Shown here in pieces: positions 1 through 64,000 of a DNA stretch of 64,000 nucleotides. The notes below the pieces were generated by a model. That model was not told where the DNA came from and did no database searches. It was given only the letters and a program-made list of their open reading frames with translations. Both the position numbers and the translations under genes were made by a program. Positions within the stretch are counted from its first letter, which is position 1, and the number at the start of each line of letters is the position of its first letter. Source of the DNA: Desulfoferula mesophila (GTDB lineage Bacteria; Desulfobacterota; Desulfarculia; Desulfarculales; Desulfarculaceae); contig NZ_AP028679.1 of the NCBI RefSeq assembly GCF_037076455.1, positions 2,371,501-2,435,500 on the forward strand, in the 5' to 3' direction.

Positions 1-1
1 C

Positions 2-631
2 CGGCAGGGCTACAATCTGGAGCTGTTGTTCCTGGAGGCCAGCGACGAGACGCTGATCCGCCGCTTTTCCCAAACCCGGCGCAAGCATCCCCTTTCCGGG
101 GCCTCGGGATCGGTGATCGATGGCTTGAGTAGTGAGCGCAAGTTGCTGGCTCCGGTCAAGGAGCTGGCCAACCAAGTCATCGATACCAGTCGTTTCACGG
201 TGCACGCCCTGCGCCAGGAGATTTTCAATCTCTACAGCCAAGGCGGCCAACTGGAACCCTTGCAGCTCAACTTCATCACCTTTGGTTATAAATACGGCAT
301 CCCCCCGGAAGCCGATCTGGTGATGGACGTGCGCTTTTTGGATAACCCGTATTTTGACGATAACCTGCGCCACCTTGACGGCCGCGACCCGCGGGTGGTA
401 GATTTTGTATTTCAAGGGCATGAGTCCGAGGAATTTCTCAAGAAGTTTAAGGATCTGCTGGAATTCCTCATCCCCGCCTACATAAGGGAGGGCAAAACCC
501 GGTTGACGGTGGCGCTGGGTTGCACCGGGGGTCATCACCGCTCCGTGGCCGTGGCCGAGTGGCTGGCCCGCAACATTTCCACTCCCGGCGTACGCAGCAC
601 CCTTCGTCACCGCGACATTGCCATGGAATAG
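2..631 (+). CDS. rapZ: RNase adapter protein RapZ, C-terminal part (5' end outside window)
   Basis: The reading frame is open from the first bases of the window, so this is the 3' portion of a longer gene. About 209 residues remain of a family normally near 285. The C-terminal RapZ domain is complete, including the GCTGGHHRSV loop near the end and the FGYKYG and DVRFLDNP segments that mark this family; the N-terminal P-loop domain is missing. RapZ-family proteins bind RNA or nucleotides and, in Escherichia coli, steer RNase E to a small RNA controlling amino-sugar synthesis. Outside enterobacteria the role is less clear. The next gene is a PTS EIIA, the usual neighbour in deltaproteobacteria, which suggests a PTS-linked regulatory operon. 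Confidence 0.93.
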   Translation, partial: RQGYNLELLFLEASDETLIRRFSQTRRKHPLSGASGSVIDGLSSERKLLAPVKELANQVIDTSRFTVHALRQEIFNLYSQGGQLEPLQLNFITFGYKYGIPPEADLVMDVRFLDNPYFDDNLRHLDGRDPRVVDFVFQGHESEEFLKKFKDLLEFLIPAYIREGKTRLTVALGCTGGHHRSVAVAEWLARNISTPGVRSTLRHRDIAME

Positions 632-636
632 CTATA

Positions 637-1035
637 TTGATTGGACTTGTCATAATCACCCACGCCCGTTTGGGCCGAGAGTTGTTGAGCGCGGCCGAGT
701 TCATTCTGGGCAAGGTGGAGCAGTCGGCTTCGGTTTCGGTGGAATCCAACACCGCGGCCGACAGCCTGCACGCCCGTCTGGAAGAGGCCATCGCCAAGGT
801 GGACTCCGGGCAAGGCGTCCTGATCCTCACCGACATGTTCGGCGGCTCGCCCAACAACATTTCCCTGGCCTTTTTGGAAGAAGGCCGCCGCGAGGTGGTG
901 ACCGGGGTCAACCTGCCCATGCTCATCAAGGCTGCCACCAGCCGCGAGGGAACCGACCTGGGCCGGCTGGCCCATACCGTGTGCGAGGCTGGACGTGACA
1001 GCATCTCCGCCGCCAGCGAGTTGCTCTCTACCTGA
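637..1035 (+). CDS. PTS mannose/fructose-type EIIA domain protein
   Basis: A protein of about 132 residues matching the EIIA domain of the mannose-family phosphotransferase system. The phosphorylated histidine is in the THARLGREL segment close to the N-terminus, and the DMFGGSPNN segment typical of the fold lies near residue 70. I place the start at the TTG at 637, five bases after the rapZ stop, because the protein then begins MIGLVIITH as in relatives; an upstream reading of the same frame lies inside rapZ and has no family support. No EIIB, EIIC or EIID follows, so this is more likely a regulatory phosphoacceptor than part of a sugar importer. Its 3' end overlaps the next gene. Confidence 0.88.
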   Translation: MIGLVIITHARLGRELLSAAEFILGKVEQSASVSVESNTAADSLHARLEEAIAKVDSGQGVLILTDMFGGSPNNISLAFLEEGRREVVTGVNLPMLIKAATSREGTDLGRLAHTVCEAGRDSISAASELLST

Positions 1036-1495
1036 CATAGCCCCCCCCAGAGGCCTCGAGGTCGTCCTGCGCCCCCTGGCCCGGAATCATTTGGACCAGG
1101 TGACGGCCATTGAAAGGGCCTGTTTCAACAATCCTTGGTCCCGCTCCCTGTTCGTGGAAGAAATGTGTTTGCCCATGTCCATGGACCTGGTAGCGCTGAC
1201 CCTGGGCCAGGTTGCGGGGTTTTGCTGCGTGTGGGTTGTGGGCGCCAGGGCCAAGGTGCAAAACCTGGCGGTGCATCCGGCTTTCCAGCGCCGGGGCCTG
1301 GGGCGCTATCTGCTGCTCCAAGCCTTGTCCCAAGCTCGCGACCAGGGGGCCGTCCGGGCGGCCCTGGAGGTTCGCACCGGCAACCTTGCCGCATTATCCC
1401 TATATTATACCTTGGGTTTTTGCCTAGAGGGGCGACGTCCCGGCTACTATTATCCAGAGGGGGAAGACGCCCTGGTGCTGGGCCGCGATCTATAG
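995..1495 (+). CDS. rimI: GNAT N-acetyltransferase, RimI-like
   Basis: A 166-residue GNAT-fold acetyltransferase. The acetyl-CoA binding loop is visible as the RRGLGRYLL segment after a VQNLAVHP strand, and the C-terminal part has LEVRTGN, ALSLYYTLGF and GRRPGYYYPEGEDALV, the pattern of RimI, which acetylates the N-terminal alanine of ribosomal protein S18. The ATG at 995 overlaps the EIIA gene by 41 bases; the first 20 or so residues are poorly conserved and no better ATG, GTG or TTG exists before the conserved LEVVLRPL region, so the true start could be a rarer codon. A related general peptide acetyltransferase cannot be excluded. Confidence 0.85.
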   Translation: MTASPPPASCSLPDIAPPRGLEVVLRPLARNHLDQVTAIERACFNNPWSRSLFVEEMCLPMSMDLVALTLGQVAGFCCVWVVGARAKVQNLAVHPAFQRRGLGRYLLLQALSQARDQGAVRAALEVRTGNLAALSLYYTLGFCLEGRRPGYYYPEGEDALVLGRDL

Positions 1496-1524
1496 GCCGC
1501 GGAGCCTGTAAACCGGGAAAGTCC

Positions 1525-1553
1525 TTGACCCGAACCCTGGCGAAGTTTAAGTT
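1525..1553 (+). promoter_or_regulatory. Probable sigma-70 promoter for gap-pgk-tpiA-secG
   Basis: TTGACC at 1525-1530 and TAAGTT at 1548-1553 are separated by 17 bases, a good fit for a vegetative promoter. It lies in the 236-base gap between rimI and gap and about 180 bases upstream of the gap start. The -10 box is imperfect and no transcription start can be seen directly. Confidence 0.4.
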
Positions 1554-1731
1554 TAGGTTACAGAGCGCAACGGCTTGAAAAGCCTTGCGCCTTTGCGAAA
1601 ATTCCCTTTCGGGCGATCAAGCGAACCATGGCGGCTCCCATTTAACCGGCGCCGTATGGGTGTTGGTTTGTTGGCCCTACTCAAATTTATGGAAAAGCAG
1701 CCCCACGCTAATCTTAAGGAGGTGCCGGGCA

Positions 1732-2757
1732 ATGGCGGTTAAAGTCGGCATAAACGGTTTCGGACGCATCGGGCGCCTGGCCACTCGCATTTTAGGCCAG
1801 GGACACCCCAATCTGGACCTGGTTTCCATCAACGCCAGGGCGGAAACTTCCCAGCTGGCCCACCTGTTGAAATATGACTCCGTGCATCGCACCTATGGCG
1901 GGGAGGTCGACTTCGAGGGCGACTTTATAATCATCAACGGCAAGCGGGTGACGGTTACCCGGGAAGCCAAACCGCTTGAGTGCAAGTGGGGCAACATCGG
2001 GACCGACCTGGTACTGGAAACCACCGGTAAGTTCAAGCTGCGCGAGCACAATCAGAACCACATCGACGCCGGCGCCAGCAAGGTGGTAATGGGCGCTCCG
2101 GGAACCGATCCGGACATAACCATCGTCATGGGGGTGAATGATCACCTGTACGACCCCGCCGCGCATCACGTGATTTCCAACGCTTCGTGCACCACCAACT
2201 GCTTGGCCCCGGTGGCCAAGGTGCTCAACGACAGCTTCGGCATCGAGCACGGTCTTATGACCACCACCCACTCCTACACCATGAGCCAACGCATCCTGGA
2301 CGGCAGTTCCAAGGACATCCGCCGGGCCCGGGCCGCGGCCATGAGCATGATCCCCACCACCACCGGCGCCGCCAAGGCGGTGACCAAAGTCATCCCCGAA
2401 CTCGTGGGCAAGCTGGACGGCTTCGCCATCCGGGTGCCCACCCCCGACGTGTCGCTGGTGGATCTTACCTGCCGCCTGGGCACCGACGTTACCGCGGAAT
2501 CGGTCAACGCCGCCCTGCGCGCCGCGGCCGAGGGCCCCATGAAGGGGGTGCTCAAGGTCACCGACGTGCCACTGGTCTCCATAGACTACACCGGCTCCCC
2601 CTACTCCTCGGTGGTGGACGCACCCCTCACCCAGGTGATCGGCCAGCGCATGGTCAAGGTCCTGTCCTGGTACGACAACGAGATGGGCTATGCCTCGCGC
2701 CTGATCGATCTCGCGGATATGGTGGCCAAGGGTCTGATGGAGGAAATGGGCAAGTAA
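1732..2757 (+). CDS. gap: Glyceraldehyde-3-phosphate dehydrogenase, type I
   Basis: A 341-residue protein, the normal length for GAPDH. It begins MAVKVGINGFGRIGR, the NAD-binding Rossmann motif, and contains the catalytic SNASCTTNCLAP segment with the active-site cysteine near residue 155, and WYDNEMGYASR near the C-terminus. The start at 1732 is fixed by a strong AAGGAGGT at 1716-1723 eight bases upstream; the frame stays open further upstream but that stretch is not GAPDH-like. It interconverts glyceraldehyde 3-phosphate and 1,3-bisphosphoglycerate in the cytoplasm. It leads a glycolysis/gluconeogenesis block with pgk and tpiA directly behind it. Confidence 0.97.
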   Translation: MAVKVGINGFGRIGRLATRILGQGHPNLDLVSINARAETSQLAHLLKYDSVHRTYGGEVDFEGDFIIINGKRVTVTREAKPLECKWGNIGTDLVLETTGKFKLREHNQNHIDAGASKVVMGAPGTDPDITIVMGVNDHLYDPAAHHVISNASCTTNCLAPVAKVLNDSFGIEHGLMTTTHSYTMSQRILDGSSKDIRRARAAAMSMIPTTTGAAKAVTKVIPELVGKLDGFAIRVPTPDVSLVDLTCRLGTDVTAESVNAALRAAAEGPMKGVLKVTDVPLVSIDYTGSPYSSVVDAPLTQVIGQRMVKVLSWYDNEMGYASRLIDLADMVAKGLMEEMGK

Positions 2758-2824
2758 AGCCGGCCAAGGAGGGCGGCCGGTGAAAAGCTTGTACTTAGCC
2801 TAATCGTGGTGGAGGGTTGTTGGC

Positions 2825-4039
2825 GTGAATTACATCAATCAGTTGGACCTGGCGGGCAAACGGGTGTTGATCCGGGTTGACTTCAACGTCCCCTTGGACG
2901 AAGAGGGCAACATCACCGACGACAACCGAATTAGGGCCGCCTTGCCCACCATCAACTACGCCCTGGACGAAGACGCCAAGGTCATCGTGGCCAGCCACAT
3001 GGGCCGTCCCAAGGGCAAGCGCGAGGAAAAATACTCCATGGCCCCGGTGGCCCGCCGACTGGGCCGCCTGCTCAAAAAAGAGGTCATTGCCGCGCCGGAC
3101 TGCATCGGCCCCGAGGTGGAGGAACTGGTCCGCTCCATGAAGCCCGGCCAGGTCATGATGCTGGAAAACCTACGTTTCCACAAGGGCGAGACCAACAACG
3201 ACCCCGAGTTCGGCAAAGCCTTGGCCGCGTTGTGCGACGTGTACGTGGACGACGCCTTTGCCGTGGCCCATCGGGACAACGCTTCGGTGGTGTCGGTGGT
3301 GCGCTTCGCCAAGGAGAGCGTGGCCGGCTTCACCATGAAAAAGGAGCTGGACTACTTCCGCCGGGCCATGATCGACCCGGCCCGGCCCCTGGCCGCGGTG
3401 CTGGGCGGGGCCAAGGCCATGACCAAGCTGCCGGCCCTGGAAAACCTCATGGAGCACGCCGACAAGATCATTATCGGCGGGGCCATGGCCAACACCTTTT
3501 TGATGAGCGTGGGCATCGACGTGGGCAAAAGCCTCTACGAGCCCGAGCTGGTGCCCGTGGCCAACGTGCTGCTCAAAAACGCCAAGGCGGCCGGGGTCAA
3601 GATGTACATCCCCGTGGACTGCGTGGTGGCCGACCGCTACGACCGCAAGGCCGAGACCAAGCTGGTCACCGTGCAGGACGTGCCCCACGAGTGGATGATC
3701 ATGGACATCGGCCCGGCCACCAGCACCCTGTACCGCGAGGCGCTCAGGGACTGCAAGACCATCATCTGGAACGGCCCCATGGGCGCCTTTGAAATGGACG
3801 CCTTTTCCCGGGGCACCTACAACATGGTCTCCACCGTGGCCCAGACCTACGCCCTGACCATCATCGGGGGCGGGGACACCGACGTGGCGGTGAGCAACGC
3901 GGGGGAGAGCGAGAACATAAGCTACATATCCACCGGCGGCGGCGCTTTTCTGGCCCTGCTCACCGGCGAGGTCCTGCCCGCGGTGGAGGCCCTGGGCGGC
4001 TACACCGGGCTGGAAAACGGCGGCCACTCCGCCCAGTAG
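2825..4039 (+). CDS. pgk: Phosphoglycerate kinase
   Basis: A 404-residue protein of standard PGK length. The N-terminal [19 protein letters not shown] and [10 protein letters not shown] segments bind 3-phosphoglycerate; [26 protein letters not shown] and STGGGAF belong to the nucleotide domain. Two normally conserved stretches are altered: the usual DAFGTAHR reads DAFAVAHR and the usual GG(S/A)KVS(T/D)KL reads GGAKAMTKL, though the lysines are kept. Starts at a GTG after a GGAGGG-type ribosome site. The gap to gap is 67 bases and to tpiA 15 bases, so the three genes are probably one transcript. Function is secure; the substitutions look lineage-specific. Confidence 0.96.
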
Positions 4040-4054
4040 GCACAGGGAGAATCC

Positions 4055-4807
4055 ATGTCGCGCAAGCTGATGATCGCCGGCAACTGGAAGTTGCATCTCA
4101 CCGTGGAAGAAGCCGTGGCCCTGGCGAATGCCATCGCCTCCGGATTGAGCCGCGACGACCTGGACGTTTTGCTGATCCCGGGTTTTTTGGCTTTGGAGCC
4201 GGTGGCCCTGTCCCTTAGCACCAGCCCGGTGCTGGTGGGCGGGCAAAACCTATTTTGGGAGGACCAGGGGGCCTACACCGGCGAGGTGAGCGGCCCCCAG
4301 CTAAAGGCGGCCGGGGCCCGTTACGTTTTGGTGGGCCACAGCGAGCGGCGGCAATACTTCGGTGAAAGCGAGAGAACCTGCTGCCTGCGCCTCAACGCGG
4401 CTCTCAAGGCCGGTTTGCGGCCCATCTTGTGCGTGGGAGAGACCCAGGCCGAGCGTGAAGCGGGCCGGACCGAGGGCGTGTTGGAGAGCCAACTCGCCGG
4501 CGGCCTGGCCGGTCTGGAGGCCGCCCAAATGGCTAGCGTCACCGTTGCCTATGAGCCGGTGTGGGCCATCGGCACCGGCTTGACCGCCACCGAGGAGCAG
4601 GCCGCGGAGGCGCACGCCCATATTCGGGCCTGGATAGGGTCCCGATTTGACAAAGGTGTTGCGAACTCTACCAGAATCCTGTATGGAGGTAGTGTCAATC
4701 CGGCCAACGCGGCTGGACTTTTAAATCAACCCGAAGTGGATGGGGCCTTGGTGGGCGGCGCCTCTTTGAAGGCGGAAAGCTTCCTGGGCATCATCCAAGC
4801 GGCGTAG
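4055..4807 (+). CDS. tpiA: Triosephosphate isomerase
   Basis: A 250-residue TIM-barrel enzyme of normal length. All catalytic residues are present: Asn and Lys in AGNWKLH near the N-terminus, His in LVGHSERR near residue 93, and Glu in AYEPVWAIGTG near residue 168. The phosphate-binding YGGSVNPAN and GALVGGASL segments close the barrel. It interconverts dihydroxyacetone phosphate and glyceraldehyde 3-phosphate. The ATG is preceded by CAGGGAGA and lies 15 bases after pgk. Confidence 0.97.
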   Translation: MSRKLMIAGNWKLHLTVEEAVALANAIASGLSRDDLDVLLIPGFLALEPVALSLSTSPVLVGGQNLFWEDQGAYTGEVSGPQLKAAGARYVLVGHSERRQYFGESERTCCLRLNAALKAGLRPILCVGETQAEREAGRTEGVLESQLAGGLAGLEAAQMASVTVAYEPVWAIGTGLTATEEQAAEAHAHIRAWIGSRFDKGVANSTRILYGGSVNPANAAGLLNQPEVDGALVGGASLKAESFLGIIQAA

Positions 4808-4820
4808 TTAGAGAAAAAGC

Positions 4821-5177
4821 ATGACCACAGTTACCCTGATAATCCATCTTTTGGCCAGCATCACCCTGGTCTTGGTGGTTCTGTTGCAGACCGGCAAGGG
4901 CGCCTCGGTGGGCGCCGCGTTTGGCGGCAGCTCCCAGACCGTCTTCGGCAGCACCGGGGCGGCCACTTTTTTAAGTAAAATGACCACCGTGGTGGCCATT
5001 GTGTTCATGCTCACCTCCCTGGGCCTGGCCGTGTTCGGCCAAAGCGTGGGGGGGCCCTCCTCGGTGATGGAGGGAAGCACGGCGGCTCCCGCGGCCAAGA
5101 CCGCGCCGGCACCGGCCAAACCGGCCGCTCCCGCCCCCGCCAACAATGCCCCGGCGCCCGCGCCTGCGGCGAAATAG
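4821..5177 (+). CDS. secG: Protein translocase subunit SecG
   Basis: A 118-residue membrane protein with two transmembrane helices, roughly residues 3-22 and 53-73, joined by the conserved VLLQTGKGA and FGGSSQTVFG region that identifies SecG. It is an accessory part of the SecYEG channel in the inner membrane. After the second helix comes a long alanine-proline-rich tail (from about residue 90) of low complexity, seen in several deltaproteobacterial SecG proteins. It follows tpiA by 13 bases and is followed by tRNA-Leu(GAG), the same secG-tRNA-Leu arrangement as in Escherichia coli. Confidence 0.93.
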   Translation: MTTVTLIIHLLASITLVLVVLLQTGKGASVGAAFGGSSQTVFGSTGAATFLSKMTTVVAIVFMLTSLGLAVFGQSVGGPSSVMEGSTAAPAAKTAPAPAKPAAPAPANNAPAPAPAAK

Positions 5178-5210
5178 GCTCCCGGGCGGTATAATCATGA
5201 TCGTCAACTT

Positions 5211-5295
5211 GCCGTCGTGGTGGAATAGGTAGACACGCCGTCTTGAGGGGGCGGTGGGGAGACCCGTGCCGGTTCAAATCCGGCCGACGGCACCA
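5211..5295 (+). tRNA. tRNA-Leu (anticodon GAG)
   Basis: The acceptor strand GCCGTCG at 5211 pairs with CGACGGC at 5285-5291, followed by A and an encoded CCA. The D-loop region GTGGTGGAATAGGTAGACA, a long variable arm typical of class II tRNAs, and the T-arm GGTTCAAATCC are all visible. The anticodon stem CCGTC/GGCGG encloses the loop TTGAGGG, giving anticodon GAG (leucine CUC/CUU codons). Confidence 0.96.
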
Positions 5296-5310
5296 CAAAA
5301 TATAATTGAA

Positions 5311-5344
5311 AACGGGCGGTTGCCAGCGCAACCGCCCGTTTTTT
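5311..5344 (+). terminator. Rho-independent terminator after tRNA-Leu(GAG)
   Basis: A perfect 12-base stem AACGGGCGGTTG / CAACCGCCCGTT with a 6-base loop is followed directly by a run of T. It begins 15 bases after the tRNA and probably ends the transcript that starts at gap. Confidence 0.93.
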
Positions 5345-5803
5345 CGCTGTACGGCAGGCGCTCCCCATGGTAACCGCAGCAAGCTGCACACAACAAGAGC
5401 AATTATTTTAGTACGTTATCGCTTTGTCGTGCTTTCTTGACTGGGTCATACAACAATTATATTGACATAGACCGTATGTTCACTTAAGTTATCGAATAAT
5501 ATAATCATCTATTAGACAAGGTACACTTTCTTCGGATATACCTGCCGTTTCCGCCTGAAAGCTCCTGCCCCGCCGGAATCTCATAGATAAAACCAAAACG
5601 CAACGTCATGAGAGGGTCCGCGATCATGAAATTGCATCCGGAGGCCTGTGCCCAGGCACTGAGTCCTGGGGTTGATGTAGTACGCCGTTTTCACGGCGCA
5701 TCATCGAGCAATACCGTTCATTCCAAACATCTTTTCCTTGCCACTGCCCTTACCCCATTGCCCCATGTTTATACTGCAAATTCAAACTATTGGAGGTCGG
5801 GCG
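5345..5803. other. Non-coding stretch, AT-rich, no gene recognised
   Basis: About 460 bases between the tRNA terminator and the SGNH-type gene. The first half is clearly more AT-rich than the flanks. Short open frames here have no ribosome site and no recognisable sequence. TTGACT at about 5438 and TTGACA near 5461 could be -35 boxes, but neither has a convincing -10 at the right distance, so no promoter is called. Confidence 0.5.
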
Positions 5804-6619
5804 ATGGCTGTCTGCTTGACCACTGAGCGTTTTTGGCAGTTGAAGGTGTCCCAACCCGCCGTTTATGAAGTTGTCATCGTGGGCAACTCCAAAGTGAACA
5901 TGGGACTTTCACCCCGCCATCTTTCAAGGGCGTCAGGCCGCCAGAAAATATTCAACTTTGGCTTTGTCGCCTGTTGCCTTAACAAAAAATACCTCAAGCA
6001 CGCCTCTGCGTTACTGGACCCAAATATCAGCGACCCTACGCTGGTTTTGGGGATATGCCCTCACTGCTTTTTCCGTCCCAGCCCGATAAATGGCTATAAT
6101 TATTGGTCTTCCCAGAGTGTGCCTCAACGCGAGGCCATCATGAGGCAGGCATGGATGGAAAATGTTTCACTCAAGGCCATCGCGAAAACCAGTGCGCGCA
6201 ACCTGCAAAACCTGACCAAGGGTCTTCCCCTGAGCTACTATTTCCCGGATGGGTGGGAAGCCTGCTACCCCGGCCGCATGAAACACCCTGAAATGTATGC
6301 GGAATCATCAAAGAAACTGCTGACTCGTTTCAGGGTGCAGCCGCGTATCGTAACGGAGTTTTTAGAGGCGGTGTACGATATCCACCAGGAAGGCATAACG
6401 CTCTACGGGTATCGCCCTCCCTGCTCCGCCAGCGTGCGGGAACTGGAAAGCGGTAAGGGCGGCGTCGATTTCCAGGAATTGAGCAAATCGTTTGAGCAGG
6501 CGGGGGGCAAATGGATCGATATAGACCCCGTGCGTTACCAAAGCTTTGACGGGGCTCATCTGGATTTTCGCAACGCCATGCGTCTGTCTCAGGAAGTAGG
6601 GGCGGCTATGCGTCCGTGA
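5804..6619 (+). CDS. SGNH/DltD-like putative esterase
   Basis: A 271-residue protein. The N-terminal VVIVGNSKVNMGLSP segment matches block I of the SGNH (GDSL-like) fold with the nucleophile serine, and the C-terminal SFDGAHLDFRNA segment matches block V, which supplies Asp and His. These spacings resemble the DltD/AlgX-like branch that acts on cell-envelope or exopolysaccharide substrates. Unusually, no signal peptide or membrane segment is visible. The start at 5804 is chosen from GGAGGT at 5792-5797, six bases upstream. The 3' end overlaps the convergent hydrolase gene by 14 bases. Substrate unknown. Confidence 0.6.
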   Translation: MAVCLTTERFWQLKVSQPAVYEVVIVGNSKVNMGLSPRHLSRASGRQKIFNFGFVACCLNKKYLKHASALLDPNISDPTLVLGICPHCFFRPSPINGYNYWSSQSVPQREAIMRQAWMENVSLKAIAKTSARNLQNLTKGLPLSYYFPDGWEACYPGRMKHPEMYAESSKKLLTRFRVQPRIVTEFLEAVYDIHQEGITLYGYRPPCSASVRELESGKGGVDFQELSKSFEQAGGKWIDIDPVRYQSFDGAHLDFRNAMRLSQEVGAAMRP

Positions 6620-7445
6620 GCGGGCTCCCCGCGTATTGTGCGATCCAACCACTGATCAAATCGAGGAACGCCTCGTTGGCGTGCCTTTCGTTCCAGGGTT
6701 GGTGCCCGCACCGGGGCAGTTCGTGATACTCCAGATCGGCCACATGCCGTCTCAGCAGATCCCTGGTCTCCCGGCCAGGGTGGGGATCAACCTCCCCGTG
6801 CACCATTAACACCGGCACCCGGATGTTATGGAAGATGCGCGGTTCTATCCCCTCTTCCTGCAGGCGAAGCACACCGGCCCAGGTCTGGGCATGCCCCGTG
6901 TAATCCACGGGCAATGGCTCGGATCGGTCTTGCAGGTCGTCGTAACTGCTTGCCTGGGCGATCAAACGCCCCATCTCGGCCAAAAGGCGCCCGCCGGACT
7001 CGGGGTCCGGCGAGGCGCCTAGCGTCTGCCGCAGGGAGGCGAGGCGTTTTTGGCCCTCGCCGTCCAGGCATTGCCGCAAGCGCTCTTTCAAGCGCGCGCG
7101 GGACTGGGCGTCATAGGTGCCGCACCCCACAAGAACCAACGCGGTAAGCTGGCCGGGATGGCGGGCGGCAAAAGATAGTCCCAGCATGGCCCCCCAAGAC
7201 CAGCCCACCAGAACTGCGTTGGGCGGCAATACCGCCAAGAGCTCGTTTACATGCCGGGAAACACTCAGGGGATAACTGCCGGCCGTGCGTTGCAGAGGCT
7301 CCAGGACCCGGAAATCACGGCTCAAGCAACGGGCCAGGCCCACCGCCGAACCGGGTGCGCCGGGACCGCCATGCAGCACAACCACTGGTCCGGGATTGGC
7401 CGGGCTGCCGTACGCCCTGACCGCTATCTTGCCTCCTGGCTCCAT
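6606..7445 (-). CDS. Alpha/beta hydrolase, proline-iminopeptidase-like
   Basis: A 279-residue alpha/beta hydrolase. The LHGGPGAPG oxyanion motif near the N-terminus is typical of the proline iminopeptidase (S33) branch. The nucleophile serine sits in VGWSWGAMLG, the acid in VHGEVDPHPG and the histidine in CGHQPW. It is cytoplasmic, with no signal peptide. I prefer the ATG at 7445, which has AAGGTGGG upstream; a GTG at 7493 would add 16 residues but has poor spacing. No operon partner; it is convergent with the SGNH-type gene. The exact substrate, peptide or ester, cannot be read from the sequence. Confidence 0.8.
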   Translation of the reverse strand: MEPGGKIAVRAYGSPANPGPVVVLHGGPGAPGSAVGLARCLSRDFRVLEPLQRTAGSYPLSVSRHVNELLAVLPPNAVLVGWSWGAMLGLSFAARHPGQLTALVLVGCGTYDAQSRARLKERLRQCLDGEGQKRLASLRQTLGASPDPESGGRLLAEMGRLIAQASSYDDLQDRSEPLPVDYTGHAQTWAGVLRLQEEGIEPRIFHNIRVPVLMVHGEVDPHPGRETRDLLRRHVADLEYHELPRCGHQPWNERHANEAFLDLISGWIAQYAGSPLTDA

Positions 7446-7731
7446 TGGCTTCGCCCACCTTGCGTCATGATCCAGCCGTGGCAATACTCTCACCCCTCGA
7501 ACCCAAGATCAACCGCCATCATCAAATCCAAGGTCCGTTGCTGTATGCGCTATACCGCAGGTTATTTGGCGAAGAATAAAATTTTTGACTCTTTTTACCT
7601 ATATTTAATATTTTTTATTGATAATTTACTTTAATTTATTACGAGGCTTTGCCAGCCTCTTTTGGCTCCCACCCTTCCCCTGTTCCACGGCCTGTGCTAC
7701 AAGGAAACAGCGCCTCACAGCAGGAGTTGTC

Positions 7732-8379
7732 ATGCCAATCGCCCAAGCCATTGAAGACCGCCGCAGCTGCCGCGTGTTCACCGACCAGTCCGTGCCGCAA
7801 GAAACCCTGGAACGCCTCATGGAGCTCACCTGCCGGGCTCCCAGCGCCATTAATTTGCAACCCTGGCAGTTCACGGTGCTCAGAGGCGAGGAAGTGCCCC
7901 GCCTGGGCAAAAAGCTCACCAGGGCCTACGCCGAGCGGGGCATCTCCTGCGGGCCGGACAATACCAAGCCGTTGCCCGACATCTATCTGGAACGGCAAAA
8001 AGAGCTGAACCGTCTCATGGGCCCGGCCATGGAGCAAGCCGGAGTAGAGCGCAACTTCATCAACACCGGCTCCCTGGTATTTTACGGGGCTCCGGCGGTG
8101 GTGGTGGCCACCCTGGACGGCGCCTTCCCCGCTGAGCGGGCCCTGGACCTGGGCTTCGCCCTGGGCTGGCTGCTGCTGGCCGCCCAGGAGATGGGCCTGG
8201 CCACCTGCCCGGTGGGCCTGGTGTGTTCCTATGGCGATATCATCAAGGATTTCTTGAACATCGACCAAGATCGCCGGGTGGTGCTGACCGTGGCGCTGGG
8301 CTACGCCGACCCTAATTCGCCCCTGAACCAGGTGCGGTCCCCCCGCGCTCCCCTGGACCAGGTGGTGCGCTGGTACTAA
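7732..8379 (+). CDS. Nitroreductase-family FMN oxidoreductase
   Basis: A 215-residue member of the nitroreductase family. The N-terminal AIEDRRSCRVFTDQSVP segment holds the FMN phosphate-binding arginines, followed by RAPSAINLQPWQF, and the C-terminal half contains GFALGWLLLAAQEMGLATC and LGYADPNSPLNQVRSPR, both characteristic. Such enzymes reduce nitroaromatics, quinones or enones with NAD(P)H; the physiological substrate is not evident. The ATG at 7732 has AGGAG seven bases upstream. It stands alone, facing a minus-strand gene whose terminator lies between them. Confidence 0.88.
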   Translation: MPIAQAIEDRRSCRVFTDQSVPQETLERLMELTCRAPSAINLQPWQFTVLRGEEVPRLGKKLTRAYAERGISCGPDNTKPLPDIYLERQKELNRLMGPAMEQAGVERNFINTGSLVFYGAPAVVVATLDGAFPAERALDLGFALGWLLLAAQEMGLATCPVGLVCSYGDIIKDFLNIDQDRRVVLTVALGYADPNSPLNQVRSPRAPLDQVVRWY

Positions 8380-8391
8380 AAACCAGGCGCA

Positions 8392-8422
8392 CAAAAAAAG
8401 CCCCCGCCACGCAGGCGGGGGC
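8392..8422 (-). terminator. Rho-independent terminator for the minus-strand gene at 8445-8864
   Basis: A 9-base GC stem GCCCCCGCC (8400-8408) / GGCGGGGGC (8414-8422) with a 5-base loop. Read on the minus strand it is followed by seven T, so it mainly serves the gene ending at 8445; the plus-strand side has no T-run. Confidence 0.85.
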
Positions 8423-8444
8423 CTTATAACGCCACAAGGCGTAC

Positions 8445-8864
8445 TTAACGAATCATGCCAGTGACTTCGGTGTTGACCACTGCGTAAATCTCCTCATCGG
8501 TGCCGTATATATCCACCACCGAACGATGGTCGATAAGCCGCTCGATAATGAAGGCGGTTACGTAGAGGCTGATGCGGTTGGCCTGGGGCACCAGATTGCG
8601 GAAGTTGGCGATGGCGTACTGGATGTCGAAGTCTTCGGCGTTGAGCAGCGATCCCAGGCAACCGGCGAGCTGCTCTTCCACGTCGCGCTGGCTCTTGGTT
8701 TCGATGAGATTGCCGTTTACCAGCTTCATGGCCAGCTTCTGGGCCAACTCGTCCACGCAGTCTCCGAGCTGCATCAGTTGCCTGGTCCAGGCAGACTGCC
8801 GGGAGCTTTCCAAGCGGGAGATAAGGTTCTCCTCGCGGTAATTGGTATGAAAGTCTCCGCCCAT
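8445..8864 (-). CDS. Conserved-looking hypothetical protein, 139 aa
   Basis: I do not recognise this protein. It is 139 residues, acidic, predicted mostly helical, with no signal peptide, membrane segment or cysteine cluster. The ATG is preceded by AGGAAG at a normal distance, codon usage is like its neighbours and it has its own terminator, so it is very likely a real gene. It is divergent from the hypothetical gene starting at 9019, with 154 bases between them. No function is proposed. Confidence 0.7.
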   Translation of the reverse strand: MGGDFHTNYREENLISRLESSRQSAWTRQLMQLGDCVDELAQKLAMKLVNGNLIETKSQRDVEEQLAGCLGSLLNAEDFDIQYAIANFRNLVPQANRISLYVTAFIIERLIDHRSVVDIYGTDEEIYAVVNTEVTGMIR

Positions 8865-9018
8865 TTCTTTAATCTTCCTCCGAAGCGTCTAGGCCCCGGC
8901 TCTGGGTGTGGTCTGTTTCGCGTCGCTACCGACGTTGCCGCAAACCCGTTATACTTGGACTTTATTAACACTCGCGCCCCCACCGCGCAACGAATACTTG
9001 CAGGGTTAAAGGAAAAAA

Positions 9019-9735
9019 ATGACGGATGACCCATATTTGCGCACCCCTCCCCCCTGGTTGGAAGACGAGGTGGTCATGCTGGAGAACAGCGGCGAAATGC
9101 CGGAGGTGGTCTTGGCCGAAAGCCTGCACCATATAGGGCCCTTGCCGCCCCATGAGGTGGAGGTTTTGCAGGCCGCCGCGGTCCGCGGTTACCTGAAGAT
9201 AATCGAAAGAGACCTGGATCACGCTAACCTGGGGCAGCCCCCCTTTCGCGGCCTGGACCGGGCCGAGCAAAACATGACTCGCCTGCAGTATTTTTTGAAG
9301 CGCCTTGGCTGGCCGCCGCCTCCCGAGGCCCTGCCTAAACTGGCAGATCGCCTGGCCGCTTTTCTAAAGGCCGAGGGAGAGGCCCTGGCCCAGGGACGGG
9401 CCTATGCCGGAGCCACCAGGGAGCAGGTCGAAGGCGTGGCCCGATTGCTGGACCTGGACCTGTCGCCTTTTCAGGAGGTGTTGACGCGCCTTGACGCCCT
9501 GCCCGCCCCCGACTTTTGGGGCCTAAGGGCCCTGCGGCGCCTCACCGCGGCCCAGGCCAACGCCAAACGCCGTCAGGAGGCCCATGGCCAGGCCCGCTTG
9601 GAGGTGCTGGACCGCCAGGGTCTACCGCTGGCAACGGCGGATTTACCCCTGATCGCGGCCACGGACGAGGAAGACCCCGAATGCCGCGCCAGGGTGGAGT
9701 TGGTGTGGAGCCTGATCCCCCTGCCCGAGGCCTAG
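9019..9735 (+). CDS. Hypothetical protein, 238 aa
   Basis: I do not recognise this protein. It is soluble, 238 residues, leucine- and alanine-rich and probably helical in the first two thirds. The ATG follows AAAGGA at normal spacing. It ends one base before the stop of the convergent TPR gene, so the two transcripts run into each other without a visible terminator. Confidence 0.7.
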   Translation: MTDDPYLRTPPPWLEDEVVMLENSGEMPEVVLAESLHHIGPLPPHEVEVLQAAAVRGYLKIIERDLDHANLGQPPFRGLDRAEQNMTRLQYFLKRLGWPPPPEALPKLADRLAAFLKAEGEALAQGRAYAGATREQVEGVARLLDLDLSPFQEVLTRLDALPAPDFWGLRALRRLTAAQANAKRRQEAHGQARLEVLDRQGLPLATADLPLIAATDEEDPECRARVELVWSLIPLPEA

Positions 9736-9736
9736 C

Positions 9737-11230
9737 CTACTTGGCCTGGGGCTTGGCCCGGTGGGGGGCTATGGCGTCCAGCAGCCCCTGGGGCACCCGG
9801 TAACCCATCTTCAAGGCCTTGTCCGCCGCCGCCGCGGCCTCGTTCCAATCCCCCTTGAGGGCGTAGGCTCCGGCCATGTTGCTGTAGGCCGGGGCGAAAT
9901 TGGGCTCGATGGCCAAGGCCTTGACGTATTCGTCTATGGCCTGGTTGAGCTTCTTTTGGGCCACGTACAAATTGCCCAGATTCACGTGGGCGTCGGGATA
10001 GTTGGGATTGAGGGAAAGGGCCTTTTTGTACATCTCTTCGGATTCATTGGGCCGGTTGGTATACAGGTAGACCATGCCCAGGGTGTTGAAGGCCTGATCG
10101 TTGTAGGGGTCCAGGGCAATGGTCAGCTTGAACTGACGCTCGGCGGTCTGGAAGTCCCGGCTGTGGAAGGCGATCATGGCCAGCTGGTAATGGGCTTGGG
10201 CGAAATCGGGGTTGAGCTGCACCGCCCTTTCCAGGTACTCGCGGGCCTGTTTGATATTGCCGCCCTCGGCGGCCATCAGGCCCAGCGTCACATAGGCCCG
10301 GGCCGAGCTGGGGTTGCGGGTGAGCACCTCTTTTTCGATCAGGTTCTTGGCTTCCTGGATCTTGCCCTCGCCGGCCAGCATGTTGGCTGCGAACAACTCG
10401 CCCTGCCAAAAGTTCGGGTCCGCGGTTTTACAGGCCGTGAACTTTTGCAGCGCCAAAGCCGCGTCGTTTTCGGTAATCGCCAAGAAACCCTCGCCGAACA
10501 ATTTGACAGCGGCCAGCTTGACCTTGCCGCTCAGGGCCTGGCGGGTCATCTCCAGCAAGAACACCGCGCTGTCCTCACGCGGGTTGTCGCCCAGTGCCTG
10601 AGAAAAATTGCTTTCCGCCTGTTTCAAGTTGCCGGCGATCATGGCCTCCACTCCGGCCAGAACCTTGCGGCGGGCGACAAGGTAAGGGGCATCACTAACG
10701 GACGGCCCGGCCGGAGCGGGGGAGACGCTTGTCGGAGGCGCGCCGGCGGAGTCGAGCGTCGGCTCGGAGGAGGAGAAACGGGTGGAGCTTTCCAATCCCT
10801 TGAAGCTTCCGGCCTTGGCGGCGGGCGCGGCTTTGGCGGCGGGCGCGGCGGGCGCGGCGGCCGAGGCGCTGGCCTGGCCCGGCTGGTCGAAGCGCATGAG
10901 GATGGTGTAGCCCTCTTCGGTGGGGATCACCTTGCTGGGCTTGCCCGGAGGCAGATCCTTGAGGGCGGCGCGGTATTCGCTGCGCAGGCGGGTGTAGGGC
11001 ACCTTGCCCAGGCGGCCGCCCCGGAAAGAGGCGGGCCCCACCGAGTTGCGTTTGGCCAGCGTTTCAAAGCTGGCGCCGTCGGCCAACTCCTTGGCCAGCC
11101 GGTTGGCCAGGTCCTTCTGCTTTACGGTGATTATCCCCAGGTCTACTTTCTCATCGCTTTGGGCCATGGCTGAGCTGGACACGGCCAGCAGCAACACCAG
11201 ACCCAGGATCGCAACCAAACGCAACTTCAT
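9737..11230 (-). CDS. Exported parvulin-domain plus TPR-repeat protein
   Basis: A 497-residue protein with an N-terminal signal peptide (residues 1-23, ending AMA). Residues about 38-116 look like a PpiC-type parvulin domain: LAKELADGASFETLAKRNSV, then FRGGRLGKVP and PSKVIPTEEGYTILMRFD. An alanine-rich linker follows, then from about residue 180 a run of tetratricopeptide repeats to the C-terminus, with clear copies such as AQAHYQLAMIAFHSRDFQTA and DAHVNLGNLYVAQKKL. It probably acts in the periplasm as a scaffold or chaperone. The parvulin part lacks its usual long partner domain, so isomerase activity is uncertain. ATG at 11230 follows AGAGGAGA. Confidence 0.82.
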   Translation of the reverse strand: MKLRLVAILGLVLLLAVSSSAMAQSDEKVDLGIITVKQKDLANRLAKELADGASFETLAKRNSVGPASFRGGRLGKVPYTRLRSEYRAALKDLPPGKPSKVIPTEEGYTILMRFDQPGQASASAAAPAAPAAKAAPAAKAGSFKGLESSTRFSSSEPTLDSAGAPPTSVSPAPAGPSVSDAPYLVARRKVLAGVEAMIAGNLKQAESNFSQALGDNPREDSAVFLLEMTRQALSGKVKLAAVKLFGEGFLAITENDAALALQKFTACKTADPNFWQGELFAANMLAGEGKIQEAKNLIEKEVLTRNPSSARAYVTLGLMAAEGGNIKQAREYLERAVQLNPDFAQAHYQLAMIAFHSRDFQTAERQFKLTIALDPYNDQAFNTLGMVYLYTNRPNESEEMYKKALSLNPNYPDAHVNLGNLYVAQKKLNQAIDEYVKALAIEPNFAPAYSNMAGAYALKGDWNEAAAAADKALKMGYRVPQGLLDAIAPHRAKPQAK

Positions 11231-11472
11231 GAAGTAGTTTCTCCTCTGGAGAGTGCCCGTTTAACCAACAACCGGTCATGATTCTTACCCGGCGGGGGGC
11301 GAAACTGTCAAATTAAATCCACCGGTCCGCTTCCAGGCCGGGGGTTGATAATTTGCCCTTAACATATCATAATTCAGACACTATCGCCGCTTAACCGGTT
11401 GGAGCGATGGGTGGGCTGGGTGTGCCCGCCGGTTGTTCGTGGCCAAAATGGTTTCGTCTCCTGGAGGTTTGC

Positions 11473-12642
11473 ATGAGCGTGTTGGTGGAGAAGTTCAAAG
11501 AGGGCTACTCCGTATTGTTCGACCGGAACTGGCCGCTTTGGGTTGGCGGCGTGCTTCTCGCCCTGCTGGGCATCATCTGCATGGCCGCGGGCCGCCCCTG
11601 GGGCGTGGCCGGCGGTCTTCGCGTCTGGAGCGACTGGCTGTTCTATTGGATCGGCCTGTACAACTCCGCGCCCGGCAACGCATTTTTCCTCAGCAATACC
11701 TCCATCCTCACCTGGGGGCTCTTGTTCGGCGCCTTTGGCGCGGCCCTTTTGTCGCGCCAGTTCGCCTGGCGCAACGCCCCCACCTGGGAGCTCTTGAAGG
11801 GCCTGGTGGGCGGCGTGTTCATGGGCGTGGGCTCGGTTATGGCCGGCGGCTGCAACGTGGGTGGTTTCTACACCGCGCTGGCCGCCGGTTCGGTTTCGGG
11901 CTTCGCCATGATGGTCGGTCTCTTGGTGGGCGCCCTCATCGGTCTCAAGTACCTGATGTGGGAAATCGAGCACATCACCATGAAGCCCCCCAAGCAAAAG
12001 GCCGCCAAGGAAGGCGGGGTCGACTGGTCCAAGGTGCAGCCCTGGCTGGGCGCCCTTTTCTTCCTGTTCCTGGTGGGATGGTCCTATTGCCTGTCCTTCA
12101 GGGCCTATACCCAGGAGGCGGTGCTGATGCTCACCGCCGTGGGCATCGGCATAGTGATCCAGCGCTGCCGCTTCTGTTTCGTGCGCTCCTTCCGCGATCC
12201 TTTCATGACCGGCGAGGCGGTGGCCACCCGGGCCGTGGCCCTGAGCGTTATCCTCTCGGTGTTCGGCTTTTTTGCCATCAAGTGGTTCCGGGCCGATTGG
12301 CAGATGGTCTACATCTACCATCACTGGATCGGCGGCCTGGTGGGCGGAGTCGTATTCGGCATCGGCATGCTCCTGGCGGGCGGCTGCGGTTCCGGCTCCG
12401 TGTGGCGGGCCGGCGAGGGCCAGTTCAAGTTGATCCTGGCCGTGGCCACCTTCTCCATGAGCAACAGCCTGTTCAAGCACTACGTGTGGACCAGGGACGT
12501 GGCCAACTCCTGGGGCAAGCCCATCTTCCTGCCCGCGGTCACCGACTACTTCTGGGCCATCGTCATCACCGGAGTGGTAATGCTGGTCTGGTGGGCGATC
12601 ATGGCTTGGAACGAAGAGACCGATAGCCTTACAATGGTATAA
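11473..12642 (+). CDS. YeeE/YedE-family (TsuA-like) sulfur compound transporter
   Basis: A 389-residue polytopic membrane protein with about nine to ten hydrophobic segments in two homologous halves. Each half carries the family's cysteine signature: GSVMAGGCNVGGFYTAL near residue 130 and GMLLAGGCGSGSVWRAGEGQ near residue 300, with a further RCRFCF pair between them. TsuA/YeeE proteins import thiosulfate through such cysteines. The start at 11473 follows GGAGGT; the frame is open for 22 residues upstream without a ribosome site. A TusA/YeeD-like gene follows 46 bases later, the classic partner. It would supply sulfur substrate to an organism of this type. Confidence 0.88.
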   Translation: MSVLVEKFKEGYSVLFDRNWPLWVGGVLLALLGIICMAAGRPWGVAGGLRVWSDWLFYWIGLYNSAPGNAFFLSNTSILTWGLLFGAFGAALLSRQFAWRNAPTWELLKGLVGGVFMGVGSVMAGGCNVGGFYTALAAGSVSGFAMMVGLLVGALIGLKYLMWEIEHITMKPPKQKAAKEGGVDWSKVQPWLGALFFLFLVGWSYCLSFRAYTQEAVLMLTAVGIGIVIQRCRFCFVRSFRDPFMTGEAVATRAVALSVILSVFGFFAIKWFRADWQMVYIYHHWIGGLVGGVVFGIGMLLAGGCGSGSVWRAGEGQFKLILAVATFSMSNSLFKHYVWTRDVANSWGKPIFLPAVTDYFWAIVITGVVMLVWWAIMAWNEETDSLTMV

Positions 12643-12688
12643 GGCATGGATATATTTTATAAGTAACCATCAAAAAGGAGAGACAAAC

Positions 12689-12925
12689 ATGGCCGATTGG
12701 ACGCCTGATGAGGTTTTGGATGCCCGTGGCCTTAGCTGCCCCATGCCGATCCTCAAGACCAAAAAAATCATGAAGACCCTCAAGTCCGGCCAGATTCTGG
12801 AGATCCAGGGCACCGACCCCGGCACGCGCAACGACCTGCCCGCCTTTACCGAGCGCTCCGGCGACGAGTTTTTGGGCGAAGAGCAGAAGGACGGCTACAT
12901 CAGCTTCTTTGTCAAGAAGGCCTAG
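12689..12925 (+). CDS. TusA/YeeD-like sulfur carrier protein
   Basis: A 78-residue protein of the TusA/SirA/YeeD family. The LDARGLSCPMPILKTKK segment has the CPxP motif with the sulfur-accepting cysteine near residue 16; the rest follows the small alpha/beta fold. It follows AAAAAGGAGA and lies just behind the YeeE-type transporter, so it probably receives or reduces imported sulfane sulfur. A strong terminator follows. Confidence 0.9.
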   Translation: MADWTPDEVLDARGLSCPMPILKTKKIMKTLKSGQILEIQGTDPGTRNDLPAFTERSGDEFLGEEQKDGYISFFVKKA

Positions 12926-12946
12926 GCCCTCCCAACCAAGACATCT

Positions 12947-12979
12947 AAGGGCCGGCTCCCAGGGGGGCCGGCCCTTTTT
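12947..12979 (+). terminator. Rho-independent terminator after the tusA-like gene
   Basis: A 10-base stem AAGGGCCGGC / GCCGGCCCTT with a ten-base loop, ending in five T. It closes the YeeE-TusA operon; the minus-strand gene at 12997 could also use it. Confidence 0.88.
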
Positions 12980-12996
12980 GCCGCGCGCCAGCGGGG

Positions 12997-13392
12997 CTAG
13001 TAGAGGCTCAGGTGGGTGTGGTCCTTGGTGAGGAAAAACGACGACTGCTTCACCTTGTCGGCCCGCTCGCTGAAGCTGACCACGATCTTGTCCGGACAAT
13101 CCACCCATTCCAGATCCTTGAGCCGGGGTAAATCCACCAGGGGATCGATCACAAAAGCCACCCTCACGGCCGGCAGCTCGCCGGAGTCGTCCACCCCCAC
13201 CAGGTCTACGCCCCCCCTGGTGGAGCGGGGCGGCTTCCAGCCGGCCAGGGGAACTAGCCCCATCTGTTTGACCGCCTGGTATAACAGGCACACCAAGGCT
13301 TGACGAATCACCGTCTCCTGACGCATGGTCTGGGGGATGGCCTTTATTTCTTGGCGCATGGCCTCGGCCAGTGGGCCCAACTGATCATTCAT
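12997..13392 (-). CDS. Hypothetical protein, 131 aa
   Basis: I do not recognise this protein. It is 131 residues, soluble, with a helical N-terminal half and a more beta-rich second half carrying GGVDLVGVDDSG and a later VVSF strand. The ATG follows GGAGGGG at good spacing, which supports a real gene. It is divergent from the multiheme cytochrome cluster, 40 bases apart. A restriction-nuclease-like fold crossed my mind from the strand pattern but no catalytic motif is clear enough to claim it. Confidence 0.65.
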   Translation of the reverse strand: MNDQLGPLAEAMRQEIKAIPQTMRQETVIRQALVCLLYQAVKQMGLVPLAGWKPPRSTRGGVDLVGVDDSGELPAVRVAFVIDPLVDLPRLKDLEWVDCPDKIVVSFSERADKVKQSSFFLTKDHTHLSLY

Positions 13393-13432
13393 ACTTGCCC
13401 CTCCAGGTTGATGCCTGGGAGTAGCCTAACCC

Positions 13433-15619
13433 ATGACCCACGGCGAGTCAAAAGCCCCGCGCGCTCCCCGACGCCTGGCCTGGCCCCTGGCCTTCGCCCT
13501 GGCCGGGGCCGCGCTGTGCGCCTCGCTGGTGCTGGCCTGGTGGGCCCAGGGGGAGCGCCCCTGGCAGCGGGAAGTGGCGGCCATCAACCAGGCGCGGGGC
13601 CGGATTTTAGAGCAGGAGCTTATGGCCGCTGGCCTGGCCCCGGAGCGGGCCGCCTTTCGCGCCCAGGAGGTGGCCTCCGAGCCGCCCAGGGTGATCGAGG
13701 TGGTGCCCAGCGCCTTTGGCAAGCCAGAGCGCTGCCTCACCTGCCACCAGGGCCTGGAGCAGATAAGCCCCTCGCACCCGGTGGAGGCCATGGGTTGCGT
13801 GGCCTGTCATGGCGGCCAGGGCCTGGCCCTGACCAAGGAGCAGGCCCATCAGGGGCTCATCGGCGGGCGCAACCCCAGCGACCTGGCCTTTGCCCGGGCC
13901 TCCTGCGGAGGGCGCGGCGCGGCGGCCGGGCGCTGCCACGCCGGGCGGGACAACCCGGCGGCGGACACCCTCTACCGGGTGGAGCGCACCATCATGGCCA
14001 CCATGACCGGGGTCATCACCAGCCTTCGGGTGGCCTGGGGGGCCCAGGACAGCTTCACCGCCCGGCTGGCCACCGCCGCCATAAGCGACCCCCGGAGGCC
14101 CAACCCGGCCCCGCCCCACACCCTGGCCTCGCTTCTGCTGATCCCGGCCACCCCCCCGGCAGGCCCCGCCCCGGCCCAGGTGGCTGACGAGCAATGGAAC
14201 AAGTTCTGCGCCCGCTGCCATCTTCGGGCCGAGCGACCGGCCGGGCATTCGGTGCACGGCCGGGGCTGCGCGGCCTGCCACGGTAGCCGGGAACCCTCGG
14301 GCCGCTACCTGGGGGGAGACGCCAGCCTGAGCCGCGACGAGGCGGGCCACGCCTCTTATCACCGCCTGCACGAGTCCCCGCCCGAGGACAACTGCCTGCG
14401 CTGCCACAACCGCTCGGGCCGTCTGGGCCTCAACTATCGCGGTTGGGTGGAGGACGAGAACGGCCGCACCCCCTGGCCTTCGGGCAACCCCAGCCAGGCC
14501 CTGAGCGGCGGGCGCGGGGTGCACCAACTTTTGCCCGACGTGCACCGGGCCAAGGGCCTGGCCTGCGTGGACTGCCACAGCGGCCGCGAGGTGATGGGCG
14601 ACGGCCGCCTGTACGGCCGCATGCGTTTCCAGACCGAGGTGACCTGCGCCACCTGCCACGGCGGCCCCCAGGGCCCGCCGCGCCTGGGCCCGCCGGACGA
14701 CTACGCCCAATATGAGGCCGCCTACGGTCCGCTCAAGGGCGGCCCGGCCCTGAGCCGCGAGAGTCAACTGGTCTTGAGCGCCAAGGGACGCCCCCTGAGC
14801 AACCTGCGCCAGGTTCGGGGCAAGCTGGTGCTTTTCTCCCGCAGCCAACCGGGCAAGAGCCATCCCCTGACTCTGGTCAGCGGCGACCCGGCCCACCGCC
14901 AGCCCGGCCACCAGCGGCTGGCCTGCCAGGCCTGCCACAGCCGCTGGACCCCCCAGTGCTACGGCTGCCACGACTACCGCCGCGACGCAGGGGAAATGTG
15001 GAGCTACGCGGCGGGGAAGCCCACCCCCGGTATATGGCAAGAGAGCCGCGACCAGTACCGCTTCGTGGACCCGGTCTTGGGAGTGGACTCCTCGGGCCAG
15101 GTGCGGCCCTTTGTGCCCGGCTGCCAGGTGGTCTACACCGCCCAAAACGCGGACGGCGCGCCCCTGCCAGGCCGGGCCCTGGAGCAACCCCGGACCAAGC
15201 TCATTATGAACAGCATCGTGAGCACGCCCATCAGCCCCCACACCACCCGCACCGAGGTGCGCCCCTGCGAGGCCTGCCATCTGAGCGGCAAGGCCCTGGG
15301 CCTGGGCGGTGGCCCGCGCCCCTTGGGCAGCCTGGCGGCCATTCCCCTGGCCGACCTTAATGGAGTGGGCTTCCCGGCCGACTGGGAGGCGCTGGTGGAC
15401 GATCAGGGCCGCCCCTTGCAGGGCCAGACCCACCAGGGGGCCCGGCCCCTTAACCCCCAGGAGCTGCGCCGGTTGCTGGCCTTTGGCCGCTGTTTGCCCT
15501 GCCACCGCCGTCCCGAGGACCCGGTGCTGGCCGACCCGGCCAAGGCCTGGCAGCGCATCGGGCCCGGCGGCGACCTGGAAGCCAAACACAAGCTCATGGA
15601 AGCCAAGGCCCTCAGATGA
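13433..15619 (+). CDS. Multiheme cytochrome c, 11 CXXCH motifs
   Basis: A 728-residue protein with an uncleaved-looking N-terminal membrane anchor (about residues 15-37) and a large periplasmic part. I count eleven CXXCH heme sites, from CLTCH at residue 101 to CLPCH near the C-terminus. One further site, around residue 160, reads C-nine residues-CH and could be an unusual twelfth heme site. It shares the GLACVDCH...EVMGDG block with the next gene, so the two are paralogues. They overlap by an ATGA junction. With the Rieske and cytochrome b genes downstream, it probably receives electrons from a quinol-oxidising complex. Confidence 0.9.
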   Translation: MTHGESKAPRAPRRLAWPLAFALAGAALCASLVLAWWAQGERPWQREVAAINQARGRILEQELMAAGLAPERAAFRAQEVASEPPRVIEVVPSAFGKPERCLTCHQGLEQISPSHPVEAMGCVACHGGQGLALTKEQAHQGLIGGRNPSDLAFARASCGGRGAAAGRCHAGRDNPAADTLYRVERTIMATMTGVITSLRVAWGAQDSFTARLATAAISDPRRPNPAPPHTLASLLLIPATPPAGPAPAQVADEQWNKFCARCHLRAERPAGHSVHGRGCAACHGSREPSGRYLGGDASLSRDEAGHASYHRLHESPPEDNCLRCHNRSGRLGLNYRGWVEDENGRTPWPSGNPSQALSGGRGVHQLLPDVHRAKGLACVDCHSGREVMGDGRLYGRMRFQTEVTCATCHGGPQGPPRLGPPDDYAQYEAAYGPLKGGPALSRESQLVLSAKGRPLSNLRQVRGKLVLFSRSQPGKSHPLTLVSGDPAHRQPGHQRLACQACHSRWTPQCYGCHDYRRDAGEMWSYAAGKPTPGIWQESRDQYRFVDPVLGVDSSGQVRPFVPGCQVVYTAQNADGAPLPGRALEQPRTKLIMNSIVSTPISPHTTRTEVRPCEACHLSGKALGLGGGPRPLGSLAAIPLADLNGVGFPADWEALVDDQGRPLQGQTHQGARPLNPQELRRLLAFGRCLPCHRRPEDPVLADPAKAWQRIGPGGDLEAKHKLMEAKALR

Positions 15620-17424
15620 AAAGCCTGGCGCTCATACTATTGTCCCTGCTGCTGCTGTGCGGCGCGGCCCGGGCCCAGGGCGCGGCCCAGCCGGACCAGG
15701 GCTGCCTGTCCTGCCATCCCCGCTTCGTCGCCCCCATGCCCCCGGCGGATCAGGGGCACGCCCTGGCCTGCACCACCTGCCACTTGGGCGACGGCCAGGC
15801 CAAGGAGGCCAAGGCGGCCCATAAGGGCATGGCCGCCAACCCCTCGGCCCTGGACCAGGCCGAGCGGGCCTGTGGCTCCTGCCACGCGGGCTGGCCCGCC
15901 AAGGTTAAGCTTTCACCCATGGCCACCAGCATGGGCCTCATCGCCCAGACGCGCTATCTGTGGGGGGCCCAGTTCTCGGCCGACCCGCAGTTTGCGGTGC
16001 GGGAGGCGGGCCTGCTGGCGGCCATGCCCGACCCCGAGAACGGCGGCGCGCCGGTGGACGACTTTTTGCGCCGCCGCTGCTTGCGCTGCCATCTGTGGAA
16101 CCAGGGGGCGGACAGCCGAGGCGCGCGGCGTTCGGCGGGCTGCGCCGCCTGCCACCGGCCCTACGACGCCCAGGGCAAGCCGCCCCAGGGGCACGGCCTC
16201 ACCAAAAAGGTGCCGGTGAGCCAATGCCTGACCTGCCATTCCGGCTGCGGAGCCGGGGCCGAGTTCGCCGGGCGCACCCCCCGCGACGCCACGGTATCGG
16301 CCCGCTTTTTGGCCACCCGGCGGAGCCAACCCGAGCTGATCCAGGACCGCACCTGGCGGCCCATGCGCCCGGACCTGCACTTCAGCGCGGGCCTGGCCTG
16401 TGTGGACTGCCACCCCCGCTCGGAGGTGATGGGCGACGGCCAGGCGCGCAAGGCAGGGCTGGAGCACGTGGGGCTACGCTGCGCCTCCTGCCACGGCGAG
16501 TCGGGTAAGCTGCCGCCCGCCAAGCCCACTACCACCCTGGGCGCGCCCCTGAACAACCTGGGGTGGCACGAGGGCAAGCTGATGCTTTCGGGCAAGCTGG
16601 ACGGCAAGAAGCTGACGGTGCCGCTGATCGCCGGGAGCGGCCCGGCTCCGGTGGCCCACCGGATCGGCGAACACACCAAGGTGGCTTGCCACGCCTGCCA
16701 CGCGGCCTACAACCCGGCCGCCTGGGGCTTGCAGGTGCTTCTGGAGACCCGGCCCAACTATGCCCAGTACGCTTCCATCGCGGCCCAGGGCGACCCCCAG
16801 GTGTATCGGCTGCTGAGCAACTACCTCAGCCCGTCGGCGCAGAATCCATCCCCTCCCCAGACCCGTGACTATCTGAACGGCAAGAGCCGCCCGGGCGTGT
16901 GGCTGCTCTCACCCTGGTTCCGGCGGCAAGAGTGGCGGGTATACGGCCTGGGGCCGGGGCAGCGCACCTATCTGCTCAGCCCCCGCTATCAATACGTGCT
17001 CACCCTGCTGGACCCCACGGGCAAGCCCACCCTGCGGGCCCAGGTGCCCCAGCCCGGTTTGGGGGTCACCCCCTGGAACCCCCACACCACGGCCAAGCCC
17101 ACCGTGGGCTGCGCCGATTGCCATGGCGCGGCCCGGTCCCTGGGCCTGGGGCTCACCTTTGCGCGGGAAGAGGCAAAGGGCGAAGCTTCGCCCCTGCTGG
17201 CCCCGGAGCTGTGGCTGCCCGGAGCCGAGGGGCTGGCCCTGCCCGGCGGCTGGACCAAGGTGGTGGATTTGCAAGGACGTCCCCTGCAGGCCTTTTTGCT
17301 GGACGACTCGCGGCCCTACAACCGCGAAGAGTTGGCCCGCCTGCTCCGGCCGGGCAAGAATTACACCGCCTGGATGCTCAAGGCCATGGAAGAGGACTGG
17401 GCTCTCAGAAAGCCCACCAGGTGA
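15616..17424 (+). CDS. Multiheme cytochrome c, 10 CXXCH motifs
   Basis: A 602-residue periplasmic cytochrome with a cleavable signal peptide (residues 1-20, ending ARA). I count ten CXXCH motifs, from CLSCH at residue 30 to CADCH near residue 497. The middle contains GLACVDCH followed by EVMGDG and then CASCHGE, the same arrangement as in the upstream paralogue, indicating duplication. It is translationally coupled by the overlapping ATGA at 15616. It likely forms part of the electron outlet of the Rieske/cytochrome b module. Its 3' end overlaps the opposing subunit-IV-like gene by 20 bases. Confidence 0.9.
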   Translation: MKSLALILLSLLLLCGAARAQGAAQPDQGCLSCHPRFVAPMPPADQGHALACTTCHLGDGQAKEAKAAHKGMAANPSALDQAERACGSCHAGWPAKVKLSPMATSMGLIAQTRYLWGAQFSADPQFAVREAGLLAAMPDPENGGAPVDDFLRRRCLRCHLWNQGADSRGARRSAGCAACHRPYDAQGKPPQGHGLTKKVPVSQCLTCHSGCGAGAEFAGRTPRDATVSARFLATRRSQPELIQDRTWRPMRPDLHFSAGLACVDCHPRSEVMGDGQARKAGLEHVGLRCASCHGESGKLPPAKPTTTLGAPLNNLGWHEGKLMLSGKLDGKKLTVPLIAGSGPAPVAHRIGEHTKVACHACHAAYNPAAWGLQVLLETRPNYAQYASIAAQGDPQVYRLLSNYLSPSAQNPSPPQTRDYLNGKSRPGVWLLSPWFRRQEWRVYGLGPGQRTYLLSPRYQYVLTLLDPTGKPTLRAQVPQPGLGVTPWNPHTTAKPTVGCADCHGAARSLGLGLTFAREEAKGEASPLLAPELWLPGAEGLALPGGWTKVVDLQGRPLQAFLLDDSRPYNREELARLLRPGKNYTAWMLKAMEEDWALRKPTR

Positions 17425-17764
17425 GCCCCGCCCAGGCCAGGAGCACCGCCCAGGCGGCCAGATCCAGGGGACGGGGGCGGGTGTAGGACGGCGCGGCCGG
17501 GGACCCGCCCCTGGCCAGCCAGGGCAGCAGCGCCAACAGGGCCAGGCCCAAGCCGGGCAGCAGCAGCCCCCCCACCCGCACCGGCAGGTAGCGCAGCAAC
17601 TCTTGCAGGCCCAGGAAGATCCAGGGGGCCTGGGCCTGATCCGAGGGGGCGTGGCTCACCGGGGCCAGGGGATAGAACACCGCGGCCAGGCCCAGCAGGG
17701 CCAGGGCGGCCAAGCTGGCCAGGCCCTCTTTCTTGATCAGGTTGGCGCGGGTGGATTCAGCCAT
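17405..17764 (-). CDS. Cytochrome b C-terminal domain (subunit IV-like) protein
   Basis: A 119-residue membrane protein with three predicted helices. The core has PWIFLGLQELLRYLPVRVGG then LLLPGLGLALLALLPWL, which matches the C-terminal cytochrome b domain (PetD/subunit IV) of menaquinol oxidases, where PEWYFL or PWYFLGLQELL is typical. The normal glutamate of PEWY is missing, as in several PWYF-type relatives. It is encoded on the opposite strand to the Rieske and b6-type genes that start 100 bases away, so the usual b6-IV gene order has been broken by inversion. The identification rests on motif similarity and context. Confidence 0.68.
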   Translation of the reverse strand: MAESTRANLIKKEGLASLAALALLGLAAVFYPLAPVSHAPSDQAQAPWIFLGLQELLRYLPVRVGGLLLPGLGLALLALLPWLARGGSPAAPSYTRPRPLDLAAWAVLLAWAGLTWWAF

Positions 17765-17866
17765 GCCTGAATTCTAGCCCGCCCCCGCTCAGCGCACAAG
17801 CGCCGCCCCGCGGCGGCTGTGGTATAAATTTTAGACAGGATCAGCCACCCCAACTCAGGAGGCCCC

Positions 17867-18352
17867 TTGCCTTCATCCCCCGCCACACCCGCCGCGCCGG
17901 AGCGGCTCAGCCGCCGGGGCGTGCTCAAGCTGCTCTACGCCGGCATCTGGCTGTCGCTGGTGGGAGCTGTGGGCCTGGGTTTGGGGGCCGTGCTGCGCCT
18001 GTTCGGCTCCGGCGGCGGCGCTTCCGCGCCCCAGCCGGTGGAGTTCGACCAGCCGGCCAGCCTGGCCGTGGGGCAGGCCCGGGACCGGGGCGCGGTGGCT
18101 CTGGTGCGCGACGGGGAAGGCTATTTCGCTTTGAGCCTGGTGTGCCCCCACCTGGGCTGCCGCCCGGCCTGGCATCCGGATCAGAGCCGCTTCCTGTGCC
18201 CCTGCCACAGCTCCGTGTTCGCCCTAGACGGCGATCGTCTAGCGGGCCCTGCCCCCAAGGGCCTGGACCACGTGGCCCTTAAGCAAAGCGGGGACAAGCT
18301 GGTGGCCTATCCCGGCCAGGCGGTGGACCCGGCCGCCAGGCTGAAGGTCTGA
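17867..18352 (+). CDS. Rieske [2Fe-2S] protein of a cytochrome bc/b6-type complex
   Basis: A 161-residue protein with an N-terminal transmembrane anchor (about residues 23-47) after a basic segment ERLSRRGVLKL that resembles a Tat-type signal. The cluster-binding boxes are CPHLGC near residue 98 and CPCHSS near residue 113, complete in their Cys and His ligands. It starts at TTG with CAGGAGG upstream; no ATG is available nearby. It accepts electrons from quinol in the membrane and hands them to a cytochrome c. The cytochrome b gene follows after four bases. Confidence 0.92.
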   Translation: MPSSPATPAAPERLSRRGVLKLLYAGIWLSLVGAVGLGLGAVLRLFGSGGGASAPQPVEFDQPASLAVGQARDRGAVALVRDGEGYFALSLVCPHLGCRPAWHPDQSRFLCPCHSSVFALDGDRLAGPAPKGLDHVALKQSGDKLVAYPGQAVDPAARLKV

Positions 18353-18356
18353 AGCC

Positions 18357-18983
18357 GTGGCCAAGCCGGGATTCCTGGAGCATATCCATCCCCCGCGCAT
18401 CCCCCCGGAGCGCACCCGCTTCACGGCCACCTTTTGCCTGGGCGGCCTGTCCTTTTTACTTTTCCTGGTTTTGGGCGGCACCGGCGCGGTGCTGATGTTC
18501 TCCTACGTGCCCACCCCGGAGGGCGCGGCCGCCTTTTTCGCTCAGGAGGCGGGCGACCTGCCCTTTGCCTGGTTCTTCCGGCGGCTGCACTTTTTGGCGG
18601 GCCAGGCCATGGTCATCACCCTGCTGTTGCATTTGGCCCGGGTATTGGCCGCGAGAGCCTACCTGCCCCCCCGGGCCGTCAACTGGCTGGTGGGCCTGGG
18701 CCTGCTGCTCCTTACCCTGGCCCTGGACCTGACGGGCTACGTGTTGCGTTGGGACGCGGCCACCCAGGGCGCGGCCACGGTGGCCGCCGGGGTGCTGGGC
18801 CAGATACCGGCGGTGGGGCCCCTGTTCCAGCGCCTGCTCCTGGGCGGCCCCACCCTGGGGGAAACCGCCCTGCTGCGCTTTTACGTGCTGCACTGCCTAG
18901 CCCTGCCGGTGCTGGCCCTGGTGCTTAGCCTGTACCACTTCTGGCGTATCCGCAAGGACGGGCGGCCCACCACCGGTCTGTAG
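18357..18983 (+). CDS. b6-type cytochrome b (N-terminal domain)
   Basis: A 208-residue protein with four transmembrane helices, the size of cytochrome b6 rather than full cytochrome b. Heme-ligand histidine pairs are visible: RRLHFLAGQ and LLLHLARV in the second helix, then YVLHCLALP and LYHFWRI in the fourth. The Q-cycle chamber part with the PEWY motif is absent here and seems to be supplied by the separate gene at 17405-17764. Starts at GTG, four bases after the Rieske stop. Together with the multiheme cytochromes this would form a quinol:cytochrome c oxidoreductase. Confidence 0.88.
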   Translation: MAKPGFLEHIHPPRIPPERTRFTATFCLGGLSFLLFLVLGGTGAVLMFSYVPTPEGAAAFFAQEAGDLPFAWFFRRLHFLAGQAMVITLLLHLARVLAARAYLPPRAVNWLVGLGLLLLTLALDLTGYVLRWDAATQGAATVAAGVLGQIPAVGPLFQRLLLGGPTLGETALLRFYVLHCLALPVLALVLSLYHFWRIRKDGRPTTGL

Positions 18984-19013
18984 ATCACCTCGAACGCGGG
19001 CGCCTGTCCCGAA

Positions 19014-22000
19014 TCATTTTTCCGCCACCAAGCTGAGCGGACTGGGCACATTCTTGTCTTCAGTGGGCTGGCTCTCCACCGGCGCCGACACCGTCAGCCG
19101 GTCGGGGGCCAGGCCAAAGCGCCCGGTGAGCATCTTGGCCACCGCCGAGGCCCGGCTCTCGGCCAAGTTTTTGATCTGTTCCGGCCCTAGCGGTTGTTTC
19201 TTCACCGCCGCGCGGAACATGGCCCTGGTTTGGGCCGTGGCCAGTTCCTGGTCGGTGGGGGTCTTGCCGCTGAAGTCGGGGCTGTTCGCCACCGCCTTTT
19301 TGAGCTGGTTAAGCTCGGCGCGCGAATAGCGCTGCAGATACAGGGCCTCCAGGGCGCGGCTCACCGAGGCGCTGCTCAGGGAAACGCGCAGCGAAGTGCG
19401 CCCCGCCTGGTTCTGGCCGGTCATCTTGCCCAACTGGGCCACCAGGGCCCGCCGCTGCAGGGCCGGGGTGTCCAGGCCGGGGTTATAGCCGCCCGCTACG
19501 CCCAGCTTGAGCTGGGGCCTGTCCTGCATGGCCTTGGCCAGCTTGGCCAGCTTTTCCTCTTCGGGCGGCGAGACCCGGTGGCTCCCCGGATCGAAATCCA
19601 CCTGATCCAGGGCCTGGTCCGAGGCCCCCACCAAATTGGCCAGCAGGGTAAAGGGAGCGGTCACGATTTTGACGATCAGGTTGATGATGGCTTCGCCGAT
19701 GATACCGCTCACCGAAACCTGGGGGTCGGCCAGGTCGCCGGTCACGGGCAAGGCGATTTTGATGCGCCCCTCGGAATCCTTGAGCAGGGCCACCGCCAGG
19801 TCCAGGGGCAGATCCGGCGCGCCGGGCTCGTTAATCTTCTCGCCCAGCACCAGATCCTTGATAAGCACCTGGTTGTCGCCCACCAATCGCTGTTTTTCCA
19901 GACGGTAATCCATCTGGGCGTAGAGCTTACCCTCCTTGATGCGCCAACCGGCGAACTTGGCGGCATAGGGGCTCAGATGGTGCATGTCCAGGTTCTCGAA
20001 TTCCATTTTCAGCTGGGTGCGGTCGGTGGGGCTGAGCGGCAGCAAACGGCCGGTGATATTGGCCTGCCCATAGCGATCCACCCTGCCCCGCAGGCGCAAA
20101 GGCATGGGCGAGGCGGCCACATTGCCCACGTCCCGGGCGCTTCCCCGCAGATCGCGCACCACTGAGGAGAACTCGGGCTTAAGGCTCAAATCGCTGAAGT
20201 CGAGCTGGCCCTTGCTGATATGCATCACCCCCAAATGAAAGGCGAAGGCTGGCGGTTCGGGTGCCGACCGGACTTCCTTCTTGGGCGTAGCCGGGGCCTT
20301 TTCCTTCTCTTCGGGGGCCTTGAACGCCTGCAAGAGGTTAAGCTGGCCCTGGGGGCCGATCACCATCTTGACCCGCGGCCCCACCAGTTCGGCCCGGTCC
20401 ACGCCGAGGTTGCCGGGCTCCAGTTGCAGACGCAGTTGGGGCGTGCTCAGCTTATCCCAACCCACCAGCTCGTCCTGGCCGCCCTCTTCGAGCAAACTGA
20501 GCTTGTCGATGGCAGCCCCCGCCTCCAGGGTGAACTTTTTGCCCTGCGCCGGCTGGCCCAGGGCCAGCTTGCCCTGGCTGCTTAAGATCCCGCCGGCAAT
20601 CCTCGCTTTGGCCAGCAGGTCCAAATAGGGCTGCAAGGGCTTCAGCTCCATGCCCTCAAGCTGGTACTCGGCCTCCAGATCCGGGGCCAGCGACAGCAGC
20701 CTACCCTTGGCGGCCAGCTTGCCGCCCGAAGCCAGATCGGATTCGAGATCAAAGGCGCAGGGCTGCTCCAGGGGCCAGGCCAGGCCGTCCAGGCCGAGGC
20801 GCACCTGTTGCAGCTCCAGTTCCTTCGGTTGCGGCCCGCTTTGATCCTTGTAAGCCAGCCCGTAGTTTTCCAGGCTGGCCTGCTTGAGCCGCAGGCTCCA
20901 GCCGGGCCCGGGCTCCGGCTGCGCGCCTTGCTCCCCCGCCGCTTCTTGGCCGCCCTGCCCCGCCAACAGTCCGCTCCAGTTGAGCTTGCCCTGCTGGTCC
21001 AAAACCGTCAGGGCGCGGCCCCCATTCAGCTTGAGGCTCTCCACCTCCACCAGCCGCCGGTTCAGGTCCAGGCTGACGCCCCCGGCCTCCAGGCCGCTCA
21101 GGGTGAGCATGGGAGTCTGATCGGCCAGGCCCAGGGTCAGGTTGCGCAGCGAGGTTTGCAGGCCCTTCAGGTTAAGCAAATACTTGTCCTGGGGACGCTC
21201 CAGGCTTAGCTTGCCGGCCGCGGCCAAGCTCTCCAGGTTCAACCGGAGGTTTTCTTGGGCCGGGCTCAAAGACACCTGGCGAACTTTTAGTTGCACCGGG
21301 TCCAGCTTCAGGCGCACACCGCCTCCGCTCAGGGAGACCTCGTAGGAAGCGTTGAAGTCCAGCAACCCCTGGGGAGGGGCCAGTTTGGCGATGTCCGGGA
21401 CCACCTCGTACAGGGTGGCCAGCTTCCAGTTTTGCAGCCGGACCCGGCCGCTGGAGGCGACCGGGCTGAGGCTCAGCTTGCCCCGCCACTCCAAACGTTC
21501 GTCTTGGGAGCTGGCCGCGGTCAGGCTGAAGGGGCCACAGTCGGAGGGTAATCCGCAAAGGTCCTTCAAGGTGGAAAGGTTTTGCAGCTCCAAGTTGATA
21601 GGTATCACCTTCAACTGGCCGGGGGCTCCCTTTTGCTCGCGCAAAAACCAGAGGCTGCCCTTGAGCAGATTGAGTTTGCGCAGGAGAAAGGGAAAAGGAT
21701 CCCCCTTGGCCGCGGCCGGGGCCGCCTCCGCCGGTGCCAAACGGGCCAGGTTCAGATCACCCTCGGGGCTCAACACCACCTTGATGAAAGGCTCCTCCAG
21801 CGACGCTTCGGTGCAAATCAGGGCCCAGCGCCACAGGCTGGCTACCTCCAAATTGATCATCAGGTGCTTTATGGAGGCCAAGGGGCGCTCCTGGCCCGGC
21901 CCCAACACGAAATCGTCCGCCTCCAGACACAGGGTGAAAGGATTACAGCGAACCTCCCCCAGCGTGGCGCTCTGCCCGGTCTGGGCCTTGAGCATGGCGG

Positions 22001-22121
22001 GCAGCTTGCTCTTGATCAGGTAGGGCACGCCCCAGAATCCGGCCGCCGCATACAGACCCACCAGGGCCAGCACCACTCCCGCCGAAATCCAGGGCCAACG
22101 GCGCGCTTTTCCTTTAGCCAT
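19014..22121 (-). CDS. Large AsmA-like protein with DUF748
   Basis: A 1035-residue protein with a single N-terminal membrane helix (about residues 9-30) and a very long periplasmic part of repeating beta-rich segments, the layout of DUF748/AsmA-superfamily proteins. The C-terminal quarter has the LAVALLKDSEGRIKIALPVTG and ISGIIGEAIINLIVKIVTAPF segments typical of DUF748, then a region resembling a peptidoglycan- or OmpA-like tail. Relatives bridge inner and outer membranes and are linked to phospholipid transport. An ATG at 22121 is preferred over an upstream TTG. It is transcribed alone and converges with the cytochrome b gene. Confidence 0.82.
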   Translation of the reverse strand: MAKGKARRWPWISAGVVLALVGLYAAAGFWGVPYLIKSKLPAMLKAQTGQSATLGEVRCNPFTLCLEADDFVLGPGQERPLASIKHLMINLEVASLWRWALICTEASLEEPFIKVVLSPEGDLNLARLAPAEAAPAAAKGDPFPFLLRKLNLLKGSLWFLREQKGAPGQLKVIPINLELQNLSTLKDLCGLPSDCGPFSLTAASSQDERLEWRGKLSLSPVASSGRVRLQNWKLATLYEVVPDIAKLAPPQGLLDFNASYEVSLSGGGVRLKLDPVQLKVRQVSLSPAQENLRLNLESLAAAGKLSLERPQDKYLLNLKGLQTSLRNLTLGLADQTPMLTLSGLEAGGVSLDLNRRLVEVESLKLNGGRALTVLDQQGKLNWSGLLAGQGGQEAAGEQGAQPEPGPGWSLRLKQASLENYGLAYKDQSGPQPKELELQQVRLGLDGLAWPLEQPCAFDLESDLASGGKLAAKGRLLSLAPDLEAEYQLEGMELKPLQPYLDLLAKARIAGGILSSQGKLALGQPAQGKKFTLEAGAAIDKLSLLEEGGQDELVGWDKLSTPQLRLQLEPGNLGVDRAELVGPRVKMVIGPQGQLNLLQAFKAPEEKEKAPATPKKEVRSAPEPPAFAFHLGVMHISKGQLDFSDLSLKPEFSSVVRDLRGSARDVGNVAASPMPLRLRGRVDRYGQANITGRLLPLSPTDRTQLKMEFENLDMHHLSPYAAKFAGWRIKEGKLYAQMDYRLEKQRLVGDNQVLIKDLVLGEKINEPGAPDLPLDLAVALLKDSEGRIKIALPVTGDLADPQVSVSGIIGEAIINLIVKIVTAPFTLLANLVGASDQALDQVDFDPGSHRVSPPEEEKLAKLAKAMQDRPQLKLGVAGGYNPGLDTPALQRRALVAQLGKMTGQNQAGRTSLRVSLSSASVSRALEALYLQRYSRAELNQLKKAVANSPDFSGKTPTDQELATAQTRAMFRAAVKKQPLGPEQIKNLAESRASAVAKMLTGRFGLAPDRLTVSAPVESQPTEDKNVPSPLSLVAEK

Positions 22122-22214
22122 AATCAACAATTACCAAAGTGAGATTATTATGGGGAGCCCGGTCTCCACTTGCACCTAAGTAAATTATAAAGCATTGGCG
22201 CCCGTAAAAAGTCG

Positions 22215-22232
22215 GCGGGCGGCCCGCTTTTT
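22215..22232 (-). terminator. Weak hairpin, possible terminator downstream of the paaI-like gene
   Basis: GCGGG / CCCGC with a 3-base loop, with T-runs on both sides (TTTTT on the plus side directly, TTTTT on the minus side after four bases). It lies about 110 bases after the stop of the thioesterase gene. The stem is short, so this is tentative. Confidence 0.3.
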
Positions 22233-22339
22233 GGTTGCCAAGGACCCCTGAGCCCGGCCGGCCGCAGCGGTGAACATTCGGCCGGGGCAGAGTCCGGCCT
22301 GCAGGTTGGCTAAGTCATGAATTGGTTTGGGAGGCGCCG

Positions 22340-22747
22340 TCAGGCCAGAAGAAGGTAGTTCACCTGGGCCACGGCCACCAGGGTCCCGGCCTCGTCGAAT
22401 AGCTCCACCCCCACCGGGCACATGGTGCGGCCCACCTTGATGGTGCGGGCGGCCACGGTGAGGTCGCTCAGGCAGGGGGCCAAGAAGCGGATGTTCATGT
22501 CCGTGGTGGTCAGGCGCGCCTGGGAGCCGGTCTGGGTGAGGATGGCGAAGCAGGCGGCGCTGTCGGCCACGGTCATCAGCAGCCCGCCGTGAAAGGACTC
22601 GAACACCCCGTCATAGGCCGGCTTGCGCGCCACCTTGATCCGGCACAGGCCCGGTGCCAGCTCCAGCACCTGCATGCCCAGGGTGTCCACGATGGGTATG
22701 GCCGCCACCCGCTCCAGGATGGCTTTTTCCAGGGCCGGATCCAGCAA
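22340..22747 (-). CDS. PaaI-family hotdog-fold thioesterase
   Basis: A 135-residue hotdog-fold protein. The FHGGLLMTVADSAACFA segment near residues 55-71 is the PaaI/YigI signature, with the helix aspartate kept. The TTDMNIRFLAPC and AVAQVNYLLL strands complete the fold. Such enzymes hydrolyse acyl-CoA thioesters; the chain preference is unknown. Starts at a TTG two bases after the ribF stop, with GGGAGA in the end of ribF, so the two are translationally coupled. No function link with ribF is obvious. Confidence 0.85.
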   Translation of the reverse strand: MLDPALEKAILERVAAIPIVDTLGMQVLELAPGLCRIKVARKPAYDGVFESFHGGLLMTVADSAACFAILTQTGSQARLTTTDMNIRFLAPCLSDLTVAARTIKVGRTMCPVGVELFDEAGTLVAVAQVNYLLLA

Positions 22748-22749
22748 GG

Positions 22750-23709
22750 CTATTTCTCTCCCCCATTGCCTGAGCGCACCCAGGGCTCCAGCACCGCGAT
22801 GGCCCGCTCGATGTCCAGGCCTATCTGGGCCTTGAGCGCCTCGGGAGAGTCGAAGCGCTGCTCGCCCCGCAGGCGCTCCACGAAATGCAACCGGATGTCC
22901 TGGCCGTAGATGTCGCCATCGAAGTCCAGCAGATGGGTCTCCACGCTCAGGGCCCCGTCGTCAAAGGTGGGGTTGTTGCCGATGTTGTTGGCCCCCTTGA
23001 GCAAACGGCCGTCGGCCAGCTCCACCAGCACCGCGTAGACCCCCGGCCCGGGCAGCAGTTCGTCGCTCACCTTGAGGTTGGCGGTGGGGAAGCCCAGCAG
23101 GCGCCCTCCCCGGCCGTGTCCGGCCACCACCCGCCCGGCTACCTGGTAGTGACGGCCCAGCAAATGCCTCGCTCCTTCCATGTTGCCGTCGGCCACCTCC
23201 TGGCGCACCCGAGTGGAGCTCACCGGGCGTCCGTCGATGATCACCGGACCCACCACGTGCACCGCGAAACCCCAGCGCTCGCCCTTGGAGCGCAGCAGAT
23301 CGAGGTCACCCAACCCTTTATGACCAAAGGCGAAATCATAGCCCACCACCACTTCGGCGGCCCCCAGGCGGCTCACCAGCAGCTTGTCCACAAAGGCGTC
23401 GGCGCTAAGGGAAGCGAAGTCCTGGTCAAAACGCAGGCACAAAGTCAAATCCAGGCCGGATTGGCCCATCAGCACCAGCTTCTGCCTCAGGGTGGTGATC
23501 AGCGGCAGGTTCACCGCCGGGCGCAACACCCGGATGGGGTGGGGCTCGAAGGTAACGGCCAAGGAGGTGCCCCCCAGGGCTTTGGCCCGCTCCACGGCCT
23601 TGGCGAACAGGGCCTGATGCCCCAGGTGTACCCCATCGAAGTTGCCGATGGTTATCACTGGACGGGGGAGGCGCTGCCTTAGCTCTTCCAGACCCATTAC
23701 CACTTGCAT
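22750..23709 (-). CDS. ribF: Bifunctional riboflavin kinase / FAD synthetase
   Basis: A 319-residue RibF of normal length. The N-terminal nucleotidyltransferase part has TIGNFDGVHLGHQAL and FEPHP, with SSTRVRQEVADG at its end; the C-terminal kinase part has GRLLGFPTANL and GVYAV, then NIGNNPTF and VETHLLDFDGDIYG. It makes FMN and FAD from riboflavin. The ATG at 23709 has AAGGAAG upstream; the same frame is open for another 42 residues but these are not RibF-like. It precedes the thioesterase gene. Confidence 0.95.
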   Translation of the reverse strand: MQVVMGLEELRQRLPRPVITIGNFDGVHLGHQALFAKAVERAKALGGTSLAVTFEPHPIRVLRPAVNLPLITTLRQKLVLMGQSGLDLTLCLRFDQDFASLSADAFVDKLLVSRLGAAEVVVGYDFAFGHKGLGDLDLLRSKGERWGFAVHVVGPVIIDGRPVSSTRVRQEVADGNMEGARHLLGRHYQVAGRVVAGHGRGGRLLGFPTANLKVSDELLPGPGVYAVLVELADGRLLKGANNIGNNPTFDDGALSVETHLLDFDGDIYGQDIRLHFVERLRGEQRFDSPEALKAQIGLDIERAIAVLEPWVRSGNGGEK

Positions 23710-23772
23710 GACCGCGGCTTCCTTTTTCCACCCCTGATGAAAAAAATGGGCCTTGGGGGCCCACAAACCCAC

Positions 23773-23799
23773 TTGACAACCTTGGGACGTGATTATAGA
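23773..23799 (+). promoter_or_regulatory. Possible promoter for tRNA-Leu(CAG)
   Basis: TTGACA at 23773-23778 and TATAGA at 23794-23799 are good boxes but spaced only 15 bases apart. They lie 60 bases upstream of the tRNA, on its strand. A second TTGACA near 23814 has no clear -10. Confidence 0.3.
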
Positions 23800-23858
23800 C
23801 TTCGCCCTGTTGTTTGACAAGGTCGCGCGGCTCAAGGGCTTTTAGCGATCTTGGGTGA

Positions 23859-23945
23859 GCCGAAGTGGCGGAACTGGTAGACGCGCTAGGTTCAGGGTCT
23901 AGTACCCGTACGGGTGTGGGAGTTCGAGTCTCCCCTTCGGCACCA
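23859..23945 (+). tRNA. tRNA-Leu (anticodon CAG), integration target
   Basis: Acceptor GCCGAAG at 23859 pairs with CTTCGGC before A and encoded CCA at the end. The D-arm, long variable arm and the T-arm with GTTCGAGTC are present. The anticodon stem CTAGG/TCTAG encloses TTCAGGG, giving CAG (leucine CUG codons). An integrase gene starts less than 100 bases beyond its 3' end, so the 3' end of this gene is the likely attachment site of the mobile segment downstream. Confidence 0.95.
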
Positions 23946-24041
23946 AAAACAACTTAAGTAATCGCAATCACACGAACTTTCTGATCACTGACTCCGATTA
24001 ACCGATTTTCACACAAACCGGTGATACAGGTCGGAGCCCAA

Positions 24042-25808
24042 ATGGGAGTCAGTCGTCGGGTAAGTATCCCCTCCTGTCTTGTCAAACACGGCAGCATTTA
24101 CTACTTTAGGGCAGTCGTCCCGGCTGACCTGCGCCCCCGCCTCAAGCAGCGCGAATACCGCCTGTCGTTGCGCACTGGGTACTTGACCCAGGCCAAATGC
24201 ATGGCTATCTCTATGAAAGCAAGGCTATCCACCCTCTTTCATTTAATGCGGCAGGAAAGCGAGTTAATGGCGGAGCTCAGCGACCAGCAGATCAGAGAGA
24301 TCGTCCACCAGTGGGTCAAGAAGGCCCTGGAACAATATGAAGAGATTCGGCTTCGGCGGTCACAGCCCTGGTCTGCCGAGGAACTGACCGCCTACTTGAA
24401 CAGCCTTGATGACGATATCAAAGTCTACAAGGAAAAGCTGCTGCAAGGTCATTATGATTTGGTTGAACCAGGTGCGCTGGAATTCCTAGCGGAAAAGGGC
24501 CTCCACGATATCCCCAAAAACTCGCTTGAGTTCCGCAAACTGTGCTCAGCGTTACTCAAAGGCATGATCGCCGTATTCATGCAAGAAAAAAGAAATGCCT
24601 CGGGTGAAGGGCTTGACGATGAGCTAGACTCACTACTCGATAATTGCATAGATAATATCCCCTCAACTCCAGCTACAAGACAAAACCCGACCGGGCCGCA
24701 AATTACCCTGAGCGAGGCTCTCGAATCTTACCGGGAGGAAAAAATCCGTCACCGGGATTGGACCGGCAGAACCGAAACCGACATGAGACCTCGGCTTGAT
24801 CTGTTCAATGAAGCTGTTGACGACATCTCCATAAAAATGCTGAGCAAAGATGACATCAGAAAATTCAAACATGCCGTAGAGCACTTGCCAGCAAGGCGCA
24901 GCGTAATGCCTAGATACAAAGGCAAGAGTCTTAATGAATTGCTGGCAATGAAAGTACCTGAAAACGACCGGATGTCTAACAGCACCATTGGGCAATACTT
25001 CGGTGCGGTGGTGTCGTTCTTACTTTGGCTGAAGGCAAATTACGATGGTATCAACGATGGACTTACCGATGTCTTAAAACCACCATCGGTTCAGCCCTCC
25101 GATGAGCAACGGAGTGTTTTTACTGAAGATGACTTACAAAAAATCTTCCAGGCCCCAGGATATAAGCCTGACAACTTCAAGCAGGCCTATAAATTTTGGG
25201 TTCCCCTGATTGGACTTTACAGCGGCATGCGCCTTGAAGAAATATGCCAACTAACCATTGATGATATAAAACAGATTGATGAAGTCTGGTGTTTTGATGT
25301 CAACGATCAAGTAGACAAACGGGTCAAGACCATTGCCTCTAAACGATATATTCCCATCCACCCCAAACTTATCGACGAGCTTGGCTTGTTAGATTATGTG
25401 AAAGCCATTAAGAAAAAAGGTTCGGATAGGCTGTTCCCCGAATTAAAAAAACAAAGCGGCCGGTATTCCCATTACGTATCACGTTGGTTCAACGGCACTC
25501 ACTTACCCAAAACTGGCATCGGAAAAGCCGGTAGGAAAAAAGTTTTCCACTCATTCCGACATACCTTTGCCCACACCTGCAAGCTAGCTGGCATCCCCGA
25601 AGACAAGGTATCGCAGTTAATGGGACACGAAACCTCAGGCAACAATATTACATACGGTAGATATGGCAAAAAATATCCTCCTGGTATTTTACTCAGGGAT
25701 GTTGTCTCCAAAGTTGATTTTGATATAGACCTGGAACAGCTTAAAAAATCAAAACACGTCCGAGGGAAGAACCTGGCGAATAACCGGCCGCTAAAGAAAA
25801 GAAAATAG
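24042..25808 (+). CDS. Tyrosine-recombinase integrase of a tRNA-Leu island
   Basis: A 588-residue integrase. The N-terminal KHGSIYYFRAVVPADLRP segment matches the DUF6538 domain common in long phage-like integrases. The catalytic domain occupies the last 220 residues: Arg in LYSGMRLEEICQL, Lys in the KRVKTIASKRYIPIH strand, HSFRHTFAH, then LMGHETSGNN and Tyr in TYGRYG. All catalytic residues are present, so it may be active. The ATG at 24042 with CGGAG upstream is preferred to a GTG at 24021. Base composition is more AT-rich than the flanking genes. It sits directly behind tRNA-Leu(CAG), indicating site-specific insertion there. Confidence 0.92.
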   Translation: MGVSRRVSIPSCLVKHGSIYYFRAVVPADLRPRLKQREYRLSLRTGYLTQAKCMAISMKARLSTLFHLMRQESELMAELSDQQIREIVHQWVKKALEQYEEIRLRRSQPWSAEELTAYLNSLDDDIKVYKEKLLQGHYDLVEPGALEFLAEKGLHDIPKNSLEFRKLCSALLKGMIAVFMQEKRNASGEGLDDELDSLLDNCIDNIPSTPATRQNPTGPQITLSEALESYREEKIRHRDWTGRTETDMRPRLDLFNEAVDDISIKMLSKDDIRKFKHAVEHLPARRSVMPRYKGKSLNELLAMKVPENDRMSNSTIGQYFGAVVSFLLWLKANYDGINDGLTDVLKPPSVQPSDEQRSVFTEDDLQKIFQAPGYKPDNFKQAYKFWVPLIGLYSGMRLEEICQLTIDDIKQIDEVWCFDVNDQVDKRVKTIASKRYIPIHPKLIDELGLLDYVKAIKKKGSDRLFPELKKQSGRYSHYVSRWFNGTHLPKTGIGKAGRKKVFHSFRHTFAHTCKLAGIPEDKVSQLMGHETSGNNITYGRYGKKYPPGILLRDVVSKVDFDIDLEQLKKSKHVRGKNLANNRPLKKRK

Positions 25809-25837
25809 GCCTCCCTCAAGCTGTAAACCTCCCCCGA

Positions 25838-26647
25838 TTAGTGCCAGTCAACAGTAGAAACTTCAGGTGAATTTATAGCGAGGTATTCGGCTGGTGTCAG
25901 GTTGCCGAGGGACTCATGAGGGCGTTCCTCGTTGTACTCCTTGAGCCAGCGATCCGTGATTTCCCGCACCTCGCTTAGACGGGAAAATATGTAAAGGTCC
26001 AGCACCTCTTCCCGATAGGTCCGGTTGAAGCGTTCAATGTATGAATTCTGGGTGGGCTTGCCGGGCTGAGTGAAACCCAAATCGATACTATGCTCCTCGG
26101 CCCATTGGGCCATAGCTACACTGACCAGCTCCGGGCCGTTGTCCAGCCTCAGCCTGGACGGGTAGCCCCGCCAGGCAGCGATACGCTCCAGCACTCGGAT
26201 TATCCTTTGGGCGGGGAGATTGACGTCCACCTCTATGGCCAGGGCCTCTCGATTGAAATCATCCACCACATTAAAGGTCCTGAATCGCTGGCCGCCATAC
26301 AGGGCATCGCTCATGAAGTCCACCGACCAGCAGATATTGGCCAGATCCGGCACTGCAAGCGGCTGGGGATCACGAGTAGGCAGGCGCTTCTTACCCTTCC
26401 TGCGAAGGTTTAGCTTCAGGGCGCAGTACACTCGGTACACCCGCTTGTGATTCCAGCCATGTCCATCCCGCCGAATTACTTGAAACAGTTTGGCAAAGCC
26501 GTATCTGGGATATTTGTCTGCCAGCGAAGTCAGCGCCTCGATGATCGGACCATCGTCGCGGGGCTTGGGTCGGTAGGCATAAACCGACCGGCTCAGCCTC
26601 AGGGCGCGGCAGGCCCGGCGAATGCTCAGACCGTGCTCTTTGCACAT
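25838..26647 (-). CDS. IS3-family transposase OrfB (integrase domain)
   Basis: A 269-residue DDE transposase. The rve integrase core is complete: Asp in ICWSVDFMSDAL, Asp in LRLDNGPELVS and Glu in QNSYIERFNRTYREEVL, followed by YNEERPHESLGNLTPAEY. The upstream HTH_21-like part includes ADKYPRYGF. It is probably made as an OrfAB fusion by -1 slippage on the A5 run at 26685-26689 near the end of orfA; shifting back one base there joins the two frames without a stop. The ATG used here is a conservative internal start. Confidence 0.9.
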   Translation of the reverse strand: MCKEHGLSIRRACRALRLSRSVYAYRPKPRDDGPIIEALTSLADKYPRYGFAKLFQVIRRDGHGWNHKRVYRVYCALKLNLRRKGKKRLPTRDPQPLAVPDLANICWSVDFMSDALYGGQRFRTFNVVDDFNREALAIEVDVNLPAQRIIRVLERIAAWRGYPSRLRLDNGPELVSVAMAQWAEEHSIDLGFTQPGKPTQNSYIERFNRTYREEVLDLYIFSRLSEVREITDRWLKEYNEERPHESLGNLTPAEYLAINSPEVSTVDWH

Positions 26648-26679
26648 GAACTTAGCCAGATCGCGCCGACCCGCTGGCC

Positions 26680-26946
26680 TTATATTTTTCTTTCGATGAC
26701 GTCCTTCAGAGCCCGATTCTCAAGGCTCAAGTCGGCGTACATCTGCTTTAGACGCCTGTTTTCTTCTTCAAGCTCCTTGAGCCGGACGATGTCCGAGGCC
26801 TCCATGCCCCCGTACTTGGACTTCCATTTGTAGTAGGTGGCGCTGCTGACACCGTATTCCCGGCAGACCTCCTTGGCGGTCCTGCCCCCTTCCACCTCTT
26901 TCAGAATTTTGACGATCTGAGTTTCGCTGAATCTGGTCCTGCGCAT
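26680..26946 (-). CDS. IS3-family transposase OrfA (helix-turn-helix)
   Basis: An 88-residue OrfA. It begins with RRTRFSETQIVKILKEVEGG and a VCREYGVSSATYYKWKSKYGG helix-turn-helix, then a leucine-zipper-like coiled coil to the C-terminus. It binds the IS ends and is the N-terminal part of the OrfAB transposase. The frame ends with TAA a few bases after the A-run used for frameshifting. Confidence 0.9.
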   Translation of the reverse strand: MRRTRFSETQIVKILKEVEGGRTAKEVCREYGVSSATYYKWKSKYGGMEASDIVRLKELEEENRRLKQMYADLSLENRALKDVIERKI

Positions 26947-27157
26947 CGTGAAGAGTCCTCCTTGCAGACCTCAGTCTGCCAGAAGTCTCTACCTCAAACT
27001 GGCCCTATTTTAAGGGAGGGTTACAATCGACCGTGGGGGCCTGTCAACTTTTCCCTGCTTCAGTTTACTGGCCGATAAAGATGGATACTTCGCAATTAGG
27101 TCTGCTGCCGGACCGTACCCCAGAGTTGGGGGAATTAGTCGAAGTACGATCCAGAAG

Positions 27158-27700
27158 GTGGCTCGTCGAGGAAGTGATCTAGCCCGAGTCCCAGGGCCAA
27201 TCCTGTTTGATTCGTCTCGCCTGCACGATGGCCGGCGCTTTCGAGCCTTAACGATAGTGGATAACTTTACCCGGGTTAGCCCGGCCATTGAGGTGGGGGT
27301 TTCGATCACCGGCAAGCGGGTGGCGATGGTCTTGGACCGTCTGAAGACCCTCCATGGGCTGCCCACGATGATCACCGTGGACCATGGTCCCGAGTTTACC
27401 TCGCGGGCCTTAGACGAGTGGGCCTATCGCAACGGGGTAAAATTGGACTTTACCCGGCCTGGCAAGCCCACTGATAATGCCTACATCGAGTCTTTCAACG
27501 GCAAATTCCGCCTGGAGTGCCTGAATCAAAATTGGTTTGCCTCGCTGCAGGATGCCCAATCCAAGATCGAGGCGTGGAGGAGAGACTACAACTGGGAGCG
27601 TCCTCACAGCTCTTTGGGCAATCAGACCCCTAGGGCTTTTGTCCAAAGCTGGGAGTCTCCCGAACCCATACCCCTGATCGCGATGGGCCTAAAATCCTAA
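27158..27700 (+). pseudogene. Truncated IS3-family transposase OrfB remnant
   Basis: The last 180 residues of an OrfB-type transposase. The piece from [18 protein letters not shown] onward aligns with the second half of the rve core and keeps Asp in [10 protein letters not shown] and Glu in [14 protein letters not shown], plus [14 protein letters not shown]. The first catalytic Asp region is missing and the sequence upstream of about 27200 does not look like a transposase, so the gene is 5'-truncated. It differs from the neighbouring complete IS, so it is a separate, older insertion. Confidence 0.82.
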
Positions 27701-27931
27701 CCCTTCCGCTGGTACAGAATTTGGGGGAAGGTCAGGGGATGTCTTCATTAGGAAAAACCTATTCTTGTCCCAAACGCTTTGACGACATACAGGGACAGGT
27801 CTATTGACCAATTAACGAGACCAATTTGAATTTTAGATTTGGCATTAAAAAACTGTTTTCAATACCTTGAAAATTTGATCATACCCAAGCTAATTTTGGC
27901 AATCTTTTTGCCCTTGATTTTCCGGCAATAA

Positions 27932-28879
27932 TTACATCCTAATTTTTTTCATCATGATCCCCATGATAGTTACGTAAAATATCATAAAGGGCAATTGCGT
28001 AAGTGGCCCACACAGGGCCACCACAATGGCCTCCTTATTGCTGAAGGCGCTGGCAGCTATAGCCATGCCCAGAAAAGCGTTTTTGGTGGCCCCTGCGATC
28101 ATCACTCCCTCGGTGGCCGCCCGGCTTAATCCGAATATTTTGCTCAGCGCTAGGCCGGAGAGCATACATGCCAGCATGAGCATGGCAGCGGCGGGAATTA
28201 TCTTGACCGCCAGCCCCGGTTGACTGAAGAGCAGCCCGCCCCGTTCAGCAAAAATGATAAAGAATATGGCAGCAAAACACAGGGAACTGACAATTTTAAG
28301 AATACTTTTTATTTTTTTGACTCCTTTGGGTGTCGCGTTACGCAGGAGAAAGCGACGGATAAAAATCGCCACAATTATCGGAACGCCTATCACCAGGAAA
28401 AATGAGCGCATGATTATGACGATGGGTATAGGCACGATCTTGCCTAACAACAACTGACTCCACAGGGGCACGAAAACCAGCGCCAATAGATAGCTGACGG
28501 TGTAGAACAACAAAGGCAGACTGGCATCACCTTGGCGAATATCGGTGAATACGGTGGCCAGAAGGTTGCCAGGCGCCACTGCGAACAAAGTGAACCCCAC
28601 GACGACGAATATCTGGCTGTTGCTCAATAGTGTATTGTTTATGAAATAGGCCCATAGCGGACTTAAAAGGAAACCGATGACCACGATCAGGCTGAGCGGC
28701 TTCAATTTGGTCAAGACGTCTCGCAAGATGGAGGCGTCCCATTCGGTGAATTGGGGGAGAAGAACCACCATCAAGAACAGTAAAATTAGGCCCTTGAAGT
28801 GAATGCCGGGGAAAAAATAATTAAAAAGAAGACCCAGGGCCGCAGGTAATAGGGTGAAAAAAAGGAAATTAAACCTCAA
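27932..28879 (-). CDS. BASS-family (bile acid:sodium symporter-like) transporter
   Basis: A 315-residue polytopic membrane protein with about ten hydrophobic helices. The VAPGNLLATVF and GVMIAGATKNAFLGMAIAASAF segments match the two crossover regions of BASS transporters, which carry bile acids, pantoate, arsenite or 2-oxoacids. It is less GC-rich than most neighbours. Starts at a TTG with a GTGGGG-type ribosome site. It begins the minus-strand transporter-rich region; the substrate cannot be read from the sequence. Confidence 0.75.
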   Translation of the reverse strand: MRFNFLFFTLLPAALGLLFNYFFPGIHFKGLILLFLMVVLLPQFTEWDASILRDVLTKLKPLSLIVVIGFLLSPLWAYFINNTLLSNSQIFVVVGFTLFAVAPGNLLATVFTDIRQGDASLPLLFYTVSYLLALVFVPLWSQLLLGKIVPIPIVIIMRSFFLVIGVPIIVAIFIRRFLLRNATPKGVKKIKSILKIVSSLCFAAIFFIIFAERGGLLFSQPGLAVKIIPAAAMLMLACMLSGLALSKIFGLSRAATEGVMIAGATKNAFLGMAIAASAFSNKEAIVVALCGPLTQLPFMIFYVTIMGIMMKKIRM

Positions 28880-28981
28880 GATGCCCCACCTTTTTAATAA
28901 CGCCCTAAGACTCAGCCAAACGGGAACATCGTGCCATGCGGCGAGACCAACCTACCTCCACCGGGATGGTATCGGTTCAAC

Positions 28982-29524
28982 CTAGTCCGCACCGCCAGTG
29001 GCATCATGGCGGCGGAGCAATTCCCCATGCATCACAGCCGCCTCCAGGTAACGCTCCATCATGCCCAAGGTGGCCTGACGTTGCTCGGGGGTGATTTCGC
29101 GAATCACCTTGGCCGGCACCCCGGCGGCGAGGGCTCCTGCGGGCACCTCCATGCCGGGCGGGACCACCGCTCCGGCGGCCACGATGGCTCCAGCCCCTAT
29201 GTGGGCCCGGTCCAGGACCACCGCGCCGATTCCGATCAAGGCTTGATCTCCCACGGTGCAGGAATGAAGGACCACCCGGTGGCCCACCACCACCTCGCTG
29301 CCCACTTGAGTGCCCTGTCCCCGATGGGCTACATGGATAATTACCCCGTCCTGCAAGTTGGTCTTGGCACCCACTCGAATCCAATTGATGTCGCCGCGCA
29401 GCACGCATCCGTACCACACGCTGGCTTGGAGACCCAACTCCACGTCACCCAGGACCACCGCGCCTGGAGCGATGAATGCCGTGGGGTCCACCTGGGGTGT
29501 CTTTTTGTTGATGGTTTCAATCAT
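28982..29524 (-). CDS. Gamma-class carbonic anhydrase-like hexapeptide-repeat protein
   Basis: A 180-residue left-handed beta-helix protein. It carries the family's zinc histidines in NLQDGVIIHVAH, VVVGHRVVLHSC, with hexapeptide repeats such as VLGDVELG and IGIGAVVLDRAHIGAGAIVAAG, and the common PAGALAAGVPAKVIREIT end. Such YrdA/CaiE-like proteins may hydrate CO2 or act on CoA thioesters. The ATG at 29524 with AGAGGGG upstream is chosen over a longer frame whose first 33 residues are not conserved. Confidence 0.88.
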   Translation of the reverse strand: MIETINKKTPQVDPTAFIAPGAVVLGDVELGLQASVWYGCVLRGDINWIRVGAKTNLQDGVIIHVAHRGQGTQVGSEVVVGHRVVLHSCTVGDQALIGIGAVVLDRAHIGAGAIVAAGAVVPPGMEVPAGALAAGVPAKVIREITPEQRQATLGMMERYLEAAVMHGELLRRHDATGGAD

Positions 29525-29696
29525 GATGCCCCTCTGATTAGGCGGTAGTCGCCGTTGGTTATGGTTTGCTCCTGGAAACGCTACGGCCATGGCCTCGCCA
29601 CTTCGCCCGCCGCGAGGCATCAATCATTGTTGTTGGAAGCCACCCAGACCCCCGCGCCGGATTTCCGGTTGTGACGGGCGGCCGGCTTCAAGGCTT

Positions 29697-30536
29697 TCAC
29701 CGCGCCGCAATCGAAAATAGATCCCCCGCCCAGCCTAGAATCTCAGGGTGACTGTCAGAGAGCAGCTTTAGCGAGATGGCCAGGGATACCAATATGATCA
29801 AGGGGCGAACCAGCTTGCCGCCCAGCTTGACGACCATGTTCGATCCCAGGCGGGCTCCGAGCAACTGGCCCAAGCCCATCACCACCCCCGCGGACCAGAG
29901 GACGTTCCCCTGCACCAGGAAAACGGTCAGCGCGGCCAGGTTGCTGGCCAGGTTAAGCACCTTGGTGTGCGCCGTGGCCCGGCGAAGGTTATAGCCCAGC
30001 AGGCCCACGTAGGCCGTGGCCCAGAATGATCCGGCGCCTGGGCCGAAAAACCCGTCATAAAATCCCATGCCTAGCCCGAAGGTCAGGGCAAAGGCCCACT
30101 CCCCCAGGCGGCGCCTACCTTCCACCTGGCCCAAGCGGGGACATAGCAGGAAATAAACTGCGATGATTATCAATAAAAATGGAATCAAGTTGCGCAAGAA
30201 AGACGGACTTACCCAGTGGACCGCCACCGCCCCCAGCGCCCCGCCGGCCAGGGTCAGAACAATGATGCCGGTCATGGAGGCCAACTCGGCCTGCCCCTTG
30301 CGCAGGTAATTGTACGCAGCGGAAAAGGTGCCGCAGGTCCCTTGCAGCTTGGTTGTGCCCAGGGCCTGCACCGGGCTCAAGCCCGCCCAAAGCAACGCGG
30401 GCAAGGCCAGCAGGCCTCCCCCGCCGGACACCGAGTCCACGAATCCGGCACAGGTGCCCACCACGAACAACAGGGCCAGTATTTCCATGGGCAGAGTCAC
30501 CGTGACCGCCTTTGGGGCAACACTGGCCTCCCCCAT
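29697..30536 (-). CDS. TauE/SafE (TSUP) family sulfite/sulfonate exporter-like protein
   Basis: A 279-residue membrane protein with eight or so helices in two repeats. VGTCAGFVDSVSGGGGLLALPALL and GMGFYDGFFGPGAGSFW are the two repeat signatures of the TauE/SafE family. Members export sulfite, sulfoacetate or other small anions. Because a SuyAB-like sulfite-forming lyase lies in the same minus-strand region, sulfite export is a reasonable guess, but the two genes are 27 kb apart and the family is broad. An ATG at 30488 is an alternative start. Confidence 0.85.
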   Translation of the reverse strand: MGEASVAPKAVTVTLPMEILALLFVVGTCAGFVDSVSGGGGLLALPALLWAGLSPVQALGTTKLQGTCGTFSAAYNYLRKGQAELASMTGIIVLTLAGGALGAVAVHWVSPSFLRNLIPFLLIIIAVYFLLCPRLGQVEGRRRLGEWAFALTFGLGMGFYDGFFGPGAGSFWATAYVGLLGYNLRRATAHTKVLNLASNLAALTVFLVQGNVLWSAGVVMGLGQLLGARLGSNMVVKLGGKLVRPLIILVSLAISLKLLSDSHPEILGWAGDLFSIAAR

Positions 30537-30696
30537 TCTCCCAGGCCTCGGCCGCCCGGGCCGTGGCCGATTAGGCCGTGCACCCTCTTATTTCCGGTGG
30601 TCATTGTTGAGGCCATGCAACCGGGAAGAGCGCGGGTGGCTGGCTAAAAGCTGGCTCTTGCTGTACAGGCGGTTGTCCAAGGTGAGTCCCCTTAAC

Positions 30697-31122
30697 CTAG
30701 CCCTCTTGGGCGTGCTTGGCGATCTCCTCGTTGACCCAGGGATCCACCGCCGCCGCGCCGTGCAGCAGATCCTTGAGGTCGCCCAGGTCGTCGGCCTTGA
30801 TCCGGTACATCCAGCCCGCCCCGTAGCAGTCCTGGTTGATAAGCTCGGGCTTGAGCTCCAGGTCCTCGTTCACCGCGATCAGCTCGCCGTCCACCGGCGA
30901 AAGCACCTTGCCCAGCCACTTGCCGGACTCCACCTTGGCAAGCTTCTTGCCCTTCTTGAGCTTCTTGCCCTCGTTGGGCAGTTGCACGTAGACGATTTCG
31001 CCGGCCAGCTTCTGGGCAAAGTCGTCCATGCCCATCACCAGCTCGTCGCCCTCCACGCGAACCCAAAAATGCTCGGGATCGTAGTAAAGCTCGTCCGGAA
31101 AATTGTAGCCGCCTATCTCCAT
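30697..31122 (-). CDS. GcvH-like lipoyl-carrier protein
   Basis: A 141-residue protein with the GcvH fold. The lysine that carries lipoate is in KVESGKWLGKV near residue 69, followed by SPVDGELIAVNEDLELKPELIN and AGWMYRIKADD. It starts at 31122 after GAGGAG. GcvT and GcvP are not in the window; instead it follows a CCG-domain Fe-S protein by 20 bases. GcvH-like carriers beside Hdr-like proteins are known from the sulfur-oxidising sHdr system, so a role as a lipoyl electron or sulfur carrier is possible, as is plain glycine cleavage with distant partners. Confidence 0.88.
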   Translation of the reverse strand: MEIGGYNFPDELYYDPEHFWVRVEGDELVMGMDDFAQKLAGEIVYVQLPNEGKKLKKGKKLAKVESGKWLGKVLSPVDGELIAVNEDLELKPELINQDCYGAGWMYRIKADDLGDLKDLLHGAAAVDPWVNEEIAKHAQEG

Positions 31123-31142
31123 GATCGGCTCCTCGCCATTGC

Positions 31143-32243
31143 TCAGGATTCTTCGATGAGTTCCATGAAGAACTGGGGGGTGGTCATCACCCGAAACTTC
31201 TGGGCCCGCAGCTTGGCGTTGGCCAGGTTGTGTACGCAGGAGTTGCACTCGGTGAGCAAGACCTCGGCCCCGCTGCTTTCCACCTGGGCCAGACGCCGCC
31301 GGGCCATGGCCAGGGAGTTCTTGGCAAAGGCCCCGCGCACCCCGCCTCCGGCCCCGCAGCACAGGGCGTCCTGGCGGTTGTCGGCCAGCTCCACGAAGTT
31401 GGGGGCCACCGCCTTGATGGTCCGGCGCGGCTCCTCGTAGATGCCGCAGTGGCGGCCCAGGTCGCAGGGATCGTGGTAGGTCACCTTGGCCTCGCTGTGC
31501 AGACCCAGGTCGCGCCCGGCCAGGAATTGGCTCATATGCACGATCTCGAGGCCTGCATCCCTGAGCGGGGCGTAGGCCTCCTGCTGGGTGAAGGTGCGAA
31601 AGCAGTAGGGGCAGCCGGTGACCAGGGTGCCCGCCCCGGTGGCCAGGATGCGCTCGATGTTGGTGCTGGCCAGGCGGGGCTTCACGCTGAAACCCACGTC
31701 CTCCAGCACCCCGGAGCAGCACGCCTCGTCGATAAGGGTGTAGTCCACCTCAAGGTGATCCAGCAGGTCCAGGGCCGCCTCGCTGGCCTCTTCCTCGCGG
31801 TATTGGCCCACGCAGCCCATGAAATAGACCACCTCAGCCTGCTTGCCCCGCTCGCGGTCGAAATCCTCGGGCTCGTCCTCGGCGTAGATGTTGTCGTATT
31901 CGTCCAGCACTTCGTTCATGCCGGTGAAGGCGGGGTGGCAGGTGCCCAGGCCCACCATCTCCTTGCGCGCAGCCTTGATGATGGCGGGCACGTCCACCCC
32001 GGAGGGGCAGTTGGTGGCGCAGGTGGCGCAGGTGGTGCACTGGAAGAGCGAGTCCACCAGTTCCTGGTTAAGCTCCAATTTGCCGACCAGCACTTCCTTT
32101 AATAGAAGCATCTTGCCCCGGGCGTTCAAGGCCGGGCGGCCAGTGGCCCCGAAAACCGGGCAATGGGCCTGGCAAAAGCCGCAGCGGGTGCAGTGCTGTA
32201 TCTGTTCGGTGAACTGCTCAATCAAGTTATACTTACTGCTCAT
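31143..32243 (-). CDS. GlcF/HdrD-type Fe-S protein with two CCG domains
   Basis: A 366-residue protein. The N-terminus has two [4Fe-4S] motifs, CTRCGFCQAHCP and CTTCATCATNCP. Two cysteine-rich CCG domains follow: CCSG with GCPYC in the first half and CCGAGGG with ECNSC in the second. This is the plan of GlcF, GlpC and HdrD, which pass electrons from a flavoprotein to quinone or heterodisulfide-like acceptors. A GlcD-type flavoprotein gene lies 1.4 kb upstream on the same strand, so the pair probably oxidises a 2-hydroxy acid. The GcvH-like gene follows directly. Confidence 0.88.
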   Translation of the reverse strand: MSSKYNLIEQFTEQIQHCTRCGFCQAHCPVFGATGRPALNARGKMLLLKEVLVGKLELNQELVDSLFQCTTCATCATNCPSGVDVPAIIKAARKEMVGLGTCHPAFTGMNEVLDEYDNIYAEDEPEDFDRERGKQAEVVYFMGCVGQYREEEASEAALDLLDHLEVDYTLIDEACCSGVLEDVGFSVKPRLASTNIERILATGAGTLVTGCPYCFRTFTQQEAYAPLRDAGLEIVHMSQFLAGRDLGLHSEAKVTYHDPCDLGRHCGIYEEPRRTIKAVAPNFVELADNRQDALCCGAGGGVRGAFAKNSLAMARRRLAQVESSGAEVLLTECNSCVHNLANAKLRAQKFRVMTTPQFFMELIEES

Positions 32244-32341
32244 GTTTGTATCCCATTATCACGGCGTCCATTATTGATCCGGTACTATGGTGTGAGTGCT
32301 GTCGGTTTGCCCAAGCGGCGACGGCCATTAGCCGGTCCCCC

Positions 32342-33538
32342 CTACCAAAAGGAACGCCAATCCAGGCAAGGTTCGCTGCTGCCGTTCTTCAGTTCAAGTC
32401 GCAGGTATCTCCTCGCCGACTTTAAGTTGGGTTCTACGCCCAATCCGGGCCCCGCGGGCAGAAGGAAGTTTCCCTGACTCAGTGGGGGATAGGGGCTGGC
32501 CAAGGCTTCGCGCAGGGGATTGGGGTTGCAATCCACCTCCAACAGCCCGTCACCGCCCACCGCGGCCAACAAGTGGGCTGAGGCCAACAATCCGATACCG
32601 CCGCCAAGGTAATGGGGGCAGTAGCGCAAGCCCGCCGATCGGGCCGAGCGCGCCACCTCCAGACAACCGCTCAGCCCGCCCCATTTGCAAACGTCGGGCT
32701 GCATGACTCCCAGGTGGCCAGCCGTTATTGCGGCGTCGAACTCTTCATGGGAGCGCAGGTTCTCCCCACCAGCCAGGGGAATCCGGCTGGAACTCGCCAA
32801 ACGCTCCCACTCGGCTATAGGGCGGTCGACTGGCAGGGGCTCCTCCAGCCACTGGACAGGAGCGTCTCCTAATTCTTGCAGAAATTTCTCGGCCCCCGTC
32901 AGCTCCCAGGCTTGGTTGGCATCTAACATGAGAACCTCACCGGGCTTCAGGCCGGCCGACAATCTTTCCACGTTGGCCAGATCTTTGGTGTGGTCAAAAC
33001 CGACCTTCAGCTTAAACGCCCGGTAGCCTGCTTCCCGGGCCTCGGCCACGGTGTCCTCTGCCCCTCGCGGGTTTATTCCGCTGGCATAGGCAGGTACCGC
33101 GTCGGGGGTTTGGCTTCCCAGCAAGCGGTGAAGCGGCTGACCCGCCTTGCGCGCCGCCAAGTCCCACATCGCTATGTCCAGGCCGGCGATGCACTGAGCC
33201 AGGGGGCCGAGCTCCCCGGTTTGCAATACCAAAACGTGCATATTGCGGCTCAGGGTTCCAAAGGCTTCGGCCGGAAGCTGTGGTTTTTGTTGCATCAGCC
33301 AGGGAGCCAGAATCAGGTGGATCAACTGGGCCCGATACTCGGCTCCGCACACGGGGAAATTGCACCAAACCTCCCCCCAGCCGCAGGCCCCGGTCTCGTC
33401 CTGCAATCTGATCAACAGAGCCGGGCGATCGTGCATGATTCCAAACGAGGTTTTAACCGGTTCGTCGATGGGTGCGCGAAAGACATAAGTGTCCACGCCG
33501 GTGATCGCAATCGGTTCGATTTGGCTGTGATCGCTCAT
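32342..33538 (-). CDS. Mandelate racemase/muconate lactonizing-type enolase-superfamily enzyme
   Basis: A 398-residue enolase-superfamily protein. The lysine pair is in AFKLKVGFD; the metal ligands are in MLDANQAW, WLEEPLP and AGGENL; the distal part has QPDVCKWGG and the acid-base histidine in CPHYLGGGIG. Having both the KxK and the His places it with racemases and acid-sugar dehydratases. The ATG at 33538 is preferred; the upstream extension is not conserved. It sits between the GlcD-type and CCG genes, so its product may be the hydroxy acid they oxidise, for example an epimerised one. The substrate is unknown. Confidence 0.8.
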   Translation of the reverse strand: MSDHSQIEPIAITGVDTYVFRAPIDEPVKTSFGIMHDRPALLIRLQDETGACGWGEVWCNFPVCGAEYRAQLIHLILAPWLMQQKPQLPAEAFGTLSRNMHVLVLQTGELGPLAQCIAGLDIAMWDLAARKAGQPLHRLLGSQTPDAVPAYASGINPRGAEDTVAEAREAGYRAFKLKVGFDHTKDLANVERLSAGLKPGEVLMLDANQAWELTGAEKFLQELGDAPVQWLEEPLPVDRPIAEWERLASSSRIPLAGGENLRSHEEFDAAITAGHLGVMQPDVCKWGGLSGCLEVARSARSAGLRYCPHYLGGGIGLLASAHLLAAVGGDGLLEVDCNPNPLREALASPYPPLSQGNFLLPAGPGLGVEPNLKSARRYLRLELKNGSSEPCLDWRSFW

Positions 33539-33612
33539 AATAGCCTTACCACCCGCCGGAGTACCGGCAACCCGATTAAACGCCTGAAAAGCCCAAACCA
33601 CCCTCTTCCGGG

Positions 33613-34992
33613 CTAACCGTCCAAAGCCATCTTACCCGGGTTGAGCACGTTGTTGGGGTCCAAGGTTCTCTTTAGAAGCCTCATGAGGTCCATGGCCAAC
33701 GGCTCGTGCTCCAGGTTCATATAGGGCGCCTTGGCCAAGCCGATGCCGTGCTCCCCGCTGAGGGTGCCTTCCAAGTCGCAGGTCAACTGGAACACCTTGT
33801 CCGCCAGCAGATGCACTTCCCGAACTTGTTGGGGGTCCGATCCGTCGAACATGATCTTGGGGTGCAGGTTGCCGTCGCCGGCGTGGCCGAAGATCACAAA
33901 GGGATAGGGCTGGCCTTGCATGATCTTTTGGATGCCCTCGAGCAATTGAGGCACCTTGGATATGGGGACGGTCACGTCCTCGGAGAGGTTGTTGGGACGC
34001 AGGCTGCCGGAGGTGCTGCCAACGGCCCGGCGTATGGTCCAAAGCTTCTCCGATTCCTGTTTATCCTTGGCCCGGCTTATGGTATCGGCGCCGTTGGCCT
34101 GGAAGGCGGCCACCACCTTTTCCATGCCATAGGCGGCCTCGGCCTCAGTGTATCCGTCGGTCTCCACCAAGAGTAGGGCCTTTACGTCGGGCAAATCGGC
34201 CTTGGCGTTTTCGCGCAACACCCTAATGGTGTTCTCTTCCATGATCTCCAACACGCTGGGCAGGATGCCCGAGCACATGACGTCGGTGACCGCCTGGCCG
34301 GCCTGTTGCAAGGTCGCGAAGCTGGCGATGGCCGTGCAGGAGGCCTGGGGCTTGGGATTGATCTTCAAAGTGATTTCCGTGATTATCCCCAGCACGCCCT
34401 CTGAGCCCACGAACATGCGGGTGAGATCCAGTCCCGAGGATGACTTCATGCACTTGCTGCCTGTGTGCACCACGCGTCCGTCGGGGAGCACCACCTCCAG
34501 GGCCAACACGTAGTCACGGGTCACCCCGTACTTGGCCCCCCGGATGCCGCCTGCGTTGGTGGCCACGTTGCCGCCCAGGGTGCAGACCTTGCCGCTGGCC
34601 GGGTCCGGTGGAAAACAGAACCCCGAAGGAGCCAGGGCCTTTTGCAGGGCCGCGTAGACCACCCCGGGCTGCACCATCACCTGGCGATCCGGGATGCGGA
34701 TTTCCAGGATTCGATTCATGCGCACCAGGTCCAGCACCAACCCGCCTTTGATGGGAACCGCGCTGCCGGTCATGCTTGTGCCCGCGCCCCTGGGCACCAC
34801 CGGGAAGCGGCGCTCGTTGGCTAGCTGCATTATCAGACTGATCTGGGCGGTGTCGGCTGGGAAAGCCGCGGCTTCGGGCCGATGGTTATGATCCGAGCCA
34901 TCATATGAGTAGGAAACCAGGTCGATCAGCTCGGTGGTGAAGTGCTCCTCACCAACGATTTCCATGATCGCCTCTCTATCCCTCTGCTCCAT
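33613..34992 (-). CDS. GlcD/Dld-type FAD-binding 2-hydroxy-acid dehydrogenase
   Basis: A 459-residue member of the FAD-linked oxidase C-terminal (VAO) family. The FAD-binding part has PRGAGTSMTG, LGGNVATNAGG and VGSEGVLGIITE; the C-terminal part has FGHAGDGNLHP and SGEHGIGLAK. Members oxidise D-lactate, glycolate or D-2-hydroxyglutarate and pass electrons to an Fe-S partner. In this organism the CCG protein at 31143-32243 is the likely partner. The ATG at 34992 follows AGAGGA; an ATG at 34965 is also possible. A membrane-bound sulfolactate dehydrogenase belongs to a comparable class, which would suit the SuyAB-like genes, but this is only a possibility. Confidence 0.88.
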   Translation of the reverse strand: MEQRDREAIMEIVGEEHFTTELIDLVSYSYDGSDHNHRPEAAAFPADTAQISLIMQLANERRFPVVPRGAGTSMTGSAVPIKGGLVLDLVRMNRILEIRIPDRQVMVQPGVVYAALQKALAPSGFCFPPDPASGKVCTLGGNVATNAGGIRGAKYGVTRDYVLALEVVLPDGRVVHTGSKCMKSSSGLDLTRMFVGSEGVLGIITEITLKINPKPQASCTAIASFATLQQAGQAVTDVMCSGILPSVLEIMEENTIRVLRENAKADLPDVKALLLVETDGYTEAEAAYGMEKVVAAFQANGADTISRAKDKQESEKLWTIRRAVGSTSGSLRPNNLSEDVTVPISKVPQLLEGIQKIMQGQPYPFVIFGHAGDGNLHPKIMFDGSDPQQVREVHLLADKVFQLTCDLEGTLSGEHGIGLAKAPYMNLEHEPLAMDLMRLLKRTLDPNNVLNPGKMALDG

Positions 34993-35044
34993 CGATGTCC
35001 TCTATCCATTGACGGCCACCGCCCACTGGCGGGGCCGGGCGTAA

Positions 35045-35926
35045 TTATTGTTGGGATTCTTCCTGCCAGCGGGACAGTTCGTCGGCCACCTGCTGGGTGC
35101 TCATGGCCACCTTGACCCCTACCCGCCGCAAGCTGTCGATTTTGCCTTTCGCGCTGCCCATCCCCTTTTCGATGATGGCCCCGGCGTGACCCATTTTTTT
35201 GCCCTTGGGGGCATAGCGCCCGGCTATGAAGGCGAAAACGGGCTTGGGATAAGGATGCTCCAGCAGGTGCTCCGCCGTTTTTTCCTCCCGGCTCTGGCCG
35301 ATCTCTCCGATGAGCAAGATGGCGCCTATGGAATCGTCATGGCGGAAATGCTCCAAGGCCTCCACGAAATCCACCCCGATGATAGGGTCACCGCCGATGC
35401 TGATCACCGCCCCGATGCCCACGCCCCGGTTCACCAGGTTGGAGGCGTTTTCATGGCACATGGTCCCCGAACGAGAGATGATGGCCACCTTGCCGCCCTG
35501 GCCGTAGAGGAAGGTGGGCATGATGCCCACTTTGCTCTGCCCGGGCGCGATGATGCCTATGGTGTTGGGGCCAATGAAGGTTACACCCTTTTTGCTGGCC
35601 ATGGCCTTCAGGCGCATGACGTCGTGCACCGGAACGTGCTCGGTGATGATGACCAGCAATTTAATGCCCGCTTCAATGGCCTCCTCGGCCGCCGACAAGA
35701 CAAAGGGAGGAGGCACGATGATCATGGACGCATCGGCGGGATGCTGGTCCAGGGCCTGGAATACCCGGTCGAACACCGGAACGCCGCAGACCTCCTGCCC
35801 GCCCTTGCCGGGGGTGGTCCCGGCCACTACCGCCACGCCGCTGTCGAGCATTTTCTGGGTATGGTATGAGCCCTGGCGACCTGTGATGCCCTGGATCAAT
35901 ACGCGTGTGTTTTTATCGATGTACAT
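35045..35926 (-). CDS. sucD: Succinyl-CoA synthetase (ADP-forming) alpha subunit
   Basis: A 293-residue SucD of normal length. The N-terminus has VLIQGITGRQG (CoA-binding) and TPGKGGQ; the phosphohistidine lies in KMGHAGAII near residue 245. FIGPNTIGII and SRSGTMCHEN are also family marks, the latter differing from the common SRSGTLTYE. It works with SucC, whose gene ends two bases upstream. The pair converts succinyl-CoA to succinate with ATP formation; with KorABCD next door this is the natural reading. Malate- or other acyl-CoA ligases share the fold. Confidence 0.9.
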   Translation of the reverse strand: MYIDKNTRVLIQGITGRQGSYHTQKMLDSGVAVVAGTTPGKGGQEVCGVPVFDRVFQALDQHPADASMIIVPPPFVLSAAEEAIEAGIKLLVIITEHVPVHDVMRLKAMASKKGVTFIGPNTIGIIAPGQSKVGIMPTFLYGQGGKVAIISRSGTMCHENASNLVNRGVGIGAVISIGGDPIIGVDFVEALEHFRHDDSIGAILLIGEIGQSREEKTAEHLLEHPYPKPVFAFIAGRYAPKGKKMGHAGAIIEKGMGSAKGKIDSLRRVGVKVAMSTQQVADELSRWQEESQQ

Positions 35927-35928
35927 GG

Positions 35929-37083
35929 CTAGCTCCGCACCTCCTCAAGGCGCTCCATCAACAGCCGCACCGCCTCGGTAGTGGTGCCGTCCTTTATCAG
36001 CGGCACTCCCAGTTCCTGGAGGATGGCCCAGCCTTCCTCTTGGGAATGACCCCGCATCTTGATGACAAGGGTCACCTTATCCTTGAGGCTCGGCCACATT
36101 CGGCGCACCCCGCGGGCCATGATCTCGCAATTGTTGATGCCGCCGAATACGTTGAGGAGCAAGGCATCCAGGCCCGGGGTGGCGAGCATGACCTCCAGCG
36201 CGGCGGCCATGTTCTCTTCGGAGATGCCTCCGCCCAGGTCGATGAAGGCCGCCGGCACGGCTCCCGCATCGGCCACCTCATCCATGGTGGTCATGCATAT
36301 CCCGGCTCCGCCGGCCATCACCCCCACGGTCCCGTTTTCCTCCAGGGCCACGTAGGTCACCCCGATTTTCTGGGCCCGGGCCTCCAACGAGTTCTCATCG
36401 ACCTCCTTGAATCGGGCGAGTTCCGGATGACGGAAAAGTGCCGCGTCGTCCACGATGAGCTTGCAATCGCCGGCCACGATCCGGCCCTGGCGGGTGACCA
36501 CTAGAGGGTTGATCTCCAGGGTGAAGGCCTCCGCCTGGAAAAACAGCTCCATCAGCCGCACGGTTATCTTGGAAGCCTGTTCCTGCAGATCGGGGTCCAG
36601 GCCCGCCTGGTTCCACAGCTTCCGCCAGGGTGCGAGGTCCTTGATCCCCTCCTGCAGAGGGTCCAGGTTCATCTGATACAGATCGCCGGGACGCTCGGCG
36701 GCCACCAGCTCGATGTCCACGCCTCCCTTGGTGGAGAGCAGGGCCCTGGGGGTGGCCTGGGCGGTATCCAGCACCACTCCCAGATAGAGCTCTCGGGCGA
36801 TATCCAGGCGGGCCTCCACCAGCAGGCGGTCCACGGTTTCACCCTGATGCGTTTGGCCCAGGATGTTTTGGGCCGCGGCGGCGGCTTCTTCCGGGCTCTG
36901 GGCCAGGGCGATGAGACCGGCCTTGCCCCTTCCCCCCGCCCTTACCTGGGCCTTGACCACGCAAGGGCCAATCGCCCGGGCGGCCTCGGCGACTTCCGAA
37001 GGAGTAAAGACCACCCGGGACTCGGGTACCGGCAGACCGGCGGCGCGTAAGATCTCCTTGGCCTGATGTTCTCTCAAATACAT
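35929..37083 (-). CDS. sucC: Succinyl-CoA synthetase (ADP-forming) beta subunit
   Basis: A 384-residue SucC. It begins MYLREHQAKEIL and has the ATP-grasp elements VVKAQVRAGGRGKAG, LEINPLV and GDCKLIVDD, then DLGGG, NVFGGINNC and GHSQEEG for the CoA-ligase part. All are at normal positions. Starts at ATG 37083 and is followed by sucD after two bases, with kor genes upstream. Together they connect 2-oxoglutarate oxidation to ATP formation. Confidence 0.93.
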   Translation of the reverse strand: MYLREHQAKEILRAAGLPVPESRVVFTPSEVAEAARAIGPCVVKAQVRAGGRGKAGLIALAQSPEEAAAAAQNILGQTHQGETVDRLLVEARLDIARELYLGVVLDTAQATPRALLSTKGGVDIELVAAERPGDLYQMNLDPLQEGIKDLAPWRKLWNQAGLDPDLQEQASKITVRLMELFFQAEAFTLEINPLVVTRQGRIVAGDCKLIVDDAALFRHPELARFKEVDENSLEARAQKIGVTYVALEENGTVGVMAGGAGICMTTMDEVADAGAVPAAFIDLGGGISEENMAAALEVMLATPGLDALLLNVFGGINNCEIMARGVRRMWPSLKDKVTLVIKMRGHSQEEGWAILQELGVPLIKDGTTTEAVRLLMERLEEVRS

Positions 37084-37191
37084 TGGTTGCTTTCCATGTC
37101 TGTAAAGGGTCGGCCACGACGCTGCGCGGTGAGACCGGCCATCCGGATCAATTTTTATTCAAGACTCACACCCCTAACGAAGGGTGACGGC

Positions 37192-37746
37192 TCATGCCTG
37201 TTTGACCAGCGCCTCTTCGCCGAGCTCATAGCCAAGGCGCAGGGCTTGGCGGTTGGTTTCCAGGGTCTTGGGCGGCACGTTGCCGTCGAGGATGGTGCTC
37301 AGGTCCTCCAGTTTCACCACCTTGCTGATGGCCGCCAGCGCCCCCAACATGATGATGTTGGCGAAAAGCGCCCTGCCGAAGTCCTGTTCCGCCCGGGCCG
37401 TGGCATCTACGTAATAGACCTTGGCGGCCTCTTCCGGCGCGCTCTTGACCAGGGTGCCGTCGGCGATGATCACCGCTTTGCTCAAATCCAGCTCAGAGGC
37501 GTAGCGGTCCATGGCAGGCTGACTCATGACCAGGAAATGATCGATGTCCAGGGCCTTGACGTAGTCGATTTCGCCGTCGTTGATAACCACGTCGCTCTTG
37601 CAGGCGCCGCCCCGCGCCTCGGGGCCGTAGCTCTGGGTCTGGGCCACCTCGACCTCGTCGTTCAAGCCGGCGGCCATGGCCGTAAGCAGGGCGGCCTTGA
37701 TCACTCCCTGGCCGCCGAAGCCCGCGAATCTGACCTCCTTACGCAT
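37192..37746 (-). CDS. korC: 2-oxoacid:ferredoxin oxidoreductase gamma subunit
   Basis: A 184-residue gamma subunit. RFAGFGGQGVIKAALL at the start, SYGPEARGGACKSDVVI in the middle and FANIIMLGALA are family marks. It overlaps the ferredoxin-type delta gene by eight bases, with AAAGGAGG inside the latter. It completes a four-subunit enzyme oxidising a 2-oxoacid to acyl-CoA with ferredoxin as acceptor. Since sucCD follow, 2-oxoglutarate is the likely substrate, but pyruvate or branched-chain acids are not excluded by sequence. Confidence 0.9.
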   Translation of the reverse strand: MRKEVRFAGFGGQGVIKAALLTAMAAGLNDEVEVAQTQSYGPEARGGACKSDVVINDGEIDYVKALDIDHFLVMSQPAMDRYASELDLSKAVIIADGTLVKSAPEEAAKVYYVDATARAEQDFGRALFANIIMLGALAAISKVVKLEDLSTILDGNVPPKTLETNRQALRLGYELGEEALVKQA

Positions 37747-37972
37747 GGTCGGCCTCCTTTGAGTTCCCGTCGGTAATCACGGTGATGGCCAGGTCCGGGC
37801 AGGTCATCTCGCACTGCAGACACCCGGTGCAATCTTCCCCGCGGGCGGCGCTCGGCAAAAGGTAGCCTTTGCTGTTGCGAAGCTGGGACAATTCCAGCAC
37901 GTCCTGCGGGCATACCGCGATGCATAGCTGGCAGCCCTTGCAGTAGTTGTTGTCTATCTCTATGCGGTTCAA
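37739..37972 (-). CDS. korD: 2-oxoacid:ferredoxin oxidoreductase delta (2x[4Fe-4S]) subunit
   Basis: A 77-residue ferredoxin-like protein with two [4Fe-4S] motifs, CKGCQLCIAVCP near residue 11 and CTGCLQCEMTCP near residue 48. It lies between the beta and gamma genes and starts at a TTG (37972), five bases after the beta stop; no ATG is available that does not run far into the beta gene. It passes electrons within the complex to free ferredoxin. Confidence 0.88.
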   Translation of the reverse strand: MNRIEIDNNYCKGCQLCIAVCPQDVLELSQLRNSKGYLLPSAARGEDCTGCLQCEMTCPDLAITVITDGNSKEADHA

Positions 37973-37976
37973 GACC

Positions 37977-38792
37977 TCACACTCCCTTCGCCTGGCACAA
38001 GCCATAAACGCCTTCGGTGAATTCCGGTCTGTCGTCCCTTTGCAACAAGCGGCCCACCACGATTTTTCCGGCCAATTCCTCCGCACCGAGTTCGCCGGCC
38101 TTGGACAACCGCACCGAGTTGGTCTTGAGCATTTCGTACAGGTCCACCGCCGATCCAGTGCCGTACATGTAGCGCCCGGCTTGGGTGGGGCACTGCACCA
38201 CCACCTCCACGAAGGCGAACCCCTTGTGCTCCATGGCCTCGCGCATGGACTTGGCCATCTGGGCCGGCTGGGCGGTGGTCCAGCGGGCGATATAGGTGGC
38301 GCCGGCGGCCCGGGCGAGTTCACAGGCATCGAAAGGCTGCTCCGGATTGCCGCGGGGCGAGGTCTGGGTGCGCGCCTGGTAAGGAGTAGTGGGGGCCACC
38401 TGACCGCCGGTCATGCCGTAGATGTTGTTGTTGAGCATGACCACGGTGAGGTCGATGTTGCGCCGGGCGGCGTGGATGAAGTGGTTGCCTCCGATAGCCA
38501 CGCAATCGCCGTCGCCGCAGAACACCACCACCTTGCGATCCGGCTGGGCCAGCTTGAGGCCGGTGGCCACGGCCACTGCCCTGCCGTGCAGGGCATGGAT
38601 GGTGTCGGCCTTGATGAATACCGGCGTCCAGCCCGAGCAGCCGATGCCGCCCACCAGGGCCAGGTTGTCGTAGACGCCCAATTTGTCAACCGCGCGCAAA
38701 AAGCTGTTGAGCACGGTGCCGTGCCCGCAGCCGGGACAATAGATGCTGGGCAACGCGCTTTTGCGCAGCATTTTTTCTGCTAGGGGATGCAT
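37977..38792 (-). CDS. korB: 2-oxoacid:ferredoxin oxidoreductase beta (ThDP) subunit
   Basis: A 271-residue beta subunit. YCPGCGHGTV near residue 20 and the thiamine-diphosphate motif CGDGDCVAIGGNHF, ending LNNNIYGMTGGQ, define it, and TTPYQARTQTSP is the usual loop after it. It starts at ATG 38792, four bases after the alpha stop; an in-frame start inside the alpha gene is less likely. The pattern matches 2-oxoglutarate-type more than pyruvate-type enzymes, in line with the sucCD genes downstream. Confidence 0.92.
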   Translation of the reverse strand: MHPLAEKMLRKSALPSIYCPGCGHGTVLNSFLRAVDKLGVYDNLALVGGIGCSGWTPVFIKADTIHALHGRAVAVATGLKLAQPDRKVVVFCGDGDCVAIGGNHFIHAARRNIDLTVVMLNNNIYGMTGGQVAPTTPYQARTQTSPRGNPEQPFDACELARAAGATYIARWTTAQPAQMAKSMREAMEHKGFAFVEVVVQCPTQAGRYMYGTGSAVDLYEMLKTNSVRLSKAGELGAEELAGKIVVGRLLQRDDRPEFTEGVYGLCQAKGV

Positions 38793-38796
38793 GACC

Positions 38797-39924
38797 TCAG
38801 CTCCCAAGTTGCTTAAGAATTTTAGTGGGGGTGTGCAGCTCGCCGCCCAAAGCCGGCAGAGAAATCACCTCGCAATACTTGCCCAGCACCCTTTGAACCT
38901 CGCGGCTGATCTTGCCTACGTTCATCTCGGGCACCAGCACTTTGCGGACGCCGGACGCCAGACCGACCAGGGCTTCGTCAGGGAAGGGCCAAAGTATGCG
39001 CAACTGCACCAAACCGGCCTTGATTCCCTGGGCCCTGGCCTGGCGCACCGCGTTTTTGGCCGAGCGCACCACCGAGCCATAAGCCACCACCAGCACCTCG
39101 GCTTCGTCGCACTCCAGGGTGACGATATCGGTCAGCTCTTGGGCGTGGCCGGTGATTTTGGAGCAGAGGTGTTCGATCACCTTGGCCGAGGTGGCGATGT
39201 CGTTACCCTTGCGGTTACCGTCCTCTCCGTGCGCCTGGCTCTCCACCAGTATGTTGTAGCCCTGGCCCACGGAGGGCATGCCGTCCAGCAACCCGTCCGG
39301 CCCGGGGCGATACATCTTGTATTCATCGGGGGGCGCCGCAGGAGGGGTGCGGGGAATCGCTTCGACCTCGGCGGGGATGCGCAGCTTTTCGCGGGTGTGG
39401 CCCACGATCTCGTCGGAGAGCACGATCACCGGCACCCGAAAGCGCTCGGCCAGATTGAAGGCTTTTACGGTGAGCTCGAAGCTCTCCTGCACCGAACTGG
39501 GGCATAGGGCGATGATCTCATAATCGCCGTGTGAGCCGTATTTGGCCTGCATCACGTCCTGCTGGCTGGGCATGGTGGGCTGGCCGGTGGCCGGCCCGCC
39601 GCGCTGCACGTCGATTATCACGCAGGGGGTCTCGGTCATGGCGGCATAACCTATGCCCTCCTGCATCAGGGAGAAGCCCGGGCCCGTGGTGGCGGTGCAA
39701 GCCTTCATACCGCCCCAGGCGGCCCCGACCACCGCGTTTATCGAGCCCAGTTCGTCTTCCATCTGCACAAAGGCCCCGTTGTGCTCGGGCAGCCTCAGCG
39801 CCATGAGCTCGGCGATTTCGGTGGCCGGGGTGATGGGATACCCCGCAAAAAAACGGCAGCCGGCGGCCAGCGCCCCTTTAACGCAAGCCTCGTTGCCTTG
39901 AACAATCTCTACTGTAAGAGCCAT
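38797..39924 (-). CDS. korA: 2-oxoacid:ferredoxin oxidoreductase alpha subunit
   Basis: A 375-residue alpha subunit. GYPITPATEIAELMA, EDELGSINAVVGAAWGG and TGPGFSLMQEGIGYA near the N-terminus are the signature; the second half has VVAYGSVVRSAKNAV and LRILWPFP. It starts at ATG 39924 with AGAGGT upstream, not at a longer frame start. It heads korABDC-sucCD, and the tctA gene ends 50 bases upstream. Confidence 0.93.
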   Translation of the reverse strand: MALTVEIVQGNEACVKGALAAGCRFFAGYPITPATEIAELMALRLPEHNGAFVQMEDELGSINAVVGAAWGGMKACTATTGPGFSLMQEGIGYAAMTETPCVIIDVQRGGPATGQPTMPSQQDVMQAKYGSHGDYEIIALCPSSVQESFELTVKAFNLAERFRVPVIVLSDEIVGHTREKLRIPAEVEAIPRTPPAAPPDEYKMYRPGPDGLLDGMPSVGQGYNILVESQAHGEDGNRKGNDIATSAKVIEHLCSKITGHAQELTDIVTLECDEAEVLVVAYGSVVRSAKNAVRQARAQGIKAGLVQLRILWPFPDEALVGLASGVRKVLVPEMNVGKISREVQRVLGKYCEVISLPALGGELHTPTKILKQLGS

Positions 39925-39974
39925 GTTACCTCTTTCTATTTTTGTTCCCGGGGACGGCTTGGCCACCTCGGTTT

Positions 39975-41492
39975 TCAGACCTGTGTGTTTGGCATCTCGC
40001 AGGCCAGATTACGCTGTCGACGTTGCTTGAGGTTGCGCCGCACTAACAGGGCGATGGAGAGCACGGTGATTCCCATGAAAAAGATGCAGATGCCTGAGCG
40101 GAAAAATATCACCGGCGAACCCGCCGACAACAGGAGGGAACGCCTCAAGTTGTCCTCAAACATGGGGCCCAGGATGAAAGCGATCAAAAAGGGTGCTTCC
40201 GGAATGCCCAGCCGCAGCATTATGTATCCTAGCACCCCCATGAATACTGCCGAGAGCACGTCGAACATGGAGTTGTTCACTGCGTAGGATCCAAAAAAAC
40301 ACAGCACCAGGACGATGGGGAAAAGGATCTTTTTGGGCACGTCGGCGATTTTGGCAAAGCCCCTGATACAGAGCTTGCCCATGATGAGCATCATCAGGGA
40401 AGAGAGCATGATGCCCACGAAAATGGCGTAGACCAAGGGTAAGTGCTGTTGGAACAGCATGGGCCCGGGGGTCAGGTTGTGCACCATGAAGGCACCTAGG
40501 ATCACCGCGGTAATGACGTCGCCGGGCACTCCCAGAGCCAGCAGGGGAATCATGGTAGCTCCGCAGCAGCCGTTGTTGCCCGACTCGGAGGCAGCCACTC
40601 CCTCCAACTCGCCCTGCCCGAAGTTATCCGGAGTCTTGGATCCGCGCTTCGCCTCGCTGTAAGACATGAAGGCTGCGGGCGCCCCGCCGATGCCCGGAAT
40701 TGCACCCAAGATGACCCCGATGATGCTGCCCCGCAGGATGGACTTCAGCGAGTGGCGGAACTCACCCCAGGTAAGTCCGCCGCCCGCCAGGCGATGCAGG
40801 TCGGATTTGCCCCCGGTCACCCCTCGCACCGCCGCGTCGATCAACTCGGGCAGGGCGAATAGTCCGATGAGCACTGGGATGAAATTGAGTCCGCCCATGA
40901 GATCGAAGTTGCCGAAAGTCAGGCGGTCGCTGCCGTACACCAGGTCCATACCTATGGTGGCCAGAAGCAGGCCCAAGGCCGCCGATATGAGGCCCTTTAT
41001 AAGTGACTTGCCAGTCACTCCCGCAATAATGGTCAAAGAGAAGCAGATGAGCAGGAAAAACTCGGGCGGCCCGAAACGCAAGGCGAAGCTGGCGATGAAA
41101 CCAGCAAAAAAGATGAGAGAAATGTTAGAAATGAAGTCCGCAACGCAGGAGGCGTAAAGGGCCATGTCCAGGGCTTTGCGCGCCAGCCCCTTTTGGGCCA
41201 GGGGATAGCCGTCCATGACCGTGCAGGCCGCGGCGGGAGTGCCCGGTGTCTTTATCAGGATGGCCGAGATGGAACCACCGTAGATGGCCCCCTTGTAGAT
41301 ACCTACCAGTAGGATAATGCCGGTAATTGGGTCCATGTAAAAGGTAAAGGGCAAGGCCAGGGCCACGGCCATGGTGCCGGTGAGCCCCGGAATGGCTCCC
41401 ACCACTACACCCATGAGCATGCCGCCAGCGATTGCCATTAAATTGTATAGATTGGCGAAGTTGCTAATCCCTTGTAATAAGCTATCCCACAC
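39975..41492 (-). CDS. tctA: Tripartite tricarboxylate transporter large permease (TctA)
   Basis: A 505-residue membrane protein with about twelve helices. GAIPGLTGTMAVALALPFTF, YGGSISAILIKTPGTPAAACT and GAIPGIGGAPAAFMSYSEAKR are the repeated TctA signatures, and CGATMIPLLALGVPGD closes the family pattern. It forms the channel of a sodium-driven binding-protein-dependent importer for tricarboxylates and related acids, with TctB and TctC upstream. Starts at GTG with AAGGAG seven bases before. Confidence 0.93.
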   Translation of the reverse strand: MWDSLLQGISNFANLYNLMAIAGGMLMGVVVGAIPGLTGTMAVALALPFTFYMDPITGIILLVGIYKGAIYGGSISAILIKTPGTPAAACTVMDGYPLAQKGLARKALDMALYASCVADFISNISLIFFAGFIASFALRFGPPEFFLLICFSLTIIAGVTGKSLIKGLISAALGLLLATIGMDLVYGSDRLTFGNFDLMGGLNFIPVLIGLFALPELIDAAVRGVTGGKSDLHRLAGGGLTWGEFRHSLKSILRGSIIGVILGAIPGIGGAPAAFMSYSEAKRGSKTPDNFGQGELEGVAASESGNNGCCGATMIPLLALGVPGDVITAVILGAFMVHNLTPGPMLFQQHLPLVYAIFVGIMLSSLMMLIMGKLCIRGFAKIADVPKKILFPIVLVLCFFGSYAVNNSMFDVLSAVFMGVLGYIMLRLGIPEAPFLIAFILGPMFEDNLRRSLLLSAGSPVIFFRSGICIFFMGITVLSIALLVRRNLKQRRQRNLACEMPNTQV

Positions 41493-41508
41493 GGTGTGAC
41501 TCCTTGGC

Positions 41509-42027
41509 CTACCAGCCCCAGGGACCCGGGGGCATGGGAATATTGGCCACTTTCACGAAAAAGAAATACAAAACCAAAGGAACCAGCACGGCGATGGGCA
41601 CCGTGAGCTTAAAGTCCCGGTAGCCGTAAATCAGCGTGTAGCCCAGCAGGGCCACCATTGAAGACAGCATCATTCCCAGCCAGTCCACCAAGAAGTAGTA
41701 GCCAACCATGGCGCCGATAGTCAGGCAGGCCATGCCCACTGAGCGGGGATTGACCTTAGGTATGGCGGCGGAATTGTCCGCAGCCTCTCCAGCCCGTGCT
41801 GCCCCCGCCTTGGTTTTGCGGATCTGGATCAGACTGGAGCAGGCCAGCATGATGCCCAGCCCTACCAAGCCCCAACTGATTACCTCAGGCCAGAAGGAGG
41901 GCGAGACCCCCGTCATCTGCACGCTGGATGGGACCAAGATAAAATTGGGTATGAGCCAAAGGGACACGAACAGAAAAATCAGCGCCGTACCTAAGCCCAG
42001 ATACAAATTATCGTAATGGCTTTTCAC
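41509..42027 (-). CDS. tctB: Tripartite tricarboxylate transporter small permease (TctB)
   Basis: A 172-residue membrane protein with four predicted helices, at the usual place between tctC and tctA. The end has YRDFKLTVPIAVLVPLVLYFFFVKVANIP-type sequence typical of TctB, whose overall conservation is low. The start is put at the GTG at 42027, with CGGAG six bases upstream; a longer reading would reach 42081 without a good ribosome site. Confidence 0.85.
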   Translation of the reverse strand: MKSHYDNLYLGLGTALIFLFVSLWLIPNFILVPSSVQMTGVSPSFWPEVISWGLVGLGIMLACSSLIQIRKTKAGAARAGEAADNSAAIPKVNPRSVGMACLTIGAMVGYYFLVDWLGMMLSSMVALLGYTLIYGYRDFKLTVPIAVLVPLVLYFFFVKVANIPMPPGPWGW

Positions 42028-42092
42028 ACCAATCTCCGTTAAGGGTGGGCCCCAGCCGGGACCCACCCAGAAGGCGGTCAATCACGCGTCGG

Positions 42093-43079
42093 TTATTTGA
42101 TGATCAGGCCCAGCTTCTGGCCCAACTCCCGGTACACCTTGAATTGCTTCTCTACAAAGGCCTTGGTCTCGGCGGGAGATTTTATGTAAGGTACCGAACC
42201 CAAGCTGTTGGTCATCTTCAGCCAAGTCTTGTCTTTGGCCACATTTTGCAGAGCGGCGGTCCAGACATTAACCACCTCCTCGGAAAGTTTGGGCGGACCC
42301 CAAAGGCCGCTCCAGCCGATGATAACCTCCAAGTCCGGGAAGCCGGCCTCCTTGACGGTGGGCACGTCGGAGATCATGGGGAAGCGCTCGGGGGTTGTGA
42401 CTGCCAGGGCCCGCAGCTTGCCGGCTTGGATTTGGTCAATGACCGTGGCCAGGTTTATGCAAAGGAAATCCACGTGTCCGCCCAGCAGGGCGGTCTTGGC
42501 ACCACCACCGCCTTTGTAGGGAACCATCTTAACCGCAGTGCTAGGCAAGTTGGCGTCGGCAAGCAGTTTCTGGAAGCCCATATTGAGGATAGTCGTGGGC
42601 CCGGAGGTGGAGTAGCTATACTTACCTGGGCTCTTCTTGATAGCCGCCACTACCTCCTTGAGGGACTTGAAGGGAGAAGTGGATTGGACTACGTAAACCA
42701 CTGGGTTTAGTTCCAGCAGCCCCAGGAAGGTGAAGCCGTCCCATGTGTAAGGGGTCTTCATGTTGATGGCGGGCGCCACACCGTTGCAACCCACACGTGA
42801 TAGGAGCAGGGTGTAGCCGTCGGGTGCGCTACGAGCCACGTAGGTGGAACCCACCACGCCGCCCGCTCCGGTGCGGTTGATGACCACTACGGGCTCCTTC
42901 ACGTAGTTGGGGGCCACGGCAGCCAAGGCGCGTGCCGCCAGGTCGGAAGCGCCGCCTGGCCCGTAGGGGGCCACCAAGGTGACGGGCTTGGTGGGATACT
43001 CAGCAAAAGCCATCCCACTCATTAAGACCATGGTGGCCAGTGCGGCAAGAATTGCTACGAAGAAACGTTTTTTACTCAT
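42093..43079 (-). CDS. tctC: TctC/Bug-family extracytoplasmic solute-binding protein
   Basis: A 328-residue periplasmic binding protein. The signal peptide ends at about residue 26 (SGMAFA). YPTKPVTLVAPYGPGGASDLAARALA is the Bug-family start, followed by VVINRTGAGGVVGSTYVARSAPDGYTLL and later LRALAVTTPERF. It captures carboxylates for TctAB. TTT systems of this type have been linked to tricarboxylates and, in some bacteria, sulfolactate; the ligand here is unknown. ATG 43079 with GGAGGG; a GntR-type gene lies upstream. Confidence 0.93.
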   Translation of the reverse strand: MSKKRFFVAILAALATMVLMSGMAFAEYPTKPVTLVAPYGPGGASDLAARALAAVAPNYVKEPVVVINRTGAGGVVGSTYVARSAPDGYTLLLSRVGCNGVAPAINMKTPYTWDGFTFLGLLELNPVVYVVQSTSPFKSLKEVVAAIKKSPGKYSYSTSGPTTILNMGFQKLLADANLPSTAVKMVPYKGGGGAKTALLGGHVDFLCINLATVIDQIQAGKLRALAVTTPERFPMISDVPTVKEAGFPDLEVIIGWSGLWGPPKLSEEVVNVWTAALQNVAKDKTWLKMTNSLGSVPYIKSPAETKAFVEKQFKVYRELGQKLGLIIK

Positions 43080-43118
43080 CAATTCCCTCCAGTTTTTGCC
43101 GCCTAGATGTGCGGCAGG

Positions 43119-43862
43119 CTAAATTAGTTCGATATCCAATTTGACGAAATCACCACGATAGACCACGTCACCCACATAGATCACGGTATCGTCCTGATCG
43201 GTAACCACTCGGCGAACGTTGGCCACCGGGGTGTCCAAAGAAATATTCAACAACTCGGCGCTATCAATATCGGCCGTGCCGATGGTGAGAACTTGGTGTG
43301 CTCTTTTGATCTGGACTTCCTCTAGTCTGTCCAGCACGGCGAGCACCAGTTCCGACTCAAAGGCATTGCGGGCCATTTGAAAAACTCTCTGATCCAGATA
43401 GACGTCGATTACGCAGTAGGGTGTCTGGTCTTTGATGCTCACTCGACGCGAATAGCAGTAAGTGGGCGCCAAAAAGCCCTCATCGGGCCCCAACTCAGGG
43501 CAAGCTTTATTTTCCGACGAACAAAGGAATTTTATTCTGGTGCCTTCTAGAAGCTTGATCAGGTTCGCCCATTCGGTCTGCAGGTTGAACCAGTGACGAT
43601 CTCTAGGCTGGCGGGTGACAAAGGTGCCCTTGCCCTGTTTGCGCCAAATGAGGCCATCCTCTTCCAAAAGGTTCACCGCCTGACGGGCGGTAACCCTCGA
43701 CACCCGAAATTCCTCAGCCAAGGCATCCAAGCTGGGCAAGCGCTCACCCTTACAAAATTGCGCGCTCTCGATACGCTTGCGTATTACGCTGGCTACCTTG
43801 AAATAAAGGGGAGCCGCGCCGCGGCGAAGGATTTCGTTAGTTTCAGGCAATGAGGCCTCCAT
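43119..43862 (-). CDS. GntR-family (HutC-type) transcriptional regulator
   Basis: A 247-residue regulator. The N-terminal winged helix has VIRKRIESAQFCKGERLPSL, LAEEFRVSRVTARQAVNLLEEDGLI and GKGTFV; the C-terminal UTRA effector domain follows, with SRRVSIKDQTPYCVIDVYLDQ and later VVTDQDDTVIYVGDVVYRGD. It likely responds to a carboxylate and controls tctCBA, whose first gene is 40 bases downstream. A GTG at 43904 would add 14 residues; the ATG at 43862 fits the family length. Confidence 0.88.
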   Translation of the reverse strand: MEASLPETNEILRRGAAPLYFKVASVIRKRIESAQFCKGERLPSLDALAEEFRVSRVTARQAVNLLEEDGLIWRKQGKGTFVTRQPRDRHWFNLQTEWANLIKLLEGTRIKFLCSSENKACPELGPDEGFLAPTYCYSRRVSIKDQTPYCVIDVYLDQRVFQMARNAFESELVLAVLDRLEEVQIKRAHQVLTIGTADIDSAELLNISLDTPVANVRRVVTDQDDTVIYVGDVVYRGDFVKLDIELI

Positions 43863-44202
43863 ATCCCAAAGTGCTTGGAATTGGTTGACTGAAATTTTTC
43901 TCACCGGTAACTATTCTAATCATCTTAAAGTACATATTATTATAATAGGTAGCATTTACAATAGGTTATACGCCGAAACCCTTCCCGAGAGCGCTCCGAG
44001 TTTTTGGACCGATCACCTACGGCAATCGTTTTTTAATTTACTGGTTTCGTCCGCCGCGCTCGAACCGCCAGAGGCTCAACCCAACGCTTGCCGCGAACGA
44101 TCCCGGTGAGCTAGGACCCTGAACCTGCTTTCGGGACCCGGGAGGTCAACCGTCTGCCTTCCAAGCGCACCATCACGCCTCCCGGGGCTAAAACCGTCTT
44201 TC
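43863..44202. other. Non-coding gap upstream of the GntR gene
   Basis: About 340 bases between the GntR gene and the fumarase beta stop. The part next to the GntR gene (43905-43980) is AT-rich, with TATAAT-like boxes near 43938-43945 on the minus strand, and is the natural place for the GntR promoter and operator, though no clean half-sites stand out. The other half is GC-rich with the inverted repeat listed separately. No gene is seen. Confidence 0.5.
44137..44186. repeat. 9-bp perfect inverted repeat behind the fumarase genes
   Basis: CCCGGGAGG at 44137-44145 and CCTCCCGGG at 44178-44186, 32 bases apart, just past the end of the fumarase beta gene. Short direct copies of AACCGTCT lie inside and beside it (44149 and 44192). 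It could form a long-loop hairpin at the transcript end, but there is no T-run, so it is not called a terminator. Confidence 0.45.
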
Positions 44203-44793
44203 CTAGGCAACGCCTAGTTTTTGGTAAATTCCCGGCAGGCGGCGTTCCGCCTCCGCCTTGATCTCGAAGTATCGATGGCCGCCGTGGCTGTCCATGGCCA
44301 CAGTCAGTGGACCGAAGTCTTTAACCCGGAACTTGTAGAGCGCCTCCGGATGCAGGTGCTCCCAATAGACCTCTTCGACCTCTTCGATCTGCTCGGTTTC
44401 TAGGGATGCCGCTCCCCCCACAATCGCCAGATAAACCGCACCAAATTTTTGCATGGCGTCCAGGCTTTGCTGGTATTGGCCGCCCTTGCCGATCACCGCG
44501 CGCACCCCGTACTTCTCAATCAAGGCCGGGGTAAAGCGATCCATGCGGCCGCTGGTGGTGGTGCCAACGCAGATTTTCTCCCACTTGTCGCCCACCTTGC
44601 GCAGGCTGGGCGCTGTGTGAATGATGGGAAAGCCCGCCAAGCTCACCGGTGGCTCGTGCTGCTGGTCGAACATATAGATTTGGGTCAGGTCCCTGATGCC
44701 GAACAGGGTCCCATCGAAAAAAACAATGTCGCCGATCTTGAGTTGGCGCATGTCCTGCTCTGAAAAAGGCGTTTGTAGATGATAGGTAGCCAT
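44203..44793 (-). CDS. Class I fumarase / tartrate dehydratase-type beta subunit
   Basis: A 196-residue beta subunit. It begins with the LQTPFSEQDMRQLKIGDIVFFDGTLF-type start of the FumA C-terminal family and has GPTTSGRMD-like sequence as CVGTTTSGRMDRFTPALIEKYGVRAVIGKGG, then YWEHLHPEALYKFRVKDFGPLTVAMDSHG. With the alpha subunit upstream it hydrates fumarate to malate, or acts on tartrate. The ATG has AGGAGG upstream. It probably ends a long minus-strand operon. Confidence 0.9.
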   Translation of the reverse strand: MATYHLQTPFSEQDMRQLKIGDIVFFDGTLFGIRDLTQIYMFDQQHEPPVSLAGFPIIHTAPSLRKVGDKWEKICVGTTTSGRMDRFTPALIEKYGVRAVIGKGGQYQQSLDAMQKFGAVYLAIVGGAASLETEQIEEVEEVYWEHLHPEALYKFRVKDFGPLTVAMDSHGGHRYFEIKAEAERRLPGIYQKLGVA

Positions 44794-44811
44794 GCTTAAG
44801 TCCTCCTGACC

Positions 44812-45693
44812 CTAGAAGCCGTATTCGACCTTGCCATCGGGGTGAATGGTGGCCCGGGCCCGGCGCGCCGGCCAACACTGGGTGTTGACCGCCACCGGGT
44901 TCTGGGTGATGTGGGTATAGGCCCACTCGATGTGCACCGCCAAGGTGGAGATGTCCCCGCCCAGACCCATGGGGCCGATGCCCGTGGCGTTGATGGCTTC
45001 CTCCAGTTCCTCCTCCATCTTGGCGATCTCCGGGTCCTCGCTGCGCTGTCCCACCGGCCGGGCGATTGCCTCCTTGGCCAAGCGCATCACTAGATCGGCG
45101 GTGCCCCCGATGCCCACCCCGATAATGCCTGGAGGACAAGGGTTGCTGCCCGAGGCAATGTAGGTGTCCAGCACAAACTTCTTCAGGGCGTTCTTGCCGT
45201 CGGCCGGAATGAACATCTTCATGGTGCTCATGTTTTCCGAACCGGACCCCTTGGGGATCATGAGGATGTCCAGGGTGTCGGAACCCTCCACGAAATCCCA
45301 GTAAACCACAGGCAGGCCGCGGCCCACCGAGTTCTGGGGGTTGAGGCGGGTGAGGATGTGGGTGGAGCTGCCCCGGAAGGGGAAATCCAAGGTGGCGGCG
45401 GCGGCACCCTCACTCAGGCATTTTTTGATCTTGGCCCCGTTCCAGGCAAAGTCGCTTCCCACCTTAACGATGTAAATGGGCAGTCCGGTGTCTTGGCAGA
45501 CCAAGGTGTTCTTCTGGTCCGCTATATCGATGGCCTTGAACATGGCCTTGAAGACTTCTTTGGCCGTGGGCTGGGTCTCGCGCTCATAGGCCCGCTTGAG
45601 GGCCTGGCGCACGTCCGGCGGCAGATTCGTTAGAGCCCTTATGTAGAGCTGCTTGGCGGCCTCTTGCACTATGTTATAGTCAAAATCGCCCAT
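44812..45693 (-). CDS. Class I fumarase / tartrate dehydratase-type alpha subunit
   Basis: A 293-residue alpha subunit. The three cysteines binding the oxygen-sensitive [4Fe-4S] cluster are visible in VCQDTGLPIY, SNPCPPGIIGVGIGG and NTQCWPARRARA. GLGGDISTLAVHIEWAYTHIT precedes the last. The beta subunit gene follows after 18 bases. In context, with Sdh-like genes on the same strand and KorABCD-SucCD downstream, fumarase is the simplest role; tartrate dehydratase shares the same sequence pattern. ATG with AAAGGAGA. Confidence 0.92.
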   Translation of the reverse strand: MGDFDYNIVQEAAKQLYIRALTNLPPDVRQALKRAYERETQPTAKEVFKAMFKAIDIADQKNTLVCQDTGLPIYIVKVGSDFAWNGAKIKKCLSEGAAAATLDFPFRGSSTHILTRLNPQNSVGRGLPVVYWDFVEGSDTLDILMIPKGSGSENMSTMKMFIPADGKNALKKFVLDTYIASGSNPCPPGIIGVGIGGTADLVMRLAKEAIARPVGQRSEDPEIAKMEEELEEAINATGIGPMGLGGDISTLAVHIEWAYTHITQNPVAVNTQCWPARRARATIHPDGKVEYGF

Positions 45694-45784
45694 CGTTAAA
45701 TTCTCCTTTGATATCCCATCTCATCCGGCGCGCGCCGATGCCTGATGCGGTTGCACCAACAGGGACGCAGACCGGGGGCGTTTG

Positions 45785-47698
45785 TTAAACCTCGGCCACC
45801 GTGGTGGCGACCAACTTTTTCTTGCGGTTCATCCAAGTGGCGACTCCGAAGATTACCAACGAGGGTATGTCCGAATAGAACTCAGGTATCAAGGCCCCCA
45901 CGCCGGCCAAGGCGAACAGGGCCCTCTCAATGGTGCTTAAACGCGCGTAGAAATAGCCCTCCATGGCCACAACAAGCCCGATAGTCCCCACTATTCCGGT
46001 GAAGAGCGACCACACAATGAAAGAGGGGGCGCCCATCATCAGGAAGGCGCCGTTGTAGATAAACATGTAGGGGACCAGGAACTTCACGAAGCCGAGCTTG
46101 GAGGCGATTACGCCCGTCTTCATCACGTTGCCGCCAGAGATGGCGGCTCCGGCGTAGGCGGCCAGGGCCACCGGCGGGGTTATCGCGCTGAGCAGGGCAG
46201 AATAGAAAACAAACATGTGCGCCGCTACGGGATTGGCCCCGAATTTGACCAGGGTAGGAGCGGCGATCATGGCGGCGATGATGTAGGCCGGCGCGGTGGG
46301 CACGCCCATGCCCAGGACCAGGCAAGAGACCATAACCAGGATCAGGGCGAGGGGGAATATGCCCATGGACAGCTCGGTTACAATGGTCACGAACTTGATG
46401 CCAAGGCCGGTTATATCCAGCACCCCCACCACGATGCCGGCGCAGCCGCAGGAAACCGCGATTACTATGCTGTTCTTGGCGCCCTGGATCAATGTTTCTA
46501 TGAAACCGCGTGGGGATAGACGGCTCTCTTTACGGAACTGGGCCACTACTACCAGGGCCACGATGGCTATGAAAGCGGCCCTGAAAGGCGTGTATCCCAT
46601 TACCAGCACCACAATCATCAGGATAATGGGAATAAAGAAGTGAGACCCGTGCTTGAGGGTTTCAATCAGGGAGGGCACCTCCTCCTTGGAAAGCCCTCGA
46701 AGACCCAGGCGCAATGCTTCCACGTGGGTGGAGCCGAACACCGCAACGTAGTACAGCAAGGCAGGTATCAAGGCGGCAGCGCAGATGGTCAGGTAAGGCA
46801 TACCCAGAATTTCGGCCATGATGAAAGCGGCCGCGCCCATGATGGGTGGCATGATTTGCCCGCCCGCACTGGCAGCCGCTTCCACAGCCCCCGCGAACTC
46901 AGCCTTATAACCCATCTTCTTCATTAGGGGTATGGTGAAGGTACCGGTGCCGTAGACGTTGGCTACAGAGTGCCCTGATACGGTGCCAAACAGGGTGCTG
47001 GCCAGCACGGCCACCTTGGCCGGGCCGCCAGTGGCCCGGCCCACCAGGGCCATGCTGAAATCGATGATAAATTTACCGCCGCCCGTTCGCTCCAGGAAGG
47101 CCCCAAAAAGGATGAATAGGAAAACAAACGTCGCCGAGACCCCCACAGGCACCCCGAAGATGGCCTGCGGAGTCAGGACCATGTGATCCAAAAATATTTT
47201 GAGGGGCGGCGTACGGATAGTGAAAGGATAAGGCAGATGGGCGCCGACCATGCAATATGCGACAAACACCAGGGCTATTATGGGTAGGGCTGGCCCCACC
47301 ACTCGGCGGGCCGACTCCAGGGTGAGCACCATCAGCATGATGCCGAATACAATGTCCCCAGTGGTCATCGGCCCGTAGTACCATTCCCGCCCCACAATGC
47401 GGTCATGGTCGAAAAACAAATAAGCCCCGATGATAAGACACAAGGCGGCCAGGGAAATATCTATGAAGGCATTGGTACGGGACGACCATTTGCGATTGGT
47501 CGGGAAACACAAGAATGCCAAGGTCATCAGCGTCATCAAGTGGATGGTGCGCTGCATGTAGGCTTCTACAACACCAAAGCCACCGGTGTAGAGTTGAAAG
47601 CAGCTTATGCCCACTCCCAAGACGCCAATGGCCACCTTTACTACTTTGAGGCTCACTCCGCTGTCGGCCTCTGTTGCTGCTCCCATTTCGCTAGGCAT
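45785..47698 (-). CDS. TRAP transporter, fused 4TM/12TM permease
   Basis: A 637-residue membrane protein joining the small (DctQ-like) and large (DctM-like) TRAP permease subunits. The first 200 residues hold about five helices; the rest has the DctM-type repeats, such as LFGTVSGHSVANVYGTGTFTIP and MGVPTAPAYIIAAMIAAP with ITPPVALAAYAGAAISG. Such fusions pair with TAXI-type binding proteins, and one is encoded just upstream. The start at 47698 follows GGGAGA. The pair probably imports an organic acid for this cluster; the substrate is unknown. Confidence 0.92.
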   Translation of the reverse strand: MPSEMGAATEADSGVSLKVVKVAIGVLGVGISCFQLYTGGFGVVEAYMQRTIHLMTLMTLAFLCFPTNRKWSSRTNAFIDISLAALCLIIGAYLFFDHDRIVGREWYYGPMTTGDIVFGIMLMVLTLESARRVVGPALPIIALVFVAYCMVGAHLPYPFTIRTPPLKIFLDHMVLTPQAIFGVPVGVSATFVFLFILFGAFLERTGGGKFIIDFSMALVGRATGGPAKVAVLASTLFGTVSGHSVANVYGTGTFTIPLMKKMGYKAEFAGAVEAAASAGGQIMPPIMGAAAFIMAEILGMPYLTICAAALIPALLYYVAVFGSTHVEALRLGLRGLSKEEVPSLIETLKHGSHFFIPIILMIVVLVMGYTPFRAAFIAIVALVVVAQFRKESRLSPRGFIETLIQGAKNSIVIAVSCGCAGIVVGVLDITGLGIKFVTIVTELSMGIFPLALILVMVSCLVLGMGVPTAPAYIIAAMIAAPTLVKFGANPVAAHMFVFYSALLSAITPPVALAAYAGAAISGGNVMKTGVIASKLGFVKFLVPYMFIYNGAFLMMGAPSFIVWSLFTGIVGTIGLVVAMEGYFYARLSTIERALFALAGVGALIPEFYSDIPSLVIFGVATWMNRKKKLVATTVAEV

Positions 47699-47883
47699 TC
47701 CAGTTCTCCCATGAACATCCATTTTAGTTAGCCTGCCTCGCCGCCTAGAACTGGGCCGCTTGGGGCCCGGGGGCACCGCGGCTCGGGTCGACGGAAACCG
47801 ATCCAGGCGAAACTGGCAAACAAGATGTTTTTATTGGGCCAGGCTGGGGGGCTTGGTGGTGGCCCCCAACCCGGCCGCTGTAA

Positions 47884-48897
47884 TTACTTGGGCAGCTGTA
47901 TGCCTCTCTCTTGATAAAATTTCTTGGCTGCCGGATGTAGGGGCAACTTGATGTTTTTGGCCATGCCGGCCGCGGTGAAGTTACTTAGGGCCTTGTGGAA
48001 CTTGCTGTGCGCCTCGGCGTTGTCGGCCAATGCCGTCAGGATGGCGGTGACCACGTCGTCGGGAATGCTGGCGTTGACGATAACCTCGCCCGAGTCGGTG
48101 GGGCATACCACCGCCTCGGTGATGCCCGGATAAGTGTTCGCCGGGATAGCATCGGTGTCAAAGCCGAACTTCTTATTGAGAATCTTGAAGAGGTTGTCGT
48201 CCCACTTTAGAATCTTCATCTCACGGGAGTTGGTCAGGTCCATGACCCAACCCATCTTGCGCACGCCCACCGCGAGGATGCCGTCGGCGTGGTTGTCCTT
48301 GACCAGGTTGACCGCGTCTCCCCAGGCGACGAAGTTCATCTTGCCGCCCCATTTCTCCAGGTCTTCCCAGCTCACGCCTTGGCTATTGAACACGTTGCGC
48401 CACATGAGCTCAGTGGTGGTGCCCTTTTGGATGGTACAGAGCTTGACGGGAATCTTTTTGCTGAAAAGCTCGGCCAAGCTGTTGACCGGCAGATCTTTGC
48501 GCACAATGGCGAAGTAGTACAAACGGTCCTGAGTGCCATACAAGGAGCGCACGTTGGGCAACGGCTTCTCAAAGGGCTTTGCCTTCTCCGAAGCCAAAGA
48601 GCACATAGCTACCGTGGTGGATCCGATGTCCATCTCACCCGAGTTAACCCGGTACAGGTTGCCCACCCATCCGCCTGGGACCACCGTCACATCAATACGG
48701 GGATAAGCCTCACGCACCGTTTTGGCCATGCCGGTCATCACCATGTAGCCGATACCGCCCACGGCACCGCCGCCGGCCTTGAGCACGGCGGAAGTATCTG
48801 GGCTGGGCGGCGCGGCGTTCGCCGCGGCGGGCAGCAGCCACATCAGACAGGCCGCGATCAAAAAGATAGGTTTCCAATGGCTAGCTTTCTTGGTCAT
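47884..48897 (-). CDS. TRAP transporter TAXI-family solute-binding protein
   Basis: A 337-residue periplasmic binding protein with a signal peptide ending near residue 28 (ANA). GGAVGGIGYMVMTGMAKTVREAYPRIDVTVVPGG and EMDIGSTTVAMC are the TAXI-type pattern; the second half has YPGITEAVVCPTD and LHPAAKKFYQERGI at the end. It delivers its ligand to the fused permease encoded downstream. ATG 48897 follows GGAGGGAG; the longer reading is not supported. Confidence 0.92.
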   Translation of the reverse strand: MTKKASHWKPIFLIAACLMWLLPAAANAAPPSPDTSAVLKAGGGAVGGIGYMVMTGMAKTVREAYPRIDVTVVPGGWVGNLYRVNSGEMDIGSTTVAMCSLASEKAKPFEKPLPNVRSLYGTQDRLYYFAIVRKDLPVNSLAELFSKKIPVKLCTIQKGTTTELMWRNVFNSQGVSWEDLEKWGGKMNFVAWGDAVNLVKDNHADGILAVGVRKMGWVMDLTNSREMKILKWDDNLFKILNKKFGFDTDAIPANTYPGITEAVVCPTDSGEVIVNASIPDDVVTAILTALADNAEAHSKFHKALSNFTAAGMAKNIKLPLHPAAKKFYQERGIQLPK

Positions 48898-48994
48898 CGT
48901 TCTCCCTCCAGTTTTTTCACCCAAATACATGGGTCGCTATTGACCAAGCCGGCTCCGGCTAACCTATGCGTGGTCGGTTGTTGCCCGCCAACGC

Positions 48995-50116
48995 TCACTT
49001 GACCAGGAAGGGAATTTCCAGGATCAAGGCGCTGGTGGGGCACTCGACCTCGCAGGGCAGGCAGTACCAGCATTCGTCGTAGTAATCCACGGGTTGGGCG
49101 CAGCGCAAACAGGGCACCGCGGCCAAGCTAGCATCTCCTTCTTCCAGGCTCCCATCCGCGGGTGGGACGTAGCTTGCGGCCAACAACCCCTTGGCCGCCT
49201 GCCAGCGCAGTTCGTTCACGCGTTGGGCGTCCACCCGGACCGGCAGGATTTTTTCCGATTCCAAAACGCGGGGAAGTTCAAGACTCTGGCCCCGCGCATA
49301 TCGGTCCACATAGCGCGCCGCCTTTTGGGCCGAGCCCATGGCCGCCACCTGGTTGTCCACTCCGTCCAGCATCTGGCCGGCGGCGAACAGCCCCTCCAGC
49401 GAGGTGCTCATCGTTTTGGTGTCCACCTTGAGGCGTCCCTCGGCGTCCAACTCGGCCCCCTCGCGGACCGCGAAGTCCACCTGGGCCTCTGGCCCCAGGG
49501 CCAGCAGGATGGCCAGAAAGTCGCGGCGCAGCATGGCCAGGTCGACGGAAGCGCCTATCTGCTTGCCCAGGCGTTGCTCCACGCCCAGGTCGGCCAGCAG
49601 ACCTATCTCGGCGGCGAGCATCTCCGGCGAAACCTGATCGCGCGCGCCCCCGCCAGCCTGGTCCTGGGCCTCGAACAGCACCACCTTGTGCCCCGCCTGA
49701 CGCAGGCGCACCGCGGCGGTCATGCCGGCCGGGCCGGCGCCCACCACCGCCACCTGCTCACCGGTATCGCTGGCCAAAACGAACCGATCCGCGGCGGGCT
49801 CAAAGCTTTCCACCAAATAGAGCTCCAGTGCGTGGATGGCCACTGCCTGGTCCACTCGGCGGCGGGTACAGGACTTTTGGCAGGGAGCCGGGCAGAGGTC
49901 GGCCAACAGCCGGGGAAAAGGCACGCTGTCGTGGATGGCTTCGGCGGCCTGGTGGGAGCGGCCCAAGGCGACCAAGGTGACAAATTGTTGCGGGTTTAGA
50001 TCGACCGGACAAGCGGCGCGGCAGGGCGGAGTTTGCACCCGGATGTTGTCCAGGATGCAGCGTTCGGCGCATTCGCCACAAGCCAGACATTTATCATTTT
50101 TTATGAGCAGAGTCAC
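48995..50116 (-). CDS. Fe-S/FAD protein, GltD-like with terminal ferredoxin motifs
   Basis: A 373-residue protein. It starts with one [4Fe-4S] motif, CLACGECAERC, then a GltD-like cysteine-rich part: CRAACPVDLNPQQFVTL, LCPAPCQKSC. A Rossmann FAD site follows, VAVVGAGPAGMTAAVRLRQAGH. It is shorter than GltD proteins, lacking most of the NADPH domain, and ends with another cluster pattern, CLRCAQP and CWYCLPCEVECP. It follows an AprA-like flavoprotein gene by 38 bases and is probably its electron partner. Starts at GTG 50116; an upstream frame overlaps the AprA-like gene. Confidence 0.78.
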   Translation of the reverse strand: MTLLIKNDKCLACGECAERCILDNIRVQTPPCRAACPVDLNPQQFVTLVALGRSHQAAEAIHDSVPFPRLLADLCPAPCQKSCTRRRVDQAVAIHALELYLVESFEPAADRFVLASDTGEQVAVVGAGPAGMTAAVRLRQAGHKVVLFEAQDQAGGGARDQVSPEMLAAEIGLLADLGVEQRLGKQIGASVDLAMLRRDFLAILLALGPEAQVDFAVREGAELDAEGRLKVDTKTMSTSLEGLFAAGQMLDGVDNQVAAMGSAQKAARYVDRYARGQSLELPRVLESEKILPVRVDAQRVNELRWQAAKGLLAASYVPPADGSLEEGDASLAAVPCLRCAQPVDYYDECWYCLPCEVECPTSALILEIPFLVK

Positions 50117-50154
50117 TCTAGGTCGTCTCCTCGGCCCAGCGCCGGATATCCCGC

Positions 50155-51837
50155 TCAGGGAGCGGCCGCCGGCCAAAGGCCTTGTTGCAGAGGCAACAAG
50201 TCGATGTCTCGCAAAGTCACCCGCGGTCTGCGTTGTTCATCGCCCTTGCTCAGGACCACGTGGCGCACCCACTCGTCGTCGTTGCGCTGTGGATAATCAG
50301 TGCGGTAGTGCCAGTAGCCCCAACGGCTTTCCGTACGGGCGAGAGAAGCGCAGCCGGAGAGGGTGGCCGTATCGATGATTGATTCGATCTCCAGAATCTT
50401 GCTGGCCCAGTGGGGGTCCGTGACACGCACTGTGCTGTCGAGCATGGTCGCGAAACGATCCATCCACTCCAGCCCCAGCTTGAGCTTGATTTCGTTCTTG
50501 GGCGGTACCAGGTAGTCGCCGATGAGGCGGCGCACCTTGTATTCGAACTGATGGGGGTCGACGGGCCCGTCCATCTTGAAGATGCCAGCCAGCTTGCGGC
50601 GGGCGCCGTCCACCCCGGCGGCCTCGGGGCTGGCCCTCTGCTCCGAGCGACAAATTTCGGCGGCGCGGTCTGCGGCGGCTTCCCCGAAGGCGAAGGCTCC
50701 GGTCAGGTGGCCCCGGGCCACGCAGGCGGCATCGCCGGCGGCCAGCAGCCCCCTCAGATTGGTCTCGCCCACTTGGTTTACCACCAGGCCGGCCTGGCCA
50801 TGGCCGCTGCAAAGGAAGTGCTCGGTGTTGTAAAGCTCTATGTCGGTCTTGCGGAAGTCTATTCCCCGGCCCTTGAAGAAGCGCTCCATCACCGGCCTCT
50901 CGGTGGTGAACAGAATGTCTTCTATCTCCTGGATCTTTTCCTCGGGTAGGTGCTTGAGCCGCATGAACACCGGGCCGCGGCCATCGGCGTATTCCTGCAC
51001 CAGGGTCTTGATAGAGATGTGGCCACCCTCGATAGGTTTGCCGAGGCCGTTGAGGGCCTGGGCCCCCCGGGTGAGGGTGATGTAGAGCAGCGGGGCGCCA
51101 ATGTCCTTGATGATGCAATAGCAGGTGGTGTACTCCATGCCGGTCAACTCAGCTCCGGCCCGGTAGGACATGGCCCAGCCGTCGCCGGTGTTGCCCGGGA
51201 AGTCGTAGACCCCATAGAGGTAGCCGGAGTTGGGCAAGCTGAAGCGGGCCAGGCCGCCGGAGCAGATGATGACAGCTTTGGCCCGGCAGATGACAAGCTC
51301 GCCGGTGCGCACGTTGTAGCCCAGCACGCCGGCCACCCGGTCGCCCTCCATCATCAGCTCGAAAGCCATGGTTCGGTTGATGACCCGGCAACCCATGTCG
51401 TACACCCGGCGGGCGATGATCTTCTTGAGGTCGGGCTCCTTCATGGTCACCAGGAACTCGCCCTTGGGGTGCACCTGCAGGGTTTCGTACTTGCCGTTTT
51501 TCATGGGGAAGTGAACTCCCCACGCTTCCAGTTTCTTGAGCAGCTCCCAGGAGCGGGCGGCCATCTCCAGAGAGGGCCCGCCGTCCACCACTCCCTCGCA
51601 GGCCAGGGTGGTGGCCTCCAGGTATAGCTCCGGGGAGGTGAAGCCCGGGATGGCCACGATGTTCAAGGCGTCCATGCCCATAGCTATGCAGCCCGAATAC
51701 ATTAGGTCGCCCTTTTCCATCACCGCCACCCGCAGATCGGGTGCGATCTCCTTGGCGCGGATGGCGGCCATGCACCCGGCGCTACCGCCGCCCACGATCA
51801 GGATGTCGGTTTCGATATGTCTCTCATGCTTAACCAA
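50155..51837 (-). CDS. AprA-like FAD-dependent dehydrogenase (fumarate reductase/APS reductase superfamily)
   Basis: A 560-residue flavoprotein. The FAD site is ILIVGGGSAGCMAAIRAKE at the N-terminus, followed by SGCIAMGMDALN, a pattern nearer to adenylylsulfate reductase alpha than to succinate dehydrogenase. GNTGDGWAMSYRAGAELTGME and LLAAGDAACVARGHLTGAFAFG are typical of the superfamily, and the C-terminal TESRWGYWHYRTDYPQRNDDEW is also AprA-like. It has no AprB neighbour; instead an unusual Fe-S/FAD protein follows. Its substrate is not APS for certain and remains unknown. TTG start at 51837, eleven bases after the cytochrome b stop. Confidence 0.8.
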   Translation of the reverse strand: MVKHERHIETDILIVGGGSAGCMAAIRAKEIAPDLRVAVMEKGDLMYSGCIAMGMDALNIVAIPGFTSPELYLEATTLACEGVVDGGPSLEMAARSWELLKKLEAWGVHFPMKNGKYETLQVHPKGEFLVTMKEPDLKKIIARRVYDMGCRVINRTMAFELMMEGDRVAGVLGYNVRTGELVICRAKAVIICSGGLARFSLPNSGYLYGVYDFPGNTGDGWAMSYRAGAELTGMEYTTCYCIIKDIGAPLLYITLTRGAQALNGLGKPIEGGHISIKTLVQEYADGRGPVFMRLKHLPEEKIQEIEDILFTTERPVMERFFKGRGIDFRKTDIELYNTEHFLCSGHGQAGLVVNQVGETNLRGLLAAGDAACVARGHLTGAFAFGEAAADRAAEICRSEQRASPEAAGVDGARRKLAGIFKMDGPVDPHQFEYKVRRLIGDYLVPPKNEIKLKLGLEWMDRFATMLDSTVRVTDPHWASKILEIESIIDTATLSGCASLARTESRWGYWHYRTDYPQRNDDEWVRHVVLSKGDEQRRPRVTLRDIDLLPLQQGLWPAAAP

Positions 51838-51847
51838 CTTCTCGCCC

Positions 51848-53257
51848 TTATTTATCCGTTTGCTGGGTTAGGGCCAGGGCCTGTTCCCGCGTCAACACCC
51901 GCTCACCTTTGCCGGCGAAATCCAGGCTGAGCAGGAAGGAGCCCAAAGCCTCCAGTTCCTGGGGATTAAGGTCGTACTTGGGCATGATGCTAAGCGGCTT
52001 GGTCTTCTGGGGGTTGCGGATGAAATCCACCAGGTACTTGCGGGTTCTGCCCTTGGCAACTATGTTGGACATATCCGGCCCCACTCGGTGACCGCCGCGC
52101 CCCATGATCTGGTGGCAATAGGCGCAATCCTTTTCCACCCACAAGCGGAGGCCCCGGATGGCCTGGGGAGAAAGCTTCTCCGCGGGCACCACCACCACCT
52201 GGCCGTAGGGCTTGGACTCGGCCACCCCCATTGCCGTGAGGTAGACCACCGCCACCAGGCAGGCCCCGGCCACGGCCAGCACCAGCGGCCGGCTGGAGGG
52301 TTCCTGGGAGTGGCTCTTGGACAAAAAGGGCAGCGCCACCAGCAGGGCCAACAGACCCAGGGGGATAACGAAGCTGCCTATGAGTTCGGCGCCCCCTTCG
52401 AAGTAGGTGAGCAGCTTGAACAGCCACATGTAGTACCATTCGGGCCGGGGCAGATAGGTCGGGTCAGGGGTGCGGGCCACTGCCTCCTGGGTGGGAGGCG
52501 AAACCAGCGAGAGGATGATCATAACCCCCAGCACCACCAGGAAGGCCACCGCCGCCTTGAGGGCGTGGTCGGGAAAGAAAAGGTAGGGCTTGTCATCCTT
52601 TCCCTGGGGCGCGCCGTGGTAAGAGATGTCGTGCAGGCGCACCAGGTACATGTGGATCATGATCAACAGGGCGGTGAGCGCGGGCAACAGCAGCACGTGC
52701 ACTGAGTAGAAGCGGGTCAGGGTGAGCCCGCTAACGTTGGGACCTCCCCGCAAAAGCCCGGCCAGGAAACCGCCGATCACGGGGATGTCCCCGGCCACGT
52801 TGGTGCCCACCACCGTCGCCCAGTAGGCCTTTTGGTCCCAGGGGAGCAGATAGCCGGTAAAGCCGAAGCCCAACACCATCAGCAGCAGGAACACCCCGCC
52901 CACCCAGGTCAGTTCCCGGGGGGGCTTGTAGGCCCCGTAGTACAGGTTGGAAAGCAGGTGAGCGGCCGCCAGTATGACCATCGCCGCCGCGCCGTAGTGG
53001 TGCAGACCCCGCACCAGGGCCCCGGCCGGCAACTGGGTCATGATGTAGCCGATGGACTGGTAGGCGTGGTCCGGCGAGGGGTTGTAAAAGGCGGCCAGCA
53101 GGATGCCCGTGACCACCTGGGCCACGAACAGCAACAGCAACAGGCTGCCCAGGGTGAAGCTCCAGTTCAGGCGGCCGGGCAGCGGCTTGTACAAGAAGGG
53201 CTTGAGGTGCTTTTCCCAACCCAAGCGCTCGGCCCAGAAGGATGCGAATCGCGACAT
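51848..53257 (-). CDS. Cytochrome b with C-terminal cytochrome c domain
   Basis: A 469-residue membrane protein. Residues 1-210 are the b6-type part with heme histidines near 86, 100, 187 and 202; residues 230-345 are the subunit-IV-like part with RPEWYYMWLF at 271, the quinol-oxidation motif. After the last helix comes a cytochrome c domain with CAYCH at 378-382 and a likely axial Met in SIMPKY at about 425. The fused c domain may replace cytochrome c1. The stop of the SdhB-Rieske gene lies right before its start, so they are one operon. A complete Q-cycle b subunit. Confidence 0.9.
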   Translation of the reverse strand: MSRFASFWAERLGWEKHLKPFLYKPLPGRLNWSFTLGSLLLLLFVAQVVTGILLAAFYNPSPDHAYQSIGYIMTQLPAGALVRGLHHYGAAAMVILAAAHLLSNLYYGAYKPPRELTWVGGVFLLLMVLGFGFTGYLLPWDQKAYWATVVGTNVAGDIPVIGGFLAGLLRGGPNVSGLTLTRFYSVHVLLLPALTALLIMIHMYLVRLHDISYHGAPQGKDDKPYLFFPDHALKAAVAFLVVLGVMIILSLVSPPTQEAVARTPDPTYLPRPEWYYMWLFKLLTYFEGGAELIGSFVIPLGLLALLVALPFLSKSHSQEPSSRPLVLAVAGACLVAVVYLTAMGVAESKPYGQVVVVPAEKLSPQAIRGLRLWVEKDCAYCHQIMGRGGHRVGPDMSNIVAKGRTRKYLVDFIRNPQKTKPLSIMPKYDLNPQELEALGSFLLSLDFAGKGERVLTREQALALTQQTDK

Positions 53258-54517
53258 CTAGGCCTCCAGCACATAGAGTTGGCCGCCGCTGACTTTGGTC
53301 TCGTAGCGGTCCAAGGGCCGTGGCGGGGGACCGGATTTAACCGTGCCGTCGGGGAAGAAGGTGCCCCCGTGGCAGGCGCAGAGGAACAGCTTTTTCTGCT
53401 GGTCCCAGTGCACGGTGCACCCCAGGTGGGTGCAGCGGCTGTTGAAGGCGGTGACCTTGTTCTTTTCCCGGTCCATCTCCACCAGCACTGGCTTGTGTTC
53501 CTGGCGCTTGTAGAAGCCGTCTTCTAGGGAATAGTCGGCGTAGATGGTTAGCACCTCGCCGGGGGCGGCGGTGAGTTTTTCCAGGGGCCCCAGAGACACC
53601 CACTTGCACTCGGGCTTTTTGAAGGCGGCCGAGAGGGCTGAAACAGAAACCAGGCCGACCAAAGCGGCTCCGGCCACCACGCCCAGGCTCACCGCGCTAC
53701 GGCCCAGGAAGCGCCGCCGGCTCATCTCCGGGGTCAGAGGTTCCGGGGCGGGCAGGGCCACGGGCTCGGGGGCGGGGCTCAGGCGCTGAGCAAGGCCCGG
53801 CCCCTGGCTTATGGCCATGCGGTGAATGTACTTGATGGCCCGGGTGGGGCTGATTTCCTTGGGGCAGACCTCGGTGCAGTTGAACTCCAGGCGGCAGTTG
53901 TAGCAGGACTCCATGGCCGTGGCCAGGCGTTCGTCGTGCAAGCCGTCGCGGCTGTCGGCCAAGAGGGTCATGGAACGGTTGAGCGCGGCCGGACCCAGGT
54001 AGTCCTTATGCCAGAAGGCCATGGTGCAGCTGGAAACACAGCAGCCACAGGCTATGCAGTCGGTGGCCATGTCAATGGCCTTGCGTTCCCAGGTATCGGG
54101 CCGCACAATCGCCGGCTCGCTGGCCTCCTCGGCCGGATCGAAGTAAGGCATGGCCTCTTCGTACTTCTTGAAAAACGGTTCCATGTCCACCGTCAGGTCC
54201 TTGACGATGGGGAAATGATTCAAGGGCCGCAGGGTGATCTCCGGGGTTTTGAGATCGGCCACCACCGTCTTGCAGGCCAGGCCCTCCTTGCCGTTGATGA
54301 CCATGCCGCAGGAGCCGCACATGGCCACCCGACAGGCATAGCGGAAGGACAGGCTCTGGTCGTGCTCCCGTTGGATCCTGAAAAGCACGTCCAGGATGGT
54401 GGTCGCGTAGTAGTCCTCGATCTCCAAGTCAAAGGTGTCGAAATGTCCCTCGCCGCCCTTGGCAGGGTCGTAGCGAAATACCTTGAAAGTCTTTTTACCG
54501 CCCTTAGTCTCTGCCAT
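53258..54517 (-). CDS. SdhB-type iron-sulfur subunit fused to a Rieske protein
   Basis: A 419-residue protein in one uninterrupted frame. Residues 1-240 are a full succinate dehydrogenase/fumarate reductase iron-sulfur subunit: [2Fe-2S] cysteines at 62, 67, 70 and 82, CIACGCCVSSC at 154-164 and SCYNC...NCTEVCPK at 204-220. A proline-rich linker follows, then a twin-arginine motif MSRRRFLG at 265, one transmembrane helix (about 274-298) and a Rieske domain with CTHLGC at 362 and CACHGG at 380. Both halves have every metal ligand. Topology is consistent: SdhB inside, helix, Rieske outside. The internal ATG at 265 has GGAG directly against it, so separate translation is not well supported. Confidence 0.88.
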   Translation of the reverse strand: MAETKGGKKTFKVFRYDPAKGGEGHFDTFDLEIEDYYATTILDVLFRIQREHDQSLSFRYACRVAMCGSCGMVINGKEGLACKTVVADLKTPEITLRPLNHFPIVKDLTVDMEPFFKKYEEAMPYFDPAEEASEPAIVRPDTWERKAIDMATDCIACGCCVSSCTMAFWHKDYLGPAALNRSMTLLADSRDGLHDERLATAMESCYNCRLEFNCTEVCPKEISPTRAIKYIHRMAISQGPGLAQRLSPAPEPVALPAPEPLTPEMSRRRFLGRSAVSLGVVAGAALVGLVSVSALSAAFKKPECKWVSLGPLEKLTAAPGEVLTIYADYSLEDGFYKRQEHKPVLVEMDREKNKVTAFNSRCTHLGCTVHWDQQKKLFLCACHGGTFFPDGTVKSGPPPRPLDRYETKVSGGQLYVLEA

Positions 54518-54534
54518 TGCTCTCTTCTGCTTGC

Positions 54535-54876
54535 CTAGTAGATGCCAAACCAAACTATGGCCAACATGACCGCGCCCAGCAGACCCAAGCCCGCCAGCAA
54601 CAGCTTCTGGTAGCGCACGTGCACCAGACCGAAGTCGATTAGTATTACCCTGAGGCCCAGCACCGCGTGGAAGGTAACCGTGAACAGCAGACAGAACTGC
54701 AGGAGAGGGCGATAGGTCAAGGTCAGGTGTAGTACCAGGAACACCAAGATGGCCAGCGCCGAGATGCGCTGCCAAAGCCATGCCCACATGCCGGCCTGCG
54801 TGGCGCGTATCCGGTTGGGGTCCAGCACGCCGCGGTGCAGGGGCTGCCTGTAGTTCAATTTATTTGCAATAGTCAC
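54535..54876 (-). CDS. Succinate dehydrogenase membrane anchor subunit (SdhC/D-like)
   Basis: A 113-residue membrane protein with three predicted helices, between the flavoprotein and iron-sulfur genes. The first helix segment has WAWLWQRISALAILVFLVLHL and the second FHAVLGLRVILIDFG; the two histidines are candidates for heme b ligands, as in Sdh anchors. Only one anchor gene is present. The start is placed at the GTG at 54876 with AGGAG ten bases upstream; a GTG at 54909 is possible. It anchors the complex and holds the quinone site. Confidence 0.85.
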   Translation of the reverse strand: MTIANKLNYRQPLHRGVLDPNRIRATQAGMWAWLWQRISALAILVFLVLHLTLTYRPLLQFCLLFTVTFHAVLGLRVILIDFGLVHVRYQKLLLAGLGLLGAVMLAIVWFGIY

Positions 54877-54919
54877 TGCTGCTTTTCTCCTCACAGCTAA
54901 TGAGATCACCGTCCGAGAA

Positions 54920-56644
54920 TTAGGCCTCTTTCGGGGCAGCGATGCTCGGCGGCGACGCGTACTTTAAATCCACCGGCCTTTTTTCGGTCACCGGCCGTCC
55001 GTCTTCTCCCCGCCGGAGGAAAATGTTGTAAAGGCCAGTGGCATCGTTTTGCTCGGGGAAGTCCGACCGGGCGTGAGCCCCCCTGGTCTCCTCGCGCAGG
55101 CTGGCCGACTTGCTAGACATGCGGGTGAAGTCCAGCATGTTCACCAGGCTGAGCCACTCGCCCCAGATCATGTTGTAGTTGGTTTCCTTGGGCACCTTGG
55201 CCTGCATGGCCTCGGCCATGAGCTCCTCGACCTCTTCCTGGGCCTCGGCCAAGGCCTCGCCCTGGCGCACGATGCCCACCTTGATCCAGTTGAGCTCGCG
55301 CAGACGATCGCGCAGGTCGGCTGGTACCGGGCCGCTGACGCGTCCCAGGGGAGCCCGGTAGTGGTCGGCCAGGCCCTGGACCATCTCCGGGTCCGATTCG
55401 GGGATGTCGCGGTCGGTGGCCAGGAAACGGGCCATGGCCTTACCGGATTGGCGCCCAAAGACGCAGGAGTCTGCGATACCGTTGCCGCCCAGGCGGTTGG
55501 CGCCGTGCACTCCGCCGGCGTCCTCTCCGGCCACGAAAAGGCGGGGTATCGCGGTCTCGGTGTCCTTGTTGACCACCGCCCCGCCCATGAGGAAGTGGGC
55601 GGTGGGAGATACCTCCACCGGCTTTCGGGCCAAGTCGTAGCCGAACAATCGGGTTCGTTCGGTCATGCCCGGGAAATTCTTTTCCACGAAATCCTTGCCC
55701 AGGTGGGCCGCGTCGATCATCACCCCGCCGCCGGGGTAACCGCGACCGGCCATGATCTCCAGGTAGGAGGAGCGACTGACCACGTCGCGGGTGGCCCGCT
55801 CCTTTTTCTCGGGATCGTAGCGCAGCATGTAGCGCTCACCCTCCGAGTTGTAGAGATAGGCGCCGGCACCGCGCAGGCCCTCCTCCAGCAAGGCGCCTGC
55901 CACCACGCTTCCGGGAACGATGAGGCCGGTGGGATGGAACTGAATCATTTCCATGTCCATCATCTCCACCCCGGCCCGATAAAGCATGGCCAAGCCGTCG
56001 AGGCTCTTCTCCGGCCCCGGAGCGCAGAGGCGGTAGCAGGTGGGGCCGCCGCCTGTGGCCACCAGCGTGGCCGCGGCCTCCACCACCATCAGCTCCCCGG
56101 TGCGGATGTTCATCACCAGCGCGCCGGTGACCTGGCCGCGTTCGCGGTCATAGAGCAGGTCCAGGGCCCGGTGCTCCTCCAGCACCCGTATGCCCCGCTT
56201 CATGATCTGCTCGGTGGTGCGGCTGATGATCTCGATTCCGGTTAGGTCGCCCTTATGCACCGTGCGGTCAAAGGATTGGCCGGCGAAAGCCTTTTGATGG
56301 ACGGTTCCGTCGGGTTTGCGGTCGAAGAAGCAACCGTAAATGGTTTCCATCTCTTTGATGGTGTAGGTGGCCTGTTCTACCAGGGTCTTAGCCATCTCCT
56401 GGTTGTTAATGAACTGGCCGCCCTTCAGGGTGTCCATGAAGTGCTTCTGGTGGGAGTCACCCTGGTCCAAGACCACGTTGAAGCCGCCCTGCACCATGCG
56501 GCTGCACCCGCCCTTGCCGCGCAGCGCCTTGGTAACGATCAAGATGTTTAGATCTGGGTTGGCGTCATAAGCGTTGAGAGCGGCCAGTTGGGCTGCGGCC
56601 CCCATGCCAAGCGTCAACATATCTACTTTTATCTTAGGCAACAT
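54920..56644 (-). CDS. SdhA/FrdA-like flavoprotein subunit with altered flavin and substrate residues
   Basis: A 574-residue flavoprotein of the succinate dehydrogenase/fumarate reductase class. Substrate and catalytic motifs IQFHPTG, RDVVSRS, PTAHFLMGG and HGANRLGGN are present. Three departures stand out by eye: the usual GxGxxG reads LGMGAAA; the segment that normally contains the covalent-FAD histidine reads GCSRMVQGG, where Cys takes the His place; and the usual TEG of the substrate site reads LEEG. It may bind FAD non-covalently or use another dicarboxylate. ATG 56644 chosen over an upstream TTG. First gene of the sdhACB-bc set. Confidence 0.88.
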   Translation of the reverse strand: MLPKIKVDMLTLGMGAAAQLAALNAYDANPDLNILIVTKALRGKGGCSRMVQGGFNVVLDQGDSHQKHFMDTLKGGQFINNQEMAKTLVEQATYTIKEMETIYGCFFDRKPDGTVHQKAFAGQSFDRTVHKGDLTGIEIISRTTEQIMKRGIRVLEEHRALDLLYDRERGQVTGALVMNIRTGELMVVEAAATLVATGGGPTCYRLCAPGPEKSLDGLAMLYRAGVEMMDMEMIQFHPTGLIVPGSVVAGALLEEGLRGAGAYLYNSEGERYMLRYDPEKKERATRDVVSRSSYLEIMAGRGYPGGGVMIDAAHLGKDFVEKNFPGMTERTRLFGYDLARKPVEVSPTAHFLMGGAVVNKDTETAIPRLFVAGEDAGGVHGANRLGGNGIADSCVFGRQSGKAMARFLATDRDIPESDPEMVQGLADHYRAPLGRVSGPVPADLRDRLRELNWIKVGIVRQGEALAEAQEEVEELMAEAMQAKVPKETNYNMIWGEWLSLVNMLDFTRMSSKSASLREETRGAHARSDFPEQNDATGLYNIFLRRGEDGRPVTEKRPVDLKYASPPSIAAPKEA

Positions 56645-56757
56645 CGCGCTTTTCCCGGTGTACAACGAAGTCCATTTCTACTCCAGCCTCTCAGCGGGTA
56701 AGAGGCCGTGGCCCCGGCCGGCGCCCGTGGCGGGCAGCCAGTCGGGACCACGGGGGG

Positions 56758-57924
56758 TTAGGCGCTCTCGTAAAGCTTGGTGATGACGAACTCCTGGTGT
56801 CCCAGGACCTCCTGGCAGGTGAGGCGGCCGTTGCAGGTCCGCTTGAGCATGTCCATGAGACCGTCGCCGGACTGGTCCAGGGTCATCTCGCCGCGCAGGA
56901 TGGCCGAGCAGTCGTAGTCGATGTGCTCGCTCATGGTGGAGACGGTCAGCGGGTTGGCCGAAAGCTTGATCACCGGCTCGATGGGGTTGCCGATGATGTT
57001 GCCCTGACCCGTGGGGAACAGGTGGGCCACGAAACCGCCCGCCGCCCACAGAGTGACCGCCTCGGCCGCCGCGCTGCTGGTGTCCATGTACCAAAGGCCA
57101 GGACCGGTCGGAGTCTCCGCCTTGTCCAAGACGCCCACGTAAGGATGCTTCTTGCCCATCTTCTGCAGGTTGCCGAAGGCTTTCTCCTCGATGGTGGTCA
57201 GACCGCCACGGATGTTGCCCTTGGTCGGCTGGCTGCCCGAAAGGTCGTCGGTCTTGTTGGCCTCCACCATGGCCTGGTACTTGTCGAAGATGGCCATGAA
57301 GGCCTCGCCTAGTTCGGGCGTCGCCCCACGAGCCTTGCACCAGTGCTCCGCGCCGGTGATCTCAGAGGTCTCACCAAAGGAGCAGGTCGCCCCGGCGTCC
57401 AGCAGCTTGTCAAAAACGTTGCCCACCGTGGGGTTGGAGGCCAGACCGCTGGTGGTGTCGCTCTCGCCGCACTTGGTCGAAACCCAAATCTCGCTCAGGT
57501 CAACCTCTTCCCGCTTCAACTCGCTGGCCCAGTGCACGTATTCCTTGGCCTTCCAGGAGGCCTTGGCGATGGTGCCGATGTCGCCGGTGCGCTCGATGGA
57601 GAAGCCGGTCACCGGCTTGCCGGTCTCGGCGATGCCGTCCACGATGATGTTGGTCCACTCGGGCTCGATGCCGATCACCACCACCGCGGCCACGTTGGGG
57701 TTGGCCCCAGTGCCGATCAGGGTGCGGAAATACAGCTTGAGGTCCTCGCCGAACTGCAAACGCCCATAGGCGTGCGGAATGGCCTTGGTGCCCTTGATGT
57801 TGTTGGCCACGGCCTCGCAGGCCGCGTTGGAAAGGTCGTCCAAGGGAAGGATCAGGACATGGTTGCGGATGCCCACCCGGCCGTTCTCGCGACGGTAGCC
57901 TTTTACGGTTCCCAAATTGCTCAT
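56758..57924 (-). CDS. SuyB-like UxaA-family lyase, large subunit
   Basis: A 388-residue protein of the UxaA (altronate dehydratase) family C-terminal type. [27 protein letters not shown] at the start, [21 protein letters not shown], then [23 protein letters not shown] and [13 protein letters not shown] are highly conserved. From memory these blocks are closer to (2R)-sulfolactate sulfo-lyase beta than to altronate or galactarate dehydratases. That enzyme splits sulfolactate to pyruvate and sulfite. The separate small subunit just upstream also matches SuyAB. Sugar-acid dehydratase activity remains possible. Confidence 0.75.
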
Positions 57925-57926
57925 AG

Positions 57927-58226
57927 CTACCACCTCTTGGTCTTGAGATTGTGGATGTGCACGTGGTTGCCCTTTTTGATCTCGGCCACCACCTTGCCGA
58001 TGTCCTCGCCGTATTTGGTGACGCTGCCGCCGGTGGCCAGGTCGGTGAGGGCGATCTTGTGACCCAGGGGGATGTCGTCCAGGGCCTTGACCGTCAAGCC
58101 CTCCTGGGAGTCCATGTAAAGGCCCGTGGCATCGCTGCCTGCGGTGATGTCGACCGTGGCCACGCCCACGCTGTCGGCCTTTTCGTGAACCAAAAATTGG
58201 ATCATAGAGAAACCTCCCTCCTGCAA
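57927..58226 (-). CDS. SuyA-like UxaA-family lyase, small (SAF-domain) subunit
   Basis: A 99-residue protein with the SAF domain of UxaA/GarD proteins. [33 protein letters not shown] and [26 protein letters not shown] are the family pattern. It pairs with the large subunit two bases downstream. It is the first gene after the sigma-54 promoter at 58358-58373 and has a strong AGGAGGGAGG ribosome site. Confidence 0.82.
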
Positions 58227-58357
58227 TGGTCAAACTAATTTGGCTTTATCATTGGTATTTAGCGGCTGTCACTTGAGATGGTTACTCCCTCACCGCTGGT
58301 GCGCCGCGCGCAAATCAAACCGGGTTTTAATTCCTTCACAAACTGTCGGGTAAGATG

Positions 58358-58373
58358 AGCAAAGAACGTGCCA
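58358..58373 (-). promoter_or_regulatory. Sigma-54 (RpoN) promoter of the suyAB-like operon
   Basis: On the minus strand TGGCACGTTCTTTGCT matches the sigma-54 consensus TGGCAC-N5-TTGCW exactly. It lies 130 bases upstream of the suyA-like start and 85 bases from the inverted repeat at 58450-58481, with an sigma-54 activator gene divergent. This is the standard layout. Confidence 0.85.
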
Positions 58374-58449
58374 ATAGGCTCAAACTAATAAGCACTTGTA
58401 ATCATAGATATTAAACCAATATGAGGGCGGTGACGGAACAGTACAACCA

Positions 58450-58481
58450 AACCAAAATTGGTTTTTAAACCAATTTTGGTT
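58450..58481. promoter_or_regulatory. Perfect 15-bp inverted repeat, probable activator binding site
   Basis: AACCAAAATTGGTTT at 58450-58464 and its exact complement AAACCAATTTTGGTT at 58467-58481, with only TT between. It sits about 80-105 bases upstream of the sigma-54 promoter and 70-100 bases from the start of the activator gene. Partial copies AAACCAAT (58413) and CGGTTCAAA (58488) flank it. An enhancer site for the activator is the likely role; a terminator is excluded as no gene ends here. Confidence 0.65.
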
Positions 58482-58549
58482 TTATTTCGGTTCAAATTCG
58501 TTTATAAAAAACTGACCCGGTCCTTTTGATTTATAGGGAGGCTCATCGC

Positions 58550-60094
58550 TTGAAATCAAATGTGTGGGACGCCAGCGTCAAATATGAACTGCTACTCAAT
58601 GTCACCAACGCCATAATCACCCAGACCAACCGGGACGACCTGTTTTCCGCTCTGGCCAATGAATTGAAGAAGGTCGTGGCCTATGACCGCTTGAGTGTTT
58701 ACATTTTCGATCCCAAAGAGCAGGCACTGTCTTATTTCGCCACGGCCAACGGGGTGGTGCCCCAGGGCATGGAGAACCCTGCGGGGAGGCCCCTGGATAA
58801 AGCTTCCGTGGCGCAGCGGACTATAAACATCCGTAAGCCCTTAATAATCAAAGACCTGGCCACAGTGACCAATTTTTCCACGGTGCCGGCCATGCTCAGG
58901 GCAGGGCTACGGGCCACCATGGCCTTTCCCCTTATAGTGCGCAACGACGTCCTAGGTACAATGCACCTGTCGTTCAAAAAGCCCCCCGATGACTTCGAGA
59001 GCCTGTCCGAGATGTTGGCCGACCTATCCCATCAGGTTGCCATAGCAGTGGACAACATGTTGGCTCACACCCGTCTGCGCAACCTAAGCGACAATTTGGA
59101 GAAGCAAAAGCGCTACTTACAAAAGCAGGCCCACCGTGACTACCTGCAGGAGAAGTTCGTATTCTCATCGAAACAAATGGGCCAGGTAATACATGAGATT
59201 AACCTGGTTGCCAAAAGCGACGCCCCGGTTTTAATCACGGGGGAAACCGGCACCGGCAAGGACTACCTGGCTCACTACATCCATGACAGCAGTCTGCGCA
59301 GGGACAGCCTGCTGGTTAAAATAAACTGCCCCGCTTTGGCGTCCAGCCTGTTTGAAAGCGAGTTGTTTGGTCACTCGCGGGGCGCCTTCACCGGCGCCCA
59401 TGATAACCGGATGGGGCGTTTCGAGATGGCCGAAGGCGGGACCATCTTTTTAGATGAAATCGGTGACTTGCCTTTGGGCCTACAGGCCAAGCTACTCCAC
59501 GTATTACAGGACCACGCGTTCGAGCGGGTGGGCGACTCCCGCACAATCCAGGCGGACTTTAGGGTTATCGCCGCCACCAACCACGACCTGGACAGTGCCA
59601 TGGAGTCCGGCGCTTTCCGGCACGACCTTTTTTACCGCCTGGCCACCGTAACCCTTCAGATACCGCCCCTGCGCGAACGAACCGAGGACATCCCCCTGCT
59701 TATAGAGCGCTTTATCTCAGAGGAGGAAACCAACAGCAACATGGCGGCGCCCTCCTTCGATGCTTCGGCCATAGACATGCTCTGCGGCTACGGATGGCCT
59801 GGGAACGTAAGGGAACTTAAGAACTTCATCCGCAGGATCTTTCTTTTGAAGTCTGGCAAGAGGATTACCGAAAGGGAAGTTGCCCAATACATCGGGGATT
59901 CGCGGCAACCCTGCGGCGAAGACGTGGGCAGTTTGACCGAAATGGAGAGAAAAATAATCGAAAAGGCTCTGCAGGAATGCGGCGGGTTCGTGGGCGGCAA
60001 AAGGGGCGCCGCCCACAGGCTGAACTTGCCGACCTCGACCCTGCAATACCGCATAAAAAAGTTGGGGATCAATCCCAAGCATTTTGCGCGCTGA
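58550..60094 (+). CDS. Sigma-54-dependent activator with GAF sensor domain
   Basis: A 514-residue NtrC-family activator without a receiver domain. Residues about 20-180 form a GAF domain, then a short coiled linker. The AAA+ domain starts near 210: Walker A GETGTGKD, the sigma-54 contact loop RGAFTGA, Walker B GTIFLDEIGDL and RLATVTLQIPPLRER. The C-terminal Fis-type helix-turn-helix ends the protein: GGKRGAAHRLNLPTSTLQYRIKKLGI. It starts at a TTG (58550) with AGGGAGG upstream. It is divergent from the suyAB-like operon and very likely activates the sigma-54 promoter there in response to a small molecule. Confidence 0.92.
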   Translation: MKSNVWDASVKYELLLNVTNAIITQTNRDDLFSALANELKKVVAYDRLSVYIFDPKEQALSYFATANGVVPQGMENPAGRPLDKASVAQRTINIRKPLIIKDLATVTNFSTVPAMLRAGLRATMAFPLIVRNDVLGTMHLSFKKPPDDFESLSEMLADLSHQVAIAVDNMLAHTRLRNLSDNLEKQKRYLQKQAHRDYLQEKFVFSSKQMGQVIHEINLVAKSDAPVLITGETGTGKDYLAHYIHDSSLRRDSLLVKINCPALASSLFESELFGHSRGAFTGAHDNRMGRFEMAEGGTIFLDEIGDLPLGLQAKLLHVLQDHAFERVGDSRTIQADFRVIAATNHDLDSAMESGAFRHDLFYRLATVTLQIPPLRERTEDIPLLIERFISEEETNSNMAAPSFDASAIDMLCGYGWPGNVRELKNFIRRIFLLKSGKRITEREVAQYIGDSRQPCGEDVGSLTEMERKIIEKALQECGGFVGGKRGAAHRLNLPTSTLQYRIKKLGINPKHFAR

Positions 60095-60338
60095 CCCGGA
60101 CCTGATATGGTTTTCCGCTGAGGCAGGGTCCTTGTCGCCGGTTTTCCCGCCGGGGCCTACAGGACAAAGTCGCAGCGTTGGTTCGCGGAGGCTCTTAAGC
60201 AAGAACAGCCGCCAAATAACCGGCCCTGCGCTTAAGTGAGGACGTGAAAACCAAGGCCCCAAGGAGCAGCAGGAACTACCCGGACGGCATCCGCATCTTT
60301 ACTTTACGCGATTTCGTTGAATCGGATAGGAGCTACAA

Positions 60339-61244
60339 ATGAGCAAGCCATTCGCCGGCGTCATTCCTCCGGTGGTTACACCGTTTAAAAATGATGAATT
60401 GGACCTGGAAGGATTTAAAGCCAACTTCATCCAGTGGAACAAAGTGCCCTTGGGAGGGTATTTGGTGGCCGGCACGGCGGGCGAAAGTCCGCACCTGAGC
60501 GCAGGCGAGAAAGAACGGCTTTTTGCCGCCGCGCGCGAGGTGATATCGAACGACCGGGTGTTTCTGGCCGGTATAGGGGCCCAGTCCACGCGGGACAGCA
60601 TCAAGCTGGCTAAGATCGCGGGCGCCCAAGGCGCGGACTACGCCTTGGCCCTGACGCCGTTTTATTTTAGGGGTCAGATGACCGGCGAGGCCTGGGAGGC
60701 TCACTACCGGCTGCTGGCGGACAACTCACCGATACCGGTGGTGATTTATAACGGCACCCCCTCCTCCGGGCTCAATATATCTCCTGATACGGTGGCCCGG
60801 CTGTCCGAACACGCCAATGTGGCGGGGGTCAAATGCGGCGCGGGCGACATGGCGCAGTTACGCAAGTTCGTCAGGCTTACTCCCGAAGACTTTGTGGTTC
60901 TGACGGGAGCGGCGGCCATCTATTATCCGGCCTTGTGCATGGGTGTCGACGGCTGCGGAGCGGCTGTGGGCAATTTGGCCCCCGCCACCATGATCGCCAT
61001 GGAGCGGTCCTTTAAGGAAGGGAACCATGCCCGAGCGAGGGAGTTGCAGGACTTGATCACTCCTCTGGGCGGCATGGTAACCAAGCGTTGGGGCGTTGGC
61101 GGCCTTAAGTTGGCCATGGATTTGGCCGGCCGTTGCGGCGGAGATGTGCGCATGCCGCTGTCCAGGCCAGGCGATGAAAATGCCAAAAACATTCTCCTCG
61201 CCGCGTTGGCCAACTTGGCGGACCTGGAAAGCGCCTATCTATAG
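60339..61244 (+). CDS. DapA/NanA-family aldolase or lyase
   Basis: A 301-residue TIM-barrel protein of the dihydrodipicolinate synthase family. GVIPPVVTPFKNDELD at the start, GTAGESPHLSAGEKERL, the catalytic tyrosine in VVIYNGTPSSG (residue about 136) and the Schiff-base lysine in GVKCGAGD (residue about 164) are present. It lacks the usual arginine-containing DapA patterns, so it may be a 2-oxo acid aldolase such as 4-hydroxy-2-oxoglutarate or 2-keto-3-deoxy acid aldolase. ATG follows TAGGAG. It is downstream of the activator with 244 bases between, and could belong to the same regulon. Confidence 0.85.
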   Translation: MSKPFAGVIPPVVTPFKNDELDLEGFKANFIQWNKVPLGGYLVAGTAGESPHLSAGEKERLFAAAREVISNDRVFLAGIGAQSTRDSIKLAKIAGAQGADYALALTPFYFRGQMTGEAWEAHYRLLADNSPIPVVIYNGTPSSGLNISPDTVARLSEHANVAGVKCGAGDMAQLRKFVRLTPEDFVVLTGAAAIYYPALCMGVDGCGAAVGNLAPATMIAMERSFKEGNHARARELQDLITPLGGMVTKRWGVGGLKLAMDLAGRCGGDVRMPLSRPGDENAKNILLAALANLADLESAYL

Positions 61245-61252
61245 AAGCAAGG

Positions 61253-61282
61253 AAAAAGGGCTGGGCTGATCCCCAGCCCTTT
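61253..61282 (-). terminator. Rho-independent terminator between convergent genes
   Basis: An 11-base stem AAAGGGCTGGG / CCCAGCCCTTT with a 6-base loop. Read on the minus strand it runs into TTTTTCC; on the plus strand only TTT follows. It serves the CCG gene best but may act in both directions. Confidence 0.8.
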
Positions 61283-61298
61283 GGTGACCAAGAGTAGC

Positions 61299-62552
61299 TC
61301 AGCCCTCAAACACGGTTCGCACCGTGCTCTTGATCAACTCATGCGAAAAAGGCGACTGGCTCACAAACGGCGCGGCGTCCTCCAGTATGCGCTCAGCGTC
61401 GGCCCAGGCCTTGTACTTGCGGAACTTGTCCTCGCGTTCGACGCCCATGCCGCTAGCCAACAGGTTGATGTAGTTTTCCACGGTAAAGGGGGCGCCCTCC
61501 TGCCTGGAAGCCAGCATCTGGTTGCAGTAATGGCACACAGTGGCCATGATAGTCGCGCCGGTCTCCGCGGCCTCGGCTATGCGCGCCTCCAGCATTTGAT
61601 AGCCCACCAGGGGATAATGGCGAATGGCTGAACATCCACAACAGGCGGCCTTTTGGGCGCTGCGGGGCATTTCTACCAACTCCACGCCGAGGTGCCTTAA
61701 CACCTCCCGCGAGCCAACTAGATCCAATCCGGTTAAAGCAACCTTGCAGGCGTCGTGCACCGTGACTTTGCAGGAAAGCGGTTGGTTGATTTGGAGCCGG
61801 TCCAGGCGTTCGGAGACATACTGGGCCATGGACTTTATCTCGAAGGGGTAGCTTGTAAATTCACCAAAGGTGGTCTCGAAAAGGCAAAAACAGGTGGGGC
61901 ACCACAGCACCAAGGTCTTGGGCTGATAGGCCAGCAGTTTTGCCAACAGTTCCTCAAAGGCCTCGCCCGCCTTGACCGAACGTCCCCTGATCAGGTAGCA
62001 GTTGCCGCAGCAGTAATCCAGGCCGGGCACAAAGGCGTAGCCGCCGTCCAGTTGGGCCATGACATCCATGGCGTTGAGCAGCTTTTCTGGCTGGTAGTAC
62101 ACGTTGCAGCCCGCGAAGAAGACGGTTTCCGCCCGCGCCTGGGGCGAGGGAGTCATGATGCGGCGATACTCTTCCGTGGTTATCTGGATGCTGGCCAGCA
62201 CCCGGTGCACCAGTTCCGGGTCCTTGGCATCCCAGGGGGGATACTCTACCAGGCCCGCCTCGAACATTTCCTTTGCGCATATTTCCAGAGTGCGCAAGGG
62301 ATTGAGGCCCTCGGGGCACATTTTGCTTACGCATCTATAGCACTTCATGCAGGATTTTAGGCGCTCCCTCAGAATCGGGCTGTCCTCGCCCCGCATTAGG
62401 AAGTCCAACACCGAGCGCTGCACCTCCTGCGGCTTGATTTGCGCCAAGCCAGTGTGAGCGACGATAGGGCACTTTTTGACGCAGAGCCCGCATGCTTTAC
62501 AGTTATCAATGACTCGCTGTTTTTCCTGTTCGAAGAACTGGCCAAGGTTCAT
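61299..62552 (-). CDS. GlpC/HdrD-type Fe-S protein with two CCG domains
   Basis: A 417-residue protein. Two [4Fe-4S] motifs, CKACGLCVKKCP and CMKCYRCVSKMCP, open it. The first CCG domain has FFAGCNVYYQP, DYCCGNCYL and WCPTC; the second has HDACKVAL, AACCGCSAI and VCHYC. The domain plan is the same as the protein at 31143-32243 but the sequences differ clearly. It probably links a dehydrogenase to a quinone or thiol acceptor. No flavoprotein partner is adjacent. It is convergent with the DapA-type gene. ATG 62552 follows AAAGGA. Confidence 0.88.
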   Translation of the reverse strand: MNLGQFFEQEKQRVIDNCKACGLCVKKCPIVAHTGLAQIKPQEVQRSVLDFLMRGEDSPILRERLKSCMKCYRCVSKMCPEGLNPLRTLEICAKEMFEAGLVEYPPWDAKDPELVHRVLASIQITTEEYRRIMTPSPQARAETVFFAGCNVYYQPEKLLNAMDVMAQLDGGYAFVPGLDYCCGNCYLIRGRSVKAGEAFEELLAKLLAYQPKTLVLWCPTCFCLFETTFGEFTSYPFEIKSMAQYVSERLDRLQINQPLSCKVTVHDACKVALTGLDLVGSREVLRHLGVELVEMPRSAQKAACCGCSAIRHYPLVGYQMLEARIAEAAETGATIMATVCHYCNQMLASRQEGAPFTVENYINLLASGMGVEREDKFRKYKAWADAERILEDAAPFVSQSPFSHELIKSTVRTVFEG

Positions 62553-63035
62553 CTTTCGCGTCCTTTATGGGTCTGCTCGTGTGCTCAATTAGTGGCAGTA
62601 ACTTTAGTTCTCAAGATTTTTTTGTCGCATAAAAAGACATATAGCAAAGTACTCTTGGCTGCCATTCTCATTATCTAACTTTCGCATTGCGAAACAGAAT
62701 GTACATGGCCATCCCTACACCCAGTTGTGTGCTACGGTCTCTGCTAAGGATGGCGAAGGGATTGACCTGGCCTGAGGTGCTACCCGTTTCGGGTCCAGGT
62801 GAGATGAGAGATTCCGAGGCTTTGAGGTGCTACCCGTTTCGGGTCCAGGTGAGATGAGAGATTCCCAGGTTTGCTTCTTTGGAGATGGAGGCCTGGGGGA
62901 GGCCATGCAGGGGGCCGCACAACAATAGAATTACGAGCAAGTGGTGAGCGCTGCAGGGGTACACTGGCATTTTATGATTTAACTTATTGTTATAATTTAT
63001 AAATATGTTGAAGCGATTGATATGGGAGGATCATT
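62553..63035. other. Non-coding stretch before the IS5-type remnant
   Basis: About 480 bases. It holds a TTTCGC-ATT-GCGAAA palindrome at 62680-62694, which could be an operator for the CCG gene, and the 43-bp direct repeat given separately. No gene or clear promoter is seen; small open frames lack ribosome sites. Confidence 0.5.
62773..62865. repeat. Two 43-bp direct repeats, 50-bp period
   Basis: The same 43 bases (starting TGAGGTGCTACCCGTTTCGG) occur at 62773-62815 and 62823-62865, identical by eye, separated by the 7-base spacer GAGGCTT. Each copy contains ACCCG-TTT-CGGGT, a small hairpin. The copies lie in a non-coding gap 170 bases upstream of a transposase remnant, so they may be related to IS ends or regulation. 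Confidence 0.85.
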
Positions 63036-64000
63036 TTGGCTAATAGTTTCGACAAAAAGGGCGGCTTCGCCGATATGGCCGCCATCAAGCGTAAACGCAG
63101 CTAGACCACGCCTGAAAAGATCGATGAGATTATCGACTGGCGCACCATCCAGAAAATTCTGGACAGGAAGCTGGAAAGAAAAGCCAATGCAGTGGGCAAT
63201 CCGGTTTATCCCGCCCTAGGCATGTTTAAGGCCATGCTACTGCAGTCCTGGTATAGCCTTTCTGACCGAGAGTTATCGGAAAATCTGGAAGATCGCATTT
63301 CCTTCAGCCACTTCTGCGGATTTTCCCTGCATCATCAGGTCCCGGACAATTCCACCATTTGCCGTTTTCGCAATGAGATTCATCAGAAGGGTTTGGCCAA
63401 GCCTCTTCTGGACATGATCAACGCTCAGATAGAGGCCGGCGGGCTAGAGATCAAGGCGGGAGTCATCGTGGACTCCAGCTTGCTGGAGAGCGCTCGGCGG
63501 CCCAGGAAACAGCAGGATGTTTTCCCGGTCGATGAAGATGGCGATGCATCAGAATCCCAAACCAGCGGCGGCTACAATGTGGAGACCACTTACTCCGATG
63601 ATTCCGAGGCTGCCTGGACGGTCAAGGGCAAAAAGTTTTGTTATGGATACAAGGCCCATATCGCGGTGGATGCGGAGCATGGCTTTATTTTGGCTGGCCA
63701 CGCCACCCCGGCAAACCGGCCTGATTGTAAAGAGATGATGACTGTAGTCAGGGCTGTAGTCTGCAAGCAGGGGCTCCGGTCTTTGCGGAAAAGGGCTACA
63801 GCGGCCAGCAATATCGACATGAGCTGGAAGCTGCTGGGTATTTCGATGGGATCATGTATAAAGCCGCCCGCAACCGGCCCCTTTCCGAGCCCCAACGCCT
63901 GGTCATTCGAGCCATCAGCCGATTCCGCTGCAGAGCGGAGCGGGCCTTCGGCACACTGAAGAGAGATCATCGAATGGCCCGTGCGAGATATCTGGGGGCG
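63036..64000 (+). pseudogene. Decayed IS5-type transposase (3' end outside window)
   Basis: A transposase of IS5 type begins at a TTG (63036) after GGGAGGA, with ADMAAIKRKR in the first part. In this frame a TAG interrupts at 63102-63104. The rest resumes with MLLQSWYSLSDRELSENLEDR, FCGF, DNSTICRFRNE and the Asp in VIVDSSLLES, then YGYKAHIAVD. Near 63765 the frame shifts: the next coding sequence, FAEKGYSGQQYRHELEA and RAFGTLKRDHRMARARY, continues in another frame to the window end. Two lesions make it a pseudogene, unless one is a sequencing artefact. Confidence 0.85.

Follow-up and report, generated by a model that had tools for sequence, protein, structure and literature searches.

Whether an open reading frame that joins the iron-sulfur subunit of a succinate dehydrogenase (SdhB) to a Rieske protein encodes a genuine single polypeptide and, if so, what such a chain might do are the questions raised by one gene in the window, i.e., the whole 64,000-nucleotide stretch of Desulfoferula mesophila DNA analyzed here. 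The gene lies on the minus strand (53258–54517) and runs from an ATG at 54517 to a stop at 53258 as a single frame of 419 codons. The frame itself is uninterrupted over 53258–54787, 54517 being its natural ATG, and the plus strand has stops. Pfam detected a Fer2_3 [2Fe-2S] domain (residues 10–116, E 8e-32; 54170–54490), a Fer4_8 dicluster domain (residues 151–222; 53852–54067) and a Rieske domain (residues 342–405, E 3e-9; 53303–53494) in the product, whose match to the NCBIfam SdhB model PRK05950 exceeds the cut-off of that model. Between the two halves, the alignment places a 29-residue linker (residues 238–266; 53720–53806) and a twin-arginine (Tat) motif (R267 R268) with a single transmembrane helix (residues 265–300; 53618–53725), all on the same minus strand. 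The initial annotation, which had read SdhB, a twin-arginine motif, one helix and a Rieske protein in one frame, is thus borne out.

A one-genome oddity was rejected, as fused relatives are present in many assemblies. A search for SdhB plus Rieske in one chain, covering related genomes and one genome per species, returned the same architecture in 20 or more further assemblies, each of them independent, and 22 full-length fused proteins (that of the window and 21 others, all from independent assemblies) were aligned. Their hosts belong to Desulfarculales, Desulfobacterales, Desulfovibrionales, Nitrospirota, Acidobacteriota, Sumerlaeota and unplaced bins, and include a cultured isolate, Desulfovibrio cuneatus DSM 11391 (L054). 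Identity to the window protein over the full length is 83% within the same genus (Desulfarculaceae) and about 49–58% elsewhere. As in the SdhB of complex II, the cysteines of the 2Fe-2S cluster (C62, C67, C70 and C82) and of the 4Fe-4S and 3Fe-4S clusters (C154, C157, C160, C164, C208, C214 and C218) are invariant in all 22 sequences, as are the Rieske ligands. No stop or frameshift was found at the junction, which the initial annotation had singled out for checking. Between the window and the related locus L040, dN/dS was 0.12 for the SdhB part, 0.33 for the linker, 0.27 for the Tat motif plus transmembrane helix and 0.21 for the Rieske part; since all four values are below 1, all parts behave as coding sequence under purifying selection. 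Judged from these sequences, the fusion is real, far beyond chance. It is also rare and unevenly scattered: 10 of 199 genomes of Desulfovibrionaceae and 1 of 246 genomes of Nitrospirota carry it. Such a pattern would be expected of a catabolic island that moves horizontally.

The protein appears to span the membrane. Its Tat motif reads SRRRFLG and is followed by one hydrophobic stretch; across the alignment (consensus S-R-R-x-F-L), the RR pair is invariant and F270 and L271 are at least 90% conserved. The signal is oddly placed, being internal and behind a domain of ~260 residues. The linker in front of it is long, variable and poorly conserved: the distance from CPK, the last SdhB cluster motif, to RR ranges from 41 to 86 residues, with the frame always kept. 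In a sequence search of the PDB, no chain covered both halves; SdhB chains matched residues 8–237 and Rieske chains residues ~262–416. An AlphaFold model, as had been suggested, was built from the 22-sequence alignment (mean pLDDT 62) and gave a good Rieske head (pLDDT 79–95, residues 301–419), one helix (265–298) and a poor helical half of SdhB. When this model was used in Foldseek, complex II SdhB chains ranked first, followed by b6f-type Rieske proteins. The proposed topology, with SdhB on the cytoplasmic side and the Rieske domain outside, fits the cluster ligands, the conserved Tat motif and the operon. The Rieske boxes, CTHLGC and CACHGG, are of the low-potential type (Ser to Gly, Tyr to Phe), box 2 being CACHGGxF compared to the usual CPCHGSxY. 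In the yeast Rieske protein, loss of this Ser lowers the potential by ~130 mV and loss of the Tyr by ~65 mV, and Rieske potentials below 200 mV accompany low-potential quinones (PMC12954380). By this rule, the CACHGG-F box suits the fused protein to menaquinol; the potential predicted for its Rieske cluster is roughly +100 mV.

The gene order sdhA-sdhC-sdhB::Rieske-cytochrome b::c is kept in the 25 fused loci compared, as far as contigs reach. In the window, the cytochrome b gene (51848–53257, minus strand) begins on the base after the fusion stop, in agreement with the initial annotation, which had named it the matching partner; its 469-residue product combines b6 and subunit IV with a C-terminal monoheme c domain (CAYCHQ), as indicated by Pfam, alignment and tree. 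The Rieske boxes, signal anchor and adjacent cytochrome b expected of a Rieske/cytochrome b complex are therefore all found. Upstream on the minus strand are genes for an SdhC-like membrane anchor of 124 residues with three helices (54535–54909; domain profiles and helix analysis), an SdhA/TfrA-like flavoprotein of 581 residues (54920–56665; profiles and alignment), a SuyB-like large subunit of the UxaA family (388 residues, 56758–57924; Pfam and identity comparison) and, from locus comparison, a SuyA-like small subunit with a SAF domain (99 residues, 57927–58226). Complex II has two three-helix anchors or one of five or six helices, whereas this operon has a single three-helix anchor and no second anchor gene. 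A divergent sigma-54-dependent activator (58526–60094, plus strand) recurs at fused loci.

Downstream, also on the minus strand, are a second AprA/PRK08275-like flavoprotein (50155–51837) and an Fe-S/FAD oxidoreductase (48995–50176); only in the window and L040 does the former directly follow the fusion operon and the latter occur at a fused locus. Next are a TAXI-family TRAP solute-binding protein (47884–48930) and a TRAP fused permease (45785–47776), both from the locus view, after which domain searches found the alpha (44812–45693) and beta (44203–44793) subunits of a putative class I fumarase-type hydratase (fumarase/tartrate dehydratase). Genes for a tripartite tricarboxylate transporter, a 2-oxoacid:ferredoxin oxidoreductase and a succinyl-CoA ligase (35045–43904, minus strand) are located near the fumarase genes, and together these regions form a large C4-acid catabolic island. 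Among the 25 loci, with contig ends limiting several, fumarase-type genes were found in 18, SuyAB-like genes in 13, the sigma-54 activator in 17 and a TauE-type exporter in 7, and one locus with the fusion (L041) had no SuyAB or fumarase genes within about 7 kb.

With regard to the dehydrogenase, the dicarboxylate-site equivalents of H242, R286, H354 and R399 are kept in the SdhA of the fused operon. A succinate dehydrogenase combines this site with FAD held covalently through His; here, E. coli Thr254 is replaced by Glu (LLEEG), and GKGGC(S/T)R (GKGGCSR), which has no His, stands in place of RSHT, the stretch that holds the covalent-FAD histidine. Among NCBIfam models, this SdhA is matched best by the fumarate reductase TfrA. 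A conserved Cys (GC[ST]R) occurs near the FAD-link position throughout the LEEG-type clade, and the FAD in these proteins may be non-covalent or Cys-linked. In enzymes of the E. coli type, absence of the covalent-FAD histidine accompanies poor succinate oxidation, and a reductive direction is possible for LEEG-type SdhA since this histidine is missing. An ordinary succinate dehydrogenase of the TCA cycle was rejected: another SdhB is encoded separately in the genome (G000:C1:2851319), and the fused operon has an SdhA of the LEEG clade. The partner of the fusion is probably not a strict succinate dehydrogenase but a relative that acts on C4 dicarboxylates and belongs to an organosulfonate operon.

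Both SdhA features are also present in the aerobes Paracoccus versutus, Methylobacterium oryzae, Pseudomonas MPC6 and Sulfitobacter, and at least the EEG feature occurs in Rhodococcus RHA1 and two haloarchaea. Most of these LEEG-type genes adjoin a fumarase (in haloarchaea, an ArgH-like lyase), SuyAB-like genes, sulfite/sulfate exporters or sulfite oxidase, and the islands of the aerobic relatives also carry SlcC/ComC-like dehydrogenases. The annotated bacterial loci among them have two membrane anchors, and no Rieske gene was found in the stretches viewed at the aerobic and haloarchaeal loci. The SuyB-like protein of the window is 64–70% identical to plasmid SuyB-type proteins of Paracoccus, Cupriavidus, Methylobacterium and Rhodococcus, the criterion having been ~70% to characterized SuyB, and at most 40% identical to others; several of those plasmid genes adjoin SlcC-, ComC- or exporter-like genes or hpsN/hpsO. 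In Desulfovibrio DF1, SuyAB converts sulfolactate to pyruvate and sulfite (PMC6278857). With less certainty, the substrate may be a sulfonated C4 acid, with sulfosuccinate as the best guess: it would be oxidized to sulfofumarate by the SdhA-like enzyme and hydrated to sulfomalate by the fumarase-like enzyme, from which the SuyAB-like lyase would release sulfite directly or via sulfolactate. A sulfonated C4 dicarboxylate would be the simplest shared substrate because this route uses the known chemistry of each enzyme. The known SlcC-ComC-SuyAB pathway of sulfolactate (Desulfovibrio DF1, PMC6278857; Taurinivorans, PMC10507020) has a SuyAB-type lyase and exporters in common with these loci, which additionally encode an Sdh-like dehydrogenase and a fumarase-type hydratase; this addition suggests a step by which a C4 sulfonate would enter. 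In the open-access journal literature searched, neither a sulfosuccinate pathway nor a pairing of sulfosuccinate with sulfolactate was found. Possibly, therefore, a C4-sulfonate (sulfosuccinate-type) degradation module has gone unrecognized in anaerobes, aerobic Proteobacteria, Rhodococcus and perhaps haloarchaea.

Two groups of plasmid loci are of separate interest here. The Pseudomonas MPC6 plasmid (L106) and pTAV3 of Paracoccus versutus (L107) have sdhB-sdhD-sdhC-sdhA-fumarase operons in islands that also hold sulfite or sulfate exporters and sulfite oxidase; they are candidate sulfosuccinate-type degradation operons, undescribed in the papers searched. On two haloarchaeal plasmids (L110 and L111), LEEG-like SdhA and SdhB, for which no membrane anchor is annotated, adjoin an ArgH-family lyase, a TauE exporter and a SuyAB-like pair that is distant (35%), and this set would be an archaeal version of the presumed sulfonate module.

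Succinate dehydrogenase-like and Rieske/cytochrome b genes share one operon in four arrangements, two fused (F1, to which the window belongs, and F2) and two unfused (U1 and U2). F2 is a second, divergent fused family from two Desulfobacterota (L077 and L078), with a canonical SdhA and the order sdhA-sdhB::Rieske-cytb::c-sdhC. In L078 (L078:5892-13039), this forms a cluster sucC-sucD-sdhA-sdhB::Rieske-cytb::c-sdhC with 2-oxoacid oxidoreductase (Kor) genes beside it; here, a TCA-type succinate dehydrogenase itself appears to be fused to a Rieske protein. U1 (L035 and L079) has the order Rieske-cytb::c-sdhA-sdhC-sdhB, with the same kind of Sdh as F1 but a Rieske protein and cytochrome b::c from another lineage, and U2 (L036 and L082) the order sdhA-sdhB-Rieske-cytb. 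The separate, neighboring sdhB and Rieske genes of U2 also occur in G122 and G381, judging by stops at the junction. Upstream of the U1 operon of L035 (L035:9250-10725), a DsrK/HdrD-like Fe-S protein is apparently encoded in two frames, possibly because of a stop, a selenocysteine codon or a frameshift.

The 25 F1 proteins form one clade in the SdhB tree (100/99), and the trees of the Rieske part (97/91) and of cytochrome b (98/99) likewise recover them as monophyletic; thus, the three parts travel together. In the SdhB tree, U1 is sister to F1, followed by Rieske-less operons (L062, L080 and L081) and then F2, and a single SdhB clade of F1 and F2 was rejected (AU p = 0.016), which speaks against all fusions going back to one event. 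F1 and F2 do group weakly in the Rieske (95/44) and cytochrome b (46/67) trees, which leaves a lone fusion with later losses as the less likely course; in light of the SdhB result the covalent fusion probably arose twice. Together, the trees and arrangements indicate that Sdh-Rieske coupling has been assembled repeatedly. It is not obligatory, because L080 and L081, from the same phylum, have a LEEG-type SdhA with no Rieske gene beside it; these loci and Rhodococcus RHA1, an aerobe that generally is known to use menaquinone, also weaken the notion of the Rieske link as a marker of menaquinone organisms at large. Complete Rieske-linked operons have one SdhC-like anchor, compared to two in the related Rieske-less operons of L062, L080, Methylobacterium, Pseudomonas MPC6, Paracoccus and Sulfitobacter, as if the bc complex had replaced the second anchor.

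Our preferred reading, with a probability of about 0.6, is that the gene product is the subunit bridging complexes II and III in one fixed unit, which would act as a dicarboxylate:cytochrome c oxidoreductase. The tie between a dehydrogenase and a cytochrome bc complex, as claimed in the initial annotation, is favored by the operon, the conservation across phyla and the second fused family. Together with SdhA and the three-helix SdhC, the SdhB half would fold on the cytoplasmic side, the first ~260 residues staying inside because no export signal precedes SdhB, and the internal Tat signal would move the folded Rieske head over the membrane to dock on cytochrome b. A C4 dicarboxylate would donate electrons, which would pass from FAD through the 2Fe-2S, 4Fe-4S and 3Fe-4S clusters to menaquinone at the SdhB/SdhC site, and the quinol made beside cytochrome b would be oxidized at Qo, one electron going via the tethered Rieske head and the c-heme fused to cytochrome b to a periplasmic carrier and the other being recycled via the b hemes. 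As the Fe-S clusters of the two halves are on opposite sides of the membrane, the fusion would be a tether and not a wire; direct cluster-to-cluster transfer is thereby precluded, and quinone and cytochrome b must mediate. The fusion would set stoichiometry and nearness, with two of each subunit being probable because bc complexes are dimers, and prompt removal of quinol would favor oxidation of a substrate with a potential above that of the menaquinone pool. For sulfate reducers, a downhill acceptor above the Rieske protein is not obvious, which we count against the fixed unit. A bolder extension, which we regard as doubtful, is that quinone is handed from SdhC to Qo without equilibrating with the menaquinone pool, such that a C4 (sulfo)dicarboxylate of too high a potential is oxidized, the fusion having arisen at least twice and once in a TCA-type operon.

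The readings that deny a working single chain fare poorly. That sequencing or assembly joined neighboring sdhB and Rieske genes by mistake is hardly credible: although U2 relatives do have the two as separate neighbors, the same fusion recurs in more than 20 assemblies made independently, one of them of an isolate, its flanking genes are conserved and its linker is under selection, and the related loci refute an artifact at the junction. It is improbable, too, that the cell contains two proteins, either by cutting of the chain or by an additional internal start for the Rieske half. The window has an in-frame ATG just before RRR that would permit such a start, but GGAG directly abuts it, and because this Met is not kept in the family, a conserved internal start is unlikely; moreover, the linker frame is open in all 22 aligned proteins and Rieske proteins normally keep their Tat signal-anchor uncleaved.

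Readings that accept the chain but not the fixed unit require more attention. The fusion may simply be a tether that aids assembly, Tat targeting or stoichiometry between an ordinary Sdh and an ordinary bc complex with free quinone exchange, a possibility of some substance, even if clearly less probable than the fixed unit. The poorly conserved linker is in its favor, as are the unfused one-operon arrangements U1 and U2, which indicate that covalent linkage is not essential, while the two fused families outside one SdhB clade and the single anchor of complete Rieske-linked operons suggest a closer structural partnership. The complex might also run in reverse as a (sulfo)fumarate reductase fed by pool quinol, with the bc part balancing or recycling electrons. 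The TfrA match and the missing histidine agree with this, yet we consider it unlikely, since the aerobic relatives (presumably using ubiquinone) are in degradative islands, in which oxidation would make more sense than reduction, F2 with its canonical SdhA adjoins sucCD and 2-oxoacid oxidoreductase genes, and the Rieske/c branch would make no sense for a simple quinol:fumarate reductase.

Returning to the fixed complex II-III unit, no report of a single SdhB-Rieske chain was found in the open-access journal literature searched. A Rieske-type cluster is present in the six-helix membrane part of mycobacterial Sdh1, a class F complex II (7d6v; PMC10238741), whereas the operon described here has a three-helix anchor and a b6f-like head on SdhB that would partner cytochrome b. 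Supercomplexes known from some protists, Tetrahymena and Perkinsus (CII2CIII2CIV2), similarly associate respiratory complexes physically, but in the present case the link between II and III is one polypeptide from a dedicated operon; to our knowledge, the II-III association in those supercomplexes is non-covalent. Fixed II-III working and quinone channeling have long been argued, and a natural SdhB-Rieske chain in a cultivable strain makes both testable. It also poses the question of how Tat deals with a signal behind a cytoplasmic Fe-S domain of ~260 residues.

Compared to complex II (SdhABCD, E. coli 1nek), SdhA, SdhB with all cluster ligands and an SdhC-like anchor are shared, whereas the Rieske domain on SdhB, the one three-helix anchor, the T254 to E change, the lack of the covalent-FAD histidine, the SdhB H207 to R change and an extra invariant Cys before the 3Fe-4S cysteine are different. 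The latter, C205 (53903–53905), is located three residues before the first 3Fe-4S ligand of the second motif (CYNCRxEFNC) and is invariant in F1, and E211 corresponds to a hydrophobic residue in E. coli type enzymes; this might alter the 3Fe-4S cluster. Rieske/cytochrome b of bc1/b6f complexes have the Rieske boxes, Tat signal anchor, subunit IV-fused cytochrome b and C-terminal c-type heme in common with the window proteins, which differ in the CACHGG box 2 and in the whole SdhB at the N-terminus of the Rieske protein; the closest solved Rieske structures are Chlorobaculum 8hn2 and cyanobacterial PetC. A second, ordinary pair of Rieske and cytochrome b6 genes, common to congeners, is located elsewhere in the window (17867–18983, plus strand).
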